Shown piece by piece: positions 1 through 64,000 of a stretch of DNA of 64,000 nucleotides. The position numbers were made by a program, and so were the translations under genes. This stretch comes from Rhizobium sp. ASV8. GTDB taxonomy: Bacteria; Pseudomonadota; Alphaproteobacteria; Rhizobiales; Rhizobiaceae. The stretch lies in NCBI RefSeq assembly GCF_016429255.1, contig NZ_JAELUG010000022.1:1-64000 (forward strand), read 5' to 3'. The notes below the pieces were generated by a model. It worked only from the letters and a program-made list of their open reading frames with translations, had not been told where the DNA came from and did no database searches. How positions within the stretch are numbered: position 1 is the stretch's first letter; each line of letters begins with the position of its first letter.

Positions 1-298
1 GGTCGATGGGGCAACGGAGGCGGACCGCAGAACGATGCGCGCCTGGCGCAATGCGCTGGCGGATCTTCTCGGTTATCGCCATACCGACCACGAAAGCTAC
101 CCTTTCCACATCACGTTCGCCTATGCCATCGAGCGGCTGGTGGACGAGGCGCTGCCGCGCTGGCAAGCTATGCTGGACGAGGTCGCCGCTAAACTTCGCG
201 CCGAGGTGCCCGTTCTGGAGTTGCGGCCGCCCGCTTTCTGCTCGTTCGAGGACATGAATCATTTCGAGGAGCTCCTCGTGTTTGAATTCCAGGACTGA
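1..298 (+). CDS. C-terminal part of a DUF1868 / 2H-phosphoesterase-like protein (5' truncated)
   Basis: The reading frame is open from the first bases of the window and stops at 296-298, so the start lies upstream. The visible 98 or so residues contain an H-x-T motif (FHITFAY, coded near 106-126). This resembles the second catalytic motif of the 2H phosphoesterase fold used by 2'-5' RNA ligase-like and cyclic phosphodiesterase proteins. The tail has the acidic, aromatic-rich ending I associate with DUF1868 proteins of rhizobia. The first H-x-T motif would be upstream and cannot be checked, and the substrate is unknown. The following GST gene starts 16 nt after the stop, so the two could be co-transcribed. 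Confidence 0.55.
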   Translation, partial: VDGATEADRRTMRAWRNALADLLGYRHTDHESYPFHITFAYAIERLVDEALPRWQAMLDEVAAKLRAEVPVLELRPPAFCSFEDMNHFEELLVFEFQD

Positions 299-314
299 CA
301 AGGAAACAAGAATC

Positions 315-962
315 ATGGACAAGCTGACCCTCTACATCGGCAACAAGAATTATTCCTCCTGGTCGTTTCGGCCATGGGTCGCGCTGGAGGGTTGTGGCAT
401 CGCCTTCGAGGAAGTGTTGATCCCGTTCGATTTTCCGGCTGGCAATCCTCAGATCCGCGAGGTTTCACCGACCGGCAAAGTGCCGATGCTGGACCATGGC
501 GGCTTCAAGGTCTGGGAGTCTTTCGCCATCATCGAATATGTGTCCGAACTCTTCCCCGATGCCGGTCTGCTGCCACGGGATCGGCAGGCGCGGTCCCTGG
601 CGCGTTCCTACAGCATGGAGATGGTTTCGGGCTTCAGCGCCTTGCGCGGCAATTGCCCGATGAACATGCGTCGTCCGGTTGGCCGCCCAAATCTGCCCGG
701 CGAGGTCATGAAGGATGTGGCACGCATCGAAACCATCTGGCACGAAGCCCGCTCCCGTTCCGGCGGTCCGTTCCTGTTCGGCGCTTTTTCCGGCGCCGAT
801 GCGATGTTCGCACCGGTCGTCAGCCGCCTCGAACGCTATGATATCGCCGTGTCGGCCGAGACAAGGGCCTATATGGCTGTTATGAAGGCGCTGCCTGCCT
901 GGAAGAAATGGGAAGAGGCGGCGCTGAAGGAAACCTGGATCGTTCCGGAAGATGAGGACTGA
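315..962 (+). CDS. Glutathione S-transferase family protein
   Basis: A 215-residue cytosolic protein. The N-terminal thioredoxin-like domain (about residues 1-80) starts LTLYIGNKNYSSWSFRPW and has the cis-Pro loop GKVPML followed by the E-S pair (VWESFAI) that binds the glutamyl part of glutathione. An all-helical C-terminal domain follows to the end. The start at 315 is preferred over an in-frame upstream codon at 282 because AAGGAAAC lies just before it and the family starts here. Length is normal for a GST. The electrophilic substrate cannot be predicted. No neighbour suggests a dedicated pathway. Confidence 0.85.
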   Translation: MDKLTLYIGNKNYSSWSFRPWVALEGCGIAFEEVLIPFDFPAGNPQIREVSPTGKVPMLDHGGFKVWESFAIIEYVSELFPDAGLLPRDRQARSLARSYSMEMVSGFSALRGNCPMNMRRPVGRPNLPGEVMKDVARIETIWHEARSRSGGPFLFGAFSGADAMFAPVVSRLERYDIAVSAETRAYMAVMKALPAWKKWEEAALKETWIVPEDED

Positions 963-1131
963 AGGCCGATTCGATCGGATTCCGGCGCGCCGGGCAAAAA
1001 ATGCTGGAAGGGACTGGTCAAAGCCCCGTAAGCCATGTATAAGCCCGCCCAAATTCCGAAATTGATGCATGTCTATTTCGGCCGCCTGGCTGGCCGCGGA
1101 TATGTTTCGTCCGCCAATTGGAGTAACGAGA

Positions 1132-1317
1132 ATGGCTGTACCGAAGAGAAAAACGAGCCCGTCCAAGCGCGGTATGCGCCGCTCGGCTGACGCACTGAAG
1201 GCTCCGACCTATGTCGAAGACAAGAACTCCGGCGAACTGCGCCGCCCGCACCATATCGATCTGAAGACCGGTATGTATCGCGGTCGTCAGGTTCTGACGC
1301 CGAAGGAAAGCGCATAA
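1132..1317 (+). CDS. rpmF: 50S ribosomal protein L32
   Basis: A 61-residue basic protein beginning [20 protein letters not shown], the conserved start of bacterial L32, a small component of the large ribosomal subunit. The ATG at 1132 is chosen over in-frame upstream codons because the family begins at MAVPK. The rhizobial form here lacks the C-terminal Zn-ribbon cysteines found in some other L32 proteins. It stands alone, with a strong intrinsic terminator about 28 nt after the stop, so it is probably a single-gene transcript. Confidence 0.95.
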
Positions 1318-1345
1318 TTTAAGCGCTGCCTCGATGGCATGAATA

Positions 1346-1374
1346 AAAAGGCTGGCGTTTCGCCAGCCTTTTTC
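1346..1374 (+). terminator. Rho-independent terminator of rpmF
   Basis: A perfect GGCTGGCG / CGCCAGCC stem with a three-base loop, flanked by A5 on the left and T5 on the right. It lies directly downstream of rpmF and could also act in the opposite direction. Confidence 0.85.
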
Positions 1375-1649
1375 TGTTTGATCTGTGCATGCTGTGGGTG
1401 AAAGCGGGCGTCTCTGCAGGCCGAAGCTCTGTTAACCCTCTATCGCTTTCAGGGCATCCCCCCGCAAGGGAGATCGCTGAAATATGCCGCCCACCATCGT
1501 CAAACCTACAAACCGCAGTTTCCATGGCTTCGCCATTTGCTTGAGGTGAGAGGGATCTGCGAGTTACCGATCCCCCCTGCTGGGAGACGTCAAGTCGGGG
1601 ACAGAGGGGGCTAAGAGCTCTCCGTAAGCGCACTGATGCGCCGTATATC
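1375..1649. repeat. Gene-free spacer with a probable rhizobial intergenic repeat (about 1455-1618)
   Basis: The stretch has no convincing gene. It holds C-rich and G-rich runs (CCCCCCGCAAGGGAG near 1457, GATCCCCCCTGCTGGGAGA near 1570, GGGGACAGAGGGGG near 1597). These resemble the composite intergenic repeats scattered through Rhizobium genomes. An open frame on the minus strand (1319-1633) has unusual composition and no ribosome binding site, and I do not treat it as a gene. Repeat status is recalled from genome style, not demonstrated here. Confidence 0.35.
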
Positions 1650-2222
1650 TCACAAACTATCCAGCTTGCTCTGCATGGCGCGCAGCTGTTCCTTCAGCTC
1701 ATCGATGTCCTTGGCTTCCGCCTTGCGCGTTTCCTTGGCTGGCGGCTTCATGAAGGGCGAGAACATCTGCATGGCCTGCTGGAATATTTCGGTGTTTCGG
1801 CGAACTTGCTCCTCGACCATCTGCATCGGCAATTGCAGGTTCTTGCTGAGCGGCGTCTCGCCGAAGGCGCGGTTCATCTGTTCGCGCATCTGGGTCTGCT
1901 GCTCGGTGAAGGCGCGCATGGAATGTTCGAGGAAGCTCGGCACGACCATCTGCATCTGGTCGCCGTAATAGCCGATCAGCTGACGAAGGAAGGAAATCGG
2001 CAGCAAAGTGTTGCCGGTCTTTGATTCCTGCTCGAAAATGATCTGAGTCAGGACCGAATGCGTGATGTCTTCACCGCTCTTGGCATCCTGGACAGTAAAC
2101 TCCTCACCCTTCTTCACCATCTCCGCCAGGTCGTCCAGCGTCACGTAGGTGCTGGTTCCGGTATTGTATAGGCGGCGATTGGCGTATTTCTTGATTACGA
2201 TCTGGCCGTCATTCTTCGCCAT
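1650..2222 (-). CDS. phaR: Polyhydroxyalkanoate synthesis repressor PhaR
   Basis: A 190-residue cytoplasmic regulator. Residues about 5-66 form the PHB/PHA accumulation regulator DNA-binding domain (IVIKKYANRRLYNT is its signature). Residues about 68-110 match the PHB accumulation repeat (LLPISFLRQLIGYYGDQM). The C-terminus is a charged coiled coil (DELKEQLRAMQSKL). In this family the protein binds PHB granules and represses phasin and PHB genes, linking carbon storage to expression. The ATG at 2222 is preceded by GGAG at the right distance; the frame stays open upstream without family similarity. It is divergent from phbA-phbB, consistent with control of that operon. Confidence 0.92.
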   Translation of the reverse strand: MAKNDGQIVIKKYANRRLYNTGTSTYVTLDDLAEMVKKGEEFTVQDAKSGEDITHSVLTQIIFEQESKTGNTLLPISFLRQLIGYYGDQMQMVVPSFLEHSMRAFTEQQTQMREQMNRAFGETPLSKNLQLPMQMVEEQVRRNTEIFQQAMQMFSPFMKPPAKETRKAEAKDIDELKEQLRAMQSKLDSL

Positions 2223-2463
2223 TATCAGTCTCCTGGCCCCGTCTGATTGTATGGAATACTCCTCCACCGCTGAGTGTAGACGCAAAAGAAGCTTGGTGAC
2301 AATCGCTTTGTGCGATGCGGCAAGCCCTTTCCTTTGATTGGATTTTTTGCGGGCAATGACGGCTTCATGAAATCTGCGCGCCGGAAATTCTTGCTGTTTG
2401 ACTCGGACGCAAAGCTTTGACAGTTTCGCCTCATATATATGTTCATCCTGTGAGGAGGCTTCC

Positions 2464-3645
2464 ATGAGCAATTCATCCATCGTTGTCGCCAGCGCGGCCC
2501 GTACAGCCGTCGGCTCGTTCAATGGCGCGTTTGCGGCGGTTCCCGCTCATGAGCTTGGTGCTGCCGCCATCAAGGGCGCGCTGGAACGTGCCGGCGTCGA
2601 TGCCAAGGAAGTCGACGAAGTGATTCTCGGCCAGGTGCTGCAGGCCGGCGAAGGGCAAAACCCTGCCCGCCAGGCTGCCATGAAGGCCGGCATTCCGCAG
2701 GAAGCGACCGCTTGGGGCGTCAACCAGCTTTGCGGCTCGGGGCTGCGCGCCGTGGCGCTCGGCATGCAGCAGATTCTGACCGGCGATGCGAAAATCATCG
2801 TCGCCGGCGGCCAGGAATCCATGTCGATGGCCCCGCATGCCGCTAATCTTCGCGCCGGCACGAAGATGGGCGACATGAAGATGATCGACACCATGATCAA
2901 GGACGGCCTGACGGATGCCTTCTACGGTTATCACATGGGCATCACGGCCGAGAATGTCGCGCGCCAGTGGCAGCTTTCCCGCGAGGAGCAGGACCAGTTC
3001 GCCGTCTCCTCGCAGAACAAGGCGGAAGCGGCGCAGAAGGCAGGACGCTTCAAGGACGAGATCGTTCCCTTCACCATCCAGACGCGCAAGGGTGACGTAA
3101 CCGTCGATGCCGACGAGTATATCCGCCATGGCGCGACGCTGGACGGCATGGTGAAGCTGCGTCCGGCCTTCGACAAGGAAGGCACAGTCACCGCCGGCAA
3201 CGCTTCCGGCCTCAATGACGGCGCCGCTGCCGCCGTGCTGATGACCGAGGCGGAAGCCTCGCGCCGCGGCATCCAGCCGCTCGTCCGCATCGTCTCCTGG
3301 GCAACGGTCGGCGTCGATCCGCAGATCATGGGCACCGGCCCCATTCCGGCGTCCCGCAAGGCGCTGGAGAAGGCTGGCTGGTCGGTCGGCGATCTCGATC
3401 TCGTCGAGGCCAACGAAGCCTTCGCCGCCCAGGCCTGCGCGGTCAACAAGGATCTCGGCTGGGATACGTCGATCGTCAACGTCAACGGCGGCGCCATCGC
3501 CATCGGTCATCCGATCGGTGCATCCGGTGCGCGCGTTCTCAACACGCTGCTGTTCGAAATGAAGCGCCGCGGCGCCCGCAAAGGACTTGCTACGCTGTGC
3601 ATCGGCGGCGGCATGGGTGTTGCCATGTGCTTCGAGGCGCTCTGA
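2464..3645 (+). CDS. phbA: Acetyl-CoA C-acetyltransferase (beta-ketothiolase)
   Basis: A 393-residue thiolase that condenses two acetyl-CoA to acetoacetyl-CoA, the first step of polyhydroxybutyrate synthesis (reversible). The nucleophilic Cys90 lies in [10 protein letters not shown]. The C-terminal half carries NEAFAAQ, the [11 protein letters not shown] histidine motif and the second active-site cysteine in [10 protein letters not shown]. The start at 2464 follows TGAGGAGG, and the family starts with a short N-terminus like this one. phbB follows 103 nt downstream, the usual phbAB order. PhaR is encoded divergently upstream. Confidence 0.95.
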
Positions 3646-3748
3646 CGCCTCGCCAGTAATATTTTCCGGAAGAAGTGGTGAAGAGAGGCGGAGCGGGCGA
3701 CCTCACGATCGGTTGTCACGTCTCCGTCGCAACAAAGGGGAGTGGCAC

Positions 3749-4474
3749 ATGAGCAGAGTGGTATTGGTAACCGGTGGAACGCGCGGTATCGGGGCGGCCA
3801 TTTCGATGGCGCTCCACAATGCGGGTTACAAGGTTGCGGCGACTTACGCCGGCAACCAGGAAAAGGCTCATGCTTTCCACGAGGTCACGGGTATCTCCGT
3901 CTACAGGTGGGATGTGGCTGATTATGAGGCGTGCGGCAAAGGCATCGCCAAGGTGGAGCACGATCTCGGCCATGTGGAGATCCTGGTCAACAATGCCGGC
4001 ATCACCCGCGACGCGATGTTCCACAAGATGACGCCGCAGCAATGGCACGAGGTCGTCAATACCAACCTCACCGGCCTGTTCAACATGACCCATCACGTCT
4101 GGCAGGGCATGCGCGATCGCAGCTTCGGCCGTGTCATCAATATTTCCTCGATCAATGGTCAGAAGGGTCAGATGGGGCAGGCCAACTATTCGGCCGCTAA
4201 AGCAGGCGATCTCGGCTTCACCAAGGCGCTTGCGCAGGAGGGCGCTGCCAAGAATATCACCGTCAACGCCATTTGCCCCGGCTATATCGGGACTGAAATG
4301 GTGCTTGCCGTGCCGGAGAAGGTATTGAACGAGCGTATCATTCCGCAGATTCCGGTCGGACGTTTGGGTGAGCCCGAGGAAATCGCACGCGTCGTGGTTT
4401 TCCTCGCCAGCGACGATGCCGGCTTCATCACGGGATCGACCATCAGCGCCAATGGCGGACAGTTCTTCTCTTAA
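3749..4474 (+). CDS. phbB: Acetoacetyl-CoA reductase
   Basis: A 241-residue short-chain dehydrogenase, the typical PhaB length. It reduces acetoacetyl-CoA to (R)-3-hydroxybutyryl-CoA with NADPH, supplying monomer for PHB synthase. Visible motifs are the cofactor loop TGGTRGIG (8-15), NNAG (81-84) and the catalytic set Ser134, Tyr147 and Lys151 (NISSINGQ and NYSAAKAG). The ATG at 3749 is preceded by AAGGGGAG. It lies 103 nt after phbA and is likely in the same transcript; a strong hairpin follows its stop. No PHB synthase gene is in the window. Confidence 0.95.
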   Translation: MSRVVLVTGGTRGIGAAISMALHNAGYKVAATYAGNQEKAHAFHEVTGISVYRWDVADYEACGKGIAKVEHDLGHVEILVNNAGITRDAMFHKMTPQQWHEVVNTNLTGLFNMTHHVWQGMRDRSFGRVINISSINGQKGQMGQANYSAAKAGDLGFTKALAQEGAAKNITVNAICPGYIGTEMVLAVPEKVLNERIIPQIPVGRLGEPEEIARVVVFLASDDAGFITGSTISANGGQFFS

Positions 4475-4494
4475 GGTGATCTCTATATCTTCGG

Positions 4495-4518
4495 GATTGC
4501 CGGGTTAGCCCGGCAATC
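4495..4518. terminator. Hairpin between convergent phbB and a small membrane-protein gene
   Basis: A perfect 10-bp stem, GATTGCCGGG / CCCGGCAATC, with a TTAG loop, sits between convergent genes and overlaps the stop of the minus-strand gene. No T-run follows, so it may only protect 3' ends or help factor-dependent termination. Confidence 0.5.
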
Positions 4519-4690
4519 ATCCCCGGCCCGAGTTGGCCGAACGCCGGTCCCGCGGCTTGAATTCCAATACGACAGCTTCGAGCGCCGGACGGCGCTTTTC
4601 CTTGTCGCGCGCCCTTGCCGCGCTGCCGAGCGCGTAGAAGGTCGTGCCGACGAATACCAGTGCTGCAATGCTTGCGATAATTGCGGCCAT
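4517..4690 (-). CDS. Small single-pass membrane protein, unknown
   Basis: A 57-residue open frame. An N-terminal hydrophobic helix (IIASIAALVFVGTTFYAL) is followed by a basic stretch and a polar tail ending RRSANSGRG. The ATG at 4690 has a good GAAGGAA box seven bases upstream; the frame is open further upstream but that part looks non-coding. I do not recognise the family. It could be a small inner-membrane protein of the kind common in rhizobia. Confidence 0.45.
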   Translation of the reverse strand: MAAIIASIAALVFVGTTFYALGSAARARDKEKRRPALEAVVLEFKPRDRRSANSGRG

Positions 4691-4801
4691 GATGCCGTTC
4701 CTTCTCAAAACACTGCTTTCTCCCCGCAGCCTATCGGTGCGGGAAGAGAATTGTCTCAGCAACTTCAGTCTCAAGCATCCGGTGTGCGGGGAGCCTGAAG
4801 A

Positions 4802-4837
4802 TCACATGACTGACCGATCAGGCGGTTGGTCATGTGA
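4802..4837 (-). terminator. Long hairpin downstream of the glycine-zipper lipoprotein gene
   Basis: TCACATGAC and GTCATGTGA arms pair, then an inner ACC/GGT pair closes a GATCAGGC loop. It starts just after the stop of the minus-strand lipoprotein gene. No clear T-run follows. Confidence 0.45.
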
Positions 4838-4845
4838 CGATGCTG

Positions 4846-5100
4846 TTAGCGGCAACGAGCTTCGTAACGGCGGCCGTAGCGGTCGCGATAGATGCAGTAG
4901 CCGCGACGATCTTCGGACTGTCCGATGAGGTTGCCGACGAGGCCACCTGCGACAGCGCCGACGGCTGCGCCGCCCCAGCTATGCGTGGCAACGCCGCCGA
5001 TCAGCGCGCCCGTACCTGCGCCGATGGCTGTGCCTTTTTCGGTTGACGTGCACGACGCCAGTGCGCCGACGAGGGCGATCGCGACGATGATCTTCTTCAT
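4846..5100 (-). CDS. Small glycine-zipper lipoprotein
   Basis: An 84-residue envelope protein. A lipoprotein signal peptide (MKKIIVAIALVGALASC) ends in the lipobox LASC, giving a lipidated Cys17. Residues about 25-60 are glycine-rich (GAGTGALIGG, GAAVGAVAGGLVGNLIG), the glycine-zipper pattern of outer-membrane-associated SlyB/YMGG-like proteins. The tail is basic with two cysteines. The start at 5100 is set by the signal peptide and an upstream GGGAGC box. It follows the DUF3309 gene by 47 nt on the same strand, so the two probably share the RpoE2-like promoter near 5460. Function beyond envelope association is unknown. Confidence 0.75.
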   Translation of the reverse strand: MKKIIVAIALVGALASCTSTEKGTAIGAGTGALIGGVATHSWGGAAVGAVAGGLVGNLIGQSEDRRGYCIYRDRYGRRYEARCR

Positions 5101-5147
5101 GATGTTAGCTCCCTGGTGTTTCGAGGTTTTCAACAATGATCTGCGGA

Positions 5148-5303
5148 TCAGATCCGCCCCATCAATAGCAGAATAAGGACAATGACGAGAACAAGCCCGA
5201 GACCACCCGACGGGCCGTACCCCCAAGCGCGGCTGTAACCCCAGCTAGGAAGTGCGCCAACCAGCAGCAGAATCAGTATTATGAGCAATACCGTACCAAG
5301 CAT
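5148..5303 (-). CDS. DUF3309 membrane micro-protein
   Basis: A 51-residue protein with two hydrophobic helices (TVLLIILILLLVGAL and GLGLVLVIVLILLL) separated by PSWGYSRAWGYGPSG, the DUF3309 signature. The ATG at 5303 is preceded by AGAGGAGA. DUF3309 genes are common in alphaproteobacteria and are often reported among general-stress-response targets. An RpoE2-type promoter upstream (5436-5460) fits that. The downstream lipoprotein gene is likely co-transcribed. The molecular function is unknown. Confidence 0.85.
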   Translation of the reverse strand: MLGTVLLIILILLLVGALPSWGYSRAWGYGPSGGLGLVLVIVLILLLMGRI

Positions 5304-5435
5304 GATATGTCTCCTCTATGTCCGTCGCTGGAAATAGTCCCCCGGGGCCTAAGCCACCTAGCGATATGCCTCAGCGTCTCCGCCATATCCACTCGTAGGA
5401 AGTGCGGCCGGAGTTCCCTGTATTTCTGCTGTAGA

Positions 5436-5460
5436 AACTTATTTCCTCGAAAATTGTTCC
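5436..5460 (-). promoter_or_regulatory. Candidate RpoE2/EcfG-type promoter
   Basis: On the minus strand, GGAAC (5460-5456) is followed after exactly 16 bases by AGTT (5439-5436). This is close to the rhizobial general-stress sigma consensus GGAAC-N16/17-cGTT, with one mismatch in the -10 box. It points towards the DUF3309-lipoprotein pair, giving a leader of roughly 125 nt. Confidence 0.45.
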
Positions 5461-5600
5461 GGCTGAGAAATAAAAATCCTCACTGCGGACTGTTTCCATG
5501 GTCAGCAAAATATTAACGGGCGGCCTCAGATAGGCTGTGATGGCCGAGATGTGCGAACTGGCTCTATGGTTATAATATAGTTAAAATACAATGGGTTGCG

Positions 5601-5651
5601 GTGAACGAAACGGGAAAACGGCGACGTCAGCGATTCGTCGATGATTCGTTC
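5601..5651 (+). repeat. 51-nt module, copy 1
   Basis: It begins GTGAACGAA and ends with two direct GATTCGT repeats 11 bp apart (at 5632 and 5643). The distance from GTGAAC to the first GATTCG is 31 nt, as in all copies. A TATAATATAG string lies about 30 nt upstream. Confidence 0.65.
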
Positions 5652-5877
5652 TGCATTTGGGCTTTGGTTAACATCGAAGCCGCCAGGACCAGGGCTCTGC
5701 TCCCAGCCGAGGGTGGGAACAAAGGCGAGGCGTCAGCCGATAGGTGCCGCGCATAGTCGCCGCAAAGTAGCGTTCGGGCGTTTCAATCGTTAACGACGGC
5801 GCCTTTACGAGCGGCCTACCGCCGATCGCAATTCTCCATGTCGCGATATCATCAATCCGGGGCCACCATATATAGCC

Positions 5878-5928
5878 GTGAACAAATGAAATACGCGGGT
5901 GAAACAATGATTCGTCGCCGATTCGTTC
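5878..5928 (+). repeat. 51-nt module, copy 2
   Basis: GTGAACAAA, then after 31 nt GATTCGTCGCC-GATTCGTTC (GATTCG at 5909 and 5920), followed by CGGCTTTG. It is preceded by CATATATAG. Confidence 0.65.
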
Positions 5929-6092
5929 CGGCTTTGATCGAAGTGTTAATACGCACATCTTATGATTGTATCAATTGATTTTTATATTTGCGCTCGCTGA
6001 AAGGTTAATCGCAATCCAGGATTCGGTGCGAATCACGGCTTCAACCCTTCAGAGTCCTGTGCGATTTCGGCAGGGAGACACCACATATTGTG

Positions 6093-6143
6093 GAGAACAA
6101 AGGCGGAATCGGTTGGAATCGCCGATTCGTCGCTGATTCGTTC
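6093..6143 (+). repeat. 51-nt module, copy 3
   Basis: GAGAACAAA, then after 31 nt the GATTCG pair at 6124 and 6135, followed by AGGCTTTGG. It is preceded by CCACATATTG. This copy also holds GAATC sites at 6106 and 6116. Confidence 0.65.
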
Positions 6144-6196
6144 AGGCTTTGGCCCGAATCTTAACCGGGCGGTCGAATTCGGGAAAATATCGATAG

Positions 6197-6211
6197 TTTA
6201 CAAATGATTAA
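6197..6211 (+). promoter_or_regulatory. Weak CtrA-like box
   Basis: TTTA-N7-TTAA followed by CC, one mismatch from the CtrA consensus TTAA-N7-TTAA. It lies between module copies 3 and 4. A single near-match of this length is weak on its own; its place inside the GANTC cluster makes it worth noting. Confidence 0.25.
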
Positions 6212-6337
6212 CCAAAAATGCATCGGGATCGCAGGCGACTTCGGACGTGTTGCGAGACTCGCCGTGCCAGAATGAAGGTGGGGAAATTGTGATTCAGTAT
6301 CTGGTGGGACTCTATGAATTGAAATCCACATATAGTA

Positions 6338-6388
6338 GTGAACGAATAGGGAACGTGATTGAGTCAGCGATTCGTCTCCGATTCGTTC
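6338..6388 (+). repeat. 51-nt module, copy 4
   Basis: GTGAACGAA, then after 31 nt the GATTCG pair at 6369 and 6380. It is preceded by CCACATATAG. It is the copy closest to the helicase start, about 200 nt away. Confidence 0.65.
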
Positions 6389-6584
6389 TCAGGCTGTTCC
6401 GGAATCTTCAAGACTCGTATGGGCTGTATCGATAATGTAGCTTTTGGTTGAGGCGACTCATTGTGAAATCGATTGTTGCGGCTGTTGTTTTTTCATTCAG
6501 GTCTTGCCTTTGTCACATATGGTCGTCATCTCTTCCTTTCTTCCAAGAGGAGCTTGCTGATCGGAAGACGGTAGTTTCTCGCCC

Positions 6585-9734
<3,150 letters not shown>

Positions 9735-9737
9735 GCC

Positions 9738-10142
9738 ATGAAGGACGAGAAGCAGCCATTTTCCGGTTCGCGTCAGCGCATCGACAAATGGCTCTTCTTT
9801 GCCCGTATGGTGAAATCCCGGTCGCTGGCGCAAGTCTATGTGCAGAACGGCAATGTGCGGGTGAATGGCGAGCGCGTCGTGCAGCCCAGCCACAACCTCA
9901 AGGTCGGCGACCGGATAGAACTTTCTCTCGAGCGCCGCGACATTATCCTCGTCGTGCGGGCGCCCGGCGAGCGCAGGGGGCCTTTCGAGGAAGCCAGGCT
10001 GCTTTACGAAGACCTGACGCCGCCCCCGAGTGAGACAAAACACCTCACCCCCTTCGAGCAGGCTCAGCGGGCGCCGGGTAGCGGCAGACCGACAAAGCGT
10101 GATCGGCGTGCGATCGATCGTCTGATCTCGGATGATGATTAG
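9738..10142 (+). CDS. S4-domain RNA-binding protein (Hsp15-like)
   Basis: A 134-residue basic protein. The S4 fold spans about residues 12-75 (RIDKWLFFARMVKSRSLAQ, then VYVQNGNVRVNGERV and LKVGDRIEL), with a charged C-terminal extension ending in basic and acidic clusters. E. coli HslR (Hsp15) binds free 50S subunits carrying nascent chains; that role is plausible here but not proven. It starts 3 nt after the helicase stop, so translation is coupled. The pairing of an RNA helicase with an RNA-binding protein suggests a shared RNA-metabolism task. Confidence 0.85.
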   Translation: MKDEKQPFSGSRQRIDKWLFFARMVKSRSLAQVYVQNGNVRVNGERVVQPSHNLKVGDRIELSLERRDIILVVRAPGERRGPFEEARLLYEDLTPPPSETKHLTPFEQAQRAPGSGRPTKRDRRAIDRLISDDD

Positions 10143-10348
10143 AAAACTCTGTCTGCCACTGGCGGTTTTGAAGATTGTTTGTCCTTGAAATTGGCTGACA
10201 AAGTCGATACCTCACGATCAACCTGCCGGTAACCAGCTGGACGGCGAGTTTGCGCAATGCGCATTCGTCTGCTCGTTCGGCTCCGTGGAAGGGTGCGACG
10301 TTCCAGGTTGCGCAACCGCGGAAGCTAGAGACATTCCTGGAGTGCTTC

Positions 10349-10687
10349 ATGACATATGTCGTGACCGACAATTGCATCCGCTGCAAGTATACCGATTGCG
10401 TAGAAGTCTGCCCCGTCGACTGCTTCTACGAGGGCGAGAATTTCCTCGTCATCCATCCCGACGAATGCATCGATTGCGGCGTCTGCGAGCCGGAATGTCC
10501 TGCCGAGGCGATCAAGCCCGATACGGAGCCGGGTCTCGACAAGTGGCTGAAGATCAATGCCGAATACGCATCCATCTGGCCAAATATCACCGTCAAGCGC
10601 GATGCGCTGCCGGAGGCCAAGGAGATGGATGGCGAGCAGGGCAAGTTCGAGAAATATTTCTCGACGAACCCCGGCGCCGGCGATTGA
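10349..10687 (+). CDS. fdxA: 7Fe ferredoxin
   Basis: A 112-residue electron carrier. The first cluster-binding segment [17 protein letters not shown] holds Cys9, Cys12, Cys17 and Cys21. The second, [11 protein letters not shown], completes the [3Fe-4S] plus [4Fe-4S] arrangement known from Azotobacter ferredoxin I. The C-terminal extension (about 60-112) is typical of FdxA. The start at 10349 follows CTGGAG and matches the family start MTYVV. Its redox partner is not evident from neighbours. It stands alone, with 206 nt upstream in which I see no gene. Confidence 0.92.
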
Positions 10688-11084
10688 TCGGGGGCGGTGA
10701 CAGGCCGCCCATAAAGGTGTAGTCGATATTGCACGGAGCGAATCACCACGGCTGAGCCGCATGGTGGTCAACGTGGCCATTTTGGCGCGCGTGAAGCAAA
10801 TTATTGATTTCCTCAGATTTTTGTGATAGCTTGCTCATACTGATCCACAGCGGCATTTCGCATGCCCAAAACCATCACGAAAGCAAATAACCAATCCGTA
10901 CGCGGTTTCCCTGCCATATCAACGTTTTGTGTGTCGGGTCTGGGGTCGCGATGGATGGGTTAGTGTTTGCATGAGTCTGGCTGGACCAGGATGAAGTCCT
11001 TGACGGTACTTCCGTCTCATCCGGGCCTGACTGACCCGGCCCCGGCCCTTAATCCGGGCGCGTAACAGGGAGTTTTTGAAAAGA
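10688..11084 (+). other. Spacer and structured carD leader (three hairpins, 11002-11058)
   Basis: No gene is seen. The last 90 bases before carD contain three consecutive short hairpins: GACGG/CCGTC (11002-11016), CCGGG/CCCGG (11021-11039) and CCCGG/CCGGG (11041-11058). The CAGGGAG box for carD follows. The second and third hairpins are complementary to each other, so alternative pairings are possible. No known riboswitch class is recognised. Confidence 0.4.
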
Positions 11085-11657
11085 ATGACGACCCAGCAGA
11101 AAAAACCTTCAGCAGCACGCCATGGCTTCAAGACTGGCGAAGCGATCGTTTATCCGGCCCACGGTGTCGGTACGATCACTGCGATCGAAGAGCAGGAAGT
11201 CGCGGGTATGAAGCTCGAGCTGTTCGTAATCGATTTCGAGAAAGACAAGATGCGTCTTAAGGTGCCGGTGGCCAAGGCCATGAGCATCGGCATGCGCAAG
11301 CTTTCCGAGACGGATTTTGTCGAGCGTGCATTGAAGGTCGTGCAGGGCAAGGCCCGCGTGAAGCGCACCATGTGGTCGCGCCGCGCCCAGGAATATGATG
11401 CCAAGATCAATTCCGGCGATCTGATCTCGATCGCGGAAGTGGTTCGCGACCTCTATCGCGCAGAGAACCAGCCGGAACAGTCCTATTCCGAACGCCAGCT
11501 CTATGAAGCTGCGCTTGATCGCATGGCGCGCGAAATTGCCGCCGTCAACAAGATGTCGGAAACGGAAGCCGTTCGCCTTGTCGAGACAAACCTCAACAAG
11601 GGTCCGAAGCGTGGCAAGGTCATCGAGGAAGACGATTCCCAGGACGAAGCCGCATAA
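11085..11657 (+). CDS. CarD family transcriptional regulator
   Basis: A 190-residue protein. The N-terminal CarD / TRCF RNA-polymerase-interacting domain (about 10-70: GFKTGEAIVYPAHGVGTITAIEEQEVAG) is followed by a helical C-terminal domain (to about 165) and an acidic tail. Members bind the RNA polymerase beta subunit and stabilise open promoter complexes, affecting rRNA and growth genes. The ATG at 11085 is preferred to a TTG at 11076, which lies only three bases after the GGGAG box. It has its own terminator and a structured leader. Confidence 0.9.
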   Translation: MTTQQKKPSAARHGFKTGEAIVYPAHGVGTITAIEEQEVAGMKLELFVIDFEKDKMRLKVPVAKAMSIGMRKLSETDFVERALKVVQGKARVKRTMWSRRAQEYDAKINSGDLISIAEVVRDLYRAENQPEQSYSERQLYEAALDRMAREIAAVNKMSETEAVRLVETNLNKGPKRGKVIEEDDSQDEAA

Positions 11658-11682
11658 GGCTGAGGCAACAAATACCGCTTTT

Positions 11683-11710
11683 AAAAACCCGGCCTTCGTG
11701 CCGGGTTTTT
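11683..11710 (+). terminator. Rho-independent terminator of carD
   Basis: AAAAACCCGGC and GCCGGGTTTTT arms around a CTTCGT loop, with a T-run on the right. It lies 25 nt after the carD stop. Confidence 0.85.
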
Positions 11711-12065
11711 TCTTTGGAACCTTTTTCGGTCTACCGCGTTATAGCCTCGTGTTGGCGGTTGGTGTGGGGGCACTCCGGTAGGAGAGTTTCCAGGCAGACC
11801 GCTTCATGAACGTTCACGAGGACCGGCCTATGCGTTTTCATTCGAAGCTCCCCGGCGACCTGAAGATGCTTCAATCGTCAGACCCGTTCGATGAGATCGA
11901 ACTAGACTAGTCATCGATCGCCCGGCGCCGCCGGAGATCGGTCTCCAATTTCGCATTTCATTCAATTGATTTTCATCCGAACGGCAATGTTCGGAAACGA
12001 TGGCTGCTGCCCTTTTCGTCGACCGCGGCATAGAGACGATTTGAGGCCGAACCCAGGAGATGCAT
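11711..12065 (+). other. rpoH2 upstream region
   Basis: No established gene. A 26-codon frame at 11830-11910 (start MRFHSKLPGD) is possible but has no supporting ribosome binding site, and I do not call it. A GGAA...CGTC pair near 11993-12020 is only loosely like an ECF promoter (spacer 19). Confidence 0.3.
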
Positions 12066-12929
12066 ATGACGAATATGTCTGCAGATCGGCGTATGATCAA
12101 AGTCGCGATGGCTGCTCCCTATCTCGATCGCGACGAAGAGCATGACCTAGCCATACGCTGGAAGGACCATGAGGATCGCGGCGCGCGCAATCAGATCGCA
12201 ACCGCCCATATGCGCCTTGTTATTTCCATGGCGGGCAAGTTTCGCAATTTCGGCCTGCCGATGAGCGATCTGGTACAAGAAGGCTATGTAGGTCTGTTGG
12301 AAGCGGCGGCAAGGTTCGAACCGGAGCGGGAAGTACGTTTCTCGACTTATGCCAGCTGGTGGATCCGTGCTTCGATCCAGGATTATATCCTGCGCAACTG
12401 GTCGATCGTTCGTGGCGGCACGAGTTCGGCCCAGAAGGCGCTGTTCTTCAATCTTCGCCGCTTGCGCGCCAAGCTCGCGCGAAGCGATTCGAACGTCACC
12501 GTTCAGGCCATCCATGAGGAAATCGCTGTAACGCTCGGCGTCAGTCTCGCCGATGTCCAGACGATGGATGCACGTCTTTCCGGCAGCGACACTTCGTTGC
12601 AGGCGCCGTCGATATCAGGCGATTCCGACAGCGCTGAGCGCATCGATTTCCTGATCAGCGACGAGCCGCTTCCGGACGAGCAGGTATCGGACATGATCGA
12701 CGGCGAGCGCCGCCGCGTCTGGCTCGCATCCGCTCTGAAGCATCTCAACGAGCGCGAAATGAAGATTATCCGTGCTCGCCGCCTTGTCGAAGACGGGGCG
12801 ACGCTGGAGGAGCTCGGCGCCGATCTCGGCATTTCCAAGGAGCGCGTCCGGCAGATCGAAAGCCGTGCAATGGACAAGCTCCGCAGCGCATTGGTCGATG
12901 CCGATCCGCGCATGGCAAGCTATGCTTGA
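12066..12929 (+). CDS. rpoH2: RNA polymerase sigma-32 type factor (RpoH2-like)
   Basis: A 287-residue sigma factor. Region 2 is clear (DLVQEGYVGLLEAAARF then RFSTYASWWIRASIQDYI, with RNWS). Region 4 has the helix-turn-helix ATLEELGADLGISKERVRQI. Alphaproteobacteria usually carry two or more RpoH paralogues; this one resembles the RpoH2 branch used in oxidative and general stress, an assignment I infer from overall style. The ATG at 12066 has AGGAG six bases upstream; the ATG at 12060 directly touches that box and is less likely. A hairpin follows the stop, facing the convergent protease gene. Confidence 0.88.
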   Translation: MTNMSADRRMIKVAMAAPYLDRDEEHDLAIRWKDHEDRGARNQIATAHMRLVISMAGKFRNFGLPMSDLVQEGYVGLLEAAARFEPEREVRFSTYASWWIRASIQDYILRNWSIVRGGTSSAQKALFFNLRRLRAKLARSDSNVTVQAIHEEIAVTLGVSLADVQTMDARLSGSDTSLQAPSISGDSDSAERIDFLISDEPLPDEQVSDMIDGERRRVWLASALKHLNEREMKIIRARRLVEDGATLEELGADLGISKERVRQIESRAMDKLRSALVDADPRMASYA

Positions 12930-12934
12930 GAACG

Positions 12935-12958
12935 ACCTTCTCCCGGTCGGGAGAAGGT
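12935..12958. terminator. Hairpin between convergent rpoH2 and M48 protease gene
   Basis: A perfect ACCTTCTCCC / GGGAGAAGGT stem with a GGTC loop, directly after the rpoH2 stop. No T-run on either side. Confidence 0.55.
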
Positions 12959-12966
12959 AACGACCC

Positions 12967-14499
12967 TTATTCGGCGATGATCTTGACCTTGTCGCCCGGT
13001 GCTATGCTTGCGCCGGTGGGCAGGGCATTGATCAATTTGAACAGGTCGAGCTTGCGGTCTGTGCCCATCATGCGGGCGGCAAGCGTGGTGATTGTGTCGC
13101 CGGGCTTGACGGTGACGACGCGGACGCGCAGCGGCTTCAGCGAGGCAGCCTCCTCCGGTGTCATATGCCGGAAGCTTGAGCGCAGCACATTGGCCGTCTG
13201 ATCCAGCTGGGCGATATTTCCCTTCGGAACTGCCGTCAGGAAACGGAAAATTTGCGTGCGGTCGCGGATCACCGTGACATCGAAATCCCAACGGTCGGCG
13301 GAGGCGCGAGCGGTCGCGGCCGGCATGCCGTTGACGGTAATCGACTTGATCGACGAGGGATCGAGGCCGGTTACCCAGCCGCTGGAAATATAGTTCGTCA
13401 GATTCTGGTTCTGGGTATCGGCAACGCCGTCGAAACGGATGGCGATGTCGCCCGGGCCGGTCGCCATAACGGCTTCGACCTTGTTGTCGATGCGGAAATC
13501 AGGCGGCACGTCGAAGCGGATGCCGAGGCCGCCATGCAGGAAGGTCTGGCCGCGCACATAGCCTTCTTCGGGGCTGTCGCCATAAAGCAGGCCGTCAATG
13601 CCGCTCAGATAATAGTCGCGCCCGGTATCGCCGACTTTACCTTCCTCACCGAACTGGCGTGCATGCGCCTTGGCAAGATCGATACGCTGCGGCGTGCTCG
13701 GATGGCTCGACAAGAAGTCCAGACTCTGATCGGCGTCGGAATTGGCCGTCATGAAACGGCTGTAGTCTTCCATGGCATTGAGGAAGCGCGCGGCGGCATA
13801 GGGGTCGTAGCCGGCCTGGCCGAGCGTGCGGATACCAATCTCGTCGGCCTGCAATTCCTGCTGGCGCGAGAAGGCGGCAAGACGCAGCTTGCCGCGGGCA
13901 AGCGCCTGCTTGCCGGCAAGGTCGCTCGACAGAACTTCGGCAACGACGCGGCTGGCGATGACTTCAGCCTCTTCGCGCTTCTGCCGTTCGATGCCGTGAT
14001 TGGCAGTGACGTGCGCCATTTCATGCGACAGGACAGCGGCGACTTCCGAGGCGTCGTTGGCCAGTGCCAGCAGGCCTCGCGTCACATAAAGATAGCCGCC
14101 CGGCAGCGCGAAGGCGTTGATCGACGGCGAATTGAGGATAGTGATGCGATAGGACTGCTGCGGATTCTCCGACACGCTGGTCAGGGCTCCGGCGATGCGG
14201 GCAACGAGGCGCTCCGTCTTGGCGTCCTTGTACTCGCCGCCATAGCTGGCGAGAATACGCGGATGCTCGCGAGCGCCCATCTGCGCACGCGGGTCGTTCT
14301 TCTGTACCTCGGAAACGATTTGCGGATTGGCCGACGGCGAAACGCTCGGTTGATACGACTGATCCATCACCGTTTGACAGCTGTTCAGTATCGCCGCGGC
14401 GACAAGGAGCGGGGCCAGGCGGCGCAAGCGGGCTGCGACGGTCACGCTGATCCTTCGTTTTGCTCGTTCGCTCTGCTCGTCTACCAGTGTATCACTCAT
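12967..14499 (-). CDS. M48 family periplasmic metalloprotease, lipoprotein
   Basis: A 510-residue protein. A long basic N-region and hydrophobic stretch (LLVAAAILNSC) give a lipobox with Cys41, so it is probably anchored at the periplasmic face. The zinc motif HEMAH is at 159-163, with the downstream glutamate in LQADEIG, as in BepA/LoiP-type M48 proteases that act on outer-membrane protein assembly. The C-terminal 50 residues (VTVKPGDTITTLAARMMG) look like a LysM-type peptidoglycan-binding module. The ATG at 14499 is preferred over a TTG at 14526; both lack a strong ribosome binding site. Neighbours are convergent rpoH2 and the thi operon on the same strand. Confidence 0.88.
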   Translation of the reverse strand: MSDTLVDEQSERAKRRISVTVAARLRRLAPLLVAAAILNSCQTVMDQSYQPSVSPSANPQIVSEVQKNDPRAQMGAREHPRILASYGGEYKDAKTERLVARIAGALTSVSENPQQSYRITILNSPSINAFALPGGYLYVTRGLLALANDASEVAAVLSHEMAHVTANHGIERQKREEAEVIASRVVAEVLSSDLAGKQALARGKLRLAAFSRQQELQADEIGIRTLGQAGYDPYAAARFLNAMEDYSRFMTANSDADQSLDFLSSHPSTPQRIDLAKAHARQFGEEGKVGDTGRDYYLSGIDGLLYGDSPEEGYVRGQTFLHGGLGIRFDVPPDFRIDNKVEAVMATGPGDIAIRFDGVADTQNQNLTNYISSGWVTGLDPSSIKSITVNGMPAATARASADRWDFDVTVIRDRTQIFRFLTAVPKGNIAQLDQTANVLRSSFRHMTPEEAASLKPLRVRVVTVKPGDTITTLAARMMGTDRKLDLFKLINALPTGASIAPGDKVKIIAE

Positions 14500-14768
14500 T
14501 TCGCTGCCATGCCGGCTCGGCGCCAAATCCGGTTGATCGTGACCGGGCGGATCATCGTCGCGCGCCGATAAAGGTTGCCTTTACCCCATCGATCCGCATT
14601 CGCCCGGACGGTCTCCACCCCTTGCTGTAGCCGATTTTGGCACCGGTTGCATAGCGAGACTCCGTTTAAATGTGGCAGCGTTGTATTTTAGCAAGCATCT
14701 CCCTGGACTTTCAGCCGCACGGCGCGACGAAATTAAGGCAAAGCCGGCGGCATGATGCCGCGACGCCG

Positions 14769-15497
14769 TCAATGGCGGAGAAATGTGGCAAGTGCGGGGA
14801 TGTCAGCGGTGTTCAGAAAGGCCTCGATCGGGGCTGAAAGTGCGATCCTGCCGCCATCGACAAAGACGGCGTGGTCGGCAAGACGCCGCACCTCGGCCGG
14901 GTCGTGCGAGACGATAAGAACCGTATTGCGGGTTTCTCGATGCAGGGTTTTCAGCAGTTCGACCATGCCCGAGCGCAGGCCCGGATCGAGCGCGGCAAAA
15001 GGCTCATCCAGCAACAGGATCGGCTTGTCGCGCACCAATGCTCTGGCAAAGGCCGCGCGTTGGCGCTCGCCGCCGGACAATGTTCCCGGTTTGCGGCGTT
15101 CGAAGCCGGCAAGCCCAACGCGCACGAGCGCCTCCGAAACCCTTTGCCGATCCCGTGTCGAGAGCTTCAGCGAGGGGCTGATGCCGAGGCCGATATTGGT
15201 GAAGAGATCGAGATGAGCAAAGAGATTGTTGTCCTGGAAGACAAGCGATACCGGCCGTTCGGCAGGATGCTTGCCCGTCACGTCCTCTCCGGCAAGCAGG
15301 ATGCGGCCACGATCAGGCTGTTCGAAGCCGGCAAGCAGATTGAGAAAGGTGGATTTGCCGGAGCCGGATGGGCCGGCGACGGCAATGATCTGTCCCTGCG
15401 GCAAAGCGCAGTCGAAGCGAAAATCATGGGTGCCGAGCCGCAACTCGACGTCGGTCATGGCGATGCTGCGCGAGATCATGGTGCTGCCGTCAGTCAT
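14769..15497 (-). CDS. thiQ: Thiamine ABC transporter ATP-binding protein
   Basis: A 242-residue ABC ATPase. Walker A is GPSGSGKST, the signature LSGGERQR, Walker B ILLLDEP with the H-loop in VSHDP. It powers import of thiamine or its phosphates through ThiP. The ATG at 15497 overlaps the thiP stop by 4 nt (ATGA); internal ATGs at about 15479 and 15458 would give the usual shorter N-terminus and cannot be excluded. It is the last gene of thiBPQ, under the TPP riboswitch upstream of thiB. Confidence 0.92.
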
Positions 15498-17128
15498 TTT
15501 TGTCTGCCTTCGTCGTCGCGCGCGCCCTGGCCCGCCGTGCCGGCGATGGTGAGGAGAAAGCATATCACGCCGAGAATCAGGGCATATCCATCGGCGTCAT
15601 TGGTGCGGTAGCTGCCGAGCTTGCTGTAAACCAGCCATGGCAGGGTCATCAGGCTGCTGGAGCCGAAGAGGGCGACGGCACCCAGATCGCCAAGCGAGAG
15701 GGCCATGGCGAAGGAGAGCGCCGTGAACAGCGGCTTGCGAAGGCCGGGCCAGTCGATCAGCCGCAGGCGCGAAATTCCACGCAGGCCGAGGCTTGCCGCC
15801 AGCCGCGCGGTGCGGCGGCGATGCACGGCATAGGCCGGCTCCAGCACGCGGATGACGAAGGGAAGCGACATCAGCGCGTTGATGACGACGATCAGGATTG
15901 CGGCAAATCGACTGGGGTCGCCAAAGGGACGCAGCGCCAGGAACCAGCCGGTCGCCAGGACGATCGGCGGAACGAGCAGGATGAGCGAGGAGGCTCCTGT
16001 CAGGGCTGCGGCCAGGCCGCGCAATCCCAGCGCGCTCTTGCGTTCGGCAGAGATGACGGAGCGGGCGTGAATGATGGCGAAGGATATGGCGACGGCGAGA
16101 AGCCCGGCGGCGAGCGCGATTGCCAGGCTCGTCACCGCCGCCTGAAGAAAGATAGCCTGACCGGCGAGCTTGAAGAGATTGGCTTCGAGGCCGGCAAGGA
16201 TGACGGATGCGAGCGGCAGGCCGATGAAAAGTGTGGCGGCCAGCAACAGTGCCGCGTCTGCCCATCGCGCGCCGCGCATTTGCCCGTCGATGCGCCGTAG
16301 CGGTCGGCCGCTCGTCAGGCCATGATCATCCGGTGAGGGAAACAGCGTCATCGCTGCGAGGATGACCAATGTCACGCCGATCTGCAGCAGTGACAGCATC
16401 ACCGCCCGTCCGGGATCGAAATCGAACCGCAGCGCCTGATAGATCGCCACTTCCAGCGTCGTTGCGGCCGGCCCGCCGCCGAGGGTCAATATCAGCGTGA
16501 AGCTGGTGGCGCAGAGCATGAAGATCAACCCGGCGATACCTGGGATAAGGCCGCGCAGCACGGGCCACTCGATGAAGCGGAAGACCGAGCCGGATTTCAT
16601 GCCGAGGCCGCCGGCCACGAGCCAATATTCCGCGGGGACACGCTCCAGCCCGGCGAGCATCAGCCGGCAGGCGAGCGGCATGTTGAAGAAGACATGCGCC
16701 AGCAGAATGCCCGTCAGGCCATAAATGCTGACGGGTTCCGACAGGCCGAGGGCTGCGAGCGCCTGATTGAGCAATCCGCGCTGACCCCAAATGCCGAGCA
16801 GGCCGAGCGCGCCGATCAAGACAGGCAGACCCATGGGCACGGCCATCAGCCGGATCAGCCACAGCCGGCCGGGAAAGCGCGGCTGGCGGGCCAAGGCGCG
16901 GGCGATGGGCATGGCAAGCGCGAGGGATAGCAGCGTTGATAATGTTGCCTGCAGCAGCGTGAAGCGCAGCACGCGCAGCAGATAGGGATCGGCGAGCGTA
17001 GTGTCGCCGCCGGATTCGATACCGGCGGCAAGCAGGATCACAACGGCGATCCCGACGAAAAGTGCGATGCCAGCAAGGCTGAGCGCCCCACCGGAAATGG
17101 CGCGCCTTCTTTCGGATGCCGTGAGCAT
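15494..17128 (-). CDS. thiP: Thiamine ABC transporter permease
   Basis: A 544-residue inner-membrane protein made of two fused permease halves, together about 12 membrane helices. Each half has the cytoplasmic EAA-type loop (for example [16 protein letters not shown] and [17 protein letters not shown]) that docks the ATPase. Fused halves of this length are typical of ThiP and iron-uptake permeases; the thiB and thiQ neighbours and TPP riboswitch favour thiamine. It starts with ATG at 17128, 10 nt after thiB, and overlaps thiQ. Confidence 0.92.
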
Positions 17129-17138
17129 GGTCGCGATA

Positions 17139-18167
17139 TCAGTTGCCGCTGGTGGCCGTCAGCCACTCGTCGATCCAGGCCTTGCGGTTCTTATCGACGT
17201 CAGCGGGGCTCATGAGGAAGGTCTTCGACGGCACCACGAGCTTGCCGAAAGCGTCCGGCAATGGCGTCGAGGTCGCGGAAACCGGCATCATCCAGTTGCT
17301 GGTGGGGATGATGTCCTGGAAGCCGGGAGAGATCATGAATTTCAGGAAGTCGCGAGCAAGATCCTTGTTCTGCGACGACTTGATGAGGCCGGCGACCTCG
17401 ATCTGGATGTAATGTCCTTCGGAGAAGGCTGCCGCCTGATAGCGATCGGTTTTGTCCTCGATCATGTGATAGGCCGGCGATGTCGTGTAGGAGAGCACCA
17501 TCGGCGCTTCGCCCTTGGTGAAGAGGTCGTAAGCCTCCGACCAGCCAGGCGTTACCGTCAGGATGCGGCCCTTGAGTTTGGCCCAGGCATCGGCTGACTT
17601 GTCGCCATAGATCGACTTTACCCAGAGCAGCAGGCCGAGGCCAGGCGTCGAGGTGCGCGGATCCTCGATGACGATCTTCTGCTTGGGGTCACCCTCGACG
17701 AGATCCTTCATGCTCTTAGGCGGATTCTTGATCGTCTGCGTGTCGTAGATGACGGCGAAATGGCCGTAATCATAAGGCACGAACACATCATCCTTGAAGT
17801 CGCCGGGAACCTTGAGGGCCGATGTGTCTACACTGCTTGCGTCGAACAGGCCGGTATCCTTGGCTTCGTCGACGAGATTGGTATCGAGGCCGAGGACGAC
17901 ATCGGCCTTGGTGCCGGCGCCTTCGAGTTTGAGCCGGGACAGGAGAGCCACACCATCGGTGACACTGACGTAATTGACCGTGCAGCCGCAGGTCTTTTCG
18001 AAGGCGGCTTTCACCTTCGGGCCGGGACCCCACTCGGAGGTGAAGCTCTCATAGGTGTAGATGGTCAGCGTCTTGTCGGCGGCAGCGGCAGGCTGGGCGG
18101 CGAAAAACGTCGTTCCGGCGGCGAGTGCCAGGCCGGTGATGAATGACAATAGCGAACGGTCGTGCAT
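17139..18167 (-). CDS. thiB: Thiamine ABC transporter substrate-binding protein
   Basis: A 342-residue periplasmic binding protein with a cleavable signal peptide ([26 protein letters not shown]). The mature part begins [17 protein letters not shown], as in TbpA/ThiB, and includes [12 protein letters not shown] and [13 protein letters not shown] typical of the group. It captures thiamine, TMP or TPP for ThiPQ. It is the first gene of the operon; the TPP riboswitch lies about 65 nt upstream of its start. Confidence 0.93.
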
Positions 18168-18233
18168 GACAGCGCCTCCTCTTTGGTTTCGTCTGGAAGG
18201 GGAAAAGGGCGCTATGATTTCGTCACGCGTCTA

Positions 18234-18328
18234 ATCCCTCCGCCGGTGTTAACCGGATCAGGTTCCGCGGGTTGGCCGGTGAAAGCCTCTCAGCCAGATA
18301 TCCGATAGGACATAAGGCACCCCGTTAG
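18234..18328 (-). promoter_or_regulatory. TPP riboswitch (THI element) controlling thiBPQ
   Basis: On the minus strand the conserved parts appear in order: GGGGTGCC near the 5' end, CTGAGAG in the pyrimidine-sensing arm, then ACCCGCGGAACCTGATCC and the closing CCGGCGGAGGGA. These are the hallmark segments of the thi box. When TPP is abundant it should repress thiBPQ. No strong terminator is seen after it, so control is probably at translation. Confidence 0.93.
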
Positions 18329-18406
18329 AGCGTCGGCAGATTTAGCCCCGTGACGAAGGGATGACAAGGGAAATGATTCGCCTGTCGATTGCAGGACGGA
18401 AAACCA

Positions 18407-18503
18407 GAGCGCTTCCGCATTTCATTGAAGCGCGAAAACGCTCGTTGCTTTTCTTGCGCGTTCCGGACGGAAAACCGCTGCGCGTTTTTCCCGGAAACGC
18501 TCT
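18407..18503 (+). repeat. Rhizobium intergenic mosaic element (RIME1-like), copy A
   Basis: About 97 bp starting GAGCGCTTCCG and ending GGAAACGCTC, with the internal core TTCCGGACGGAAAACCGCTG. The same core occurs in copies B (28063-28163) and C (28905-29007, inverted). It overlaps the stop codon of the MFS gene. The name is by analogy to the RIME repeats described in rhizobia. Confidence 0.65.
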
Positions 18504-20037
18504 ACTCGGCAGCTTCCGCTATGGCCGGGCTTTCGTGCTTCTTGCTGGCGCCGGGAAGCTGCACGTTTTTCAGCGTGAGAGACGTCAGCAGACCGAGCAG
18601 GCAGATGCCGGCGGCCGTCATGAACAGCGGGCTGAAGGCACTTGCATAGGCGTTGGCGACGGCTTCGCGGGTGGCTTCCGGCAAGGCGGCCATCATCTTC
18701 GGCGTCAATTGCTCGATGTCGGCAACGCCTGAAATCGAAGTGCCGACATTCCCGAGCTTGGCGGCAATGATAGCGCCGTAGATGGAGATGGCGATCGACG
18801 CGCCGCCCATGCGCGATAGTGTCACGGCACCGGTGGCGGCGCCGACGTCGCGACTGCCGGCAGCATTCTGCACGCCGATGACAGGCACTTGCTGGGCAAG
18901 GCCGATGCCGATGCCGTGCAACAGCATCAGGGCGCCGAGGATTGCGATGGACGTTCCGGCATGAACGAAGGCGAGCGAGGCAAAGGCGATCGTGCTGCAG
19001 GTGGCGCTGGCGATGGCAAAGGGCTTGTAGCGCCCTCTTGCCGCGATCAACCGCCCGGCGGACAGAGAGCCGCAGACGAGGCCTCCGGTCAGCAGGATGA
19101 ACAGCAACCCGGTCATCGAGGGCGAAAGTCCCGTCGTGGTCTGCAGGAACAGCGCGAAGTAGTTGACCATGCCGATGGCGACGGCGCCGCTGGTGATCGA
19201 GATGATCAACAGAAGCCCGAACGTCGGGTTGCGGAAAAGCGTCATCGGCACGATGGGTTCCGGCGCGCGGCGCTCGATGAAGACCCACGTGATGGCACAG
19301 ATGACGCCGAAAGCGATGATGCCGAGACATTGCGGCGACAAGAGCGATCCGAACAGCTCGCTGCCGTCGGCCGCAAGCACGATGCTCGTTGTGGTCAAGG
19401 CAAGGACGATTGCACCGGCATAATCGATCTTCGGTCGACGGGCAGGCTTGCGGTAGGGCAGCATGAATGCGAGGCCGGTCAGTACGAGGAAGCCGATCGG
19501 CACGTTGACGAGGAAGATCGAACGCCAGCCGAACAGATCGCTCATCGTACCGCCGAGAACGGGACCGACGGCGCCCGAAGCCATCAGAACGAGGCTGGAA
19601 TAGCTTTGGTAGCGGGCACGTTCGCGCGGCTCGAAGAGGTCGGCATTGACGGCGAAGATCGAGACCATGATGCCGCCGCCACCGAAGCCCTGCAGAACGC
19701 GGGCGGCAATCAGCGTGTTCATCGACACGGCAAGGCCGCAGACGGCGGAGCCGACGGTGAAGATGGCGATCGCCGTCATCATCACATATTTGCGGCCGAA
19801 GAGATCGCCGAGCTTGCCGTAGACAGGCATGACGGCGGAAAGGGAGAGCAGATAGGCCGAGCCGATCCAGCCGAAGCGCTCCAGATGCCCGAACTCGCCG
19901 ACGATCGTCGGAAGCGCTGTCGATACGATCTGGTTGTCGAGTGTCGCCATGAACATGGCCGTCATGAGGAGCAGGAAGAGAATAAGCCGCCGTTTATGGT
20001 CCGCCACGAGAGGCGTGAACGTTGTCTGCATATTCAT
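18502..20037 (-). CDS. DHA2-family (14-helix) MFS drug efflux transporter
   Basis: A 511-residue inner-membrane protein. The N-terminal helix carries the DHA2 motif LDNQIVSTALPTI, then motif A (GKLGDLFGRKYV) after helix 2 and motif C-like GAVGPVLGG in helix 5. About 14 membrane helices are visible. EmrB/QacA-type members export drugs or toxic compounds with the proton gradient. The start at 20037 is an ATG. It is divergent from a MarR regulator across a 166-bp gap with two similar palindromes, so it is very likely the regulator's target. Its stop codon lies in a mosaic repeat. Confidence 0.88.
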   Translation of the reverse strand: MNMQTTFTPLVADHKRRLILFLLLMTAMFMATLDNQIVSTALPTIVGEFGHLERFGWIGSAYLLSLSAVMPVYGKLGDLFGRKYVMMTAIAIFTVGSAVCGLAVSMNTLIAARVLQGFGGGGIMVSIFAVNADLFEPRERARYQSYSSLVLMASGAVGPVLGGTMSDLFGWRSIFLVNVPIGFLVLTGLAFMLPYRKPARRPKIDYAGAIVLALTTTSIVLAADGSELFGSLLSPQCLGIIAFGVICAITWVFIERRAPEPIVPMTLFRNPTFGLLLIISITSGAVAIGMVNYFALFLQTTTGLSPSMTGLLFILLTGGLVCGSLSAGRLIAARGRYKPFAIASATCSTIAFASLAFVHAGTSIAILGALMLLHGIGIGLAQQVPVIGVQNAAGSRDVGAATGAVTLSRMGGASIAISIYGAIIAAKLGNVGTSISGVADIEQLTPKMMAALPEATREAVANAYASAFSPLFMTAAGICLLGLLTSLTLKNVQLPGASKKHESPAIAEAAE

Positions 20038-20116
20038 GGGGCAAGAAATCCGAGCTTGGCCGGAGCGTTGCGCTATCGAGCGAATGCGCGGGACGCCCAG
20101 TCTTCATGGCCAAAAC

Positions 20117-20136
20117 ATATGTGCTATTAGCATATA
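20117..20136. promoter_or_regulatory. Candidate MarR operator 1
   Basis: A palindrome around TGCTATTAGCA (centre 20127) in the MFS/MarR divergent region. It shares ten of eleven bases with operator 2, 34 bp away. Confidence 0.5.
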
Positions 20137-20153
20137 ATTGTCAATGGCAGTTG

Positions 20154-20170
20154 AATGCTATTTGCATGTT
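20154..20170. promoter_or_regulatory. Candidate MarR operator 2
   Basis: A second palindrome around TGCTATTTGCA (centre 20161), about 34 nt before the MarR start. Binding here would repress both divergent genes. Confidence 0.5.
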
Positions 20171-20203
20171 TCGTTTCCGCCCGACCTCTGCTATGGTGGA
20201 AAG

Positions 20204-20731
20204 ATGACATCTGTGACGAATACACGCGAAGTTGAAGCCCAGACGCCGGCCGAGGACGAGACGTTCCAGCGCATCGGCCAGGCGATGTTACGCATGCGTC
20301 TGCTGACCGGCCGTCGCATGATCGGCAGGCTTGCCATTCGCAATGTTGCCCCGGGACTCGAGCTTTCGCATCTCGATGTGCTCGATGCCGTGAGGCGGGC
20401 TGAGGATACCGGCGAAGTGACCGTCGGCACAATTGCCGAACTGCTGCGCATCGATCCTTCGCGCGCAAGCCGCATCGTCGCCGACATGGTGGCGCGCGGC
20501 GTGTTGCGGCGCAAGGCATCGCAGGCGGATGCGCGGCGTATCGTCGTGGTGCTGACTGCACTCGGGCAACGCCTGCTGGCCGATATCCAGGCGCAGAAGC
20601 ACGCCGTGATCGAAAGCATTTTCGCCGATTGGTCGCCCGAGGATGTCGAGAATTTTTCATGGCTGTTTGATCGGTATGTCACCGGCTATGAACGCATTTT
20701 CCAGGACTGCATGAAGGAAACCACCGACTGA
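20204..20731 (+). CDS. MarR family transcriptional regulator
   Basis: A 175-residue winged-helix regulator. The DNA-binding part is seen at about residues 60-125: LSHLDVLDAVRRAE, TVGTIAELLRIDPSRASRIVADMVARGVLRR and the wing QADARRIVVVLTALG. Flanking helices give the usual dimer interface. The ATG at 20204 follows GGTGGAAAG. It is divergent from the DHA2 efflux gene, the classic arrangement of a ligand-released repressor of a drug pump and of itself. The inducer is not known. Confidence 0.87.
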   Translation: MTSVTNTREVEAQTPAEDETFQRIGQAMLRMRLLTGRRMIGRLAIRNVAPGLELSHLDVLDAVRRAEDTGEVTVGTIAELLRIDPSRASRIVADMVARGVLRRKASQADARRIVVVLTALGQRLLADIQAQKHAVIESIFADWSPEDVENFSWLFDRYVTGYERIFQDCMKETTD

Positions 20732-20804
20732 CCGGCCCGTCTGGGCCGTTCTGGCGAACGGCGCTCTTCCCTAGGTGTAGGACTTTGCGCTATGGGCTTG
20801 GCCC

Positions 20805-21458
20805 ATGAACCAGTCCACCACCTTCACCATTCTGCTTGGCGGCGCGCTTCGTTTGACGGACCGGCTGTGCGCTGCTGTTTCCGGCAGCCGTTTCATTGCG
20901 GCCGATGGCGGGATGCGCCATGCCATCGCGCTCGGAATCGAGCCGGAGCTGTGGGTCGGCGATTTCGATTCCACGCCGGCGGATTTGCTCGAAGCCTTTC
21001 CCGGCGTGATGAGGCAGCCCTATCCGGCCGCGAAAGCGGCGACCGACGGCGAGATTGCCGTATCGGAGGCGATTGATCGTGGCGCCGTCAGGCTGATCCT
21101 GGCCGGCGCCATGGGCGGCGAGCGCTCGGATCATGCCATCCAGCACTTGCTCTATGGTCTCCAGCTTGCCGAGAAGGGTTTCGATGTGCTGCTGACTTCG
21201 GGCGATGAAGAGGCGGTGCCGCTCCCGCCGGGAAAACTGGAGATGGATCTCCCGGCCGGTTCGCTGTTTTCCGTTCTCGGTTTCAGCGATCTCGATGGCC
21301 TGTTCATCGACAATGCCCGCTATCCCCTCAGAGATTTCCATCTGCCTTTCGGAGGATCGCGGACTATTTCCAACGTGGCGGAGGGCCCAGTGCGCTTTTC
21401 GCTCGGCAGCGGCAGGGCAGTCGTCCTTGCCCGCCCTTATGATCTTACCGGAGTCTGA
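20805..21458 (+). CDS. thiN: Thiamine pyrophosphokinase
   Basis: A 217-residue cytosolic enzyme that transfers pyrophosphate from ATP to thiamine to make TPP. The N-terminal catalytic domain shows AADGGMRHA, then the metal-binding GDFDS motif (WVGDFDSTPADL) and TDGEIAVSEAI, followed by GAMGGERSDHA. The C-terminal half is the beta-sandwich thiamine-binding domain. It complements thiBPQ nearby: imported thiamine can be activated directly. The ABC-F gene starts 2 nt after its stop. Confidence 0.87.
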   Translation: MNQSTTFTILLGGALRLTDRLCAAVSGSRFIAADGGMRHAIALGIEPELWVGDFDSTPADLLEAFPGVMRQPYPAAKAATDGEIAVSEAIDRGAVRLILAGAMGGERSDHAIQHLLYGLQLAEKGFDVLLTSGDEEAVPLPPGKLEMDLPAGSLFSVLGFSDLDGLFIDNARYPLRDFHLPFGGSRTISNVAEGPVRFSLGSGRAVVLARPYDLTGV

Positions 21459-21460
21459 TC

Positions 21461-23278
21461 TTGGCCCCTCCCATTCTGAAACTTGACGATATCTTCCTGA
21501 GCTTCGGCGGCGCGCCCCTTCTGGCCGGCGCCGGGCTGCAGGTGGAGCCGGGTGACAAGATCTGCCTGGTCGGGCGCAACGGTTCCGGCAAGTCGACGCT
21601 TCTGAAGATTGCGGCCGGCCTGGTCGAGGCGCAATCGGGCGAAGTGTTCCGCCATCCGTCGTCGACCGTGCGCTACCTCGAGCAGGCCCCTGATTTTGCC
21701 GGCTACAAGACGGTCGCGGCCTATGCCGAGGCCGGCCTCGGGCCGGGCGACGATCCCTATCGCGTCACCTATCTCCTCTCGCATCTCGGCCTGACCGGAG
21801 AGGAGGATCCGAAAAATCTCTCGGGCGGCGAGGCCCGTCGCGCCGCTCTCGCCCGCGTCATGGCGCCGGAACCGGATATTCTCCTGCTCGACGAGCCGAC
21901 GAACCATCTCGACCTGCCGACCATCGAATGGCTGGAAGGCGAACTGCAGAAGAGCCGCAGCGCGCTCGTGCTGATCTCGCACGACCGTCGTTTCCTTGAG
22001 AAAGTGTCTACGGCGACCGTATGGCTCGATCGCGGCACGTCGCGCCGGCTGGACAGAGGCTTTGGTCATTTCGAAGCTTGGCGCGATCAGGTGCTTGAGG
22101 CTGAGGAGCTGGAACAGCACAAGCTTGGCAAGGCGATCGAGCGTGAGGAGCACTGGCTGCGCTACGGCGTGACCGCCCGGCGCAAGCGCAATATGCGCCG
22201 CCTCGGCGAATTACAGGACATGCGATCGCGCCATCGTGGTCACAAGGGTGCGCTGGGCACCGTGCAGGCGGCGGCGTCCGATGCGCAGGAAAGCGGCAAG
22301 CTGGTGATCGAGGCTGACAAGATCACCAAGACCTACGGCGATCGCGCCATCGTCACCCCGTTTTCGATCCGCGTGCATCGCGGCGATTGCATCGGTCTCG
22401 TCGGTCCGAACGGCGCCGGCAAAACGACTTTGTTGAAAATGCTGACCGGCCAGCTGGAGCCCGACAGCGGTACGGTAAAGCTCGGCACCAATCTTGAGAT
22501 CGCCACGCTCGACCAGAAGCGCGAAGAGCTCAATCCTGAGGATACGCTCGCCAATTACCTGACAGACGGTCGCGGCGAGAACCTCCTCGTCAACGGCGAG
22601 CAGCGGCATGTGACCGGCTACATGAAGGAATTCCTGTTTCAGCCGGAGCAGGCGCGCACGCCAATCAGGAACCTCTCGGGCGGCGAGCGCGCGCGGCTGA
22701 TGCTGGCGCGCATCCTCTCACGACCGACCAACCTCCTGATCCTCGACGAGCCGACGAACGACCTCGACATCGAGACGCTCGATCTGCTGCAGGAAATCGT
22801 CTCCGGTTTTTCCGGCACGGTCATTCTCGTCAGCCACGACCGCGACTTTCTCGACCGCACCGTGACATCGACGATCGCACCCGCCAATCCGGATGATCCC
22901 GATGGCCGCTGGATCGAATATGCCGGCGGTTATTCCGACATGCTCGCCCAGCGCAAAGGCGCGATCGAAGAGCGCAAGCGGGCGGAGAAGCCGAAGGCTG
23001 CTGAAGCATCACCGTCATCCGGCGATGCTTCGAAAGGCAAGAGCAAGCTCTCCTACAAGCAGAAGTTCGCGCTCGAAAACCTGCCCAAGGAAATGGCCAA
23101 GGCAGAGGCCGAGATCGCCGCTCGCGAAAAGAAGATGGCCGATCCGAACCTCTTCACCAAGGATCCTGCAACGTTCAACCGTCTCGCGGCCGAGATGGAA
23201 AAGCTGCGCGAGAGCCTCACGAAGATGGAAGAGGAATGGCTGGAGCTTGAAATGCTGCGCGAGGAGCTGGAGGGCTAA
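21461..23278 (+). CDS. ABC-F family ATPase (Uup-like)
   Basis: A 605-residue soluble protein with two ABC domains and no membrane helices. Domain 1 has Walker A GRNGSGKST and signature LSGGEARR; domain 2 has GPNGAGKTT and LSGGERARL, each with Walker B LLLDEPTNHLD or LILDEPTNDLD. A basic linker joins them, and a charged coiled-coil C-terminus (about 520-605) matches the Uup DNA-binding tail. ABC-F proteins act on ribosomes; Uup is also linked to transposon excision. The start is TTG at 21461 with GGAG seven bases upstream, 2 nt after thiN. Confidence 0.87.
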   Translation: MAPPILKLDDIFLSFGGAPLLAGAGLQVEPGDKICLVGRNGSGKSTLLKIAAGLVEAQSGEVFRHPSSTVRYLEQAPDFAGYKTVAAYAEAGLGPGDDPYRVTYLLSHLGLTGEEDPKNLSGGEARRAALARVMAPEPDILLLDEPTNHLDLPTIEWLEGELQKSRSALVLISHDRRFLEKVSTATVWLDRGTSRRLDRGFGHFEAWRDQVLEAEELEQHKLGKAIEREEHWLRYGVTARRKRNMRRLGELQDMRSRHRGHKGALGTVQAAASDAQESGKLVIEADKITKTYGDRAIVTPFSIRVHRGDCIGLVGPNGAGKTTLLKMLTGQLEPDSGTVKLGTNLEIATLDQKREELNPEDTLANYLTDGRGENLLVNGEQRHVTGYMKEFLFQPEQARTPIRNLSGGERARLMLARILSRPTNLLILDEPTNDLDIETLDLLQEIVSGFSGTVILVSHDRDFLDRTVTSTIAPANPDDPDGRWIEYAGGYSDMLAQRKGAIEERKRAEKPKAAEASPSSGDASKGKSKLSYKQKFALENLPKEMAKAEAEIAAREKKMADPNLFTKDPATFNRLAAEMEKLRESLTKMEEEWLELEMLREELEG

Positions 23279-23593
23279 GCCGCCGCCAGCTCATCCTATG
23301 CGGGTCTATCTATATCAAGAAAAACAAGTGGTTGCGCTTGGCGGCAACCGCTTCTTTCCCTGTTGTCGAATTCGATAAACCGTTTATACATTAAGGCATG
23401 TTGCCGGACGGAGAGCCGGTTTATACCCCCGGGCCGGCGTGGCCCGTGGCGCATGTTGGGGAAGTTCGAAGCGATCTGATTGGAATTTCGCCCCCATGGC
23501 GAACAGATCCTTCGTGAAAATTTGCAGGCAAATATCGTGGACGCTTAACGCGGCGGTGCCTCTCACCGTGCGCGGTTTTTCGAGGGGGCCTTC
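23279..23593 (+). other. Spacer upstream of the RND operon
   Basis: About 315 bp with no gene. Small hairpins are possible (GGTTGCGCTTGGCGGCAACC near 23332). No clear operator or regulator gene for the efflux operon is seen next to it. Confidence 0.4.
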
Positions 23594-24775
23594 ATGCCAG
23601 TGCTGCCGCGTGCCATTTTGTTCAGCTGTCTCATCGTTGCTTTCTCCGGAGCTCAGGCGTTTGCGCAGAGCGCGCCGCCAGCTCCGCCCGTAACTGTCGC
23701 CAAACCCGTCGTTCGCGATGTCATCGATAGCGATGAATTCATCGGCCGTTTTCAGGCAGTCGATGAAGTTTCCGTGCGCTCGCGCGTCGGTGGTTATCTT
23801 CAGGAGGTGCATTTCAAGGATGGCACCTTGGTCAAGCAGGGCGACCTGCTTTTCGTCATCGACCAACGACCCTTCATCACCACGCTGAACGAGTCGACCG
23901 CCTCACTGGAGGTGGCGAAATCGTCGCTCACGCTCGCCGATGCGCAGTACAAGCGGGCGGAATCCCTGTCGACTACGGGCAGCCAGTCGGCCTCGACACT
24001 GGATGACCGCCGTCGCGATCTTCTTGCCGCACAGGCCAATGTGCGCGGGGCGCAAGCAGCCGTCGATCGCGCCAATCTCGACATGGATTTTACCCGGATC
24101 ACCGCGCCGCTCAGCGGCCGCATCGACCGGCGGCTGATCTCCGTCGGCAATCTCGTGCAGGCCGATCAGACCGCGCTGACGACGATCGTGTCGCTCGATC
24201 CGATCGATTTTTATTTTGACGTCGACGAACGCCGGCTGCTCTCCTACGCCGATGAGGCCCGCAAGAACGGCAGCGCCCTGCAGCAAGGCGGCGGCGGGCT
24301 CGATGTGACGGTGACGATCGCCGATCCCAAACAGAAGCCGTTCAAGGGCAAGCTGGATTTCGCCGAAAACCGCGTCGACAACGAAACGGGGACGATCCGC
24401 GTTCGCGCCCGCTTCCCGAACCCGGATCTCATCCTTCAACCCGGCCTTTTCGGGCGCGTTCAGGTGCAGGGATCCAACAGCTACAAGGCGATCCTCGTTC
24501 CGGACGAAGCCATTGGCTCGGATCAGAACCAGCGCGTGGTTTATACCGTCGACACCGCCGGCAACATCACGCCGAAATCCGTTCGCCTCGGGCCGAAGCT
24601 CTACGGCTATCGTGTCATCCGCGACGGCATGACCGGCGACGAAACCATCATCGTCAACGGGCTGATGCGGATCCGGCCGGGCGTCAAGGTTGCGCCGCAG
24701 CTGATCGAATTGCCGCAGCAGGCGACGAACGATGAGCCGCCGGCGCAGGCCGATGCACAGGGGACGGATCAATGA
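23594..24775 (+). CDS. RND efflux periplasmic adaptor (HlyD/AcrA type)
   Basis: A 393-residue membrane-fusion protein. A signal peptide (LFSCLIVAFSGAQAFAQ) is followed by the lipoyl half (SVRSRVGGYLQEVHFKDGTLVKQGDLLFVIDQRP), a helical hairpin (about 95-165), the second lipoyl half (MDFTRITAPLSGRIDRR) and beta-barrel domains. It bridges the inner-membrane pump to an outer-membrane channel. The start at 23594 follows GAGGGGG. It overlaps the pump gene by 4 nt. No TolC-type gene is in the window, so the channel must be supplied elsewhere. No lipobox, unlike AcrA itself. Confidence 0.92.
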   Translation: MPVLPRAILFSCLIVAFSGAQAFAQSAPPAPPVTVAKPVVRDVIDSDEFIGRFQAVDEVSVRSRVGGYLQEVHFKDGTLVKQGDLLFVIDQRPFITTLNESTASLEVAKSSLTLADAQYKRAESLSTTGSQSASTLDDRRRDLLAAQANVRGAQAAVDRANLDMDFTRITAPLSGRIDRRLISVGNLVQADQTALTTIVSLDPIDFYFDVDERRLLSYADEARKNGSALQQGGGGLDVTVTIADPKQKPFKGKLDFAENRVDNETGTIRVRARFPNPDLILQPGLFGRVQVQGSNSYKAILVPDEAIGSDQNQRVVYTVDTAGNITPKSVRLGPKLYGYRVIRDGMTGDETIIVNGLMRIRPGVKVAPQLIELPQQATNDEPPAQADAQGTDQ

Positions 24776-27700
24776 GGTTCTCCCATTTTTTTGTCGACCG
24801 ACCGATTTTCGCATCGGTGCTGTCAATCGTGTTGCTGATCGTCGGCGGCATCGCCTATTTCCAGCTTCCGGTGGCGCAATATCCCGAGGTTGCGCCGCCC
24901 ACTATCGTCATTCGCACCTCCTATCCCGGTGCTGATGCGCAGACCATCGCCGATACGGTGGCGACGCCGATCGAGCAGGAAGTCAACGGCGTCGAGGACA
25001 TGCTCTACATGTCCTCCTATTCCAGCGCCGATGGCTCGATGTCGTTGACGATCACCTTCAAGCTTGGCACCGACCTCGACAAGGCGCAGGTGCTGGTGCA
25101 GAACCGCGTGGCCATCGCCGAACCGCGCCTGCCTGACGATGTCCGCCGCATCGGCATCACCACGGTCAAGAGCTCGCCCGACCTGATGATGGTCGTGCAT
25201 CTCCTGTCGCCGAACAATCGCTACGACCAGCTCTATATCTCCAACTATGCCCGCACGCGTCTACGCGACGTCCTCGTCCGCCTTGATGGTGTCGGCGATG
25301 TGCAGCTTTTCGGCGAGCGGCAATATTCGCTGCGTATCTGGCTCGATCCGCAGAAGCTCGCCGCTTATGGCATGACCGCAGGCGATATCGTGCAGGCGCT
25401 TCGGGACCAGAACGTGCAGGTCTCCGGCGGCACGATCGGCGGACCGCCCGTCTCGGGTACCAATGCTTTCCAATATACGGTGACGACGCAAGGGCGCTTT
25501 TCCGACGCGCGGCAATTCCGCTACGTCATCGTCAAGGCGACAGGCAACGGCCGTCTCGTGCAGCTGCAGGATGTCGCCCGCATCGAACTCGGCGCGCAGG
25601 ACTATGTCACCAACAGCTATCTGAACGGCAATCCGGCGGTCGCGCTCGGTGTCTTCGCCCGGCCCGGCACCAATGCGCTCGATGCCGCCGCCGACATCCA
25701 GAAGACCATGCAGAGCCTGTCGCAGGATTTCCCGCAGGGGCTCGAATATCGCATCATCTACAACCCCACAGACTTCATCGCGGAATCGATCAACGAAGTC
25801 TACAAGACGATCTTCGAGGCGGCCGTTCTCGTTGCCATCGTCGTGCTGGTGTTCCTGCAATCGTGGCGGACGGCCATCATTCCGATCGTCGCCATTCCGG
25901 TTTCGCTGATAGGCACTTTCGCTTTCCTTTTGGCCTTCGGCTTCTCTTTGAACATGCTGACGCTGTTCGGCCTGGTGCTGGCCATCGGTATCGTCGTCGA
26001 CGACGCCATCGTCGTGGTCGAGAATGTCGAGCGCAATCTCGCACTTGGCATGACGCCGAAGGAGGCGTCGCATGTGACGATGAACGAGGTGGGAACCGCC
26101 GTTCTGGCAATCTCGCTGGTGCTGATTGCGGTCTTTCTGCCGACGGCCTTCATTCCGGGCATTACCGGGCAATTCTACAGGCAGTTCGCCGTGACGATTT
26201 CTGTCGCGACGGCGATCTCCTGTCTGAATTCGCTGACGCTCTCGCCGGCGATAGCCGCGATCGTGTTGCGCCCCCATGACCATAAGAAGTCGAACAATGT
26301 CTTCTCGCGTTTCGGCCGAGCCCTGGGCGATGGATTCAATCGCGGTTTCGAGCGGATGAGCAGCGGTTATTCCTGGATCGTGCGCCACCTCGTTACGACC
26401 TGGACAGCGCTTGCATGCGCGCTTCTCGTCTTTGCCGTTCTCCTCGCCGGCACCTGGTATATGGGCAGGATCGTACCGCAGGGCTTCGTTCCCACGATGG
26501 ACCAGGGCTACGCCATCGTCGTCGTGCAGCTGCCCGACGGCGCGTCGCTGGCGCGCACCAACGCCGTCATCCAGAAGGCGACCGCAATCATCAACAAGAC
26601 GCCGGGCGTCGAGAATGCCGTCGCCTTTGCCGGCTTTAACGGCGCCACCTTTACCAACGCCTCGAATTCCGGCGTCATCTTTACGCCGTTCAAGCCTTTC
26701 GAAGAACGGTTGAAATCCGGCGATACCGCCAGCAAGATCATCGGCACGCTTTACGGTAGCCTCCAGGGCATCCAGGAGGCTTTCATCATCGCCATTCCGC
26801 CGCCCTCGATCCGCGGCGTCGGCAATTCCGGCGGCTTCAAGATGCAGATCATGGACCGCGAAAATCCGGACATGCGCCGCATTCTGCCGCTCGCCTACCA
26901 GATGATGGGCGCTGCCGCGCAGAACAAGGGCGTGAGCGGCGTCTTCACGACCTTCTCCGCCAACAGCCCGCAATATTTCCTGGCAATCGATCGTGACAAG
27001 GCGCGGGCACTGAACGTGCCGATCCCGAATATCTTCGAAACCTTGTCGATCAACCTCGGTACGTCCTACGTCAACGACTTCAATGCCTTTGGCCGCGTCT
27101 ACCAGGTGCGGGCGCAGGCCGATCAGCAGTATCGTATGGATCGCGACGATATTCTGGCGCTGAAGGTGCGTTCGGCGACGGGCGCGCTGGTGCCGCTCGG
27201 TACGCTGGTGGATATCCGCGACACGACCGGACCGGCGCTCGTGCAGCGCTATAACATGTATGTCTCCGTGCCGGTTCAGGGTAATCCGGGGCCGGGCGTC
27301 TCCACCGGGTCAGCCCTCGACACCATGGAAGGCATAGCAAAGAACCTGCTGCCGTCGGGCACAACCTTCGAGTGGACGGAGCTTGCCTATCAGGAGAAGC
27401 ATACCGGCAATACGGCGATCTATATCTTCGCCCTGTCGGTGATCTTCGTCTTCCTGGCGCTGTCGGCGCAATATGAAAGCTGGATCCTGCCGCTCGCCAT
27501 CATCCTCATCGTGCCGCTCGCCGTCCTTGCGGCGTTGATCGGCGTGCATCTGAGGGGGATGGACAACAATATCCTCACGCAGATCGGGCTCATCGTGCTG
27601 ATCGGCCTCGCGGCCAAGAACGCGATCTTGATCGTCGAGTTCGCCCGGCAGGCACAGGCGGAGGGAAAGAGTGCAGTGGAGGCGGCGATCGAGGCCAGCC

Positions 27701-27951
27701 ATTTGCGTCTGCGTCCGATCCTGATGACGGCTTTCGCCTTTATCTTTGGCGTCGTGCCGCTGATGATCGCGACCGGCCCGGGTGCCGAAATGCGCCAGTC
27801 GCTAGGCACCGCCGTCTTCTCGGGCATGCTTGGGGTGACGCTGTTCGGTCTGTTCCTGACGCCGGTGTTCTATGTCGTCCTGCGCCGGCGGCGCAAGCAG
27901 GGGGAGACTGCTGTAGAAGAGCCGTTGTCGAACGACGCAGCGGCACAATAA
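24772..27951 (+). CDS. RND multidrug efflux pump (AcrB/HAE-1 type)
   Basis: A 1059-residue inner-membrane transporter of full RND length. The N-terminus FFVDRPIFASVLSIVLLI is typical; TM4 contains GIVVDDAIVVVENVER with the proton-relay aspartates; TM10 region has QIGLIVLIGLAAKNAILIVEF. Two large periplasmic loops lie between TM1-2 and TM7-8. It is a proton-driven exporter of drugs, dyes or plant compounds; the substrate cannot be read from sequence. Translation is coupled to the adaptor gene (ATGA overlap) and an intrinsic terminator follows. Confidence 0.94.
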   Translation: MRFSHFFVDRPIFASVLSIVLLIVGGIAYFQLPVAQYPEVAPPTIVIRTSYPGADAQTIADTVATPIEQEVNGVEDMLYMSSYSSADGSMSLTITFKLGTDLDKAQVLVQNRVAIAEPRLPDDVRRIGITTVKSSPDLMMVVHLLSPNNRYDQLYISNYARTRLRDVLVRLDGVGDVQLFGERQYSLRIWLDPQKLAAYGMTAGDIVQALRDQNVQVSGGTIGGPPVSGTNAFQYTVTTQGRFSDARQFRYVIVKATGNGRLVQLQDVARIELGAQDYVTNSYLNGNPAVALGVFARPGTNALDAAADIQKTMQSLSQDFPQGLEYRIIYNPTDFIAESINEVYKTIFEAAVLVAIVVLVFLQSWRTAIIPIVAIPVSLIGTFAFLLAFGFSLNMLTLFGLVLAIGIVVDDAIVVVENVERNLALGMTPKEASHVTMNEVGTAVLAISLVLIAVFLPTAFIPGITGQFYRQFAVTISVATAISCLNSLTLSPAIAAIVLRPHDHKKSNNVFSRFGRALGDGFNRGFERMSSGYSWIVRHLVTTWTALACALLVFAVLLAGTWYMGRIVPQGFVPTMDQGYAIVVVQLPDGASLARTNAVIQKATAIINKTPGVENAVAFAGFNGATFTNASNSGVIFTPFKPFEERLKSGDTASKIIGTLYGSLQGIQEAFIIAIPPPSIRGVGNSGGFKMQIMDRENPDMRRILPLAYQMMGAAAQNKGVSGVFTTFSANSPQYFLAIDRDKARALNVPIPNIFETLSINLGTSYVNDFNAFGRVYQVRAQADQQYRMDRDDILALKVRSATGALVPLGTLVDIRDTTGPALVQRYNMYVSVPVQGNPGPGVSTGSALDTMEGIAKNLLPSGTTFEWTELAYQEKHTGNTAIYIFALSVIFVFLALSAQYESWILPLAIILIVPLAVLAALIGVHLRGMDNNILTQIGLIVLIGLAAKNAILIVEFARQAQAEGKSAVEAAIEASHLRLRPILMTAFAFIFGVVPLMIATGPGAEMRQSLGTAVFSGMLGVTLFGLFLTPVFYVVLRRRRKQGETAVEEPLSNDAAAQ

Positions 27952-28020
27952 CGGCAATTGGGGCGGTTTGGCGTTTCACGGGAATCACTCGAGCGTTCCC
28001 ACCGTTTGCCCAATATGAAT

Positions 28021-28048
28021 AGCCCGGCGAAATACCTGCCGGGCTTTT
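28021..28048 (+). terminator. Rho-independent terminator of the RND operon
   Basis: AGCCCGGC / GCCGGGCT stem, nine-base loop and TTTT on the right, 70 nt after the pump gene stop. Confidence 0.8.
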
Positions 28049-28062
28049 CTGTTAGTGGCTTG

Positions 28063-28163
28063 GAGCGTCTCGGCTTTTCTTCGAAACGCGAAAGCGCTCT
28101 ATCTTTTGTTTTCTTGCGTATTCCGGACGGAAAACCGCTGCGCACTTTTGCTGGAAATGCTCA
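28063..28163 (+). repeat. RIME1-like mosaic element, copy B
   Basis: About 100 bp, same orientation as copy A, with GAGCG near the start, the core ATTCCGGACGGAAAACCGCTG and ending GGAAATGCTC. It overlaps the stop codon of the minus-strand SIS gene. Confidence 0.65.
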
Positions 28164-28889
28164 GAGGTGCGGATTTCGCGGCCGATACTTTTTGACCAGC
28201 TGCTGGTTGATCTCCCTGGCGCCGGGCATGTTGGCGCTGAGGTAGACGGGCGGATTGCCGTCCTTGCAAAGCTCGGCGGCGACATCGGCGAAGATGGCGT
28301 TCAATACCGTGGTGCCAACGGCTGTCGATGCCGGCCCGACCTTTAGCTCCGTGCCCGGTAGATCGATCATGGCGTCGCCCGGCGGCAGGCCGTTATCAAG
28401 CACGATATCGGCCAGATCGGCGAGCTTCCTGCGACCATCGGCGATGGCGGAAGAATAGGCGAACGAGGTGATAGCGATTACCGTGGCGCCGATCTCGCGG
28501 CCGTAGTCCGCTGCCTCGATCGGTGCGGCATTGACACCCGAATTCGAGGCGATGATCAGCACGTCGCCGGGCTGCATGCCGTAGCGCTCGAGGACCGGGC
28601 GGATGAGGCCCTCGATACGCTCATAGACCGTGCTGATGACGGCACCTTCATGCAGCATCGCGGATCCGATGAGCACGGGGATGGTGAAGGCCAGCCCGCC
28701 GGCGCGATAATGCACCTCTTCCGCCAGCATGTGCGAATGGCCGGTGCCGAAGATGTAGACGCGACGATCGCTGCGCGCTGCCGCGCAAATGGCGGCGGAG
28801 GCCCTGGACATGGGCTCGGCAAGCGTTTCGCGCAGGGTTTCCAGCCGACCGATGAGAGCGGAGAAATAGCTGTCCGTGACTGCGGTCAT
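28161..28889 (-). CDS. SIS-domain phosphosugar-binding protein (UPF0309-like)
   Basis: A 242-residue protein with one SIS domain: [16 protein letters not shown] (phosphosugar loop) and [16 protein letters not shown]. It resembles the UPF0309 group related to MurQ and other phosphosugar isomerases; the exact reaction is unknown. The ATG at 28889 follows GGAGG. It lies on the same strand as the GntR-AgaS-NagA genes, 124 nt after nagA, and may be part of that amino-sugar set. It is bracketed by two inverted mosaic repeats (B and C), and its stop lies inside copy B. Confidence 0.8.
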
Positions 28890-28904
28890 GCCGAGCCTCC
28901 ATGT

Positions 28905-29007
28905 TAGAGCATTGCCGGGAAAGCTGCGCGGCCGTTTTCCGTCCGGAATGCGTGAGAACAACAAGATGGAGCGCTTCCGCTATTCAAAGAATGGGCGGAA
29001 ACGCTCC
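28905..29007 (-). repeat. RIME1-like mosaic element, copy C (inverted)
   Basis: Inverse orientation relative to A and B: GAGCATTGCCGGGAAAGC at the left, the core TTTTCCGTCCGGAAT, and GGCGGAAACGCTCC at the right. It fills most of the spacer between nagA and the SIS gene. Confidence 0.65.
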
Positions 29008-29013
29008 AATATT

Positions 29014-30171
29014 TCAGGCGGAAGGCTGGCCGGAGATCCATGTTTCGGTGGCCTCGATACCGTCGTTGATATGAACGAGGTCGGCACGGGCTCCCGGTGT
29101 CAGGTGGCCCCGATCCGTAAGCCGCAGGAAGCGGGCGGGATAGGAGGTTGCCATACGCAGGGCTTCCGCCAGCGGCAGCTCGAGCACGTTGACGCCGTAG
29201 CGGATCGTGGAGGCCATGTCGACGTCGGAGCCGGCCAGCGTGCCGTCATCCAGCGTCAGCTTCGAGCAATAGCCGCCCTCGGTGCGGTAGACCGTGCGAC
29301 CGTTGAGCGTGAAGCTCGGAAGATCCGTGCCGACCAACGACATGGCGTCCGTCACGAAGAACAGCCGTCCTTCACCACGCTTGGCGCGCAGCGCCACTCT
29401 GAGCGCCGTCGGCTCGACATGATGGCCGTCGGCGATGATACCGCACCAGGGCGCTGGGTGGTCGATGGCGGCGCCGACGAGGCCAGGTGCGCGATGGCCC
29501 ATCTGGCTCATGGCGTTGAAGAGATGGGTGACGCCGCGGGCACCGGCGTCGAAACGCGCATTGGCCGCTTCCGTCGTGCAATCGCTATGGCCGATGCTGA
29601 CGATGACGCCGCCTTCGGCAAGCGCCTGCACCTGCCGCTCCGTCACCTGTTCGGCGGCCATGGTGACCAGCAGCGTGCCGATCGCCTCGCGGGCGCGGAT
29701 GAAGGTGCGAACGTCGCTGTCTTCGACCGGACGCATCAGTTCGGCGAGATGCGCGCCCTTGCGGGCGGGTGCGAGATGCGGGCCTTCCAGATGCAGGCCA
29801 GCGACGCCGCGATTGGCTTTCACGGCTTCGACCGCTGCCTCGATGGATGCAGTCGTCGCGGCAGCGACATCGGTGATGAGCGTCGGCAGCACCGACGTCG
29901 TGCCGTAGGGGCGATGCCCCTCGGCGATCATATACATGGATGCGGGCGAGGGCTCGTCGTTGAGCATGCGTCCGCCGCCGCCGTTTACCTGAGCATCGAT
30001 GAAGCCAGGGGAAAGGACGCCGCCCTTCAGCTGAATGGTTTCGGCATTGTCCGGCACATCGTTGACGCCGGTGATGGCGTGGATGCGGCCGTTGCCGATC
30101 ACCAAAGCGCTATCTTCGTGAAAGCGATCGCCATCGAAGATGCGCGCACCTGTAAAGACCTTGTAGTCCAT
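29014..30171 (-). CDS. nagA: N-acetylglucosamine-6-phosphate deacetylase
   Basis: A 385-residue amidohydrolase that removes acetate from GlcNAc-6-P (or a related N-acetyl amino sugar phosphate). Motifs seen: PGFIDAQVNGGGG near residue 57, LHLEGPHLAP, the metal histidines in SIGHSD and VTHLFNAM, and FFVTDAM with the catalytic aspartate. The ATG at 30171 overlaps the stop of the preceding gene (TGATG); a GTG three bases earlier is also possible. It follows the SIS aminosugar gene in one operon headed by a GntR regulator. Confidence 0.92.
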   Translation of the reverse strand: MDYKVFTGARIFDGDRFHEDSALVIGNGRIHAITGVNDVPDNAETIQLKGGVLSPGFIDAQVNGGGGRMLNDEPSPASMYMIAEGHRPYGTTSVLPTLITDVAAATTASIEAAVEAVKANRGVAGLHLEGPHLAPARKGAHLAELMRPVEDSDVRTFIRAREAIGTLLVTMAAEQVTERQVQALAEGGVIVSIGHSDCTTEAANARFDAGARGVTHLFNAMSQMGHRAPGLVGAAIDHPAPWCGIIADGHHVEPTALRVALRAKRGEGRLFFVTDAMSLVGTDLPSFTLNGRTVYRTEGGYCSKLTLDDGTLAGSDVDMASTIRYGVNVLELPLAEALRMATSYPARFLRLTDRGHLTPGARADLVHINDGIEATETWISGQPSA

Positions 30172-31202
30172 CACATGGTCTCCGTTACCTTGAGGAGGTT
30201 AGCCGGCTTGTCCGGATCGAAACCCTTGCGGCGTGTGACCGCTTCGATCAGGCGATAGTAGCAGAGCAGCGACACCAGCGGGTCGAGCAGGCCGTTGCCG
30301 GTGCTCGGCATGCGCAGATTGATGCCGGCAAGCGGAGCGGTCGAGAAGGAGACGGCGGTCGCACCGAGCTTCTGCAGGCGCTCCAGCGCCTGGGCGTTGT
30401 TGGGGAAGGCGGCATCGTCGGGCGAGAAGGCGACGATCGGGAAGCCCGGCTGCACCAGGCGCATCGGGCCGTGCATCAGTTCGGCGAGCGAGAAAGCTTC
30501 CGCATGGATGCCAGCGGTTTCCTTGGCCTTCAGGGCCGCTTCAAGCGCGATGGCGAAGGCGGGACCGCGGCCGCCGGTGTAGAGCGAGGAGGCATTGAAG
30601 AGCACGTCTTCTGCCGCCTTGCCGTCGATGCCCGAGGTTGCGGCCAGTGCTTCCGGCAGCTTGGAAAGGCCGTCAGCGAGGGCCTTGTCCTGCGAAACCG
30701 CGGCGGTAACGCCGGCAAGTGCTGCGACCGAAGCGATGAAGGATTTCGTTGCGGCGACGCTCTGTTCCTTGCCGGCATTGAGGCCGAGCACGATGTCGGC
30801 TTCATGGGCGAGGGGACTGTCGGTGACGTTGACGACGGCGATCGTGGTTGCGCCACCCTTCTTCGCCGCGGCCTGCAGCGCGATGATGTCGGGGCTTCCG
30901 CCGGACTGCGACACGGTGAAGTGGATGCCGCCCTTCAGGTGGAGAGGGGCGCCGTAAACGGAGGCGATCGACGGGCCGACCGAGGCGACCGGGACGCCGC
31001 AGGAGATTTCGAACAGATACTTGAAGAAGGTTGCCGCATGGTCGGACGAGCCGCGTGCCGCCGTCGTTATCAGCGAGGGGCGAGCGGAGGAGAAGAGTTT
31101 TGCAATTTCCGCAAAGGCGGGCTTTTCCTTTTCAAGCAGCGTCGCGACGACGTCGGGCGACTGGCCGGCTTCCGTCAGCATAAGGGATTGGGTGTTGCTC
31201 AT
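30171..31202 (-). CDS. SIS-domain aminosugar-phosphate isomerase/deaminase (AgaS / NagB-II type)
   Basis: A 343-residue protein with two SIS domains (ITTAARGSSDHAATFFKY and VSQSGGSPDIIALQ in the first; LYTGGRGPAFAIALEAALKAKET in the second). It matches the isomerase half of GlmS without the glutaminase domain, as in AgaS and the alternative GlcN-6-P deaminases. With NagA next to it, conversion of GlcN-6-P to Fru-6-P plus ammonia is the likely step. Its start overlaps the GntR stop by 4 nt (ATGA) and it overlaps nagA, so the three genes are tightly coupled. Confidence 0.87.
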   Translation of the reverse strand: MSNTQSLMLTEAGQSPDVVATLLEKEKPAFAEIAKLFSSARPSLITTAARGSSDHAATFFKYLFEISCGVPVASVGPSIASVYGAPLHLKGGIHFTVSQSGGSPDIIALQAAAKKGGATTIAVVNVTDSPLAHEADIVLGLNAGKEQSVAATKSFIASVAALAGVTAAVSQDKALADGLSKLPEALAATSGIDGKAAEDVLFNASSLYTGGRGPAFAIALEAALKAKETAGIHAEAFSLAELMHGPMRLVQPGFPIVAFSPDDAAFPNNAQALERLQKLGATAVSFSTAPLAGINLRMPSTGNGLLDPLVSLLCYYRLIEAVTRRKGFDPDKPANLLKVTETM

Positions 31203-31972
31203 AGGTCATCTCCAATTCTTAATTCAGTAACAAAATCATAGGCATCGCCGCGATAATGCGAGCGGGTATATTCAACGACGCGTTGGTCGGCGAGGCGAGA
31301 GACACGCTCGATCAGAAGCGCGGGCGCCCCGGCCTTGACGGTCAGGATCGATGCGGAAGTGGGGTCCAGCGTCACGGCGGTCAGCCTCTGCTGCGCGCGC
31401 ACTGGCTTGAAGCCTCGTGCGGCGAGCGCATCGTAGAGCGACCCTTCGGCTATGGCGTCTTCGCCCAGAAACTTCATCGGAACCACGGCGCGCTCGATGG
31501 CGAGCGGCTGGCCGTCGGCGAGGCGCAGGCGGTCCAGCCGCAGCACGGGTTCGTCAAGGCCGAGGCCGAGAAGGAAAGTTTCTTCGGGCGCTGGCGGACT
31601 GATGGTGCGCTGAAGGATGCGGGCAGCCGGCTCGCGACCACGCGAGCGCATGTCGGCGGAGAAGGAGGAGAGCCGCCAGAGCGGCTGCTCGATGCGCTCG
31701 ACGTGCTGCGAGACGAAAGTGCCGCTGCCGTGGCGCGATTCGATGACGCCTGAGGCCAGCAGGTCGCGGTAGGCCGTCCGCACCGTGACCCGGCCGATCT
31801 GCAGGGCGCCGGCAAGATCGCGCTCGCCCGGCAACGCCGTGCCCGATTTCAGCAGGCCTTCCTGGATAAGCCCGGTCAATGCCCGTGCCAGCCGCTTATA
31901 GAGCGGCCCGCTCCCGGTGCCCTCGCCGAGACCGCGATTATTCAATTCAGCGATCAAACTGGTTCTGTCCAT
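31199..31972 (-). CDS. GntR family (HutC subfamily) regulator of the amino-sugar operon
   Basis: A 257-residue regulator. The N-terminal winged helix is at about 22-90 (PLYKRLARALTGLIQEGLLKSGTALPGERDLA, then GRVTVRTAYRDLLASGVIESRHGSGTFV). A C-terminal UTRA/chorismate-lyase-like effector domain follows (PVLRLDRLRLADGQPLAIERAVVP). HutC/NagR-type members sense phosphorylated sugars. It is the first gene of the operon with agaS-like and nagA genes, and two direct repeats just before its start suggest autoregulation. Confidence 0.88.
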   Translation of the reverse strand: MDRTSLIAELNNRGLGEGTGSGPLYKRLARALTGLIQEGLLKSGTALPGERDLAGALQIGRVTVRTAYRDLLASGVIESRHGSGTFVSQHVERIEQPLWRLSSFSADMRSRGREPAARILQRTISPPAPEETFLLGLGLDEPVLRLDRLRLADGQPLAIERAVVPMKFLGEDAIAEGSLYDALAARGFKPVRAQQRLTAVTLDPTSASILTVKAGAPALLIERVSRLADQRVVEYTRSHYRGDAYDFVTELRIGDDL

Positions 31973-31980
31973 GGAAATTA

Positions 31981-32000
31981 TTTAGAACCTATTTAGAACC
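31981..32000 (-). promoter_or_regulatory. Direct-repeat operator upstream of the GntR gene
   Basis: TTTAGAACC occurs twice, at 31981-31989 and 31992-32000, exactly 11 bp apart, within 30 bp of the GntR start. It reads GGTTCTAAATA twice on the coding strand. It is likely bound by the GntR protein. Confidence 0.45.
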
Positions 32001-32029
32001 AATTTACAAGGTGAATCTGTTCGCGGGGC

Positions 32030-32065
32030 AAAAAGAAACGGCCGGGCGTTTGGAGCGCCCGGCCG
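32030..32065 (-). terminator. Rho-independent terminator of galM
   Basis: On the minus strand CGGCCGGGCG and CGCCCGGCCG arms around CTCCAAA are followed by TTTCTTTTT. It lies about 70 nt after the galM stop. Confidence 0.8.
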
Positions 32066-32084
32066 ATGCTGTAGGTTCAAGAGG

Positions 32085-32128
32085 TTAGAGCGACCTTTGT
32101 GCTTCCGAAAGGAAGCACGGCGCTCTAA
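32085..32128. repeat. Short palindromic mosaic repeat D
   Basis: TTAGAGCGACCTTTGTGCTTCC and GGAAGCACGGCGCTCTAA arms; related to repeats E (40011-40050) and F (43117-43161). It sits 9 nt downstream of the galM stop. Confidence 0.6.
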
Positions 32129-32136
32129 TGCCCGGC

Positions 32137-33162
32137 TCAGTTCTTGGTGAAGATGTAATCCGTTTCCTGCCGCAATACCTCACCCGGGCGGAGCACCGCA
32201 TTGGGGAAGCCTTCGTGATTGATGGCATCCGGCCAGACCTGGGTTTCCAGGCAGAAGCCCGCGAACGGCCCGATCTTTTGGCCGTCGTGGCCCGGAACCG
32301 GAACGTTGAGCTTGAAGGCGGTGTAGAATTGAACGCCTGGCTCGGTCGTGCGGACTTCCAGCGACACGCCTGAATTGACGCTGCGGGCGAGCACGACGGA
32401 GCGCTTGGCGGTGCGCTCGCTGGAAAGGCAGAAATTGTGGTCGTAAAGCGCCTGCTCCGACCCTTCGAAGCGCTTCATCGGCGACATCTCGCGGAAATCG
32501 AACATTGTGCCTTCGACCGAGCGGATTTCCCCCGTCGGCACCTGCTTTTCGTCGGTCGGGGTATAGTGATCGGCGGCGATCATGATGTCGTGGCCAAGCG
32601 TGTCGTCGCGGCCATCGAGGTTGAAATAGGCATGCTGGCAGACATTGGCCAGCGTCGGCTGGTCGGTGGTCGATTCGTAGGTGACCGACAGTTCGCCATT
32701 GCCATGCACGCGATAGGTTGCCTGGATCGTGCAGTTGCCGGGGTAGCCGGCGCGGCCATCGGGATCGACGATCTTCAGGACAACGCGGTCGGTATCGTGC
32801 TCGACGATGGTCCAGTTGCGTTTGGCGATATTGTCCTTGCCGCCGTGCAGGTGGGTAACGCCCTTTTCGTTGAGCTCCAGCTGGTACTGCTTGCCATCCA
32901 GCGTGAAGCGGCCGGCTCCGATACGGTTGGCGCAGCGGCCGGGCGTGGCGCCGAAATAGGAGGAGTGGGCGGGATAATCGGGGAAATTGTCGAAGCCGAG
33001 CAACAGCGCAGGCTGGTGGCCCTCGAGCCGCAGGTCCTGGATGACGGCGCCCCAAGAGATGACATGCGCGGTGAGGCCGCCACCGACGATCTTGACGCGA
33101 TAGACGGTTTCCCCATCGGCCGTCGTCCCAAAAGCTTCCCGCTGCAAAGTATTTTCCGTCAT
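32137..33162 (-). CDS. galM: Aldose 1-epimerase
   Basis: A 341-residue beta-sandwich enzyme that interconverts alpha and beta anomers of aldoses such as galactose. Family motifs: GATPGRCANRIGAGRF, GVTHLHGG with a catalytic-site histidine, NVCQHAYFNLDG (general-acid His region) and a C-terminal glutamate in FCLETQVWPDAINH. The ATG at 33162 follows GGATGAGC. It has its own terminator, and the GntR operon lies downstream; no other galactose gene is nearby. Confidence 0.92.
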   Translation of the reverse strand: MTENTLQREAFGTTADGETVYRVKIVGGGLTAHVISWGAVIQDLRLEGHQPALLLGFDNFPDYPAHSSYFGATPGRCANRIGAGRFTLDGKQYQLELNEKGVTHLHGGKDNIAKRNWTIVEHDTDRVVLKIVDPDGRAGYPGNCTIQATYRVHGNGELSVTYESTTDQPTLANVCQHAYFNLDGRDDTLGHDIMIAADHYTPTDEKQVPTGEIRSVEGTMFDFREMSPMKRFEGSEQALYDHNFCLSSERTAKRSVVLARSVNSGVSLEVRTTEPGVQFYTAFKLNVPVPGHDGQKIGPFAGFCLETQVWPDAINHEGFPNAVLRPGEVLRQETDYIFTKN

Positions 33163-33545
33163 ATCAGCTCATCCATGGCTATCGAAAAGGCAAGGCCAGA
33201 CCCTGCCCCCATTCTCGTCGTTCCGCAACCGGTCCGGAGGCGAAATTTAGGGCGGGGAGAAGGGAACGAGCTTGGCTCGGCTTGCTCCATCGCTTTGGAA
33301 GACCAACCTGCGCCGCAAATGTGCAGGGCGTACGACAGTCGGCGAGGAGGAGATGATAAACCGTGGGCGCCGTTGGTGACTCGATGGCGCGCAACTGATA
33401 TTGAGACATCCCGGTGCCTGCTTCGGGCACCGCACCTAACGCAGGAGATTTATGCGCAGAGACTTTAACTGAACCGCGTAAGCCGGTGTTCGTAGCGTCC
33501 CGGTTGGACGCTGTCTTTGTTTGCATTTTTTCTGCAGGCCATATC
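33163..33545. other. Spacer between galM and a GNAT gene
   Basis: 383 bp. A hairpin CGGTGCC/GGCACCG is present at 33411-33431. A minus-strand open frame (33179-33547) has no family resemblance or start signals and is not called. It may contain a degraded intergenic repeat. Confidence 0.35.
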
Positions 33546-33998
33546 ATGAAAAACCTGGATATATCGATCCGCGCCTATGACGAGGCGACGGATCTCCAAG
33601 CATTATCGACCATCTGGTTTGAAGCATCGCTTCGCGCCCACGCTTTCATTGGCAGAGAGCGCCTGCTTGAGCAGCGCATCCTGATCGAAACACAATACCT
33701 CCCAAGCGCGGAGACCTGGGTCGCCTGCCATCAGGAAAGGCCGGCCGGCTTCATCAGCCTGCTCGACACCTTCATCGGCGGCCTGTTCGTCGCACCTGAT
33801 TATCACGGGCATGGCATCGGCAGGTTGTTGGTTGCCCATGCCCTGAAGCTGAAAGGCGAATTGCGGCTGGAAGTCTATATTGAGAACGCTCAGGCATTCT
33901 CCTTCTACAAGAGCCTTGGGTTCAAGGAACTGTCGAGAAGAGCCGAAGACGACGAGGGCCTGCCATTCGAGAATGCGGATATGTTGCTGAAGGGCTGA
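33546..33998 (+). CDS. GNAT family N-acetyltransferase
   Basis: A 150-residue acetyltransferase. The acetyl-CoA binding motif A is VAPDYHGHGIGRLLVAHALK (the Q/R-x-x-G-x-G pattern with Y-H-G-H-G-I-G). It is preceded by the strand GFISLLDTFIGGLFV and followed by motif B EVYIENAQAFSFYKSLGF. Such proteins acetylate small molecules or protein N-termini; the substrate is unknown. The ATG at 33546 is chosen because the family-like sequence begins there; a ribosome binding site is weak. A G/C hairpin (34007-34034) follows the stop. Confidence 0.82.
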   Translation: MKNLDISIRAYDEATDLQALSTIWFEASLRAHAFIGRERLLEQRILIETQYLPSAETWVACHQERPAGFISLLDTFIGGLFVAPDYHGHGIGRLLVAHALKLKGELRLEVYIENAQAFSFYKSLGFKELSRRAEDDEGLPFENADMLLKG

Positions 33999-34148
33999 AC
34001 AGAGGAGAGGGTGGTGTTAGGCGCGCCGCCCTCTTCCATCTCGCCCCTGGCGAGACGATTGCGCGGTAAACATGCGGCACGCATGAAAGGCCGCGGACTT
34101 CTTTCTCGTCCGGCCTCAATTGCTCGATTGGCAAAAGGGGCGTGCAGG

Positions 34149-34586
34149 CTATGTCCTGTCATATGAAAATTCAGGCCGTCGTTCGAAGAGCATTTTGGTC
34201 TTTTGCTTCGACCTGTCCTTTCCTTCGGTCCCCATGATGATCATTAGTCTGTTGTCCCGAATGGCAAGAAAGACACTGAATGCTTTCGGGTTATGCTCGC
34301 CTGCATAGGCGTTCCAATGCCCAGTGCCTTCGGCATAACTCACATTTCCGTTGCTGCTCGTTTCCGCCGTCGCGCTCCAGCCGCTGTTCGAGCTGATTGT
34401 CATAAGTCTGCCTTGCCTTACTATTCCAACAAGGCATTCTTCACAGGAGCCGGCATCGGAATAGGTCTGCTTCCATTGGCCAGTGAAATCTCCTTCCTCC
34501 GATCTTGCCTGCTGCGAGGTCAAAAAAACGGTTGAGATAAAGAGAAGCAGTCTAAGAGCGTAGCGCAAGCATATCTCCACCAACAT
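34149..34586 (-). CDS. Secreted hypothetical protein
   Basis: A 145-residue protein with a signal peptide (LRLLLFISTVFLTSQQARS). The mature region starts EEGDFTGQWKQTYSDAGSCEECLVG, with a C-x-x-C pair, and appears as a small beta-rich domain (GQWKQTY, GRLMTISSNSGW, GHWNAYAG) with repeated Trp residues, reminiscent of lipocalin-like or peptidase-inhibitor-like folds. I do not recognise the family. Its GC content is visibly lower than its neighbours', a possible sign of recent acquisition. Confidence 0.55.
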   Translation of the reverse strand: MLVEICLRYALRLLLFISTVFLTSQQARSEEGDFTGQWKQTYSDAGSCEECLVGIVRQGRLMTISSNSGWSATAETSSNGNVSYAEGTGHWNAYAGEHNPKAFSVFLAIRDNRLMIIMGTEGKDRSKQKTKMLFERRPEFSYDRT

Positions 34587-34687
34587 TACCGGGGATTCCG
34601 GATGATGTGCCGATGCTATTTTCTACAAATGGTTGTGGTGATTTGGTGGCGCTTTGGCATGTCGATGCGACTGCGCTTGGTCCGGAC

Positions 34688-35884
34688 TCAGCGCGACAAT
34701 TCCTTCGTCGCTTTTTCCAGCCCGCCGAGCGTCAGCGGATACATGCGGTCGCTCATCAGGCGGCGGATGATGGAGATGGAGGTCGTGTAGCCCCAGTCGT
34801 TTTCCGGCACGGGGTTGAGCCAGATGCATTTGCGGAAATGGCCGGTTACTCGGCCAAGCCAGGCTTCGCCCGCTTCCTTGTTCCAATGCTCGACAGAACC
34901 GCCGGGATGGTTGATTTCGTAGGGGCTCATCGAGGCATCGCCGACGAAGACGACGCGGTAGTCGGGGCCGAAGGTGCGGATGAGATCGGTCGTCGCCGTG
35001 ATGTCGACGCGGCGGCGGCGACGATTGTCCTTCCACACGCCTTCGTAGAGGCAGTTGTGGAAATAGAAATATTCCATGTGGCGAAACTCTGATCGCGCGG
35101 CGGAAAACAACTCCTCGACCACGCGGATATGATCGTCCATCGAGCCGCCGACATCGAAAAACATCAATAGCTTGACGGCATTGCGCCGTTCCGGCCGCGT
35201 CTGGACGTCGAGATAGCCATGCTCGGCGGTGGAGCGGATGGTGCCGGAAAGATCGAGCTCCTCGGCGGCGCCCTCGCGCACCCAGCGGCGAAGTCGTTTC
35301 AGTGCCACCTTGATATTGCGGGTGCCAAGCTCGACGCCATCGTCGAGATTCTTGAAGTCGCGGCGATCCCACACCTTGACCGCGCGGCGATGGCGCGAGG
35401 TTTCCTGGCCGATGCGCACGCCTTCCGGATTGTAGCCATAGGCGCCGAAGGGCGAGGTTCCAGCCGTGCCGATCCATTTCGAGCCGCCTTGATGCCGGCC
35501 CTTCTGCTCGGCCAGCCGCTCGCGCAGCGTCTCCATGAGTTTCTCGAAACCGCCAAGCGCCTCGATCTCTCGTCTTTCCTCTTCGGTCAGATGCCTCTCG
35601 GCGAGCTTGCGCAGCCATTCCTCAGGAATGGCTGACGCTTCGACCACTTCCCCCTCGGCATTGCCGCCGATCGCTTCCACGCCGCGGAAATAATCGGCGA
35701 AGACCTGGTCGAAGCGGTCGATAAAGCGCTCATCCTTGATGAGCGTCGTGCGTGCCAGATAGTAGAAGGCCTCGACGTCATAGTCGGCGATCCCCTCTTC
35801 CATTCCCTCAAGCAGCGACAGGAATTCCCGGAGCGTTACCGGAACCTTCGCTTGCTTCAGCTTCAGGAAGAAGGGAATGAACAA
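34688..35884 (-). CDS. VWA domain protein (CoxE-like)
   Basis: A 398-residue cytosolic protein. The N-terminal part (MFIPFFLKLKQAKVPVTLREF) is followed by a basic middle region. The C-terminal half is a von Willebrand A domain with a MIDAS start DVGGSM (D-x-G-x-S in place of the usual D-x-S-x-S). Proteins of this type work with MoxR AAA ATPases in maturation of enzyme complexes; the MoxR partner is encoded 1.3 kb upstream on the same strand. The start is a TTG at 35884 with a GGACCTGAGG box, 3 nt after the metA stop, so it seems translationally linked to metA. Confidence 0.85.
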   Translation of the reverse strand: MFIPFFLKLKQAKVPVTLREFLSLLEGMEEGIADYDVEAFYYLARTTLIKDERFIDRFDQVFADYFRGVEAIGGNAEGEVVEASAIPEEWLRKLAERHLTEEERREIEALGGFEKLMETLRERLAEQKGRHQGGSKWIGTAGTSPFGAYGYNPEGVRIGQETSRHRRAVKVWDRRDFKNLDDGVELGTRNIKVALKRLRRWVREGAAEELDLSGTIRSTAEHGYLDVQTRPERRNAVKLLMFFDVGGSMDDHIRVVEELFSAARSEFRHMEYFYFHNCLYEGVWKDNRRRRRVDITATTDLIRTFGPDYRVVFVGDASMSPYEINHPGGSVEHWNKEAGEAWLGRVTGHFRKCIWLNPVPENDWGYTTSISIIRRLMSDRMYPLTLGGLEKATKELSR

Positions 35885-35887
35885 GCC

Positions 35888-36814
35888 TCAGGTCCTTTCC
35901 AGACCGATCTCCTCCAGATCATACGGCGTGGTCTGGTAGATCTCGTTGATCCAGTTGCCGAAGAACAGATGGGCGTGGCTGCGCCACCGGTTCTGCGGCG
36001 GAATTTCCGGGTCATTATGCGGGAAGTAGTTGTGCGGCATCTTGATCGGCACGCCCGCATTCACATCGCGGAAATACTCATCCGCCAGCGAGGTGGAATC
36101 ATACTCGACGTGATTGAACATGTAGAGCCGGTTGCAGGCCCGCTCGTGCACGAGGCAGACACCCATTTCACTCGATTCCATCAGAATCTGCAGGCTCGGC
36201 ACCTTCTCGATGTCATCGCGGCGCACTTCCGTCCAGCGCGAGACGGGAATGGCGAAGTCGTCGGAGAAGCCGTTGAGGTAGACGGAGGATGGCGCGAGAT
36301 TCTGGTGGCGATAGACGCCGAAGGCCTTTTCCTTCAGCGTATGCTTCGGCACGCCATGGAAATGATAGGCGGCGGCCATGGCTCCCCAGCAGACGTTCAT
36401 CGTCGAATGGACATTGGTCGTCGTCCAGTCGAAGATCTGCCGCATCTCGTCCCAGTAGGTAACCTCTTCGTATTCGAGCAGTTCGATGGGTGCGCCGGTT
36501 ATGATGAAGCCGTCGAACTTGCGGTGCTTCACCTCTTCCCAGGTTTCATAGAAGGAGAGCAGGTGCTCCTCGGAGGTGTTCTTCGCCTTGTGGGCGCCAA
36601 TGCGCACCAGGGAGAACTCGACCTGCAGCGGCGATGCGCCGACCAGGCGCGCCATCTGGATCTCGGTCTTGATCTTGTTCGGCATGAGGTTGAGGAGCCC
36701 GATCTGAAGCGGGCGGATGTCCTGACGGAACGCCACCGTTTCGGTCATCACCCGCACGCCCTCGCTCTGGAGGGTTTCGAATGCGGGCAGCGTATCGGGA
36801 ATCTTGATGGGCAT
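35888..36814 (-). CDS. metA: Homoserine O-acyltransferase, predicted acetyl-CoA specific
   Basis: A 308-residue MetA-type enzyme that acylates the hydroxyl of L-homoserine, the first committed step of methionine synthesis. The catalytic Cys142 lies in [13 protein letters not shown], and the downstream YNHVEY-like region (FNHVEYDS) supplies the His/Glu pair. Glu111 (GAPIELLEY) is the position known to favour acetyl-CoA over succinyl-CoA in MetA proteins, so homoserine O-acetyltransferase activity is predicted. The ATG at 36814 fits the family start [13 protein letters not shown]; a GTG at 36823 is less likely. Controlled by the upstream SAM-II riboswitch. Confidence 0.92.
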
Positions 36815-36835
36815 TGTTTCCACTCAACCAAATAC

Positions 36836-36867
36836 AAAAAAACCGGCCGCGATGAATCGCTACCGGT
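36836..36867 (-). terminator. Intrinsic terminator in the metA leader
   Basis: On the minus strand ACCGG-TA-GCGA-TTCA-TCGC-GG-CCGGT is followed by seven T. It lies between the SAM-II aptamer and the metA start, 20 nt from the ATG. Its 3' arm (CGCGGCC) can alternatively pair with GGCCGCG at the end of the aptamer (36879-36873), a candidate antiterminator. Confidence 0.7.
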
Positions 36868-36878
36868 CCGCACGCGGC

Positions 36879-36933
36879 CCTTTAGCGACTTATTTAACGT
36901 GGCTGCAAGCCGGCCGGCCAAATCACCACAGAG
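36879..36933 (-). promoter_or_regulatory. SAM-II riboswitch (metA motif)
   Basis: On the minus strand GTGGTGATTTG, GGCTTGCAGCCACGTTAAA and AAGTCGCTAAAGGG occur in order, the conserved pseudoknot segments of the alphaproteobacterial SAM-II element. It lies upstream of metA as expected, with a terminator-like hairpin after it. Binding of S-adenosylmethionine should lower metA expression. Confidence 0.93.
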
Positions 36934-36989
36934 CAAAATCCATAAACCCGCTGTCGCGGCGGGTCAATGGGCTAACGGATAGCCGAGAG

Positions 36990-37145
36990 GCCGCCTCGCC
37001 CTTCGAGGCCTGGGCGTTTGCGCTCGCGCTTCAACGCCAAGGCATCTCAGGGTGAGGCGGAGAGAGTTTCCGACATTGCGCGAAAGATCAGACCTCATGG
37101 TGAGGAGGTCCGCAGGGCCGTCTCGAACCACGAGGACGGGTGGTT
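36990..37145. repeat. Degenerate rhizobial palindromic repeat
   Basis: The stretch CCTCGCCCTTCGAGGC near 36992 and the imperfect pair CCTCATGGTGAGG...CCACGAGG near 37094-37135 resemble the CTCATCCTGAGG-type palindromes common between rhizobial genes. No gene seen here. Confidence 0.4.
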
Positions 37146-37153
37146 GGCTTCCT

Positions 37154-37996
<843 letters not shown>

Positions 37997-38161
37997 CGGA
38001 AGGCTTTCTCAATCTTTCGAGTGCAAGCTAATTGCTGACCTAATTCGGTTCAAGACGCGAAACCGTGTATATAGGAACGTGATCGCACCGATCTGTTGCA
38101 AGGATGGACATGAGGGCGGGTCATGATTAATTGACGGGACGTGCGTCGCAGGGAAGTGCTG

Positions 38162-40012
38162 ATGGCAGTTGAAGCGCAAGCCAAGCCGAATATCCAGGGG
38201 AACGAGCAGGTCGGATACGATTTCAGCCTTTTCTTTCGGCTGAAAATGATGTTCTCGGCCTTCTGGAATTCGCCGGTTCGCATCAAGATTATTTCGCTGA
38301 CGGCAGCGCTCCTGGTGATCATCCTGCTCACCGCCTACGTCCAGGTGCTGCTGAACAGCTGGAATGCGCCTTTTTACGATTCACTGGCACGGCGCGATAT
38401 CTCAGCCTTCTTCCATCAACTCGGCGTTTTCGGCATCATCGCCGGCTCGCTGCTGGTGCTCAACGTCATCCAGGCGTGGCTGAACCAGATGACGGCGCTC
38501 TACATGCGCGAGGGGCTGGCGAGAGATCTGGTGAACCAGTGGCTGCAGGCCAAGCGGGCGCTTCGCCTCGCGTCCTCCGGCCTGATCGGCGTCAATCCCG
38601 ACCAGCGTCTGCACGAGGATGCCCGCAACCTCGCCGAAAGCACCACCGGCCTTGCCATCGGTCTCGTCCAGGCGACGATCCTGCTCCTGAGCTTCATTGG
38701 CGTGCTCTGGGAGCTGTCGAGCGGCATGGTCTTCCATTTCAAGGGAGCGAACTTCTCCATCCCGGGCTACATGGTCTGGGCGGCAATCCTCTACGCCGGT
38801 TCCGCATCCTTTCTCAGCCAGTTCGTCGGCCGTCGTCTGGTGCGATTGAATGCCGATCGCTATTCGAAGGAAGCCGAGCTGCGTTTCGCGCTCATGCATG
38901 CCAACGAGCATATGCCGGCGATCACCATTGCCGGCGGTGAGGAGAACGAGCGCAAGCGGATCAACCTCGATATATCGGCCGTGCTTGGCGTCATCCGTCA
39001 GCTTGCCATCGCCAACACCAACCTCACCTGGGTTTCCGCCGGCTATGGCTGGCTGGTGCTGATCATCCCGATCCTGGTGGCGGCGCCCGCCTATTTCTCC
39101 GGCGGGTTGACTTTCGGCCAGCTCATGGTGGCGGTCGGCGCCTTCAATCAGGTCAATTCGGCCCTGCGCTGGTATGTCGCCAATTTCGGCCCGATCGCGG
39201 AATGGCGCGCAACGCTGATGCGCGTCACCGATTTCCGGCAGGCACTGACGGAGATGGATGACAAGCCGCCGATGCCGCACACCCTTACCTTCGACAAGGC
39301 TGCTCCGGGCACGATGGTCTGGACCGATCTGGAGGTGTCGACGAAGACCAATGACGAGGCCACGGAAAATGGTTTCCGGATCGCCGAGGGCACCGTCACC
39401 ATCAATGCCGGCGAGCACATCATGATCAACGGCGACCATGGCGTGAACCGCAGGCTGTTGTTCGAGGTGTTGGCACATCAATGGTACAGCGGCGCAGGAA
39501 CGGTCAGCCTTCCGCCGATGGAAGACATGATGTTCGTGCCGCACATACCCTATGTTCCCACGGGCACGCTTCGGGAGGCGATCTGCTTCCCGGACGACAG
39601 GGACGCCTATGACGATGCCGCCGTCGATGCCGTCTTGGACAAGGTGGGACTCGGCCGCCTGAAGAGCCGCCTCGATACCCAAGCCCGCTGGGATCGGTTG
39701 CTCGATACCGAGGAGCAGAAGGCCGTCGGTTTTGCGCATCTGCTGTTGGCGAAACCGAAATGGATCATCCTCGACGATGCCTTTGAAGGGCTGGAGGCTG
39801 AAGTTCAAGCAAAGGCCTGCGCCATGCTGGCGGACCTCACCGATGCGACGATGATCTATATCGGCCGCTCTGATGCTTACATGCAGGCGATGTCGCCACG
39901 CGTTCTGCACATGCAGGCTTTGGCTCCGCACGAGCACAGCACCGAAACAGATGCGCCTTCGGAACCCGCCAAAGCCGAAGAAAAGAGCGGGAAAAAAGCC
40001 AGCACGCGCTAG
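38162..40012 (+). CDS. SbmA/YddA-like ABC transporter with a degenerate ATPase domain
   Basis: A 616-residue protein. The first 370 residues form a membrane domain with about six helices of the SbmA_BacA / ABC_membrane_2 type (LLNSWNAPFYDSLARRD is a family motif). Residues about 380-590 align with an ABC ATPase, but key motifs are lost: the P-loop reads INGDHGVNRRLL (422-433) without the GKS/T, the signature is LDTEEQ (514-519) instead of LSxGEQ, Walker B is IILDDA with Asp for Glu, and the H-loop is GRS. It therefore probably does not hydrolyse ATP and may be proton-driven like SbmA/BacA, or regulatory. The ATG at 38162 follows AGGGAAG. Its stop lies in mosaic repeat E. Confidence 0.8.
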   Translation: MAVEAQAKPNIQGNEQVGYDFSLFFRLKMMFSAFWNSPVRIKIISLTAALLVIILLTAYVQVLLNSWNAPFYDSLARRDISAFFHQLGVFGIIAGSLLVLNVIQAWLNQMTALYMREGLARDLVNQWLQAKRALRLASSGLIGVNPDQRLHEDARNLAESTTGLAIGLVQATILLLSFIGVLWELSSGMVFHFKGANFSIPGYMVWAAILYAGSASFLSQFVGRRLVRLNADRYSKEAELRFALMHANEHMPAITIAGGEENERKRINLDISAVLGVIRQLAIANTNLTWVSAGYGWLVLIIPILVAAPAYFSGGLTFGQLMVAVGAFNQVNSALRWYVANFGPIAEWRATLMRVTDFRQALTEMDDKPPMPHTLTFDKAAPGTMVWTDLEVSTKTNDEATENGFRIAEGTVTINAGEHIMINGDHGVNRRLLFEVLAHQWYSGAGTVSLPPMEDMMFVPHIPYVPTGTLREAICFPDDRDAYDDAAVDAVLDKVGLGRLKSRLDTQARWDRLLDTEEQKAVGFAHLLLAKPKWIILDDAFEGLEAEVQAKACAMLADLTDATMIYIGRSDAYMQAMSPRVLHMQALAPHEHSTETDAPSEPAKAEEKSGKKASTR

Positions 40013-40050
40013 GGCGTCGTACTTCCTTTCGGAAGCACAAAGACGCTCTA
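40011..40050. repeat. Short palindromic mosaic repeat E
   Basis: AGGGCGTCGTACTTCC and GGAAGCACAAAGACGCTCTA arms, related to repeat D in inverse orientation. It provides the stop codon TAG of the ABC gene at its left edge. Confidence 0.6.
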
Positions 40051-40170
40051 TCTCATTGAATCTACGCATCAGGCTTTCCGAAAATCGATTCCGATTTCGG
40101 GCCGATGCTGTAGTGTGATCCTGCCTGCCGGCGCGGCCACAGCGATGCGATTTCAATCCAGCTGAAACGC

Positions 40171-40199
40171 AAAACGCCCCGTCGCGAGGACGAGGCGCT
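40171..40199 (-). terminator. Rho-independent terminator of efp
   Basis: On the minus strand GCGCCTCGTC pairs with GACGGGGCGT (two wobble pairs), followed by TTTGCGTTT. It lies 27 nt after the efp stop. Confidence 0.75.
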
Positions 40200-40225
40200 T
40201 CTGATGCAAGCTAAAAGCCTGAAGA

Positions 40226-40795
40226 TCAGTCCTTGGCGCGCTCGACGTAGGAATTGTCTTCCGTGGCGATGACGACGCGGGTGCCGGCGTTGATATGCGG
40301 CGGCACGAGAGTGCGGATGCCGTTCGACAGCATGGCAGGCTTGTAGGAGGAGGATGCCGTCTGGCCCTTGACGACCGGCTCGGTCTCGGTGATCTCAAGC
40401 GTGACGTGGCGCGGCAGTTCGAGCGCCAGCGGAATGCCTTCGTGGATCGACAGGATGCAGGTCATGCCTTCCTGCAGGTAGGCCTTCTGGTCGCCCATGG
40501 TGTCGACATCGACGACGACCTGGTCGTAGGTGGCCGGGTTCATGAAGTGGAAGCCCTCGCCGTCTTCATAGAGGTACTGGAAGTTCACGTCTTCGACGAA
40601 GGCGCGCTCGACCTGTTCGGTGGTGCGCCAACGCTCGGAGACCTTCACGCCGTCGACGATGCGGCGCATGTCGACCTGGGTAACCGGAGTACCCTTGCCC
40701 GGATGAAAGTTCTGAGCGGTGAGAACGACGTAGAGCTTGCCGTCGACGTCGAGAACGTTGCCCTTGCGGACCGAAGAGGCGATGACCTTGACCAT
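40226..40795 (-). CDS. efp: Elongation factor P
   Basis: A 189-residue translation factor that relieves ribosomes stalled at polyproline. Three beta-barrel domains are recognisable; the modified loop is FHPGKGTP with Lys34, the residue that receives beta-lysine from EpmA/EpmB. The C-terminal domain shows the EF-P signature near [18 protein letters not shown]. The start at 40795 follows AAGGAAG. It is divergent from epmA and epmB, which modify it, so this locus holds the factor and its two modification enzymes. Confidence 0.95.
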
Positions 40796-40946
40796 AAGAC
40801 TTCCTTGTAACGCTGCGCTTTGCGTCGTAGAGGGACTGTCTAAATGCTCTCCGAGACGCAGCAATTGTTTGCTTGGGGGCGCAACTACCCTAAATCAATG
40901 GAAATTGCCACCCCCAACGCGGCTTGCGCCCCGAAGAAAGCTAGGA

Positions 40947-42011
40947 ATGAAGCCAACGACGAGCAAAGCGTCCCCCTGGTGGACCCGCAATGTCCATGCG
41001 GACCGGCGGCCATTCCTGATCGGCCGGAATGCGATCCAGGCCGCGATGCGCGTGTTCTTTGCAAGCAACGATTTTATCGAGGTCGATACGGCAACGCTGC
41101 AGGTGTCGCCGGGCAACGAGGCGCATCTCCACGCTTTCGAGACCGAGGGGCTGACGACGGACGGCAAGGCATCGCCTCTCTACCTTCATACTTCGCCTGA
41201 ATTTGCCTGCAAGAAACTGCTTGCGGCCGGCGAGGAGCGCATTGCCTGCTTTGCCCACGTCTATCGCAATCGCGAGCGCGGGCCGCTGCACCATCCGGAA
41301 TTCACCATGCTGGAGTGGTATCGGGCGGGCGAGAGCTATGAGATGCTGATGGCCGATTGCTCAGCGCTCTTGGCGCTGGCGGCCGAGACGGTCGGCGCGA
41401 AGAAACTCATCTATCGCGGCGCCGAGATCGATCCGTTCCTGCAGCCGGAGCGGATCAGCGTCGCAGCCGCGTTTGAGCGCTATGCCGGCATCGACCTGTT
41501 TGCCTCCATCGGCCTCGATGGATCGACCGATCGCGAGCGATTGGCGGCCGATATGCGCCAGGCAGGCATTCGTTTTGCCGACGACGACCTCTGGCAGGAT
41601 CTCTTCAGCCGTGTGCTGGTCGAGAAGATCGAACCCAATCTCGGCTTCGGCCGCGCCACCATTCTCGACGAATATCCCGTTTCGGAGGCGGCGCTTGCCC
41701 GCCCGTCGGCAAGGGATCATCGCGTCGCCGAACGTTTCGAGCTTTATGCCTGCGGTGTCGAGCTTGCCAATGCTTTTGGCGAGCTCACCAATGCCAAGGA
41801 ACAGCGCCGCCGGTTCGAGATCGAAATGGCGGAAAAGCAGCGCGTCTACGGCGAGACCTATCCGCTGGATGAGGATTTCTTGCAGGCGCTGGCCCTGATG
41901 CCCGATGCAAGCGGCATCGCGCTCGGCTTCGACCGGCTCGTGATGCTGGCAACCGGTGCTTCGCGCATCGAGCAGGTGCTCTGGGCGCCCGTCGCGGAGT
42001 ATGGCGCATGA
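40947..42011 (+). CDS. epmA: EF-P beta-lysine ligase
   Basis: A 354-residue class II LysRS-like protein without the N-terminal anticodon-binding domain. Motif 2 is FAHVYRNRERGPLHHPEFTMLEWY; motif 3 is ASGIALGFDRLVMLATGA. It activates (R)-beta-lysine and attaches it to Lys34 of EF-P rather than to tRNA. The ATG at 40947 follows AAGAAAGCTAGGA. It overlaps epmB by 4 nt and is divergent from efp. Confidence 0.92.
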   Translation: MKPTTSKASPWWTRNVHADRRPFLIGRNAIQAAMRVFFASNDFIEVDTATLQVSPGNEAHLHAFETEGLTTDGKASPLYLHTSPEFACKKLLAAGEERIACFAHVYRNRERGPLHHPEFTMLEWYRAGESYEMLMADCSALLALAAETVGAKKLIYRGAEIDPFLQPERISVAAAFERYAGIDLFASIGLDGSTDRERLAADMRQAGIRFADDDLWQDLFSRVLVEKIEPNLGFGRATILDEYPVSEAALARPSARDHRVAERFELYACGVELANAFGELTNAKEQRRRFEIEMAEKQRVYGETYPLDEDFLQALALMPDASGIALGFDRLVMLATGASRIEQVLWAPVAEYGA

Positions 42012-43075
42012 ATTCGATGCGTCCGCTCCGCAATATCGGTGAGCTCGAGCGTGCCGGGTTGATCGATGCCGAGCAGGCGATGGCGCTCGAAGCTGTGGCG
42101 GAGCGCTATGCCGTCGCGCTGACGCCATCAGTCACGCGCTTGATCGACCCTGCGGATCCCGCCGATCCCATCGCCCGCCAATTCGTACCCGATGCGGCCG
42201 AGTTGCTGGTTACATCAGAGGAACGCGCCGATCCGATCGGCGATCACGCGCACAGCCCGGTCGAAGGCATCGTGCATCGCTATCCGGACCGCGTGCTGCT
42301 GAAGGCCGTGCATGTCTGCCCGGTCTATTGCCGGTTCTGCTTCCGCCGCGAAATGGTCGGGCCGCAGGGGCTCGGCACGCTTGACGGCGATGCGCTCGAT
42401 GGTGCTTTCGCCTATATCCGCGATCACAGGGAGATCTGGGAGGTCATCCTGACCGGTGGCGATCCGCTGGTTCTTTCGCCGAGGCGGCTGGAAGAGATTC
42501 TCAGGCAGCTTGCCGATATCGATCATGTGAAGATCGTTCGCTTCCATACGCGCATTCCCGTTGTCGATCCTTCCAAGGTCGATGCGGCATTGATCGCGGC
42601 GCTGAAGGCAAGCGGGAAGACTGTTTATGTCGCCCTCCATGCCAATCATCCGCGCGAGCTGACGGAGGAGGCCCGGGCTGCCTGCGCACGGCTGGTCGAT
42701 GCGGGCATCGTGCTGGTCAGCCAGTCGGTGCTGCTCAAGGGTGTCAACGACGACCCCGATGTATTGGCGGCGCTGATGAAGGCTTTTGTCGAAACGCGGG
42801 TAAAGCCCTATTATCTGCATCACCCCGATCTTGCCCCCGGCACCAGCCATTTCCGTCTTGGCATCGCGGAGGGACAGGCGATCGTGGGGGCGTTGCGCGG
42901 CCGGATCTCCGGTCTTTGTCAGCCGACTTATATCCTCGATATTCCAGGTGGTTACGGCAAGGCTGACATCGGCGGGAGTTCGGTTCGCCCGGTTGGCGAA
43001 GGTTGCTATTCCGTTTCGGATTATCGCGGCGGCGAGCACCGCTATCCGCCCGAGGGCCACGGCATAGTTCCTTAA
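42008..43075 (+). CDS. epmB: L-lysine 2,3-aminomutase (EF-P modification)
   Basis: A 355-residue radical SAM enzyme. The cluster motif CPVYCRFC gives Cys104, Cys108 and Cys111. The PLP-binding lysine is expected in the C-terminal third (the PGGYGK motif near residue 318). It converts L-alpha-lysine to (R)-beta-lysine, the substrate of EpmA. Lysine aminomutases of catabolism are longer; this length and the neighbours fit EpmB. Translation is coupled to epmA (ATGA overlap). No epmC hydroxylase gene is in the window. Confidence 0.92.
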   Translation: MNSMRPLRNIGELERAGLIDAEQAMALEAVAERYAVALTPSVTRLIDPADPADPIARQFVPDAAELLVTSEERADPIGDHAHSPVEGIVHRYPDRVLLKAVHVCPVYCRFCFRREMVGPQGLGTLDGDALDGAFAYIRDHREIWEVILTGGDPLVLSPRRLEEILRQLADIDHVKIVRFHTRIPVVDPSKVDAALIAALKASGKTVYVALHANHPRELTEEARAACARLVDAGIVLVSQSVLLKGVNDDPDVLAALMKAFVETRVKPYYLHHPDLAPGTSHFRLGIAEGQAIVGALRGRISGLCQPTYILDIPGGYGKADIGGSSVRPVGEGCYSVSDYRGGEHRYPPEGHGIVP

Positions 43076-43116
43076 ATCGGATTCGGTTTTGGGGAATTAT
43101 GCAGCGGATTTAAAGT

Positions 43117-43161
43117 GCTGCAGCGACCTTTGCGCGTCGCATGCGGCGCGCGGCGCTGTAG
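43117..43161. repeat. Short palindromic mosaic repeat F
   Basis: CTGCAGCGACCTTTGCGCGTCGC and GCGGCGCGCGGCGCTGTAG: same layout as D and E but with a different inner stem. Confidence 0.55.
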
Positions 43162-43516
43162 AACCGGCGCTTCCAATCTATACTTTTACTGACGCTATGA
43201 TTGTTATGAGATTTATCGAATAAAACGTGGCGGCGAGTTGGCGCGTTAACCTTCTTGCGCGCACCGTCTTTTCACAAAATCACCGACACATAATATTGTG
43301 ATTATTGAATATGTGTGTGCGGACGGCAGTTTGCATGGTTTATGTTTAGTAAATTTTTATCAAACAAATGATGAATATAGAATTGTTCTGCAAAGTATAA
43401 GTTGGTTGTATTTACCACGTCGATTAGCGGAATGTTCTATTTTGCCTGTTACTTCTTGGCGAAAATAAGACTGCGTAACCACGGTTATGCTTGCAATTGC
43501 CAGAAGGGACTAGACT
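43162..43516 (+). other. A+T-rich promoter region of the carrier-protein operon
   Basis: No gene. From about 43195 to 43500 the sequence is clearly more A+T-rich than its surroundings (for example TTTAGTAAATTTTTATCAAAC near 43347). AGAAGGGAC lies before the carrier protein ATG. Such stretches in rhizobia can be targets of silencers of the MucR/Ros type; no specific site is identified. Confidence 0.45.
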
Positions 43517-43768
43517 ATGAACAAGACGATTCGCGATTTGCTGGCCAAGTTCGGTGCGCTTCCCGTTGCTATCGATCAGATCGAAGACGATGCCGATCTC
43601 TATGCGACAGGATTGTCCTCATTCGCTTCCGTTCAGTTGATGCTCGGTATCGAAGAGGCATTCGACATCGAGTTTCCCGATAACCTGCTGAACCGCAAGT
43701 CCTTTGCCAGCATCGCCGCGATCGAAAGAACAGTCGGCATGATCCTGGACGGCAGAAAGGTCGCGTGA
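43517..43768 (+). CDS. Acyl carrier protein-like carrier of the amino acid:CP ligase system
   Basis: An 83-residue acidic helical protein. The phosphopantetheine site reads GLSSFASVQ with Ser35 as the modifiable residue; the usual Asp before it is replaced by Ser34. The rest (ADLYATG, IEEAFDIEFPDNLLNRKSF) follows the ACP fold. It is not the fatty-acid ACP: it heads a cluster with an amino acid:[carrier protein] ligase 1.2 kb downstream, and in such clusters the carrier receives a small amino acid on its pantetheine arm. It overlaps the next gene by one base (TGATG). Confidence 0.85.
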   Translation: MNKTIRDLLAKFGALPVAIDQIEDDADLYATGLSSFASVQLMLGIEEAFDIEFPDNLLNRKSFASIAAIERTVGMILDGRKVA

Positions 43769-44961
43769 TGAGTGTGGCGGTCGCTTTACTCGAGGTTGGG
43801 ACGGGCGAGGGAGCGGCGGTGCGCGCCGCCCGCGTCGCAGCGATCGCCAGCCAGCACGCCGATGCCGTCGATCTCGAGGGCCGGTTCCCGCGTGAAGCCG
43901 TCGACGCGATGCGCGCCGAAAAGCTGCTTTCCATCCAGATCCCCGTCGCGCTTGGCGGCGAGGGTGCGTCGATCACCGAGATCGCCGAGCTGTGCTCGAT
44001 CCTCGGTCAGGCCTGCGCGGCAAGCGCCATGGTTTTCGCCATGCACCACATCAAGCTTTCGAGCCTGGTCGAGCATGGCGCCGACAGCGACTGGCATCGC
44101 GAATTCATGCGCCGCATCGCTGGGGAACAGCTGCTGCTGGCCTCGGCCACGACCGAAGGCGGAATTGGTGGCAACCTGCGCAACAGTATTTGCGCCATCA
44201 AGGTCGAAGGCGACACTTGCTATCTCGAGAAGGATGCGACCGTCATTTCCTATGGCGCGCATGCCGATGCTATCCTGATCACCTCGCGCAGTCATGCTGA
44301 TGCTGCGTCTTCCGACCAGGTGCTGACCTGCTTCCTGAAAGACCAGTATGAGATCAAGCGCACAGTCGAGTGGAACACGCTCGGCATGCGCGGCACCTGC
44401 TCCGACGGCTTCCTCTTCAAGGGTGAGGCTCCGGCCACGCAGATCCTGCCGAAGCCGTTTGCCGAGATTGCCGCGCAATCGATGCTGGCAAGCTCGCATC
44501 TGCTCTGGAGCGGCGTCTGGTACGGCATAGCCGCCGATGCGGTTTCCCGCGCGCAGGCGTTCGTGCGGGCCGCTGCCCGCAAGTCTCCCGGTGCGCCACC
44601 GCCCGGCGCGCTGCGTCTCGCCGAAGCCTCCAGCATGCTGCAGATGGTGAAGTCCAATGTGGTTGCCGGGCTGAAGGCTTATGAAGAGGCGAAGCTCGAT
44701 GCCGATCGGCTGTCGTCAATGGCCTTTGCCGTGGCGATGAACAACGTCAAGATCGCATCATCCGAGACGATCCTGCCGATCATCAACCACGCGATGCTGA
44801 TCTGCGGCATCATGGGCTACAAGAACGGTACGCCCTACAGCCTCGGCCGCCACTTGCGCGACGCGCACTCGGCGCAATTGATGATCTCGAACGACCGCAT
44901 CCTTGGCAATACGTCGACGATGCTGCTCGTCCACAAACAAGACACCAGCCTGTTGGGGTAA
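43768..44961 (+). CDS. Acyl-CoA dehydrogenase-like flavoprotein acting with the carrier protein
   Basis: A 397-residue protein with the acyl-CoA dehydrogenase fold: N-terminal helical domain ([20 protein letters not shown]), middle beta domain ([18 protein letters not shown], where CoA dehydrogenases place flavin contacts) and C-terminal four-helix domain. Placed between a carrier protein and its amino acid ligase, it may oxidise a carrier-bound aminoacyl group, as dehydrogenases do in pyrrole-type pathways; this is inference. The ATG at 43768 shares a base with the carrier stop; a GTG three bases earlier is possible. Confidence 0.85.
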
Positions 44962-44966
44962 CCGCC

Positions 44967-45875
44967 ATGGATATGCAATCCTCGTTTCTCGACCGTCTTT
45001 TCGATTCCGGTCTCTTGATCGATACCGGCGTTGACGGCCTCTACGGCCGCAGCGGCCAGTTCGAAGACGTCATTTCGGCTTTCGAACGCCTGATCGACAA
45101 GTTCGGCGGTGCCGATGGCGCCGAGGCCATCCGCTTTCCGCCCGGCATGAACCGCGCTTTCTTCGAAACCAGCGGTTACATGAAGAGCTTCCCGCAGCTT
45201 GCCGGCACGGTGCACAGCTTCTGCGGCAACGAACTCGATCATATGAGCCTGTTGAAGTGCATGGAAGTCGGCGACGACTGGACGAAAGACCAGCAGGCTA
45301 CCGATATCGTGCTGACACCGGCTGCCTGCTATCCGCTCTATCCGACGGTCGCCAAGCGCGGCGCCATTTCGGAAGACGGCGCGCTCTACGACCTGCAGTC
45401 CTATTGCTTCCGTCATGAGCCCTCCAAGGACCCGGCGCGCCAGCAGCTCTTCCGCATGCGCGAATATGTCTGCATGGGCAGCGAAAAGCATGTGACGGAT
45501 TTTCGCCAGAGCTGGATGGATCGTGGTGTCGAGATGATGAAGGCCGTCGGCCTCGCTGTGACCATCGACGTCGCCAACGACCCCTTCTTCGGCCGCGCCG
45601 GCAAGATGCTCGCCAACAACCAGCGCGACCAGAACCTCAAGTTCGAGCTGCTGATTCCGATTACCTCCGTTGCCAAGCCGACCGCCTGCATGAGCTTCAA
45701 CTATCACCAGGATGCCTTCGGCACGAAGTGGGGCCTGAACTTTGCTGACGGCAGTGTCGTGCACACGGCTTGCGTCGGCTTCGGGCTGGAGCGCATTGCG
45801 TTGGCGCTCTTCCACACCCACGGTCTCGACGTCAAGGAATGGCCCGAGAGCGTGCGCAAGACGCTATGGGGCTGA
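44967..45875 (+). CDS. Amino acid:[carrier protein] ligase (SerRS-like)
   Basis: A 302-residue homologue of atypical archaeal seryl-tRNA synthetase catalytic domains that lacks a tRNA-binding arm. Class II motif 2 is [11 protein letters not shown] and motif 3 [12 protein letters not shown]. The three zinc ligands of the Bradyrhizobium enzyme (Cys131, Glu176, Cys279 as I recall them) correspond with a constant offset of ten to Cys121, Glu166 and Cys269 here. Characterised members activate Gly or Ala and load it onto a dedicated carrier protein instead of tRNA. The carrier gene is 1.2 kb upstream in the same cluster. Start ATG at 44967 after GGGGTAACC. Confidence 0.92.
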
Positions 45876-46843
45876 TCGCTTCCATGGTTTCAGTGTTTCA
45901 GGGACTGGATCCCGCCGCCTATAGGCCGCATGCGTTGCACGACAGCGAGCGCATGTGGCCCGAGACGAATTGCTATATCGATCTGTGGATCGAAGTGCTT
46001 TCGAACCTGAAGCTGCCGCCGGAAGCCATGCTGGGCTTCACGGTGGCCCAGGATTTCGAGGGCGACCAGTTCACCTTCTTCAAGGTGCCGCTCGAGGATC
46101 TGGAAGCGCTCTATGGCGTGCGCTGCACCGAGCTTGCGATCTACGACAAGGTTCAGAACCATGTCGCCGAGCAGGTCGGTCGCGGCCGGCTCTGCCTGGT
46201 GGAGATGGATTCCTATTTCATGCCCGATACGCAGGGCGTCGGCTATCGCCGCGAACACGGCAAGACGACCGTGGCGATCAACCGGCTCGACATGGAAGGG
46301 CGCACGCTCGACTACTTCCACAATGGCGGGTTCTTTCAACTGTCGGGCGAGGATTTCGACGGGCTGTTCCAGCTGCATCTGACGGATGAGGACCTGCCCT
46401 TCCTGCCTTACACGGAATTTGCCAAGTTTCCTGAGAAAGTGCCGGGCGAAGCCGCGATCCGTCAGGTCGCACGGCAGATCCTGTCCTTCCATTTCCGCCG
46501 TCGCCCGAACGCCAATCCTATCCGAGCCTTTGCTGAGGTTTTCCCGGCGCAGGTAGAGGCGGTCGCCGAAAGGCCCTTCGGCTTCTTCCATAAATATGCG
46601 TTCAACACGCTGCGTCAGCTCGGCGCCAATTTCGAACTTGCCGGCAGTCACTTCGATTGGCTTTCGGCCGATTTGTCCGATGCGGCCGGCGAGGCGCGCA
46701 AAATTTCCGAGATGGCGAAATCGGTGCAGTTCCAGCTTGCCCGCGCCATCACGCGCAAGAAATTCGAGCCGCTGCGGACAGCCCTTGATCCTGCCGCAGA
46801 TGCATGGGATGCCATGATGAGCGAACTCGAACGAAAGCTTTAA
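45866..46843 (+). CDS. DUF1839 family protein
   Basis: A protein of 325 residues (319 if translation starts at 45884). It begins [36 protein letters not shown], with the conserved acidic and Trp-rich start of DUF1839, followed by a mixed alpha/beta region with [14 protein letters not shown] and MDSYFMPDT. No catalytic role is established. The gene overlaps the ligase stop by 10 nt if the first ATG is used, showing tight coupling. In other rhizobia DUF1839 genes recur next to the ligase and carrier (from memory), so a role in accepting or transferring the carrier-bound amino acid is a fair guess only. Confidence 0.78.
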
Positions 46844-46920
46844 GCGGCTTCCGTTCGATCACGATACGGCTGGGTCATTTCTGAAAATATTGGGGCGGGG
46901 GTAATCCCTCGGAAAATGTC

Positions 46921-49389
46921 ATGGGCGGGCGCTTGGCGGATCTCGGCGGCGGAATGCGGCTGAGCGAAGGTTGGAATCTGGTGTTGACGGATGCAGGCGC
47001 CTGCAACTCGCCGTCCGATGTACCAATGATGTCCGGGCTCATTCCCGCGCCGGTGCCGGGCACGGTGGCGGAGGCACTGGAAAAGGCCGGACGTTTCGAC
47101 CGAACGAAGCCTCTACCCCTTAACGACCGAGATGCCTGGTACATCTGCCGTCTGGTGGATGCCAAGGCGGGAGAGGCGGTTTTGCGGCTGGAAGGGCTGG
47201 CGACGCTTTGCGACGTCTTCCTCAACGGCCAGAAAATCCTTGTGTCCGAAAGCATGTTCGAGGCCCATGACGTCGACGTCATTTTGCTTGGTGGCGACGA
47301 GCTGGCACTATGCTTCCGCGCGCTGGAGCCAAGGCTTTCCGAGCCAGGTCCGCGCGCCCGCTGGCGGCCGCAGATGATGACGCCGCAAGGCTTGCGGATG
47401 GTGCGCACGACGCTGCTCGGCCATATGCCCGGCTGGTGCCCGGAGGTTCAGGCCGTTGGCCCTTGGCGGCCGATTTGGCTTTTACGACCAGGCGCGCCTG
47501 TCATCCGTGATCTTTCCCTGCGGCCGGATCTGCTCGAGAACGGCGAAGGCAGGCTCTATGCTTCGCTTTCGATTGAAGGCGATGTCGAACATCTGGTGCT
47601 GCGGTGCGGAGAAGCCGAACAGGCTTTCGAGAAAGACGGGGCAGACCGTTATACCGCGATCCTCAGAATTCCGGATGTAACGCCCTGGTGGCCGCATACG
47701 CATGGCGCGCCACAGCTCTTCGATGTCACACTCATCCTCGATGGCGTCGAGCATGAGCTTGGGCAGACCGGTTTTCGCCGGCTATCGGTCGATCGCGGTG
47801 CCGGTGGGCAGGATTTCGCTGTGATCGTCAATGGCGAACGGATTTTCTGCCGCGGTGCGGTGTGGACGACAGCCGATATTGCGCGGTTGCCCGGTGGTCG
47901 CGAAGATTACGAACCCTGGCTAAGGCTTACGGCCGAGGCCGGCATGAACATGATCCGCATCGGCGGCACCATGGCCTATGAGACGGCGGAATTCTTCCGC
48001 CTCTGCGACGAACTTGGTCTGCTCGTCTGGCAGGATTTCATATTCGCCAATTTCGACTATCCGAAGAACGACAAGGCCTTCAACATTCATGTCGAGACCG
48101 AGGTTTCACAGTTTCTGAGCCGCTCGCGCCTCTCGCCCTCGCTGGCGGTTCTTTGCGGCGGCAGCGAAATCCACCAGCAGGCGGCGATGATGGGTCTGCC
48201 CGAACAGTTCTGGAAAAGTCCTGTTGTCGAGGAGATCATCCCGCCGCTGGTTCAGTCGCTGCGGCCGGATGTGCCTTATGTCGTCAATTCGCCCTCCGAT
48301 GGCCCGATGCCGTTTTCTTCGGATGTTGGCGTTACACATTATTACGGCGTCGGCGCCTACATGCGGCCGCTCGCCGATGCGCGTCGCACTGGTGTGCGCT
48401 TCGCGGCGGAGAGCCTGGCCTTCGCGCATGTGCCGCAATCAAGGACGCTCGGGCGCCATCTGCCCGTTCCCGCCGTTCATAGCCCGCTATGGAAAGAGCG
48501 TGTGCCGCGAGATCGCGGCGCATCCTGGGATTTCGAGGACGTGCGCGATCACTATCTTCAGGAGCTTTACGGCTTCGAGCCCAACCGCCTGCGGCGGGAA
48601 GACCCGGATCTCTATCTCAACCTTTCCCGAGCCGTGACCGGCGAAGTCGCCGAGGAGACCTATGCCGAGTGGCGGCGGCACGGTTCCGGCTGCAACGGAG
48701 CACTCGTCTGGACGCTGCAGGACCTGCTTCCCGGCGCCGGCTGGGGCGTGATCGACTCGACCGGGGAGCCAAAGCCGGTTTGGTATGCGCTTCGCCGTGC
48801 CTTCCGGCCCGTGCAGGTGCTATTGATGGACGAGGGCACGAATGGTCTCGACGTGCATATCATCAACGAAAGCGATGCGGCGCTCGACCTGACCGTCGAG
48901 GTTTCTTGCCTGCGCGACGGCCGTCAGGTTGTCGTCGGCGGTGGTCGCGATCTGGTCCTCGAAGCGCGCAGCAAGCAAAAGATAGCGTGCACGGATCTTT
49001 TCGGCGCTTTCTTCGATGCGACCTATGCCTTCCGCTTCGGGCCGCCGTCGCATGATGTGGCCGTGGCGCGTCTGACCGCGCCGGCGACCGGCGCGACGAT
49101 CGCCCATGCTTTTTACTTCCCGCTTGGCCGCACGAAGGCGTTTCATGATGCCGAGATCACGGCATTGGCCGTTCAGGAGGGCGAGGATTGGTTCCTCGAT
49201 CTAAGCACGGATCGGCTGGCGCAATCGGTTCAGATCGATCTGGAAGCCTACCGGGCCGAGGATGACTGGTTTCATCTGGCACCCGGTAGCCGGCGGCTTC
49301 GGCTGCACCGGCGCGAGGGTGTTCCAGCCGATGCCATTCCGATGGGCCAGGTCCGCACGGTCGGCGGCCGGCGGGTCGTCGAGATCTGA
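46921..49389 (+). CDS. Glycoside hydrolase family 2 protein (beta-mannosidase-like)
   Basis: An 822-residue protein with GH2 layout: N-terminal sugar-binding sandwich (to about 190, DAWYICRLVDAK, VFLNGQKI), immunoglobulin-like domain (to about 300) and a TIM barrel (about 300-600), then C-terminal beta domains. The acid/base is Glu416 in CGGSEIHQQ (Ser replaces the usual Asn before Glu) and the likely nucleophile Glu497 in RFAAESLAF. No signal peptide, so it should act in the cytosol. It follows DUF1839 by 77 nt on the same strand and may belong to the carrier-protein operon; it converges on the sugar ABC operon 21 nt away. Confidence 0.8.
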   Translation: MGGRLADLGGGMRLSEGWNLVLTDAGACNSPSDVPMMSGLIPAPVPGTVAEALEKAGRFDRTKPLPLNDRDAWYICRLVDAKAGEAVLRLEGLATLCDVFLNGQKILVSESMFEAHDVDVILLGGDELALCFRALEPRLSEPGPRARWRPQMMTPQGLRMVRTTLLGHMPGWCPEVQAVGPWRPIWLLRPGAPVIRDLSLRPDLLENGEGRLYASLSIEGDVEHLVLRCGEAEQAFEKDGADRYTAILRIPDVTPWWPHTHGAPQLFDVTLILDGVEHELGQTGFRRLSVDRGAGGQDFAVIVNGERIFCRGAVWTTADIARLPGGREDYEPWLRLTAEAGMNMIRIGGTMAYETAEFFRLCDELGLLVWQDFIFANFDYPKNDKAFNIHVETEVSQFLSRSRLSPSLAVLCGGSEIHQQAAMMGLPEQFWKSPVVEEIIPPLVQSLRPDVPYVVNSPSDGPMPFSSDVGVTHYYGVGAYMRPLADARRTGVRFAAESLAFAHVPQSRTLGRHLPVPAVHSPLWKERVPRDRGASWDFEDVRDHYLQELYGFEPNRLRREDPDLYLNLSRAVTGEVAEETYAEWRRHGSGCNGALVWTLQDLLPGAGWGVIDSTGEPKPVWYALRRAFRPVQVLLMDEGTNGLDVHIINESDAALDLTVEVSCLRDGRQVVVGGGRDLVLEARSKQKIACTDLFGAFFDATYAFRFGPPSHDVAVARLTAPATGATIAHAFYFPLGRTKAFHDAEITALAVQEGEDWFLDLSTDRLAQSVQIDLEAYRAEDDWFHLAPGSRRLRLHRREGVPADAIPMGQVRTVGGRRVVEI

Positions 49390-49410
49390 TCGATCCGCTG
49401 CCGGCTGCAG

Positions 49411-50490
49411 TTACAACGCCGCGCCGTCCGGCCCGAACAGGTGGCAGCGTTCCGGATCAATGCGGATGTTGACCGTTTCTCCGGCGCGGATGGCCTGCTG
49501 ATCCTCCAGCGCGACCGTCAGCGTCTGGCCGCCGTGCAAGGTGGCATAGAGAATGGTCTGACCACCCAGATGCTCCACAAGATCGACGCGCGCGCTGCCG
49601 AGAGCGACACCGCGATCGCCGACATTGAGATGCTCGGGACGTGCGCCGAGGGTCACGGCTTCTCCCGGCTGGATGCCACCCAGCCGACGCGGCAGGCGAA
49701 CGGTCTGGCCGGCGAGATCGATGACGGCGGATCCGTCGTCGGAGCCGACGATCTTCGCCTCGAGGAAATTCATTTTCGGCGAACCGATGAAGCCGGCAAC
49801 GAACTTGTTCTTCGGCTTGTTGTAGAGGTCAAGGGGAGCGCCGACCTGCTCGATCTTGCCGCCGTTGAGCACGACAATCTTGTCGGCCATGGTCATGGCT
49901 TCCGTCTGATCGTGCGTAACATAGATCATCGTATTGCCGAGCCGCTGGTGCAGGCGGGCGATCTCGACGCGCATCTGCACGCGCAGTTCGGCATCGAGGT
50001 TCGACAGCGGCTCGTCGAAGAGGAAGATGTTGGGCTCGCGCACGATGGCGCGGCCGATCGCGACGCGCTGGCGCTGGCCACCGGAGAGCTGCTTCGGCTT
50101 GCGCTGCAGCAACTGGGTGATTTGCAGCACCTCGGCCGCCTTTTCGACACGCGGCTGGATCTCGTGCTTCTTCATGCCGGCGGTTTCAAGACCGAAGGCG
50201 AGGTTCTTGTAGACACTCATATGCGGATAGAGCGCATAGGACTGGAAGACCATGGCGATGCCGCGCTTGGAGGCGGGGACATCGTTCATGCGGCTACCGT
50301 CGAGATAGAGCCCACCGCCCGAAATCGGCTCAAGACCGGCGATCATGCGCAGGAGCGTGGACTTGCCGCAGCCCGATGGGCCGACGAAAACGGTGAACTC
50401 TCCCGGCTCGATTTCCAGGTCGATGCCGTGAACCACCTGAAGCTCGCCATAGCGCTTGATAACTTTCTGCAGCGATACGCTCGTCGCCAT
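49411..50490 (-). CDS. Sugar ABC transporter ATP-binding protein (UgpC/MalK type)
   Basis: A 359-residue ATPase. Walker A GPSGCGKST, signature LSGGQRQR, Walker B IFLFDEPLSNLDAEL, and a C-terminal regulatory TOBE region (from about 240). MalK-type ATPases energise CUT1 carbohydrate importers. The ATG at 50490 follows AAGGAGGAA. It is the last gene of the operon, 44 nt after the oxidoreductase gene, and serves the two permeases encoded upstream. Confidence 0.92.
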   Translation of the reverse strand: MATSVSLQKVIKRYGELQVVHGIDLEIEPGEFTVFVGPSGCGKSTLLRMIAGLEPISGGGLYLDGSRMNDVPASKRGIAMVFQSYALYPHMSVYKNLAFGLETAGMKKHEIQPRVEKAAEVLQITQLLQRKPKQLSGGQRQRVAIGRAIVREPNIFLFDEPLSNLDAELRVQMRVEIARLHQRLGNTMIYVTHDQTEAMTMADKIVVLNGGKIEQVGAPLDLYNKPKNKFVAGFIGSPKMNFLEAKIVGSDDGSAVIDLAGQTVRLPRRLGGIQPGEAVTLGARPEHLNVGDRGVALGSARVDLVEHLGGQTILYATLHGGQTLTVALEDQQAIRAGETVNIRIDPERCHLFGPDGAAL

Positions 50491-50534
50491 GGGCGCTTCC
50501 TCCTTGTTGGTTCTGATGGCTCGCGGCGCAACGT

Positions 50535-51605
50535 TCATGCCGGCCTCCAGCTTTTGTATTTTGCGCTTTCCGGCCCGACAGGGAAGCGGACTTCGGTGCG
50601 CGTTTCAGACGATTCATAAAGTGCCGTGACCAGTTCCAGGGCCTGACGGGCATCTGCTGTGGTTACCGGCAGCGGGCCGCCCGATACCAGGGCCTCGTGG
50701 AAGAGCTTCATCTGCGTGTTGAAGCGGATCGGGATCGGTGACCAGTCGGCGAGCAACGCATCGATCTTGGCTGCGATCTCGTCATTGGCCGGAACGATCT
50801 TCCAGGGATCCTGGCCGGGGCTATAGGGCTCGTGATTGCTTTCGATCAGGACGTTTTCGAAGGCAAGGCGCAGACGGCTGATCTGTTCCTGCGAGCCGAG
50901 CGTGGCGCTGATGGTGGCGAGCGCGCCGTTTTCCATCAGCAGGCTGGCGCTGGCACAATCCTCGACTTCGATATCGTTGACGCGGGTGGCGACGCGGCCG
51001 AAGAGGCCCGCGATCGGCCCCATCAAATAGGTCAGCATGTCGTGCAGGTGGATGGAATGCGTCATCAGCACGCCGCCGAGTTCCGTTTCCCACTTGCCGC
51101 GCCAGGGGACGGCATAATAGTCGGCGCCGCGCACCCAATGCGTCTCGGAGGTCGCGACATAGGGCTTGCCGGCGATGCCTGCATCGATGATGCGCTTGGC
51201 CTTCTGGATGCCGTCGCCGTAGCGATACTGGAAGATCGGCATCAGCCGCCCCTTGGAGGTCTTCTCGGCTGCGATGACGGCATCGACATCGGCGAGCGAT
51301 CCCACCAGCGGCTTCTCGCAGACCACATGCTTTCCGGCTGATAGCGCCTGCATGATCAGCTGGAAATGCGAGCCGGGCGGGGTGCAGATGTCGATAATGT
51401 CGATATCGGGCATGTTGAGGACTTCGGAGAAATCCTTGACGCGTTTCTCTATGCCGAATTCGTCGCCGACGGCATTCAGGCGTTCCTCGTTGAGATCGCA
51501 GAGGACGGCAACTTCGTAGCGATCTGAATGCGGCAGATAGCCTTCGGTAATGTGGGAGCGGCCGATACCGAGGCCGATGATCGCGACTTTCTTGATGTCG
51601 GACAT
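50535..51605 (-). CDS. Gfo/Idh/MocA family oxidoreductase 1
   Basis: A 356-residue NAD(P)-dependent sugar or cyclitol dehydrogenase. The N-terminal Rossmann domain has VAIIGLGIGRSH, followed by DICTPPGSHF and CEKPLVGSLAD (EKP, the substrate-proximal Lys). The C-terminal alpha/beta domain carries HSIHLHDML as the presumed catalytic histidine region. It sits in the sugar ABC operon, 7 nt after oxidoreductase 2, so the imported sugar is probably oxidised in the cytosol. The substrate is unknown. Confidence 0.88.
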   Translation of the reverse strand: MSDIKKVAIIGLGIGRSHITEGYLPHSDRYEVAVLCDLNEERLNAVGDEFGIEKRVKDFSEVLNMPDIDIIDICTPPGSHFQLIMQALSAGKHVVCEKPLVGSLADVDAVIAAEKTSKGRLMPIFQYRYGDGIQKAKRIIDAGIAGKPYVATSETHWVRGADYYAVPWRGKWETELGGVLMTHSIHLHDMLTYLMGPIAGLFGRVATRVNDIEVEDCASASLLMENGALATISATLGSQEQISRLRLAFENVLIESNHEPYSPGQDPWKIVPANDEIAAKIDALLADWSPIPIRFNTQMKLFHEALVSGGPLPVTTADARQALELVTALYESSETRTEVRFPVGPESAKYKSWRPA

Positions 51606-51612
51606 AACGCAA

Positions 51613-52638
51613 TTACCTCTGAATGTTCTTGAGCGACGTCGCTTCGGCGAGCGCCTGCGCCTTCAGCGCCAGTTCCATCGCCTTGAAGCAATGTTCCTGG
51701 CCCATCGCCGTTTCGGTGCGGTCCCTTATGTCGGCGGCAAGCTGGCGGCCATAGGGCAAGTCGAAGCCGGTGCAGTCGATATGCTGCATGCCTTTACGAT
51801 CGGTGAGGAAGAGGTGATCGGTGCCGGGCCGACCGGCAACGTCGATATATTTGCGCAGCTCGATCGTCCCCTCGGTGCCGACGATGAAGAGGCGGCCGTC
51901 GCCCCAGGTGGAAAGACCATCCGGCGTGAACCAGTCGACGCGGACATAGCCTGTGACATCGGGCGTGCGCAGGTGGAAATCGCCATAGTCTTGCAGGCCG
52001 GGGGTGTCAGGATTAGCCCGGTTGGAGACCGTAGCCGACAGCACCTCGGCTTCGAGCGAATCGGCGAAGAACAGAAACTGTTCGCATTGATGCGAGGCGA
52101 TGTCGGTGATGATGCCGCCATAGCGCTTGCGGTCGAAGAACCAGTCCGGCCGGGTCGGCTTGCGCAGCCGGTGTGGCCCAAGGCCCGTGGTGTGGATGAC
52201 CTTGCCGATGGCGCCTGATTTCACCAGCTCGCCGGCCTTGACGGTCGACGCCGTCTCGAAATGCTCGGAATAGAGAATGGAGACGATGCGCTTGGTCTCG
52301 GCCTGCACCTTTCGGACGTCTGCGAGCTGATCCAGCGTCACCATGCCGGGCTTGTCGAGCATCACGTCCTTGCCGTGGCGCATGGCCTCGATGGCAAGGC
52401 TTGACCGTTCGCTGGAGATCGCGGCGCTGACGATCAGCGCGATGGAGTTGTCCTCCAGGATTTCGCGCTTGTCGGTGACTCGTCTTGCCTGCGGGAAGCG
52501 TCCGGCGAAGACGGTGGCGAGGTCGTCTTCCTCAGCGTGGAAGGCGACCAGCTCCGCGCCGGCGCGCAGCATGACGTTGACCTGGCCGTAGATATGATCG
52601 TGATTGAGGCCGATGGCGGCAAAGCGCAGCGCGCTCAT
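51613..52638 (-). CDS. Gfo/Idh/MocA family oxidoreductase 2
   Basis: A 341-residue protein of the same superfamily. The Rossmann start is divergent (FAAIGLNHDHIYGQV; the glycine motif is reduced) with LDKPGMVTLDQL at the EKP position (DKP). The C-terminal domain has IITDIASHQCEQFLFF. Such members often act on keto-sugars or dimethylated cyclitols. The ATG at 52638 follows AAAGGAAA. Two paralogous oxidoreductases in one operon suggest successive oxidation and reduction, as in inosose or 3-keto-glycoside pathways; this is inference. Confidence 0.85.
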   Translation of the reverse strand: MSALRFAAIGLNHDHIYGQVNVMLRAGAELVAFHAEEDDLATVFAGRFPQARRVTDKREILEDNSIALIVSAAISSERSSLAIEAMRHGKDVMLDKPGMVTLDQLADVRKVQAETKRIVSILYSEHFETASTVKAGELVKSGAIGKVIHTTGLGPHRLRKPTRPDWFFDRKRYGGIITDIASHQCEQFLFFADSLEAEVLSATVSNRANPDTPGLQDYGDFHLRTPDVTGYVRVDWFTPDGLSTWGDGRLFIVGTEGTIELRKYIDVAGRPGTDHLFLTDRKGMQHIDCTGFDLPYGRQLAADIRDRTETAMGQEHCFKAMELALKAQALAEATSLKNIQR

Positions 52639-52711
52639 GCGACATTTCCTTTCAATGGGTTTCTCAATATGCGGTCCCAAGCCTTGGGAGTTCGGGACCG
52701 CGCGGTTCGTA

Positions 52712-53596
52712 TCAGCGTTTGAGACCTGCCGTGGCGATACCGTCGATCAGCAGCCTCTGGAAGAAGAGGAAGATCAGGAAGACCGGGATCAGCGACAGGC
52801 TCGACATGGCGAACAGGCTGCTCCAGTCGGAGCTTCCGGTGGAGTCCACGAAGGACCGCAGGCCGAGCTGCACCGTGTAGGTATTGATGTCGGAGAGGTA
52901 GATCAGCGGCCCGAAGAAATCGTCCCAGGTCCAGATGAAGGAGAAGATGGCGGCCGTCGCCATGACCGGCAGCGACAAAGGCAGCATGATGCGCCAATAG
53001 ATGCGCCACGGGCTGCAGCCATCCATCATGGCAGCCTCGTCCAGCTCGCGCGGGATGCCGCGGAAGAACTGCACCATCAGGAAGATGAAGAAGGCGTCGA
53101 CCGCAAGGAATTTCGGCACGACCAGCGGCAGCATGGTCTTCACCCAGCCGAGTTTCAGGAAGAGGATATATTGCGGGATCAGCGTGACGTGATAGGGCAG
53201 CATCAGCGTGCCGAGCATCAGCGCGAACCAGAAATTCTTGCCCCAGAAACTCAGCCGGGCGAAGGCATAGGCCGCCAGTGAGCAGGAAATGACGTTGCCG
53301 ATGACCGAAAGCACGGCGATGACGGCCGAATTCCAGACGAAGGTTCCGAAAGTAACCTGACCGCCGAACCAGCCGCGGGCATAGGCGCTGAAGTCGAATC
53401 GGGTTGGGATCAGCGATGCCGTGCCGAAAATCTCGTTCTGGTCCTTGATCGAACCGGAGAGCATCCACAGCAGCGGATAGAGCATCACGATCGATGCGGC
53501 GATAAGGGCGATGTGGATGAGGACGGAGAGGAACCACGGGTGCTCGCGCGGCGGCTTCATGTCCTCGGCAAAATGGGTGAGCTTCGCGTCAGTCAT
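52712..53596 (-). CDS. Sugar ABC transporter permease 2 (MalG type)
   Basis: A 294-residue inner-membrane protein with six helices. The EAA loop reads ELDEAAMMDGCSPWRIYWRIMLPLS before the last two helices, the docking site for the ATPase. The start at 53596 overlaps the preceding permease gene by 8 nt. Together with permease 1 it forms the channel of a CUT1 importer. Confidence 0.92.
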   Translation of the reverse strand: MTDAKLTHFAEDMKPPREHPWFLSVLIHIALIAASIVMLYPLLWMLSGSIKDQNEIFGTASLIPTRFDFSAYARGWFGGQVTFGTFVWNSAVIAVLSVIGNVISCSLAAYAFARLSFWGKNFWFALMLGTLMLPYHVTLIPQYILFLKLGWVKTMLPLVVPKFLAVDAFFIFLMVQFFRGIPRELDEAAMMDGCSPWRIYWRIMLPLSLPVMATAAIFSFIWTWDDFFGPLIYLSDINTYTVQLGLRSFVDSTGSSDWSSLFAMSSLSLIPVFLIFLFFQRLLIDGIATAGLKR

Positions 53597-54557
53597 CGTA
53601 ATGAACCCAATAACGAGCGGAGAGGAAGGAGAAGGTGGTGAAGATGGCGATGATGATCACCAGGACCCAGGCGAGCGCGGCGGCATAACCCATGCGGAAA
53701 TAACCGAAGGCTTCCTGGTAGAGGTAGAGCGTGTAGAACAGCGTCGAATCGATTGGTCCGCCGGTGCCGGAGGAAATCACATAGGCCGGTGTGAAGGCCT
53801 TGAAGGCATCGATCGTCTGGACCACGGCGTTGAAGAAGATCACCGGCGTCAAAAGCGGCAGGGTGATCTTGAAGAAGATCCGCACTTTCGAGGCGCCGTC
53901 GAGGCTCGCGGCCTCATAGAGATCAGTCGGGATCTGGCGCAGGCCGGCCAGGAAGATGATCATCGGCGAGCCGAACTGCCAAATGGCAAGGATCACCAGC
54001 GTGTAGAGCGAATAGTCCGGATTGGAGATCCAGCTCGGGCCGTTGATGCCGAAAACATACCAGAGCAGCGTGTTGACGATGCCGTCGGCGTCGAAGATCT
54101 GCCGCCAGAGCACGGCGATCGCGACGCTGGAGCCGAGCAGCGACGGCAGGTAAAAGATGGCGCGATAGACCGGCAGGCCCTTGATGCCGCGGTTCAGCAG
54201 CAGCGCAACGAGCAGCGCAAAGGCCAGCTTCAGTGGCACGGAACAGACGACATAGAACAGCGTCACCTTCAGCGACGACAGGAATTTGTCGTCTGCGGTG
54301 GCGATGCGGACATAGTTGTCCAGTCCCACAAGGTTTGGTGACTGCAGCAGATTGTAATCGGTGAAAGAAAGGTAGAGCGAGGCAATTGCCGGCCCCAGCG
54401 TCAAGCCGAAGAAGCCGATGAACCACGGCAGGAGAAAGAGGTATCCAGGCGCGTTGCGCGCGAAAGCGCCCGGCGCCTTGTAGGCGGTTTCCACGCGCAA
54501 CGGCGCGCGCGCACCGACGGCCAAGCCGCCGGCAACGCTCTTGCTGTTTGTACCCAC
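53589..54557 (-). CDS. Sugar ABC transporter permease 1 (MalF type)
   Basis: A 322-residue permease with six helices and the EAA loop DLYEAASLDGASKVRIFFKITLPLL. It starts with GTG at 54557 (GAGG eight bases upstream), 4 nt after the binding-protein gene, and overlaps permease 2. The N-terminal 30 residues are polar and cytoplasmic. Confidence 0.9.
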   Translation of the reverse strand: MGTNSKSVAGGLAVGARAPLRVETAYKAPGAFARNAPGYLFLLPWFIGFFGLTLGPAIASLYLSFTDYNLLQSPNLVGLDNYVRIATADDKFLSSLKVTLFYVVCSVPLKLAFALLVALLLNRGIKGLPVYRAIFYLPSLLGSSVAIAVLWRQIFDADGIVNTLLWYVFGINGPSWISNPDYSLYTLVILAIWQFGSPMIIFLAGLRQIPTDLYEAASLDGASKVRIFFKITLPLLTPVIFFNAVVQTIDAFKAFTPAYVISSGTGGPIDSTLFYTLYLYQEAFGYFRMGYAAALAWVLVIIIAIFTTFSFLSARYWVHYDD

Positions 54558-54561
54558 GGTA

Positions 54562-55848
54562 TCAGCCTCGCGTAATGTTTGCTGCTGCCTGTTCGGTGAA
54601 CTTGGCGCCAGCGTCCTGCGCGCTGGTTTTGCCGAAAGCCACTTCCTCGGCGATCTTCTTCAGCAGGAATGAATTCTCGCCCGCGCCGTTCGGCGGAGAT
54701 GGCGGTAGCGCTCCCACGTGCGGCGTTAGCCGGCCAATATAATCGACGACCTGCTTGCTGACGGGATCCAGATCCGGCGTCAGAAGATCGCGGATCTTTG
54801 GCGACGGCGGAACGCCGCGCTCGAGGCCAAGTGTCTTGGTGCCCTCCGGATCCTCCACCAGATAATTGACGAAGGCGACGGCGGCATCCTTGTTCGGCGA
54901 GGTAGCCGAAACAGACATCAGCATCGACGGCTTCAGATATTGGCCAGGTTTGCTGTCCGGGCCTGCGACCGGATAGGAGACGATCTCGAGCTTTTCCTTG
55001 ACCAGGCCCTGAATGGCCACGAACTGATTGGAATGAGCGTAGCTGATCGCCGCCTTCTTGGTCACGAGCATGTCGGTTTCGAGGGTCAACTGATCGAGCG
55101 CCTGGACGTCTGCCGGCACGCAGGCGCCGCTTTTGCGCATATGGCTCCATAAATCGAACCAGTCGGCTGCGTCCTTAGCTTCGAAGGCAAGCTTGCCGTC
55201 CGCCGTATAGAGCGCCTTGCCGCGCTGGCGCAGCCAGCATTCGAAAGCCGGTTCGTTGCCGCTCGCATCGCCAGTGCCATAGAATCCGCGCCGCTTCTTG
55301 GCTGATGTCACCTTGGCGCAGGCATCGCCGATCTGCTCCCATGTCATGGCGTCATGCGGCGGCTCGACGCCGGCTTCGGCCCATGCGGCCGAGTTGACGA
55401 CGACCATGAAGGAATTCACGCCGAGGCTGACGCCATAGATCTTGTTGTCGACCTTGCCGGAATCGATGTTGGCGGCGCCGAAATCTTCTATTCTGAGGTT
55501 CTTGCCAAGATAAGGCGTCATGTCGAGCAACGCGCCGCGGCGGGCATATTCGAAGATGTAGCGATAATCCATCTGGATGAGATCAGGCGCGTTGCCGCCA
55601 CCCGTCTGCGTCGCAAGGCGCGTCCAGTAGCTGTCCCAGCCGAAGGATTCGCCGGCGATGGTGATGTCTGGGTTTTTAGCCTGATAGGCTTTCACCGCTG
55701 CAAAGGTCCGGTCGGCACGCTCCTTTGAACCCCACCAAAGAAGGCGCATCGCGGTTGCCGCATTGGCGCGGGAAAGTCCCAAACTGCTGAAGGCAAGCGT
55801 CGCTGCCATACTGGCAAGCAACTGCCGGCGGTCGATCGTCAACGTCAT
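54562..55848 (-). CDS. Sugar ABC transporter substrate-binding protein
   Basis: A 428-residue periplasmic protein. Its signal peptide has a twin-arginine-like start (DRRQLLASMAATLAFSSLGLSRANA), so Tat export is possible. The mature part begins MRLLWWGSKERADRT and has QMDYRYIFEYARRG and the usual two-lobed architecture of family 1 sugar-binding proteins. It is the first gene of the operon; an 18-bp operator like that near 56798 lies 50 nt before its start. The ligand is unknown, probably an oligosaccharide or glycoside. Confidence 0.9.
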   Translation of the reverse strand: MTLTIDRRQLLASMAATLAFSSLGLSRANAATAMRLLWWGSKERADRTFAAVKAYQAKNPDITIAGESFGWDSYWTRLATQTGGGNAPDLIQMDYRYIFEYARRGALLDMTPYLGKNLRIEDFGAANIDSGKVDNKIYGVSLGVNSFMVVVNSAAWAEAGVEPPHDAMTWEQIGDACAKVTSAKKRRGFYGTGDASGNEPAFECWLRQRGKALYTADGKLAFEAKDAADWFDLWSHMRKSGACVPADVQALDQLTLETDMLVTKKAAISYAHSNQFVAIQGLVKEKLEIVSYPVAGPDSKPGQYLKPSMLMSVSATSPNKDAAVAFVNYLVEDPEGTKTLGLERGVPPSPKIRDLLTPDLDPVSKQVVDYIGRLTPHVGALPPSPPNGAGENSFLLKKIAEEVAFGKTSAQDAGAKFTEQAAANITRG

Positions 55849-55897
55849 CCTGGTCTCCTCCCCAGCGAATCGATGATTTACGAACTGCTTTGCATGA

Positions 55898-55915
55898 TAT
55901 AACTATTTGGTTACA
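55898..55915. promoter_or_regulatory. Candidate TetR operator 1 (imperfect)
   Basis: TATAACTATTTGGTTACA, three mismatches from the perfect palindrome at 56798-56815. It lies between the divergent sugar ABC operon and the TetR gene. Confidence 0.6.
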
Positions 55916-56028
55916 AGTTGGATAGAAACGCGACCGCTGTCAAGCGTCAATCGCATCACAATCGAAACGGGCATGCCGGCGCCGGCTGCGTCCATCGCAA
56001 AAGGCATCGGCCCGGAAGGAGATCGTCC

Positions 56029-56772
56029 ATGGCGGGCAGGGCGAGGCAACAGGCTGAAAGTAAAGCGAAAGTGGGCGCCGGCAAGGTTGCGGAGAAGCGG
56101 CCGAAGGGGCTTTCGCGCAATCCGCAGCGCACCCAGGCTGCAATCCTGGAGGCGGCGACGGACGAATTTGCGGCCCATGGTTTCGGTGGCGCTCGAGTAG
56201 ATGCGATCGCCGCACGGGCGCAGACCAACAAGCGGATGCTCTATCATTATTTCGGAGATAAGGAGGGCCTCTATCTCGCCGTGCTGGAAGCGACCTATGC
56301 GACGATCCGAAATGCTGAAAAACAGCTCGATCTCGCGCGCCGCCACCCCGAGGAGGGAATGCGGGAACTTGCCCTGTTCACCTGGCGACATTTTCTCGCG
56401 CATCCAGAGTTTCTAAGCCTGCTTGCGACAGAAAACCTGCATCATGCGCGCTATCTGCAGCGGTCGGAAAAGGTTTCGATCATGCATTCGCATCTGATCG
56501 ACGAGCTTGCCGATGTGCTGCGCCGTGGGGAGGCGCTCGGTATTTTCCGGCCGGCCGTCGACCCGATTTCCGTCTATCTTACCATTGCCGCACTCGGCTT
56601 CTTCTACCTGTCGAACCGTCACACGCTATCGACGATTTTCGCGCGCAAGCTGACATCGCAGGAGGCGCTGAATGCCTGGGGCGAGCATATTGTCGCGGTC
56701 ACGCTTGCTTCGATCCAGCTCCCTAAGGCCGTAGATGCGGGGCGTTCCGGAAAATTTTCAAAAGACGATTGA
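56029..56772 (+). CDS. TetR family transcriptional regulator
   Basis: A 247-residue regulator. The N-terminal helix-turn-helix is preceded by a basic arm (RPKGLSRNPQRTQAAILEAA), then GGARVDAIAARAQTNKRMLYHYFGDKEGLY. The C-terminal helical ligand domain follows; its sequence is close to the RutR-type CTERM group. The ATG at 56029 has GGAAGGAG in good position. It is divergent from the sugar ABC operon and precedes the enolase/oxidoreductase pair; matching operators on both sides suggest that it controls them all. Confidence 0.88.
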   Translation: MAGRARQQAESKAKVGAGKVAEKRPKGLSRNPQRTQAAILEAATDEFAAHGFGGARVDAIAARAQTNKRMLYHYFGDKEGLYLAVLEATYATIRNAEKQLDLARRHPEEGMRELALFTWRHFLAHPEFLSLLATENLHHARYLQRSEKVSIMHSHLIDELADVLRRGEALGIFRPAVDPISVYLTIAALGFFYLSNRHTLSTIFARKLTSQEALNAWGEHIVAVTLASIQLPKAVDAGRSGKFSKDD

Positions 56773-56797
56773 CAAGGCCGGAGGTAACGCGCGATCT

Positions 56798-56815
56798 TGT
56801 AACCATATGGTTACA
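56798..56815. promoter_or_regulatory. Candidate TetR operator 2 (perfect 18-bp palindrome)
   Basis: TGTAACCATATGGTTACA, 26 nt after the TetR stop and 259 nt before the enolase-superfamily gene. Same pattern as operator 1. An 8-bp hairpin (56844-56865, CCTGATTC/GAATCAGG) follows. Confidence 0.7.
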
Positions 56816-56880
56816 TTTCTTGGGCGGCAGGGCATTTGCTTTTCCTGATTCTGGAGGGAATCAGGCGAGGAGGAGACATC

Positions 56881-57060
56881 GTGAAATCTGTTGGCTGCCA
56901 TGCGACGTGGCTGGAGATTTTAAGAGCCGCTTCTGCGACGAACGAATGGCCGCACACCCGCCTCTCCACGTTGAAAAGAGGGTGGGGTAACGGGCCATGT
57001 ACATTGACCCCTATGCAAGCAGACTTGCCTGACAATCACGGGAGCCGCCTAGCATCATGA
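56881..57060 (+). CDS. Possible 59-residue leader ORF or gene remnant
   Basis: A GTG start is preceded by AGGAGGAGA at ideal distance. The frame runs 59 codons and ends with TGA overlapping the ATG of the next gene (ATGA). The product (start MKSVGCHATWLEIL) matches no family I know. It could be a regulatory leader peptide, or a scar of a deleted gene that has kept its translation signal. Confidence 0.25.
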   Translation: MKSVGCHATWLEILRAASATNEWPHTRLSTLKRGWGNGPCTLTPMQADLPDNHGSRLAS

Positions 57061-58478
57061 CCGATTCATTGAAAATCAGGCTTGTCGAGGCCGAGACGTT
57101 CGAGCGCCCGGTCAAGCTGCGGCTGCCCTTCCGCTTCGGGGCGGCGACCTTGCGCGAGGCGCGGCAGATTTTTCTGCGCGTGCGCATCGAAGACGCGCGG
57201 GGACGCTCTGCCGAAGGGATGGCCGCCGAGCTGATGGTGCCGAAATGGTTCGACAAATCGCCCGAGCTTTCCAATGCAGACAACGAAAACCAGCTCCGCC
57301 GTTCGTTGACATTGGCGCTCGATGCGCTGAGGAATGCAGGTCCAACAACGGCTTTCGGACTGCATGCGGCTGCCGAAGCCTCGCATCATGCGCGGGCCGC
57401 GGCAGAAAAGCTGAACGGGCTGGTGGCCTCTTTCGGCCTGGCACTCGCCAATAGGGCCATTCTTGATGCGCTCTGCCGGCTGGAAGCGCTGAACATTGCG
57501 CAGGCGATCAAGGCCAATCGCCCAGGCATCGATGCTTCGACAGCCCGCGATCTCGCGGGCTTCGACCTTTCAGGTTTTCTCTCGACATTGGAGCCGGCGG
57601 CTAGCCTTGCCGCGCGCCATACCGTCGGCTTGGTCGATGCCATCGTGGCTGGCGACATTGCGACAAACGAGCGGTTGAATGACGGTTTGCCAGAGAGTTT
57701 CGAGGAGGCCATCGATGCCTATGGCCTGACCTTCTTCAAGGTCAAGGTTTCCGGCGTTGCCGATGCCGATATCGATCGCCTCTGCCGCGTTGCTGCCGTT
57801 ATCGACGCCAAGGTGCCCGCTTATTCGGTGACACTTGACGGCAACGAGCAGTTTTCATCCGCCGAAGCGGTCGCCGATTTGCTGGCTCGCGTGAAGGAAG
57901 AGCCGAGGCTGGCGCGGTTTGCCGCCTCCATCCTGTTCGTCGAGCAGCCGATCGCCCGCGCCCATGCCTTCGAGAAGCCGGTGAAGGCGCTTGCCGGTTT
58001 CAAGCCGGTCGAGATCGACGAATCCGATGCCGACATCAATGCTTTCGTCACGGCGAGGGCGCTTGGCTATACCGGCATTTCCTCGAAATCGTGCAAAGGG
58101 TTCTATCGCTCGCTATTGAACCGGGCACGCGTTGCCAAATGGAGTGCGGAAGATGGTGTTCCCTATTTCATGTCGGCGGAAGATCTGACGACGCAGGGTG
58201 GGCTTGCCGTGCAGCAGGATCTGGCGCTGGCCTCGCTGATCGGCATGACCCATATCGAGCGCAACGGCCATCACTATGTCGACGGCATGGCCGGCGCGCC
58301 GGAGGTGGAGCAAGCGGCTTTTGCTGAGGCGCATTCCGATCTCTACCGCGTCAGCAATGGCCGCACGCGGTTGCGGATCGAGGCGGGACAGCTTGCCATT
58401 GGCTCCGTTATCGCCGCTGTCGGCCTCGGTTCGGCGGTTGCGCCGGATTGGGCGGCGATGGAAAGGTCGCCGACATAG
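57057..58478 (+). CDS. Enolase-superfamily protein (mandelate racemase-like)
   Basis: A 473-residue protein, longer than usual for the group (about 370-410) because of an insertion in the N-terminal half. Barrel motifs: FFKVKVSG (catalytic K-x-K), the metal ligands in SVTLDGNEQF (Asp), LFVEQPIA (Glu) and VEIDESDA (Asp/Glu), and a lysine in ISSKSCKG on the opposite side. These residues fit acid-sugar dehydration or racemisation. It follows the perfect TetR operator and precedes a Gfo/Idh/MocA oxidoreductase by 110 nt. The substrate is unknown; it probably acts on a product of the sugar imported by the divergent ABC system. Confidence 0.8.
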   Translation: MTDSLKIRLVEAETFERPVKLRLPFRFGAATLREARQIFLRVRIEDARGRSAEGMAAELMVPKWFDKSPELSNADNENQLRRSLTLALDALRNAGPTTAFGLHAAAEASHHARAAAEKLNGLVASFGLALANRAILDALCRLEALNIAQAIKANRPGIDASTARDLAGFDLSGFLSTLEPAASLAARHTVGLVDAIVAGDIATNERLNDGLPESFEEAIDAYGLTFFKVKVSGVADADIDRLCRVAAVIDAKVPAYSVTLDGNEQFSSAEAVADLLARVKEEPRLARFAASILFVEQPIARAHAFEKPVKALAGFKPVEIDESDADINAFVTARALGYTGISSKSCKGFYRSLLNRARVAKWSAEDGVPYFMSAEDLTTQGGLAVQQDLALASLIGMTHIERNGHHYVDGMAGAPEVEQAAFAEAHSDLYRVSNGRTRLRIEAGQLAIGSVIAAVGLGSAVAPDWAAMERSPT

Positions 58479-58588
58479 GATTTTGGTCAAGGTCATGAGG
58501 GCCTTGAGTCCTCTCAAGCATGGCCCACCGAGGCAAATCTAGGCCGCTGAGGCCTCGTCATCGTTGTTTGCAGATTCTGGAGGAGCAG

Positions 58589-59851
58589 ATGCAGTCATCG
58601 AAGAAACGCTACGTTCTGGTCGGCACGGGCAATCGTGGCGCGACCATGTGGGGCAAGGAGCTGATCGAGGGCTGGAGCGACGATGTCGAGCTTGTTGCGG
58701 TCTGCGATCTCAATGCCATGCGCGCGAAGCGGGCGCTGGAATATATTGGCGTGTCCGTGCCGGTTTATACCGACTTCGACGCGCTGCTGCGGGCGGAAAA
58801 GCCGGATCTCGTCATCGTCTGCACCCGCGATTCCACCCATGACGATCTGATCGTCAAGGCGATGGAGGCGGGCGCCAATGTTATCAGCGAGAAGCCGATG
58901 ACGACGACGGTCGACAAGATCAAGCGCATCCTCGATGCCGAAGCGCGCACCGGCAAGCGGCTGGATATTTCCTTCAATTACCGTTTTGCGCCGACCCCGG
59001 CGAAGATCAAGGAGCTGATCAATTCGGGTGTCATTGGCGATGTCACGTCAGTCGACTTCCATTGGTATCTCGACACCAGCCATGGTGCCGACTACTTCCG
59101 CCGCTGGCATGCCTTCACGGAAAATTCCGGCAGCCTCTTCGTTCACAAGGCGACACACCATTTCGATCTTCTGAACTGGTATCTGGATTCCGATCCGGAA
59201 ACGGTCGCCGCCTTTGCCGATCTCAAGCACTACGGCCGCAAAGGTCCATTTCGCGGCGAGCGCTGTCGTGGCTGTCGGTACAAGGATGAGTGCAACTACT
59301 ATCTCGATATCAGCGCAGCGCCGCTGCTCGAGAGCCTCTATGAGGATCCTTCGGCCGTCGATGGCTATGTGCGCGACGCCTGCGTCTTCCGTGAGGATAT
59401 CGATATCCCCGATACGATGGTCGCCTCGATCCGTTATCGCAACGGCGTCAACGTCTCTTATTCCCTCAATACCTACATGCCGATCGAAGGGCATCACATC
59501 GCCTTCAACGGGCATAAGGGCCGCATCGAGCTGCGCCAATACGAGAAGCAGAAGTGGACGACGCCGCCTGCCGACGAAATCGTCGTGATGAAGAATTTCG
59601 GCGATGTCGAGCGCATCTGGGTGCCGCATTCGTCCGGTGGGCATTATGGCGGCGACGACCGGCTGCGCGACATGCTGCTGCGTTCGGGGCCGAACGACGA
59701 GCTCAAGCAGCGCGCTGGTTCGCGGGCGGGGGCGATGTCCGTCCTATGCGGTATCGCTGCTCTGCAGAGCAGCCGCACGGGCCAGCAGGTATCGGTCGCC
59801 GATATCTGGGGCGAAGACGGCGGTCTCAATCTGCTGGAGCCGCGGCCCTGA
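58589..59851 (+). CDS. Gfo/Idh/MocA family oxidoreductase 3
   Basis: A 420-residue enzyme. The Rossmann part has YVLVGTGNRGATMWG, VICTRDSTHDD and SEKPMTTTVDK. The C-terminal domain has HKATHHFDLLNW and an unusual cysteine cluster RCRGCRYKDEC, a pattern seen in a subgroup of these enzymes. The ATG at 58589 follows CTGGAGGAG. It is the third oxidoreductase of this family in the locus and is likely co-transcribed with the enolase-like gene. Confidence 0.87.
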   Translation: MQSSKKRYVLVGTGNRGATMWGKELIEGWSDDVELVAVCDLNAMRAKRALEYIGVSVPVYTDFDALLRAEKPDLVIVCTRDSTHDDLIVKAMEAGANVISEKPMTTTVDKIKRILDAEARTGKRLDISFNYRFAPTPAKIKELINSGVIGDVTSVDFHWYLDTSHGADYFRRWHAFTENSGSLFVHKATHHFDLLNWYLDSDPETVAAFADLKHYGRKGPFRGERCRGCRYKDECNYYLDISAAPLLESLYEDPSAVDGYVRDACVFREDIDIPDTMVASIRYRNGVNVSYSLNTYMPIEGHHIAFNGHKGRIELRQYEKQKWTTPPADEIVVMKNFGDVERIWVPHSSGGHYGGDDRLRDMLLRSGPNDELKQRAGSRAGAMSVLCGIAALQSSRTGQQVSVADIWGEDGGLNLLEPRP

Positions 59852-59902
59852 GGCGACGACTGATCGGTTTTCGGGGTGCTTTATCCGAAACAGGTGCCGA
59901 GA

Positions 59903-60490
59903 TCAGTTGCAGCTTGGCAGCTGCTGCGCGTAGATTCTCGTCATGCCGTTGAAGCGCTTGGCGCCGGCCAGAGCGGTCGAATTGCCGCGCCACGATCCTT
60001 GCAGATAGCCCTTCGCGCCCGAATAATAGGCGAGGTACAGGCTGTAGGAATCGTTCAGCGGAATGCCGGTCTGCAGGTGCGTCTGGTAGTGATACCAGCC
60101 GACGAAGTCGATGGCGTCGGAGAAGTCGGTGCGGCTTGCGCCCCAGTTGCCCGTTTCGCGCTTGTACTTGTCCCAGGTGCCGTCGAGCGCCTGCGAATAG
60201 CCATAGGCCGTCGTCGGGCGTTTCCAGGGAATGAAGCCGAGCAGATAGCGTCTCGGTGGGCGGGCGCGCGGCCGGAAGCCGGATTCGGTGTAGATCGTCG
60301 CCATCAGAATCGGCACCGGTACGCCGTATTTGCGCTCCGTTCGCTCTGCGGCCCGCTGCCAGTTGTTGAACCAGCCGTCGCGCTGATCGAAGATCGCGCA
60401 GATGTTGCGGGTATGATGGGGTGCGGTCGCACAGCCCGCCAGCACGCCGAGCAGCATTACGGCCAGAATGGAAATGACGCGGGTACGCAT
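59903..60490 (-). CDS. SLT-domain lytic transglycosylase-like lipoprotein
   Basis: A 195-residue envelope protein. Signal peptide and lipobox (ISILAVMLLGVLAGC) give a lipidated Cys20. The SLT-like catalytic part is LMATIYTESGFRPRARP with the presumed glutamate acid, followed by AYGYSQALDGTWDKYK. Such enzymes cleave peptidoglycan glycan strands or help envelope assembly. The ATG at 60490 follows AAAGAGG; an upstream in-frame start at 60511 would add seven residues. Convergent with the oxidoreductase gene. Confidence 0.85.
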   Translation of the reverse strand: MRTRVISILAVMLLGVLAGCATAPHHTRNICAIFDQRDGWFNNWQRAAERTERKYGVPVPILMATIYTESGFRPRARPPRRYLLGFIPWKRPTTAYGYSQALDGTWDKYKRETGNWGASRTDFSDAIDFVGWYHYQTHLQTGIPLNDSYSLYLAYYSGAKGYLQGSWRGNSTALAGAKRFNGMTRIYAQQLPSCN

Positions 60491-60604
60491 TACTAGAACC
60501 TCTTTACTCAAGAGATTGCTAGCGCGGAATGATTAAAAACGAGTTGTTCGCCTGTGCCGAAATGGGGCGATTTCAGGGAGTTTTCGTGGAACTGCTGCGG
60601 CGCA

Positions 60605-61630
60605 TCATGCCATGCGCGCCATGTCCTCGCGGCGGATCTCATACAGCAACGGCTTGCCGTCGACGAAGCGAATGACTTCGTCGACAGCCATCTCGCCGAG
60701 GCGAGTGCGTTCCAGCCCGACGGCGCCGGCGATATGCGGGGTTAGAAAGACATTCGGCAGGTCGTAGAAGGCCGATGCCGCCTCCGGAATTTCAGGGTCG
60801 GTGACGTCGATGATCGCGTCGATACGGCCGGTCTTGAGTGCGGCGATCAAAGCTGCTTCATCGACCAAGGCGCCGCGCGCCGTGTTGATGAAGGTCGCTC
60901 CTTCCTTCATCAGCGACAGGCGACCTGCGTCGATCATGTGATGCGTGGCGGGCAGGGAAGGAGCGTGCAGCGAAACGATGTCGGCGGATGCCATCAAGGT
61001 ATCCAGCTCGGTTTTCTCGACGCCCATCTGGGCTGCTTCCGCGCTGCCGACCATGGGATCGTAAAGCAGGATGCGATAGTCGAAGGGCGATAGAAGCTCG
61101 ATTACACGCCGGCCGATCCGCGAAGCGCCGATGATGCCCACCGTGCGGCCATAGTTGCCGATGGCTTCGGCCTGCATCGGCACGGTTCTCTTCCGGTCGC
61201 GGTCGGCAACGTAGAAATCGCGGAACCGGAAGACCTTCTTGCCGGCGAATATGATGGCAGCAAGCGTGAATTCGGCAACGGGCAGAGCGTTGGCCTGGGC
61301 CGCGTGGCTGACCACTATGCCTCGATCAAACAGGCTATCACCGAGCAGACCCTTCACCGTGCCGGCAGAATGAGCGACCAGCTTCAGACGCGGCGCCTGT
61401 GCGAGCACCGCAGCATCAATGGTTGGCGAGCCCCAGCCCGTGACAAGGATCTCGGTTTCGGCAAGCAGCTTTGCCGCGCGTGCGTCGTTGAAATTCTGCA
61501 TCGGCGCGACATCCAGCACGCGGCCAACGGTATCGAGGCGCTGCAGGAGCGCCTCCGGGAGGACGTGCTGTGTGCGCGACGGCTGCATGGCAAGGGCGAT
61601 GGCCGGGCGGCTGGAGGCAAATTGCGTCAT
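60605..61630 (-). CDS. D-2-hydroxyacid dehydrogenase
   Basis: A 341-residue NAD-dependent dehydrogenase. The Rossmann core has VGIIGASRIGRRVIELL; catalytic residues appear as Arg in NTARGALVDE, the acid in DVTDPEIPE and His in TPHIAGAVG. The phosphoglycerate dehydrogenase/glyoxylate reductase class is likely. Its start overlaps the preceding DUF2264 gene by 4 nt (ATGA), so it acts in the same pathway, probably on a sugar-derived 2-keto or 2-hydroxy acid. Confidence 0.88.
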   Translation of the reverse strand: MTQFASSRPAIALAMQPSRTQHVLPEALLQRLDTVGRVLDVAPMQNFNDARAAKLLAETEILVTGWGSPTIDAAVLAQAPRLKLVAHSAGTVKGLLGDSLFDRGIVVSHAAQANALPVAEFTLAAIIFAGKKVFRFRDFYVADRDRKRTVPMQAEAIGNYGRTVGIIGASRIGRRVIELLSPFDYRILLYDPMVGSAEAAQMGVEKTELDTLMASADIVSLHAPSLPATHHMIDAGRLSLMKEGATFINTARGALVDEAALIAALKTGRIDAIIDVTDPEIPEAASAFYDLPNVFLTPHIAGAVGLERTRLGEMAVDEVIRFVDGKPLLYEIRREDMARMA

Positions 61631-63483
61631 GGCAGGCGACCGGGCGCCTCGATGGCGCTGACCGTGATGCCCTTGTTCCGGACAAGGGCGCGCATAGCGT
61701 CGATATCGGGTCTCGCTGGCGGTCTGGTCCAGGCATGATCGACGGCCGAAATGTCCTTCTCTGCAAGCACGGCCGAGACGAGAATGGTCTCGCCAGCGGG
61801 AATGGTGCCGCGCAGCTGTGGCACCAGCGTCTTCGAGGCGATGAGATTGGTGTTCGGCGGTGCTTTCTGCGCAATGCCTTCGCGCCTGATCGTCGAGCCG
61901 AGATCGAGAATGCCGCTGAAATCTTCTTCGCCGACGACATAAGCTGCATCCGTGGCAGAGACCAGCGTATCCGCCTCCAGGTCGCGCCTTGTGATGGCAA
62001 ACCCGCCTTCCGCCGTCTGCAGCGGTCGCGGCGTGCTGATCTTGTGCAGGCGAATATGCCACGGAGCGGCAGGGACGAGCCATGTCTCCACGGTCACATC
62101 CGGATAGGGTGACCACTTGGCATAGAGCGTATCGCCGGCGAGCTTGGCCTCTTCATTGGTTTCGCGCACGCGGTAATGCAGGCCGTCGTCGCTGAAGGCG
62201 AGCATGCTGTCGAAGGCGCCGCCGGCGAAGATGCGCTCGTCGCTTTCGACACTGAAGCCGTAGTGGGCGGAATAGGCGAATTTCGAATACTTCTCGGCGC
62301 CGAAGCGCATCTGCTGGTTTTCCTGGCCGGAAGAGAGCGCGACGACATCGGCTTTGCTGCGCATCAGCACCATGCCGGGATGCTTTTGTGGGATGATAGC
62401 CGGCGCATTTTCCAGCAGCTTTTCTTCCGCCGTCCAGAATGGATGCGTTTCGGGGATCGCCAAGGGCAGGAAAGCCTTGAAAGCCCAATAAGGCGAGCCG
62501 GCGGAATTGTAGTTCTCCGACATCAGCAGATTGGGATAGGCAAAGCCGATCGGCAGGGTGCCATCGCGATGGGCAATCGGCTTGTCGGCCCACCAGCGCA
62601 GGTGTCGGAGGCACAGCCCCTTGACCTCACCCCATGGCAGCGCCTCGACATCGGCAAAGGCAAGCGCCGACCAGAAGCCGGCGCAGGCGAAACGGTAGGT
62701 CAGGCTGCGGCCAAAGGGGATGGTAGCGCCATCGGGCGCAAACCAATGGCGGAAATCCCTTGCGAACAACATTGCACGCTCGCGGTATCGCTCCGAGCGA
62801 TCGTCGTTGACGAGCTTGGAGTAGATCAGCCCGTAAAAATGCATGGCGAAGGGAATGTAGTGATCGATGCGCCGGACATCGCCGTCGCGATACCAGCCGT
62901 CGGCGATGTAGAAACCGTCGAGTTCGTTCAGGTATCTTTCCGTCAGGCTGCGGTCGAAGGAGGCGCCGAGCCGGTCGAGCGCGATATCGACGAAGATGCG
63001 GAAGAATTTCCAGTTGTTATCGGCATAATCGAAGGTGCGTGCGTGCTTGAGGTAGGTGATGAGATTGTCACGCGCGCGCTGATCGAGCGGTTCCCAGATT
63101 TTTTCCGGCACGAGGGCAAGCGCGAAGCCGAGGGCTGCGAGTTCGACCATGCGCTGGTCACGGCCGTTCACCGTGCCCCAATATTCCGGATGTTTGGGGT
63201 CGACGCCATTGGCGAGACCTTCGGCGTAGCGGGCCCAATGGCGGAAGTCGCCGCCGCCGGCGCCGAGCGGTGCAAGGCCCCAGAGCGGGCGGGCGAAGCC
63301 TTCGAGATCGGCGGCCGCCCGATCGAAATGTGCCCCGGCGCCATCGATGCGGACGCGGGCATTGCCTTCGGAAAAATAGGGCAGCAGCGGATCGAACAGG
63401 TCGGTCAGCGCACGGCGCATGTCGGCGCGGTTGGCAAGCGGGTTGCCGGCGAGCGGATTGGAGCTGGCGGGGTCGTAGATCAT
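61627..63483 (-). CDS. DUF2264 family protein
   Basis: A 618-residue protein without a signal peptide. The N-terminal 350 residues are helical and aromatic-rich (FARPLWGLAPLGAG, NNWKFFRIFVDIALDRLG, DGWYRDGDVRRIDHYIPFAMH), suggesting an (alpha/alpha) toroid as in many glycan-active enzymes; the rest is beta-rich. The family has no firmly assigned activity that I know. Start ATG at 63483. It precedes the dehydrogenase gene with an ATGA overlap and follows the LacI regulator gene by 41 nt. Confidence 0.8.
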   Translation of the reverse strand: MIYDPASSNPLAGNPLANRADMRRALTDLFDPLLPYFSEGNARVRIDGAGAHFDRAAADLEGFARPLWGLAPLGAGGGDFRHWARYAEGLANGVDPKHPEYWGTVNGRDQRMVELAALGFALALVPEKIWEPLDQRARDNLITYLKHARTFDYADNNWKFFRIFVDIALDRLGASFDRSLTERYLNELDGFYIADGWYRDGDVRRIDHYIPFAMHFYGLIYSKLVNDDRSERYRERAMLFARDFRHWFAPDGATIPFGRSLTYRFACAGFWSALAFADVEALPWGEVKGLCLRHLRWWADKPIAHRDGTLPIGFAYPNLLMSENYNSAGSPYWAFKAFLPLAIPETHPFWTAEEKLLENAPAIIPQKHPGMVLMRSKADVVALSSGQENQQMRFGAEKYSKFAYSAHYGFSVESDERIFAGGAFDSMLAFSDDGLHYRVRETNEEAKLAGDTLYAKWSPYPDVTVETWLVPAAPWHIRLHKISTPRPLQTAEGGFAITRRDLEADTLVSATDAAYVVGEEDFSGILDLGSTIRREGIAQKAPPNTNLIASKTLVPQLRGTIPAGETILVSAVLAEKDISAVDHAWTRPPARPDIDAMRALVRNKGITVSAIEAPGRLP

Positions 63484-63524
63484 CGGTTCGGCTTTCTCGA
63501 TCGTTTCCGCGGCGGGATTGGACT

Positions 63525-64000
63525 TCAGGTTTCGGGTGGCAGCGTGCCGCCGGCGATGGGGGGGACGCCGTGGCAGATTTGGCGGGCCGGCGCATCGCGA
63601 TCGCGGAAACGTGCGATCATCAGGCCGATGGCTTCGCGGCCGAGCGCCGCGCGGTCGACGCGCATGGTTGCCAGCCGGGGATTGGTCATCAGGGCGCAGG
63701 GAAGATCGTCGAAGCCGACGATGGCGAAGTCTTCCGGCACGCGCAGGCCGGCTTCGATCACGGCATCGAGCACGCCGACGGCGATGAAATCGTTCATGCA
63801 GAAGGCGGCGGTATAACCTTCGTCTGCGGCTAAGATCGCTGCCGTCGCGTCATGGGCCTCATGACTGGAGCTGCCGCGGAAATTCATTTCGACAAGCCGG
63901 CCTTCCGCGCCTTCGACGGAAGCGACCGCAGCTTCGAAGCCACGGATGCGCTCGCGGATCGTCTGGCGATGCGAACCTGTGAGATGCAGAATGCGGCGAT
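63525..64000 (-). CDS. LacI family transcriptional regulator, C-terminal part (cut by window edge)
   Basis: The frame is open to the right edge, so the DNA-binding start is outside the window. About 158 residues of the periplasmic-binding-protein-like effector domain are visible: RRILHLTGSH, TIRERIRGFEAAV, GYTAAFCMNDFIAVGVLDAVIEAGL, RVPEDFAIVGFDDLP and RATMRVD-type contacts. It is upstream of the DUF2264 and dehydrogenase genes on the same strand, and probably controls them in response to a sugar. Confidence 0.88.
   Translation of the reverse strand, partial: RRILHLTGSHRQTIRERIRGFEAAVASVEGAEGRLVEMNFRGSSSHEAHDATAAILAADEGYTAAFCMNDFIAVGVLDAVIEAGLRVPEDFAIVGFDDLPCALMTNPRLATMRVDRAALGREAIGLMIARFRDRDAPARQICHGVPPIAGGTLPPET

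What the first reader, a model, noticed from the sequence alone, without database searches (positions are those of the whole stretch)
43517..49389. Carrier protein, dehydrogenase, SerRS-like amino acid:CP ligase, DUF1839 and GH2 glycosidase in one cluster
Seen: a five-gene same-strand run with overlaps or small gaps; the carrier has Ser35 for pantetheine; the ligase keeps class II motifs and three ligands (Cys121, Glu166, Cys269) matching those of the characterised Bradyrhizobium amino acid:[carrier protein] ligase at a constant offset. Known: such ligases load Gly or Ala on a carrier protein instead of tRNA, with unknown cellular purpose. Inference: the flavoprotein oxidises the carrier-bound aminoacyl group, DUF1839 accepts or transfers it, and the glycosidase handles a sugar partner, so the cluster may make an aminoacyl-sugar or small signalling metabolite.
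Basis: partly seen in the sequence, partly recalled or inferred. Interest (0 to 1): 0.7.

Follow-up and report, generated by a model that had tools for sequence, protein, structure and literature searches.

The report
Aminoacyl transfer cassette for surface glycans
Five neighbouring genes in a Rhizobium-type bacterium look like a small assembly line that loads an amino acid onto a carrier protein and passes it to an amino sugar, probably one that ends up in a surface polysaccharide, which would give a purpose to a kind of enzyme whose role has been an open question since 2010.

Summary
The cluster is real: carrier protein, acyl-CoA-dehydrogenase-like flavoprotein, SerRS-like amino acid:CP ligase, DUF1839 and GH2 at 43517-49389. 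It is one co-inherited cassette: of 398 proteobacterial genomes 16 have DUF1839, and in all 16 the five genes are contiguous in one order. This neighbourhood, with the prediction that an amino acid is joined to a surface amino sugar, was printed in 2010 (Iyer et al., note in proof). Added here: (1) the predicted DUF1839 structure matches, over both domains, AziU3/U2, CcbD and CtaG; CcbD joins a CP-bound amino acid to an amino sugar through a Cys-bound intermediate. (2) In Burkholderiaceae with two DUF1839 copies, the cassette copy lost that Cys and the second kept it (4 of 4 read in full; probably one event). (3) A tandem alpha/beta hydrolase is in all 16 genomes and 1 of the other 382; polysaccharide-assembly genes lie beside it or the cassette in 11 of 16, in the window's genome on another contig. 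(4) The ligase tree splits into a clade with DUF1839 and the clade of the crystallised Bradyrhizobium enzyme, without it. Best reading: lincosamide-synthetase-like aminoacylation of a surface-glycan precursor. Acceptor, amino acid and the flavoprotein's reaction are inferred.

The parts
43517..43768 (+). stand-alone carrier protein, 83 aa, phosphopantetheine Ser35
   Evidence: PF00550 and NF005480; Ser35 in 75 of 75 distinct homologues
43768..44961 (+). acyl-CoA-dehydrogenase-fold flavoprotein, 397 aa, without the usual catalytic Glu; start overlaps the CP stop
   Evidence: Pfam N and C domains over cut-off, middle domain under it; Ile373 at the MCAD/SCAD Glu position in 110 of 111, Val in 1 (placed from the alignment)
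44967..45875 (+). SerRS-like amino acid:[carrier protein] ligase, 302 aa
   Evidence: NF005479 515.5 bits; PDB 4h2w E 1.1e-97; clade with DUF1839 in the ligase tree
45866..46843 (+). DUF1839 protein, 325 aa: predicted papain-like plus helical two-domain carrier-dependent amide synthetase, nucleophile Cys36
   Evidence: PF08893; AlphaFold2 model pTM 0.80; CcbD/AziU3/CtaG matches
46921..49389 (+). GH2 beta-mannosidase-type glycosidase, 822 aa, both catalytic Glu (416, 497) kept, no signal peptide seen
   Evidence: PDB beta-mannosidases, best E 1.4e-80 with profile A3; E416, E497 in 99 of 99; hydropathy
43076..43516 (+). A+T-rich gap upstream of the cassette, likely promoter region (inferred)
   Evidence: sequence read; one sigma-70-like match at 43271-43299 on the + strand; 3 such matches in 6.5 kb against 1.6 (sd 1.4) in shuffles

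Best explanation
The cassette is a stand-alone aminoacyl-transfer machine that works like lincosamide synthetase. Step 1: the SerRS-like ligase activates a small amino acid (Gly or Ala in the studied relatives; recalled) with ATP and loads it on the pantetheine of the carrier protein. Step 2 (unclear): the flavoprotein, which lacks the dehydrogenase Glu, modifies the carrier-bound aminoacyl group, perhaps by oxygenation, or acts on the sugar. Step 3: DUF1839 takes the aminoacyl group onto Cys36 and hands it to the amino group of an amino sugar, forming an amide. Step 4: the acceptor is a cytoplasmic precursor of a surface polysaccharide or oligosaccharide, exported by the flippase or Wzc/Wza-type machinery encoded beside the cassette or beside its partner hydrolase; the GH2 enzyme trims or quality-controls this glycan and the tandem Cys-type hydrolase does a second acyl-transfer or editing step. 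Shown: gene content, co-inheritance, conserved residues, predicted fold of DUF1839. Inferred: all reactions, the amine acceptor, the order of steps.
For: Co-inheritance: DUF1839 in 16 of 398 genomes, ligase over cut-off in 28, all 16 inside the 28 (Fisher 2e-21); five genes contiguous, same order, in 16 of 16, and all five called in 77 of 80 named loci (the other three explained in the report). Mechanism: full-length fold match of DUF1839 to AziU3/U2 (Z 17.4, 17.2), CcbD (Z 17.1-16.5) and CtaG (Z 16.5-15.1), next row Z 7.3; CcbD moves CP-tethered proline via a Cys thioester to the amino group of a thiooctose (PMC12945683, passages). Cys36 is kept in the readable copies except where a second copy has it. 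Glycan link: tandem hydrolase in 16 of 16 DUF1839 genomes and 1 of 382 others; flippase and glycosyltransferases next to it in the window's own genome and directly downstream of the cassette in L069 and others; polysaccharide genes near cassette or hydrolase in 11 of 16 genomes. Control: the hydrolase is found in 8 of 16 stretches around the cassette, 0 of 20 other stretches, 0 of 12 ligase loci without DUF1839 (Fisher 3e-5).
Against: No chemistry is known for any member with DUF1839 from what I could read. No amino-sugar biosynthesis gene was seen as a constant neighbour. In G197, G265, G028 and G143 I found the hydrolase but no other polysaccharide gene nearby (not every gene there was scanned), and G262 has only weak signs. 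In the window itself the downstream neighbours are a sugar ABC transporter and oxidoreductases, not polysaccharide genes. The cassette is patchy: 3 of 13 sampled genomes of the same family outside the genus have it, and 5 of 200 Burkholderiales have DUF1839, so it is accessory. The DUF1839 model has weak stretches (pLDDT under 50 at 1-5 and 60-72), identity to CcbD is 11-13%, and its catalytic His is not settled (His131 or His152). G322 has carrier and hydrolase but no DUF1839, so part of the system can stand without it.
Confidence: 0.55

Rival explanations
1. The cassette makes a free small molecule, an aminoacyl-sugar or pseudo-dipeptide of the lincosamide kind, exported on its own; the polysaccharide genes are neighbours by habit.
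For: CcbD, AziU3/U2 and CtaG all belong to small-molecule pathways (AziU and CtaG from PDB titles and recall). In L136 and L137 an MFS transporter lies nearby, and in these two loci no polysaccharide gene was found.
Against: The hydrolase/flippase/glycosyltransferase block recurs, including a flippase-hydrolase fusion in 31 of 80 named loci, and Wzc/Wza/ManC/WcaJ-type genes in Burkholderiaceae.
Confidence: 0.22
2. DUF1839 is a hydrolase: a thioesterase that edits the carrier, or a cell-wall glycan/peptide hydrolase, as suggested from gene context in 2023.
For: Papain-like fold assignment and the suggestion of acyl-CoA-dependent glycan processing at the cell wall (PMC10318531, passages).
Against: No signal peptide or membrane segment seen in the window's protein (hydropathy); the helical second domain and best matches are carrier-dependent synthetases, not proteases; DUF1839 was found only in genomes with the loading ligase in the 398-genome sample.
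Confidence: 0.12
3. The tandem alpha/beta hydrolase, whose second domain carries a GxCSG elbow, is the real transferase; DUF1839 modifies or checks the aminoacyl group.
For: Cys elbow G-x-C-S-G in 69 of 72 C-terminal domains by pattern (69 of the 72 sequences are distinct); in G322 the hydrolase stands with carrier and an amino acid adenylation enzyme without DUF1839.
Against: It is on another contig in 4 of 16 genomes and often on the other strand, and its nearest folds are esterases and lipases, with an ACP thioesterase (1tht) further down.
Confidence: 0.15

Closest known systems
Conserved neighbourhood of the Agrobacterium aa:CP ligase (Atu2574 region), Iyer et al. 2010, PMC2922099 note in proof
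   Same: Same kinds of genes: ACP, Rossmann/redox enzyme, conserved uncharacterised protein, glycosidase, liposaccharide genes; same general prediction of an amide bond to a cell-surface amino sugar
Lincosamide synthetase (CcbC/LmbC, CcbZ-CP/LmbN-CP, CcbD/LmbD)
   Same: Activating enzyme, carrier protein and cysteine-protease-like condensing enzyme that joins amino acid and amino sugar
   Different: Activation by a SerRS-like ligase instead of an A domain; extra flavoprotein and GH2; probable surface-glycan context; 11-13% identity to CcbD
Bradyrhizobium aa:CP ligase 1 (Bll0957; PDB 3mey, 4h2w)
   Same: Homologous ligase over the whole length, E 1e-97, same conserved residues
   Different: Belongs to the clade without DUF1839 and GH2; different neighbours
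BtrH (butirosin acyl-ACP:aminoglycoside acyltransferase)
   Same: Papain-like, carrier to aminoglycoside acyl transfer (PMC10318531 passage)
   Different: DUF1839 does not match the BtrH_N Pfam model even at E 10
DltA/DltC and AlmE/AlmF aminoacylation of surface polymers
   Same: Carrier-dependent aminoacylation of a surface molecule (PMC12930378 passages)
   Different: Different ligase and transferase families; esters (for Dlt recalled) rather than the amide proposed here

Membership tests
amino acid:[carrier protein] ligase (NF005479) | score over the curated cut-off | tested here: met
   515.5 bits against 357
amino acid:[carrier protein] ligase (NF005479) | class II core with Cys/Glu/Cys ligands, no tRNA-binding domain | tested here: met
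   C121, E166, C269 in 113 of 113; 302 aa, aligning to residues 312-506 of the 527-residue type-2 SerRS 3w3s
amino acid:[carrier protein] ligase (NF005479) | loads an amino acid on the neighbouring carrier | not testable with these tools
   needs an assay
CcbD/LmbD-type carrier-dependent amide synthetases | papain-like plus helical two-domain fold | tested here: met
   278-287 aligned residues of 325, rmsd 3.8-4.0, Z 16.5-17.4 for AziU3/U2 and CcbD, on a predicted model of pTM 0.80
CcbD/LmbD-type carrier-dependent amide synthetases | nucleophilic Cys | tested here: met
   Cys36 in the window and in 99 of 104 distinct homologues; two of the five others were called short and read on as ETNCY/QTNCY, three are cassette copies with a Cys-bearing paralogue
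CcbD/LmbD-type carrier-dependent amide synthetases | Cys-His-Glu triad in that order | tested here: inconclusive
   His131 and His152 both 104 of 104, Thr134 100 of 104; PMC10318531 reads C(T/S)H with the His displaced; model coordinates not available to measure
CcbD/LmbD-type carrier-dependent amide synthetases | transfers a carrier-bound acyl group to an amine | not testable with these tools
   needs an assay
BtrH family (Pfam BtrH_N) | match to the Pfam model | tested here: not met
   only PF08893 listed at E up to 10 for 3 of 3 DUF1839 proteins scanned
acyl-CoA dehydrogenase | fold and FAD domains | tested here: met
   PF02771 and PF00441 over cut-off, PF02770 under it
acyl-CoA dehydrogenase | catalytic Glu at the MCAD or IVD position | tested here: not met
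   Ile373 in 110 of 111 and Val in 1; Ser 97, Ala 10, Cys 2, Thr 2 at 243 of 111. The Glu positions are recalled; the IVD one was placed from a recalled IVD sequence
GH2 beta-mannosidase type | acid/base and nucleophile Glu | tested here: met
   E416, E497 in 99 of 99, aligned with Glu residues of 2je8; that those are its catalytic pair is recalled
GH2 beta-mannosidase type | Asn before the acid/base Glu | tested here: not met
   Ser415 in 98 of 99, Asn in 1
exosortase A-associated hydrolases (TIGR03100, TIGR03101), for the partner hydrolase | score over cut-off | tested here: not met
   76 against 168 and 67 against 203 bits for the window genome's tandem hydrolase

The most novel reading that the evidence does not exclude
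A Gram-negative counterpart of teichoic-acid alanylation built from translation parts: a SerRS-derived ligase and a CcbD-like synthetase put an oxidised (for example N-oxygenated) glycyl or alanyl group by an amide bond on an amino sugar of a capsule or exopolysaccharide in rhizobia, Azospirillum and Burkholderiaceae. In some Burkholderiaceae the synthetase works as a pair of an active and a Cys-less DUF1839, like the AziU3/U2 pair.
Probability: 0.3. Interest if true: 0.8.

Novelty: new variant of a known kind. Interest (0 to 1): 0.6.

Why it matters
[quoted passage not shown] A likely mechanism for DUF1839, a defined six-gene set and a glycan context make that question testable with a few purified proteins and one deletion strain. 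It would also show that a tRNA synthetase relative has been recruited to decorate bacterial surfaces, in plant symbionts among others.

Tried and rejected
Transfer of function from the Bradyrhizobium ligase: rejected, it is in the other clade with other neighbours. Canonical alpha,beta-dehydrogenation by the flavoprotein: unlikely, no catalytic Glu; the profile's best PDB matches mix dehydrogenases with DnmZ and another FAD oxidoreductase (3m9v) and a nitrososynthase (3mxl), so no clear side. Link to EF-P modification by the adjacent EpmA/EpmB-like genes: regional only; near the cassette in 72 of 80 named loci but not annotated in the stretches shown of two Azospirillum, one Mycetohabitans and one Caballeronia record. 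BtrH family by sequence: no match; BtrH has no row in the PDB lists, which says nothing either way. Sequence search of DUF1839 against PDB gave only a chance-level match, E 0.23. Tandem hydrolase fold: general esterase-like alpha/beta hydrolases, not decisive. Bradyrhizobium-type c8 protein as a substitute transferase: looks GNAT-like by eye, PF00583 only at E 0.0037, under its cut-off, in one of three members scanned. Promoter-like sites 3 against 1.6 (sd 1.4) and terminator-like sites 11 against 6.6 (sd 2.6) in shuffles: not used. Literature: searches and 110 of the held library. DUF1839 is in one paper only, PMC10318531, which does not name CcbD, LmbD, CtaG or AziU, and the lincosamide review does not name DUF1839; other libraries and subscription papers were not searched, and Mocibob 2010 and 2013 were not held. 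Supplements were not read. Of the papers named here I saw passages only, except section 17 of PMC2922099 and section 12 of PMC9437257. Rows dropped: the 16 genomes with ligase-like matches under the cut-off were not counted as ligases; six of their loci (L157-L162) were fetched, mapped once (L160 gave no line) and not pursued. L170 was left out of the tree for lack of a called ligase ORF, though tblastn finds it. Two plasmid records besides Cupriavidus show two DUF1839 places (NZ_CP016290, NZ_CP032341); one place of the first was read and has the Cys (L207), the others were not read.
Full report
What is there. The five genes are as described, with small corrections to two starts: the flavoprotein most likely begins at ATG 43768 and DUF1839 at ATG 45866, so that carrier and flavoprotein overlap by one base and ligase and DUF1839 by ten. 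Family matches are strong for ligase and DUF1839 and clear for the other three. The carrier has Ser35 (75 of 75 distinct homologues), the ligase C121, E166 and C269 (113 of 113). No signal peptide or membrane segment stands out in the window's five proteins (hydropathy only), so the work is probably cytoplasmic.

One inherited unit. The same 398 proteobacterial genomes were searched for the ligase model and for DUF1839. The ligase is over its cut-off in 28 and DUF1839 occurs in 16, all within the 28 (Fisher 2e-21). Gene maps show carrier, flavoprotein, ligase, DUF1839 and GH2 contiguous, in the same order and orientation, in 16 of 16 (window, 14 loci, L184). In the 12 ligase genomes without DUF1839, the stretches fetched (14-20 kb) show no GH2 homologue, and a flavoprotein stands next to the ligase in 12 of 12 (the second gene call, 84, missed it in L154). 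Of 80 named close relatives, 77 have all five genes called; L020 and L080 lie at contig ends and L077 has GH2 split over two frames. Pairwise distances of the five proteins over 22 loci correlate at 0.83-0.95; relatedness of the hosts adds to this, so it is only supporting. A maximum-likelihood ligase tree of 34 sequences puts the 22 with DUF1839 on one side of a branch supported 100/100 and the 12 without on the other. The crystallised Bll0957 ligase is nearly identical to a member of the second group (L148; 705 bits over the whole length). Two further Burkholderiales genomes (L170, L171) and five plasmid records (L163-L167: Azospirillum twice, Mycetohabitans, Cupriavidus, Caballeronia) repeat the cassette; in L170 the flavoprotein was not called but tblastn finds it in place. 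The cassette is accessory: it is in 3 of 13 sampled genomes of the same family outside the genus, and DUF1839 is in 5 of 200 Burkholderiales.

What DUF1839 is. A 2023 survey placed DUF1839 among papain-like folds with a C(T/S)H site and guessed at glycan processing (PMC10318531, passages). I modelled it from 61 sequences (mean pLDDT 78.6, pTM 0.80; residues 1-5 and 60-72 under 50). It has a papain-like half and a helical half. Against the PDB, Foldseek finds 19 chains at E <= 0.001, all of AziU3/U2, CtaG and CcbD; VIA-align gives these Z 15.1-17.4 over 272-287 residues, and the next row, a designed helical protein, has Z 7.3. CcbD and its homologue LmbD catalyse amide formation between a carrier-tethered amino acid and an amino sugar; the acyl group goes first to a catalytic Cys and is then attacked by the sugar's amino group, and the carrier is bound by a set of arginines, 312, 316 and 324 being critical (review PMC12945683, passages). 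DUF1839 keeps Cys36, and near its C-terminus R293 in 104 of 104, R297 in 100 of 104 and K285 in 97 of 104; that these form a carrier-docking patch is inference. Which residue is the catalytic His is open: His131 and His152 are both invariant.

A natural test of Cys36. Some Burkholderiaceae have two DUF1839 genes. In G328, G255, Cupriavidus metallidurans CH34 and Cupriavidus sp. EM10, the copy inside the cassette has Gln, Arg, Arg and Arg where Cys36 should be, and the second copy, beside ManC-like genes, has Cys (4 of 4). In C. campinensis the second copy has Cys and the cassette copy was cut off by the end of the stretch. The single-copy loci that I could read keep the Cys, among them Burkholderia multivorans and B. 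cenocepacia (L170 was too short). The two-copy state is probably one event, since three of the four cluster in the ligase tree (EM10 was not in it), so it counts once. It suggests that the Cys is needed once per genome. The AziU3/U2 entries, a complex of two proteins, offer a parallel by title only.

The glycan link. A protein of about 540-640 residues with two alpha/beta hydrolase domains follows GH2 in many loci. Searched with the window genome's own copy, full-length matches occur in 17 of 398 genomes: all 16 with DUF1839 and G322; four more genomes have partial matches (Fisher 1e-27). It is within 11 kb of the ligase in 11 of the 16, 21 kb away in G324, and on another contig in G000, G107, G191 and G255. 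Its domains resemble the exosortase A-associated hydrolases 1 and 2 but stay under their cut-offs; the second carries GxCSG in 69 of 72 by pattern and in 61 of 72 no GxSxG was found in the first (69 of the 72 are distinct). In the window's genome it lies on contig C756, over 18 kb from either contig end, beside a flippase (PF13440), a GT2 and a GT4 glycosyltransferase and a 78-residue AsnC-domain protein. In Rhizobium sp. BK376 (L069) that same block follows GH2 directly, and in 31 of 80 named loci flippase and hydrolase are one protein of about 1093 residues next to the cassette. So the window's lineage seems to have had the block moved away (inference); 28 of the 80 named loci share the window's downstream arrangement. 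Counting either location, polysaccharide assembly genes are beside the cassette or the hydrolase in 11 of 16 genomes (G000, G043, G253, G107, G307, G191, G382, G249, G255, G324, G328; for G382 only a glycosyltransferase), with weak signs in G262 and none seen in G197, G265, G028 and G143, where not every gene was scanned. As a control, tblastn with the hydrolase hits 8 of 16 cassette stretches (mostly 20 kb), 0 of 20 other 20-kb stretches, placed by hand at spaced positions in nine cassette-bearing genomes, and 0 of 12 ligase loci without DUF1839 (Fisher 3e-5). The window's own stretch is among the 8 without a hit. The other markers in that control were partly taken from cassette loci; only the hydrolase, flippase, GT2 and GT4 queries, from C756, are free of that.

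A telling exception. G322, the one genome with the full tandem hydrolase but no DUF1839, has an amino acid adenylation enzyme (TIGR01733, 346 bits, cut-off 317) and then a carrier 58% identical to a Burkholderiaceae cassette carrier directly before the hydrolase, near a Wzc homologue. The activating enzyme seems exchangeable while carrier, hydrolase and polysaccharide setting remain.

The other two enzymes. The flavoprotein has Ile (110 of 111) or Val where MCAD and SCAD carry Glu, and no acid at the IVD position (these positions are recalled, the IVD one from a recalled sequence). Invariant His93, His244 and Trp202 are candidates. A flavin oxygenase role fits, but dehydrogenation with another base is not excluded. 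GH2 keeps both catalytic Glu (99 of 99) but has Ser for the Asn before the acid/base (98 of 99), which may mean an unusual substituent at C2 of its substrate, for example an amino group; this is inference.

Prior work. Iyer and colleagues wrote in 2010, in a note in proof, that the ligase is linked to ACP, a redox enzyme, a conserved protein (Atu2574), a glycosidase and liposaccharide genes, and predicted amide ligation of an amino acid to a cell-surface sugar, with the redox enzyme modifying the aminoacyl group, probably by monooxygenation (PMC2922099, section 17 read). That Atu2574 is a DUF1839 protein is my reading of its described position. The present work agrees and adds fold-based mechanism, the Cys natural test, counts with controls, the tandem hydrolase and the clade split. 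In Bradyrhizobium diazoefficiens the other-clade ligase and flavoprotein (bll0957, bll0958) are listed with a fold change of 3.0 each in a phaR mutant (PMC10888616, table passage), so that pair is expressed.

Verdict. The finding is real and the core idea stands in changed form: a carrier-based aminoacyl-to-amino-sugar system, probably for a surface glycan. It is a new variant of a known kind; the chemistry is untested.

Noticed in passing
window 40226-43075: EF-P, an EpmA-like (both named by eye) and an EpmB-like radical SAM gene lie directly upstream, so two synthetase-derived modification systems are neighbours; the EpmA/EpmB pair is near the cassette in 72 of 80 named loci.
   Followed up: partly
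L178 7014-10809: Amino acid adenylation enzyme, carrier and tandem hydrolase in a row near Wzc, without the SerRS-like ligase or DUF1839: apparent replacement of the activating enzyme.
   Followed up: partly
L061 15834-19112 and 30 other named loci: Flippase and tandem hydrolase fused in one protein of about 1093 residues next to the cassette in Rhizobium leguminosarum-type genomes.
   Followed up: partly
L077 11939-14001: GH2 gene of Rhizobium altiplani read in two frames: a broken gene or an assembly error.
   Followed up: no
L207 9886-11886: Decayed-looking cassette on a Rhizobium leguminosarum plasmid: part of the ligase, whole DUF1839 and the first 165 residues of GH2, with a transposase gene nearby.
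   Followed up: no
L145-L150, L152-L156: Ligases of the other clade have other neighbours: a possibly GNAT-like protein in Bradyrhizobium-type loci, an AMP-binding enzyme, an 81-85-residue protein and an SDR in L152-L154, a Cys/Met-metabolism enzyme in L155/L156 with a homoserine succinyltransferase in L156.
   Followed up: partly
window 49411-55848: A minus-strand sugar ABC transporter with two oxidoreductases (functions by eye) follows the cassette in the window and in 28 of 80 named loci, in place of the flippase/hydrolase block.
   Followed up: no
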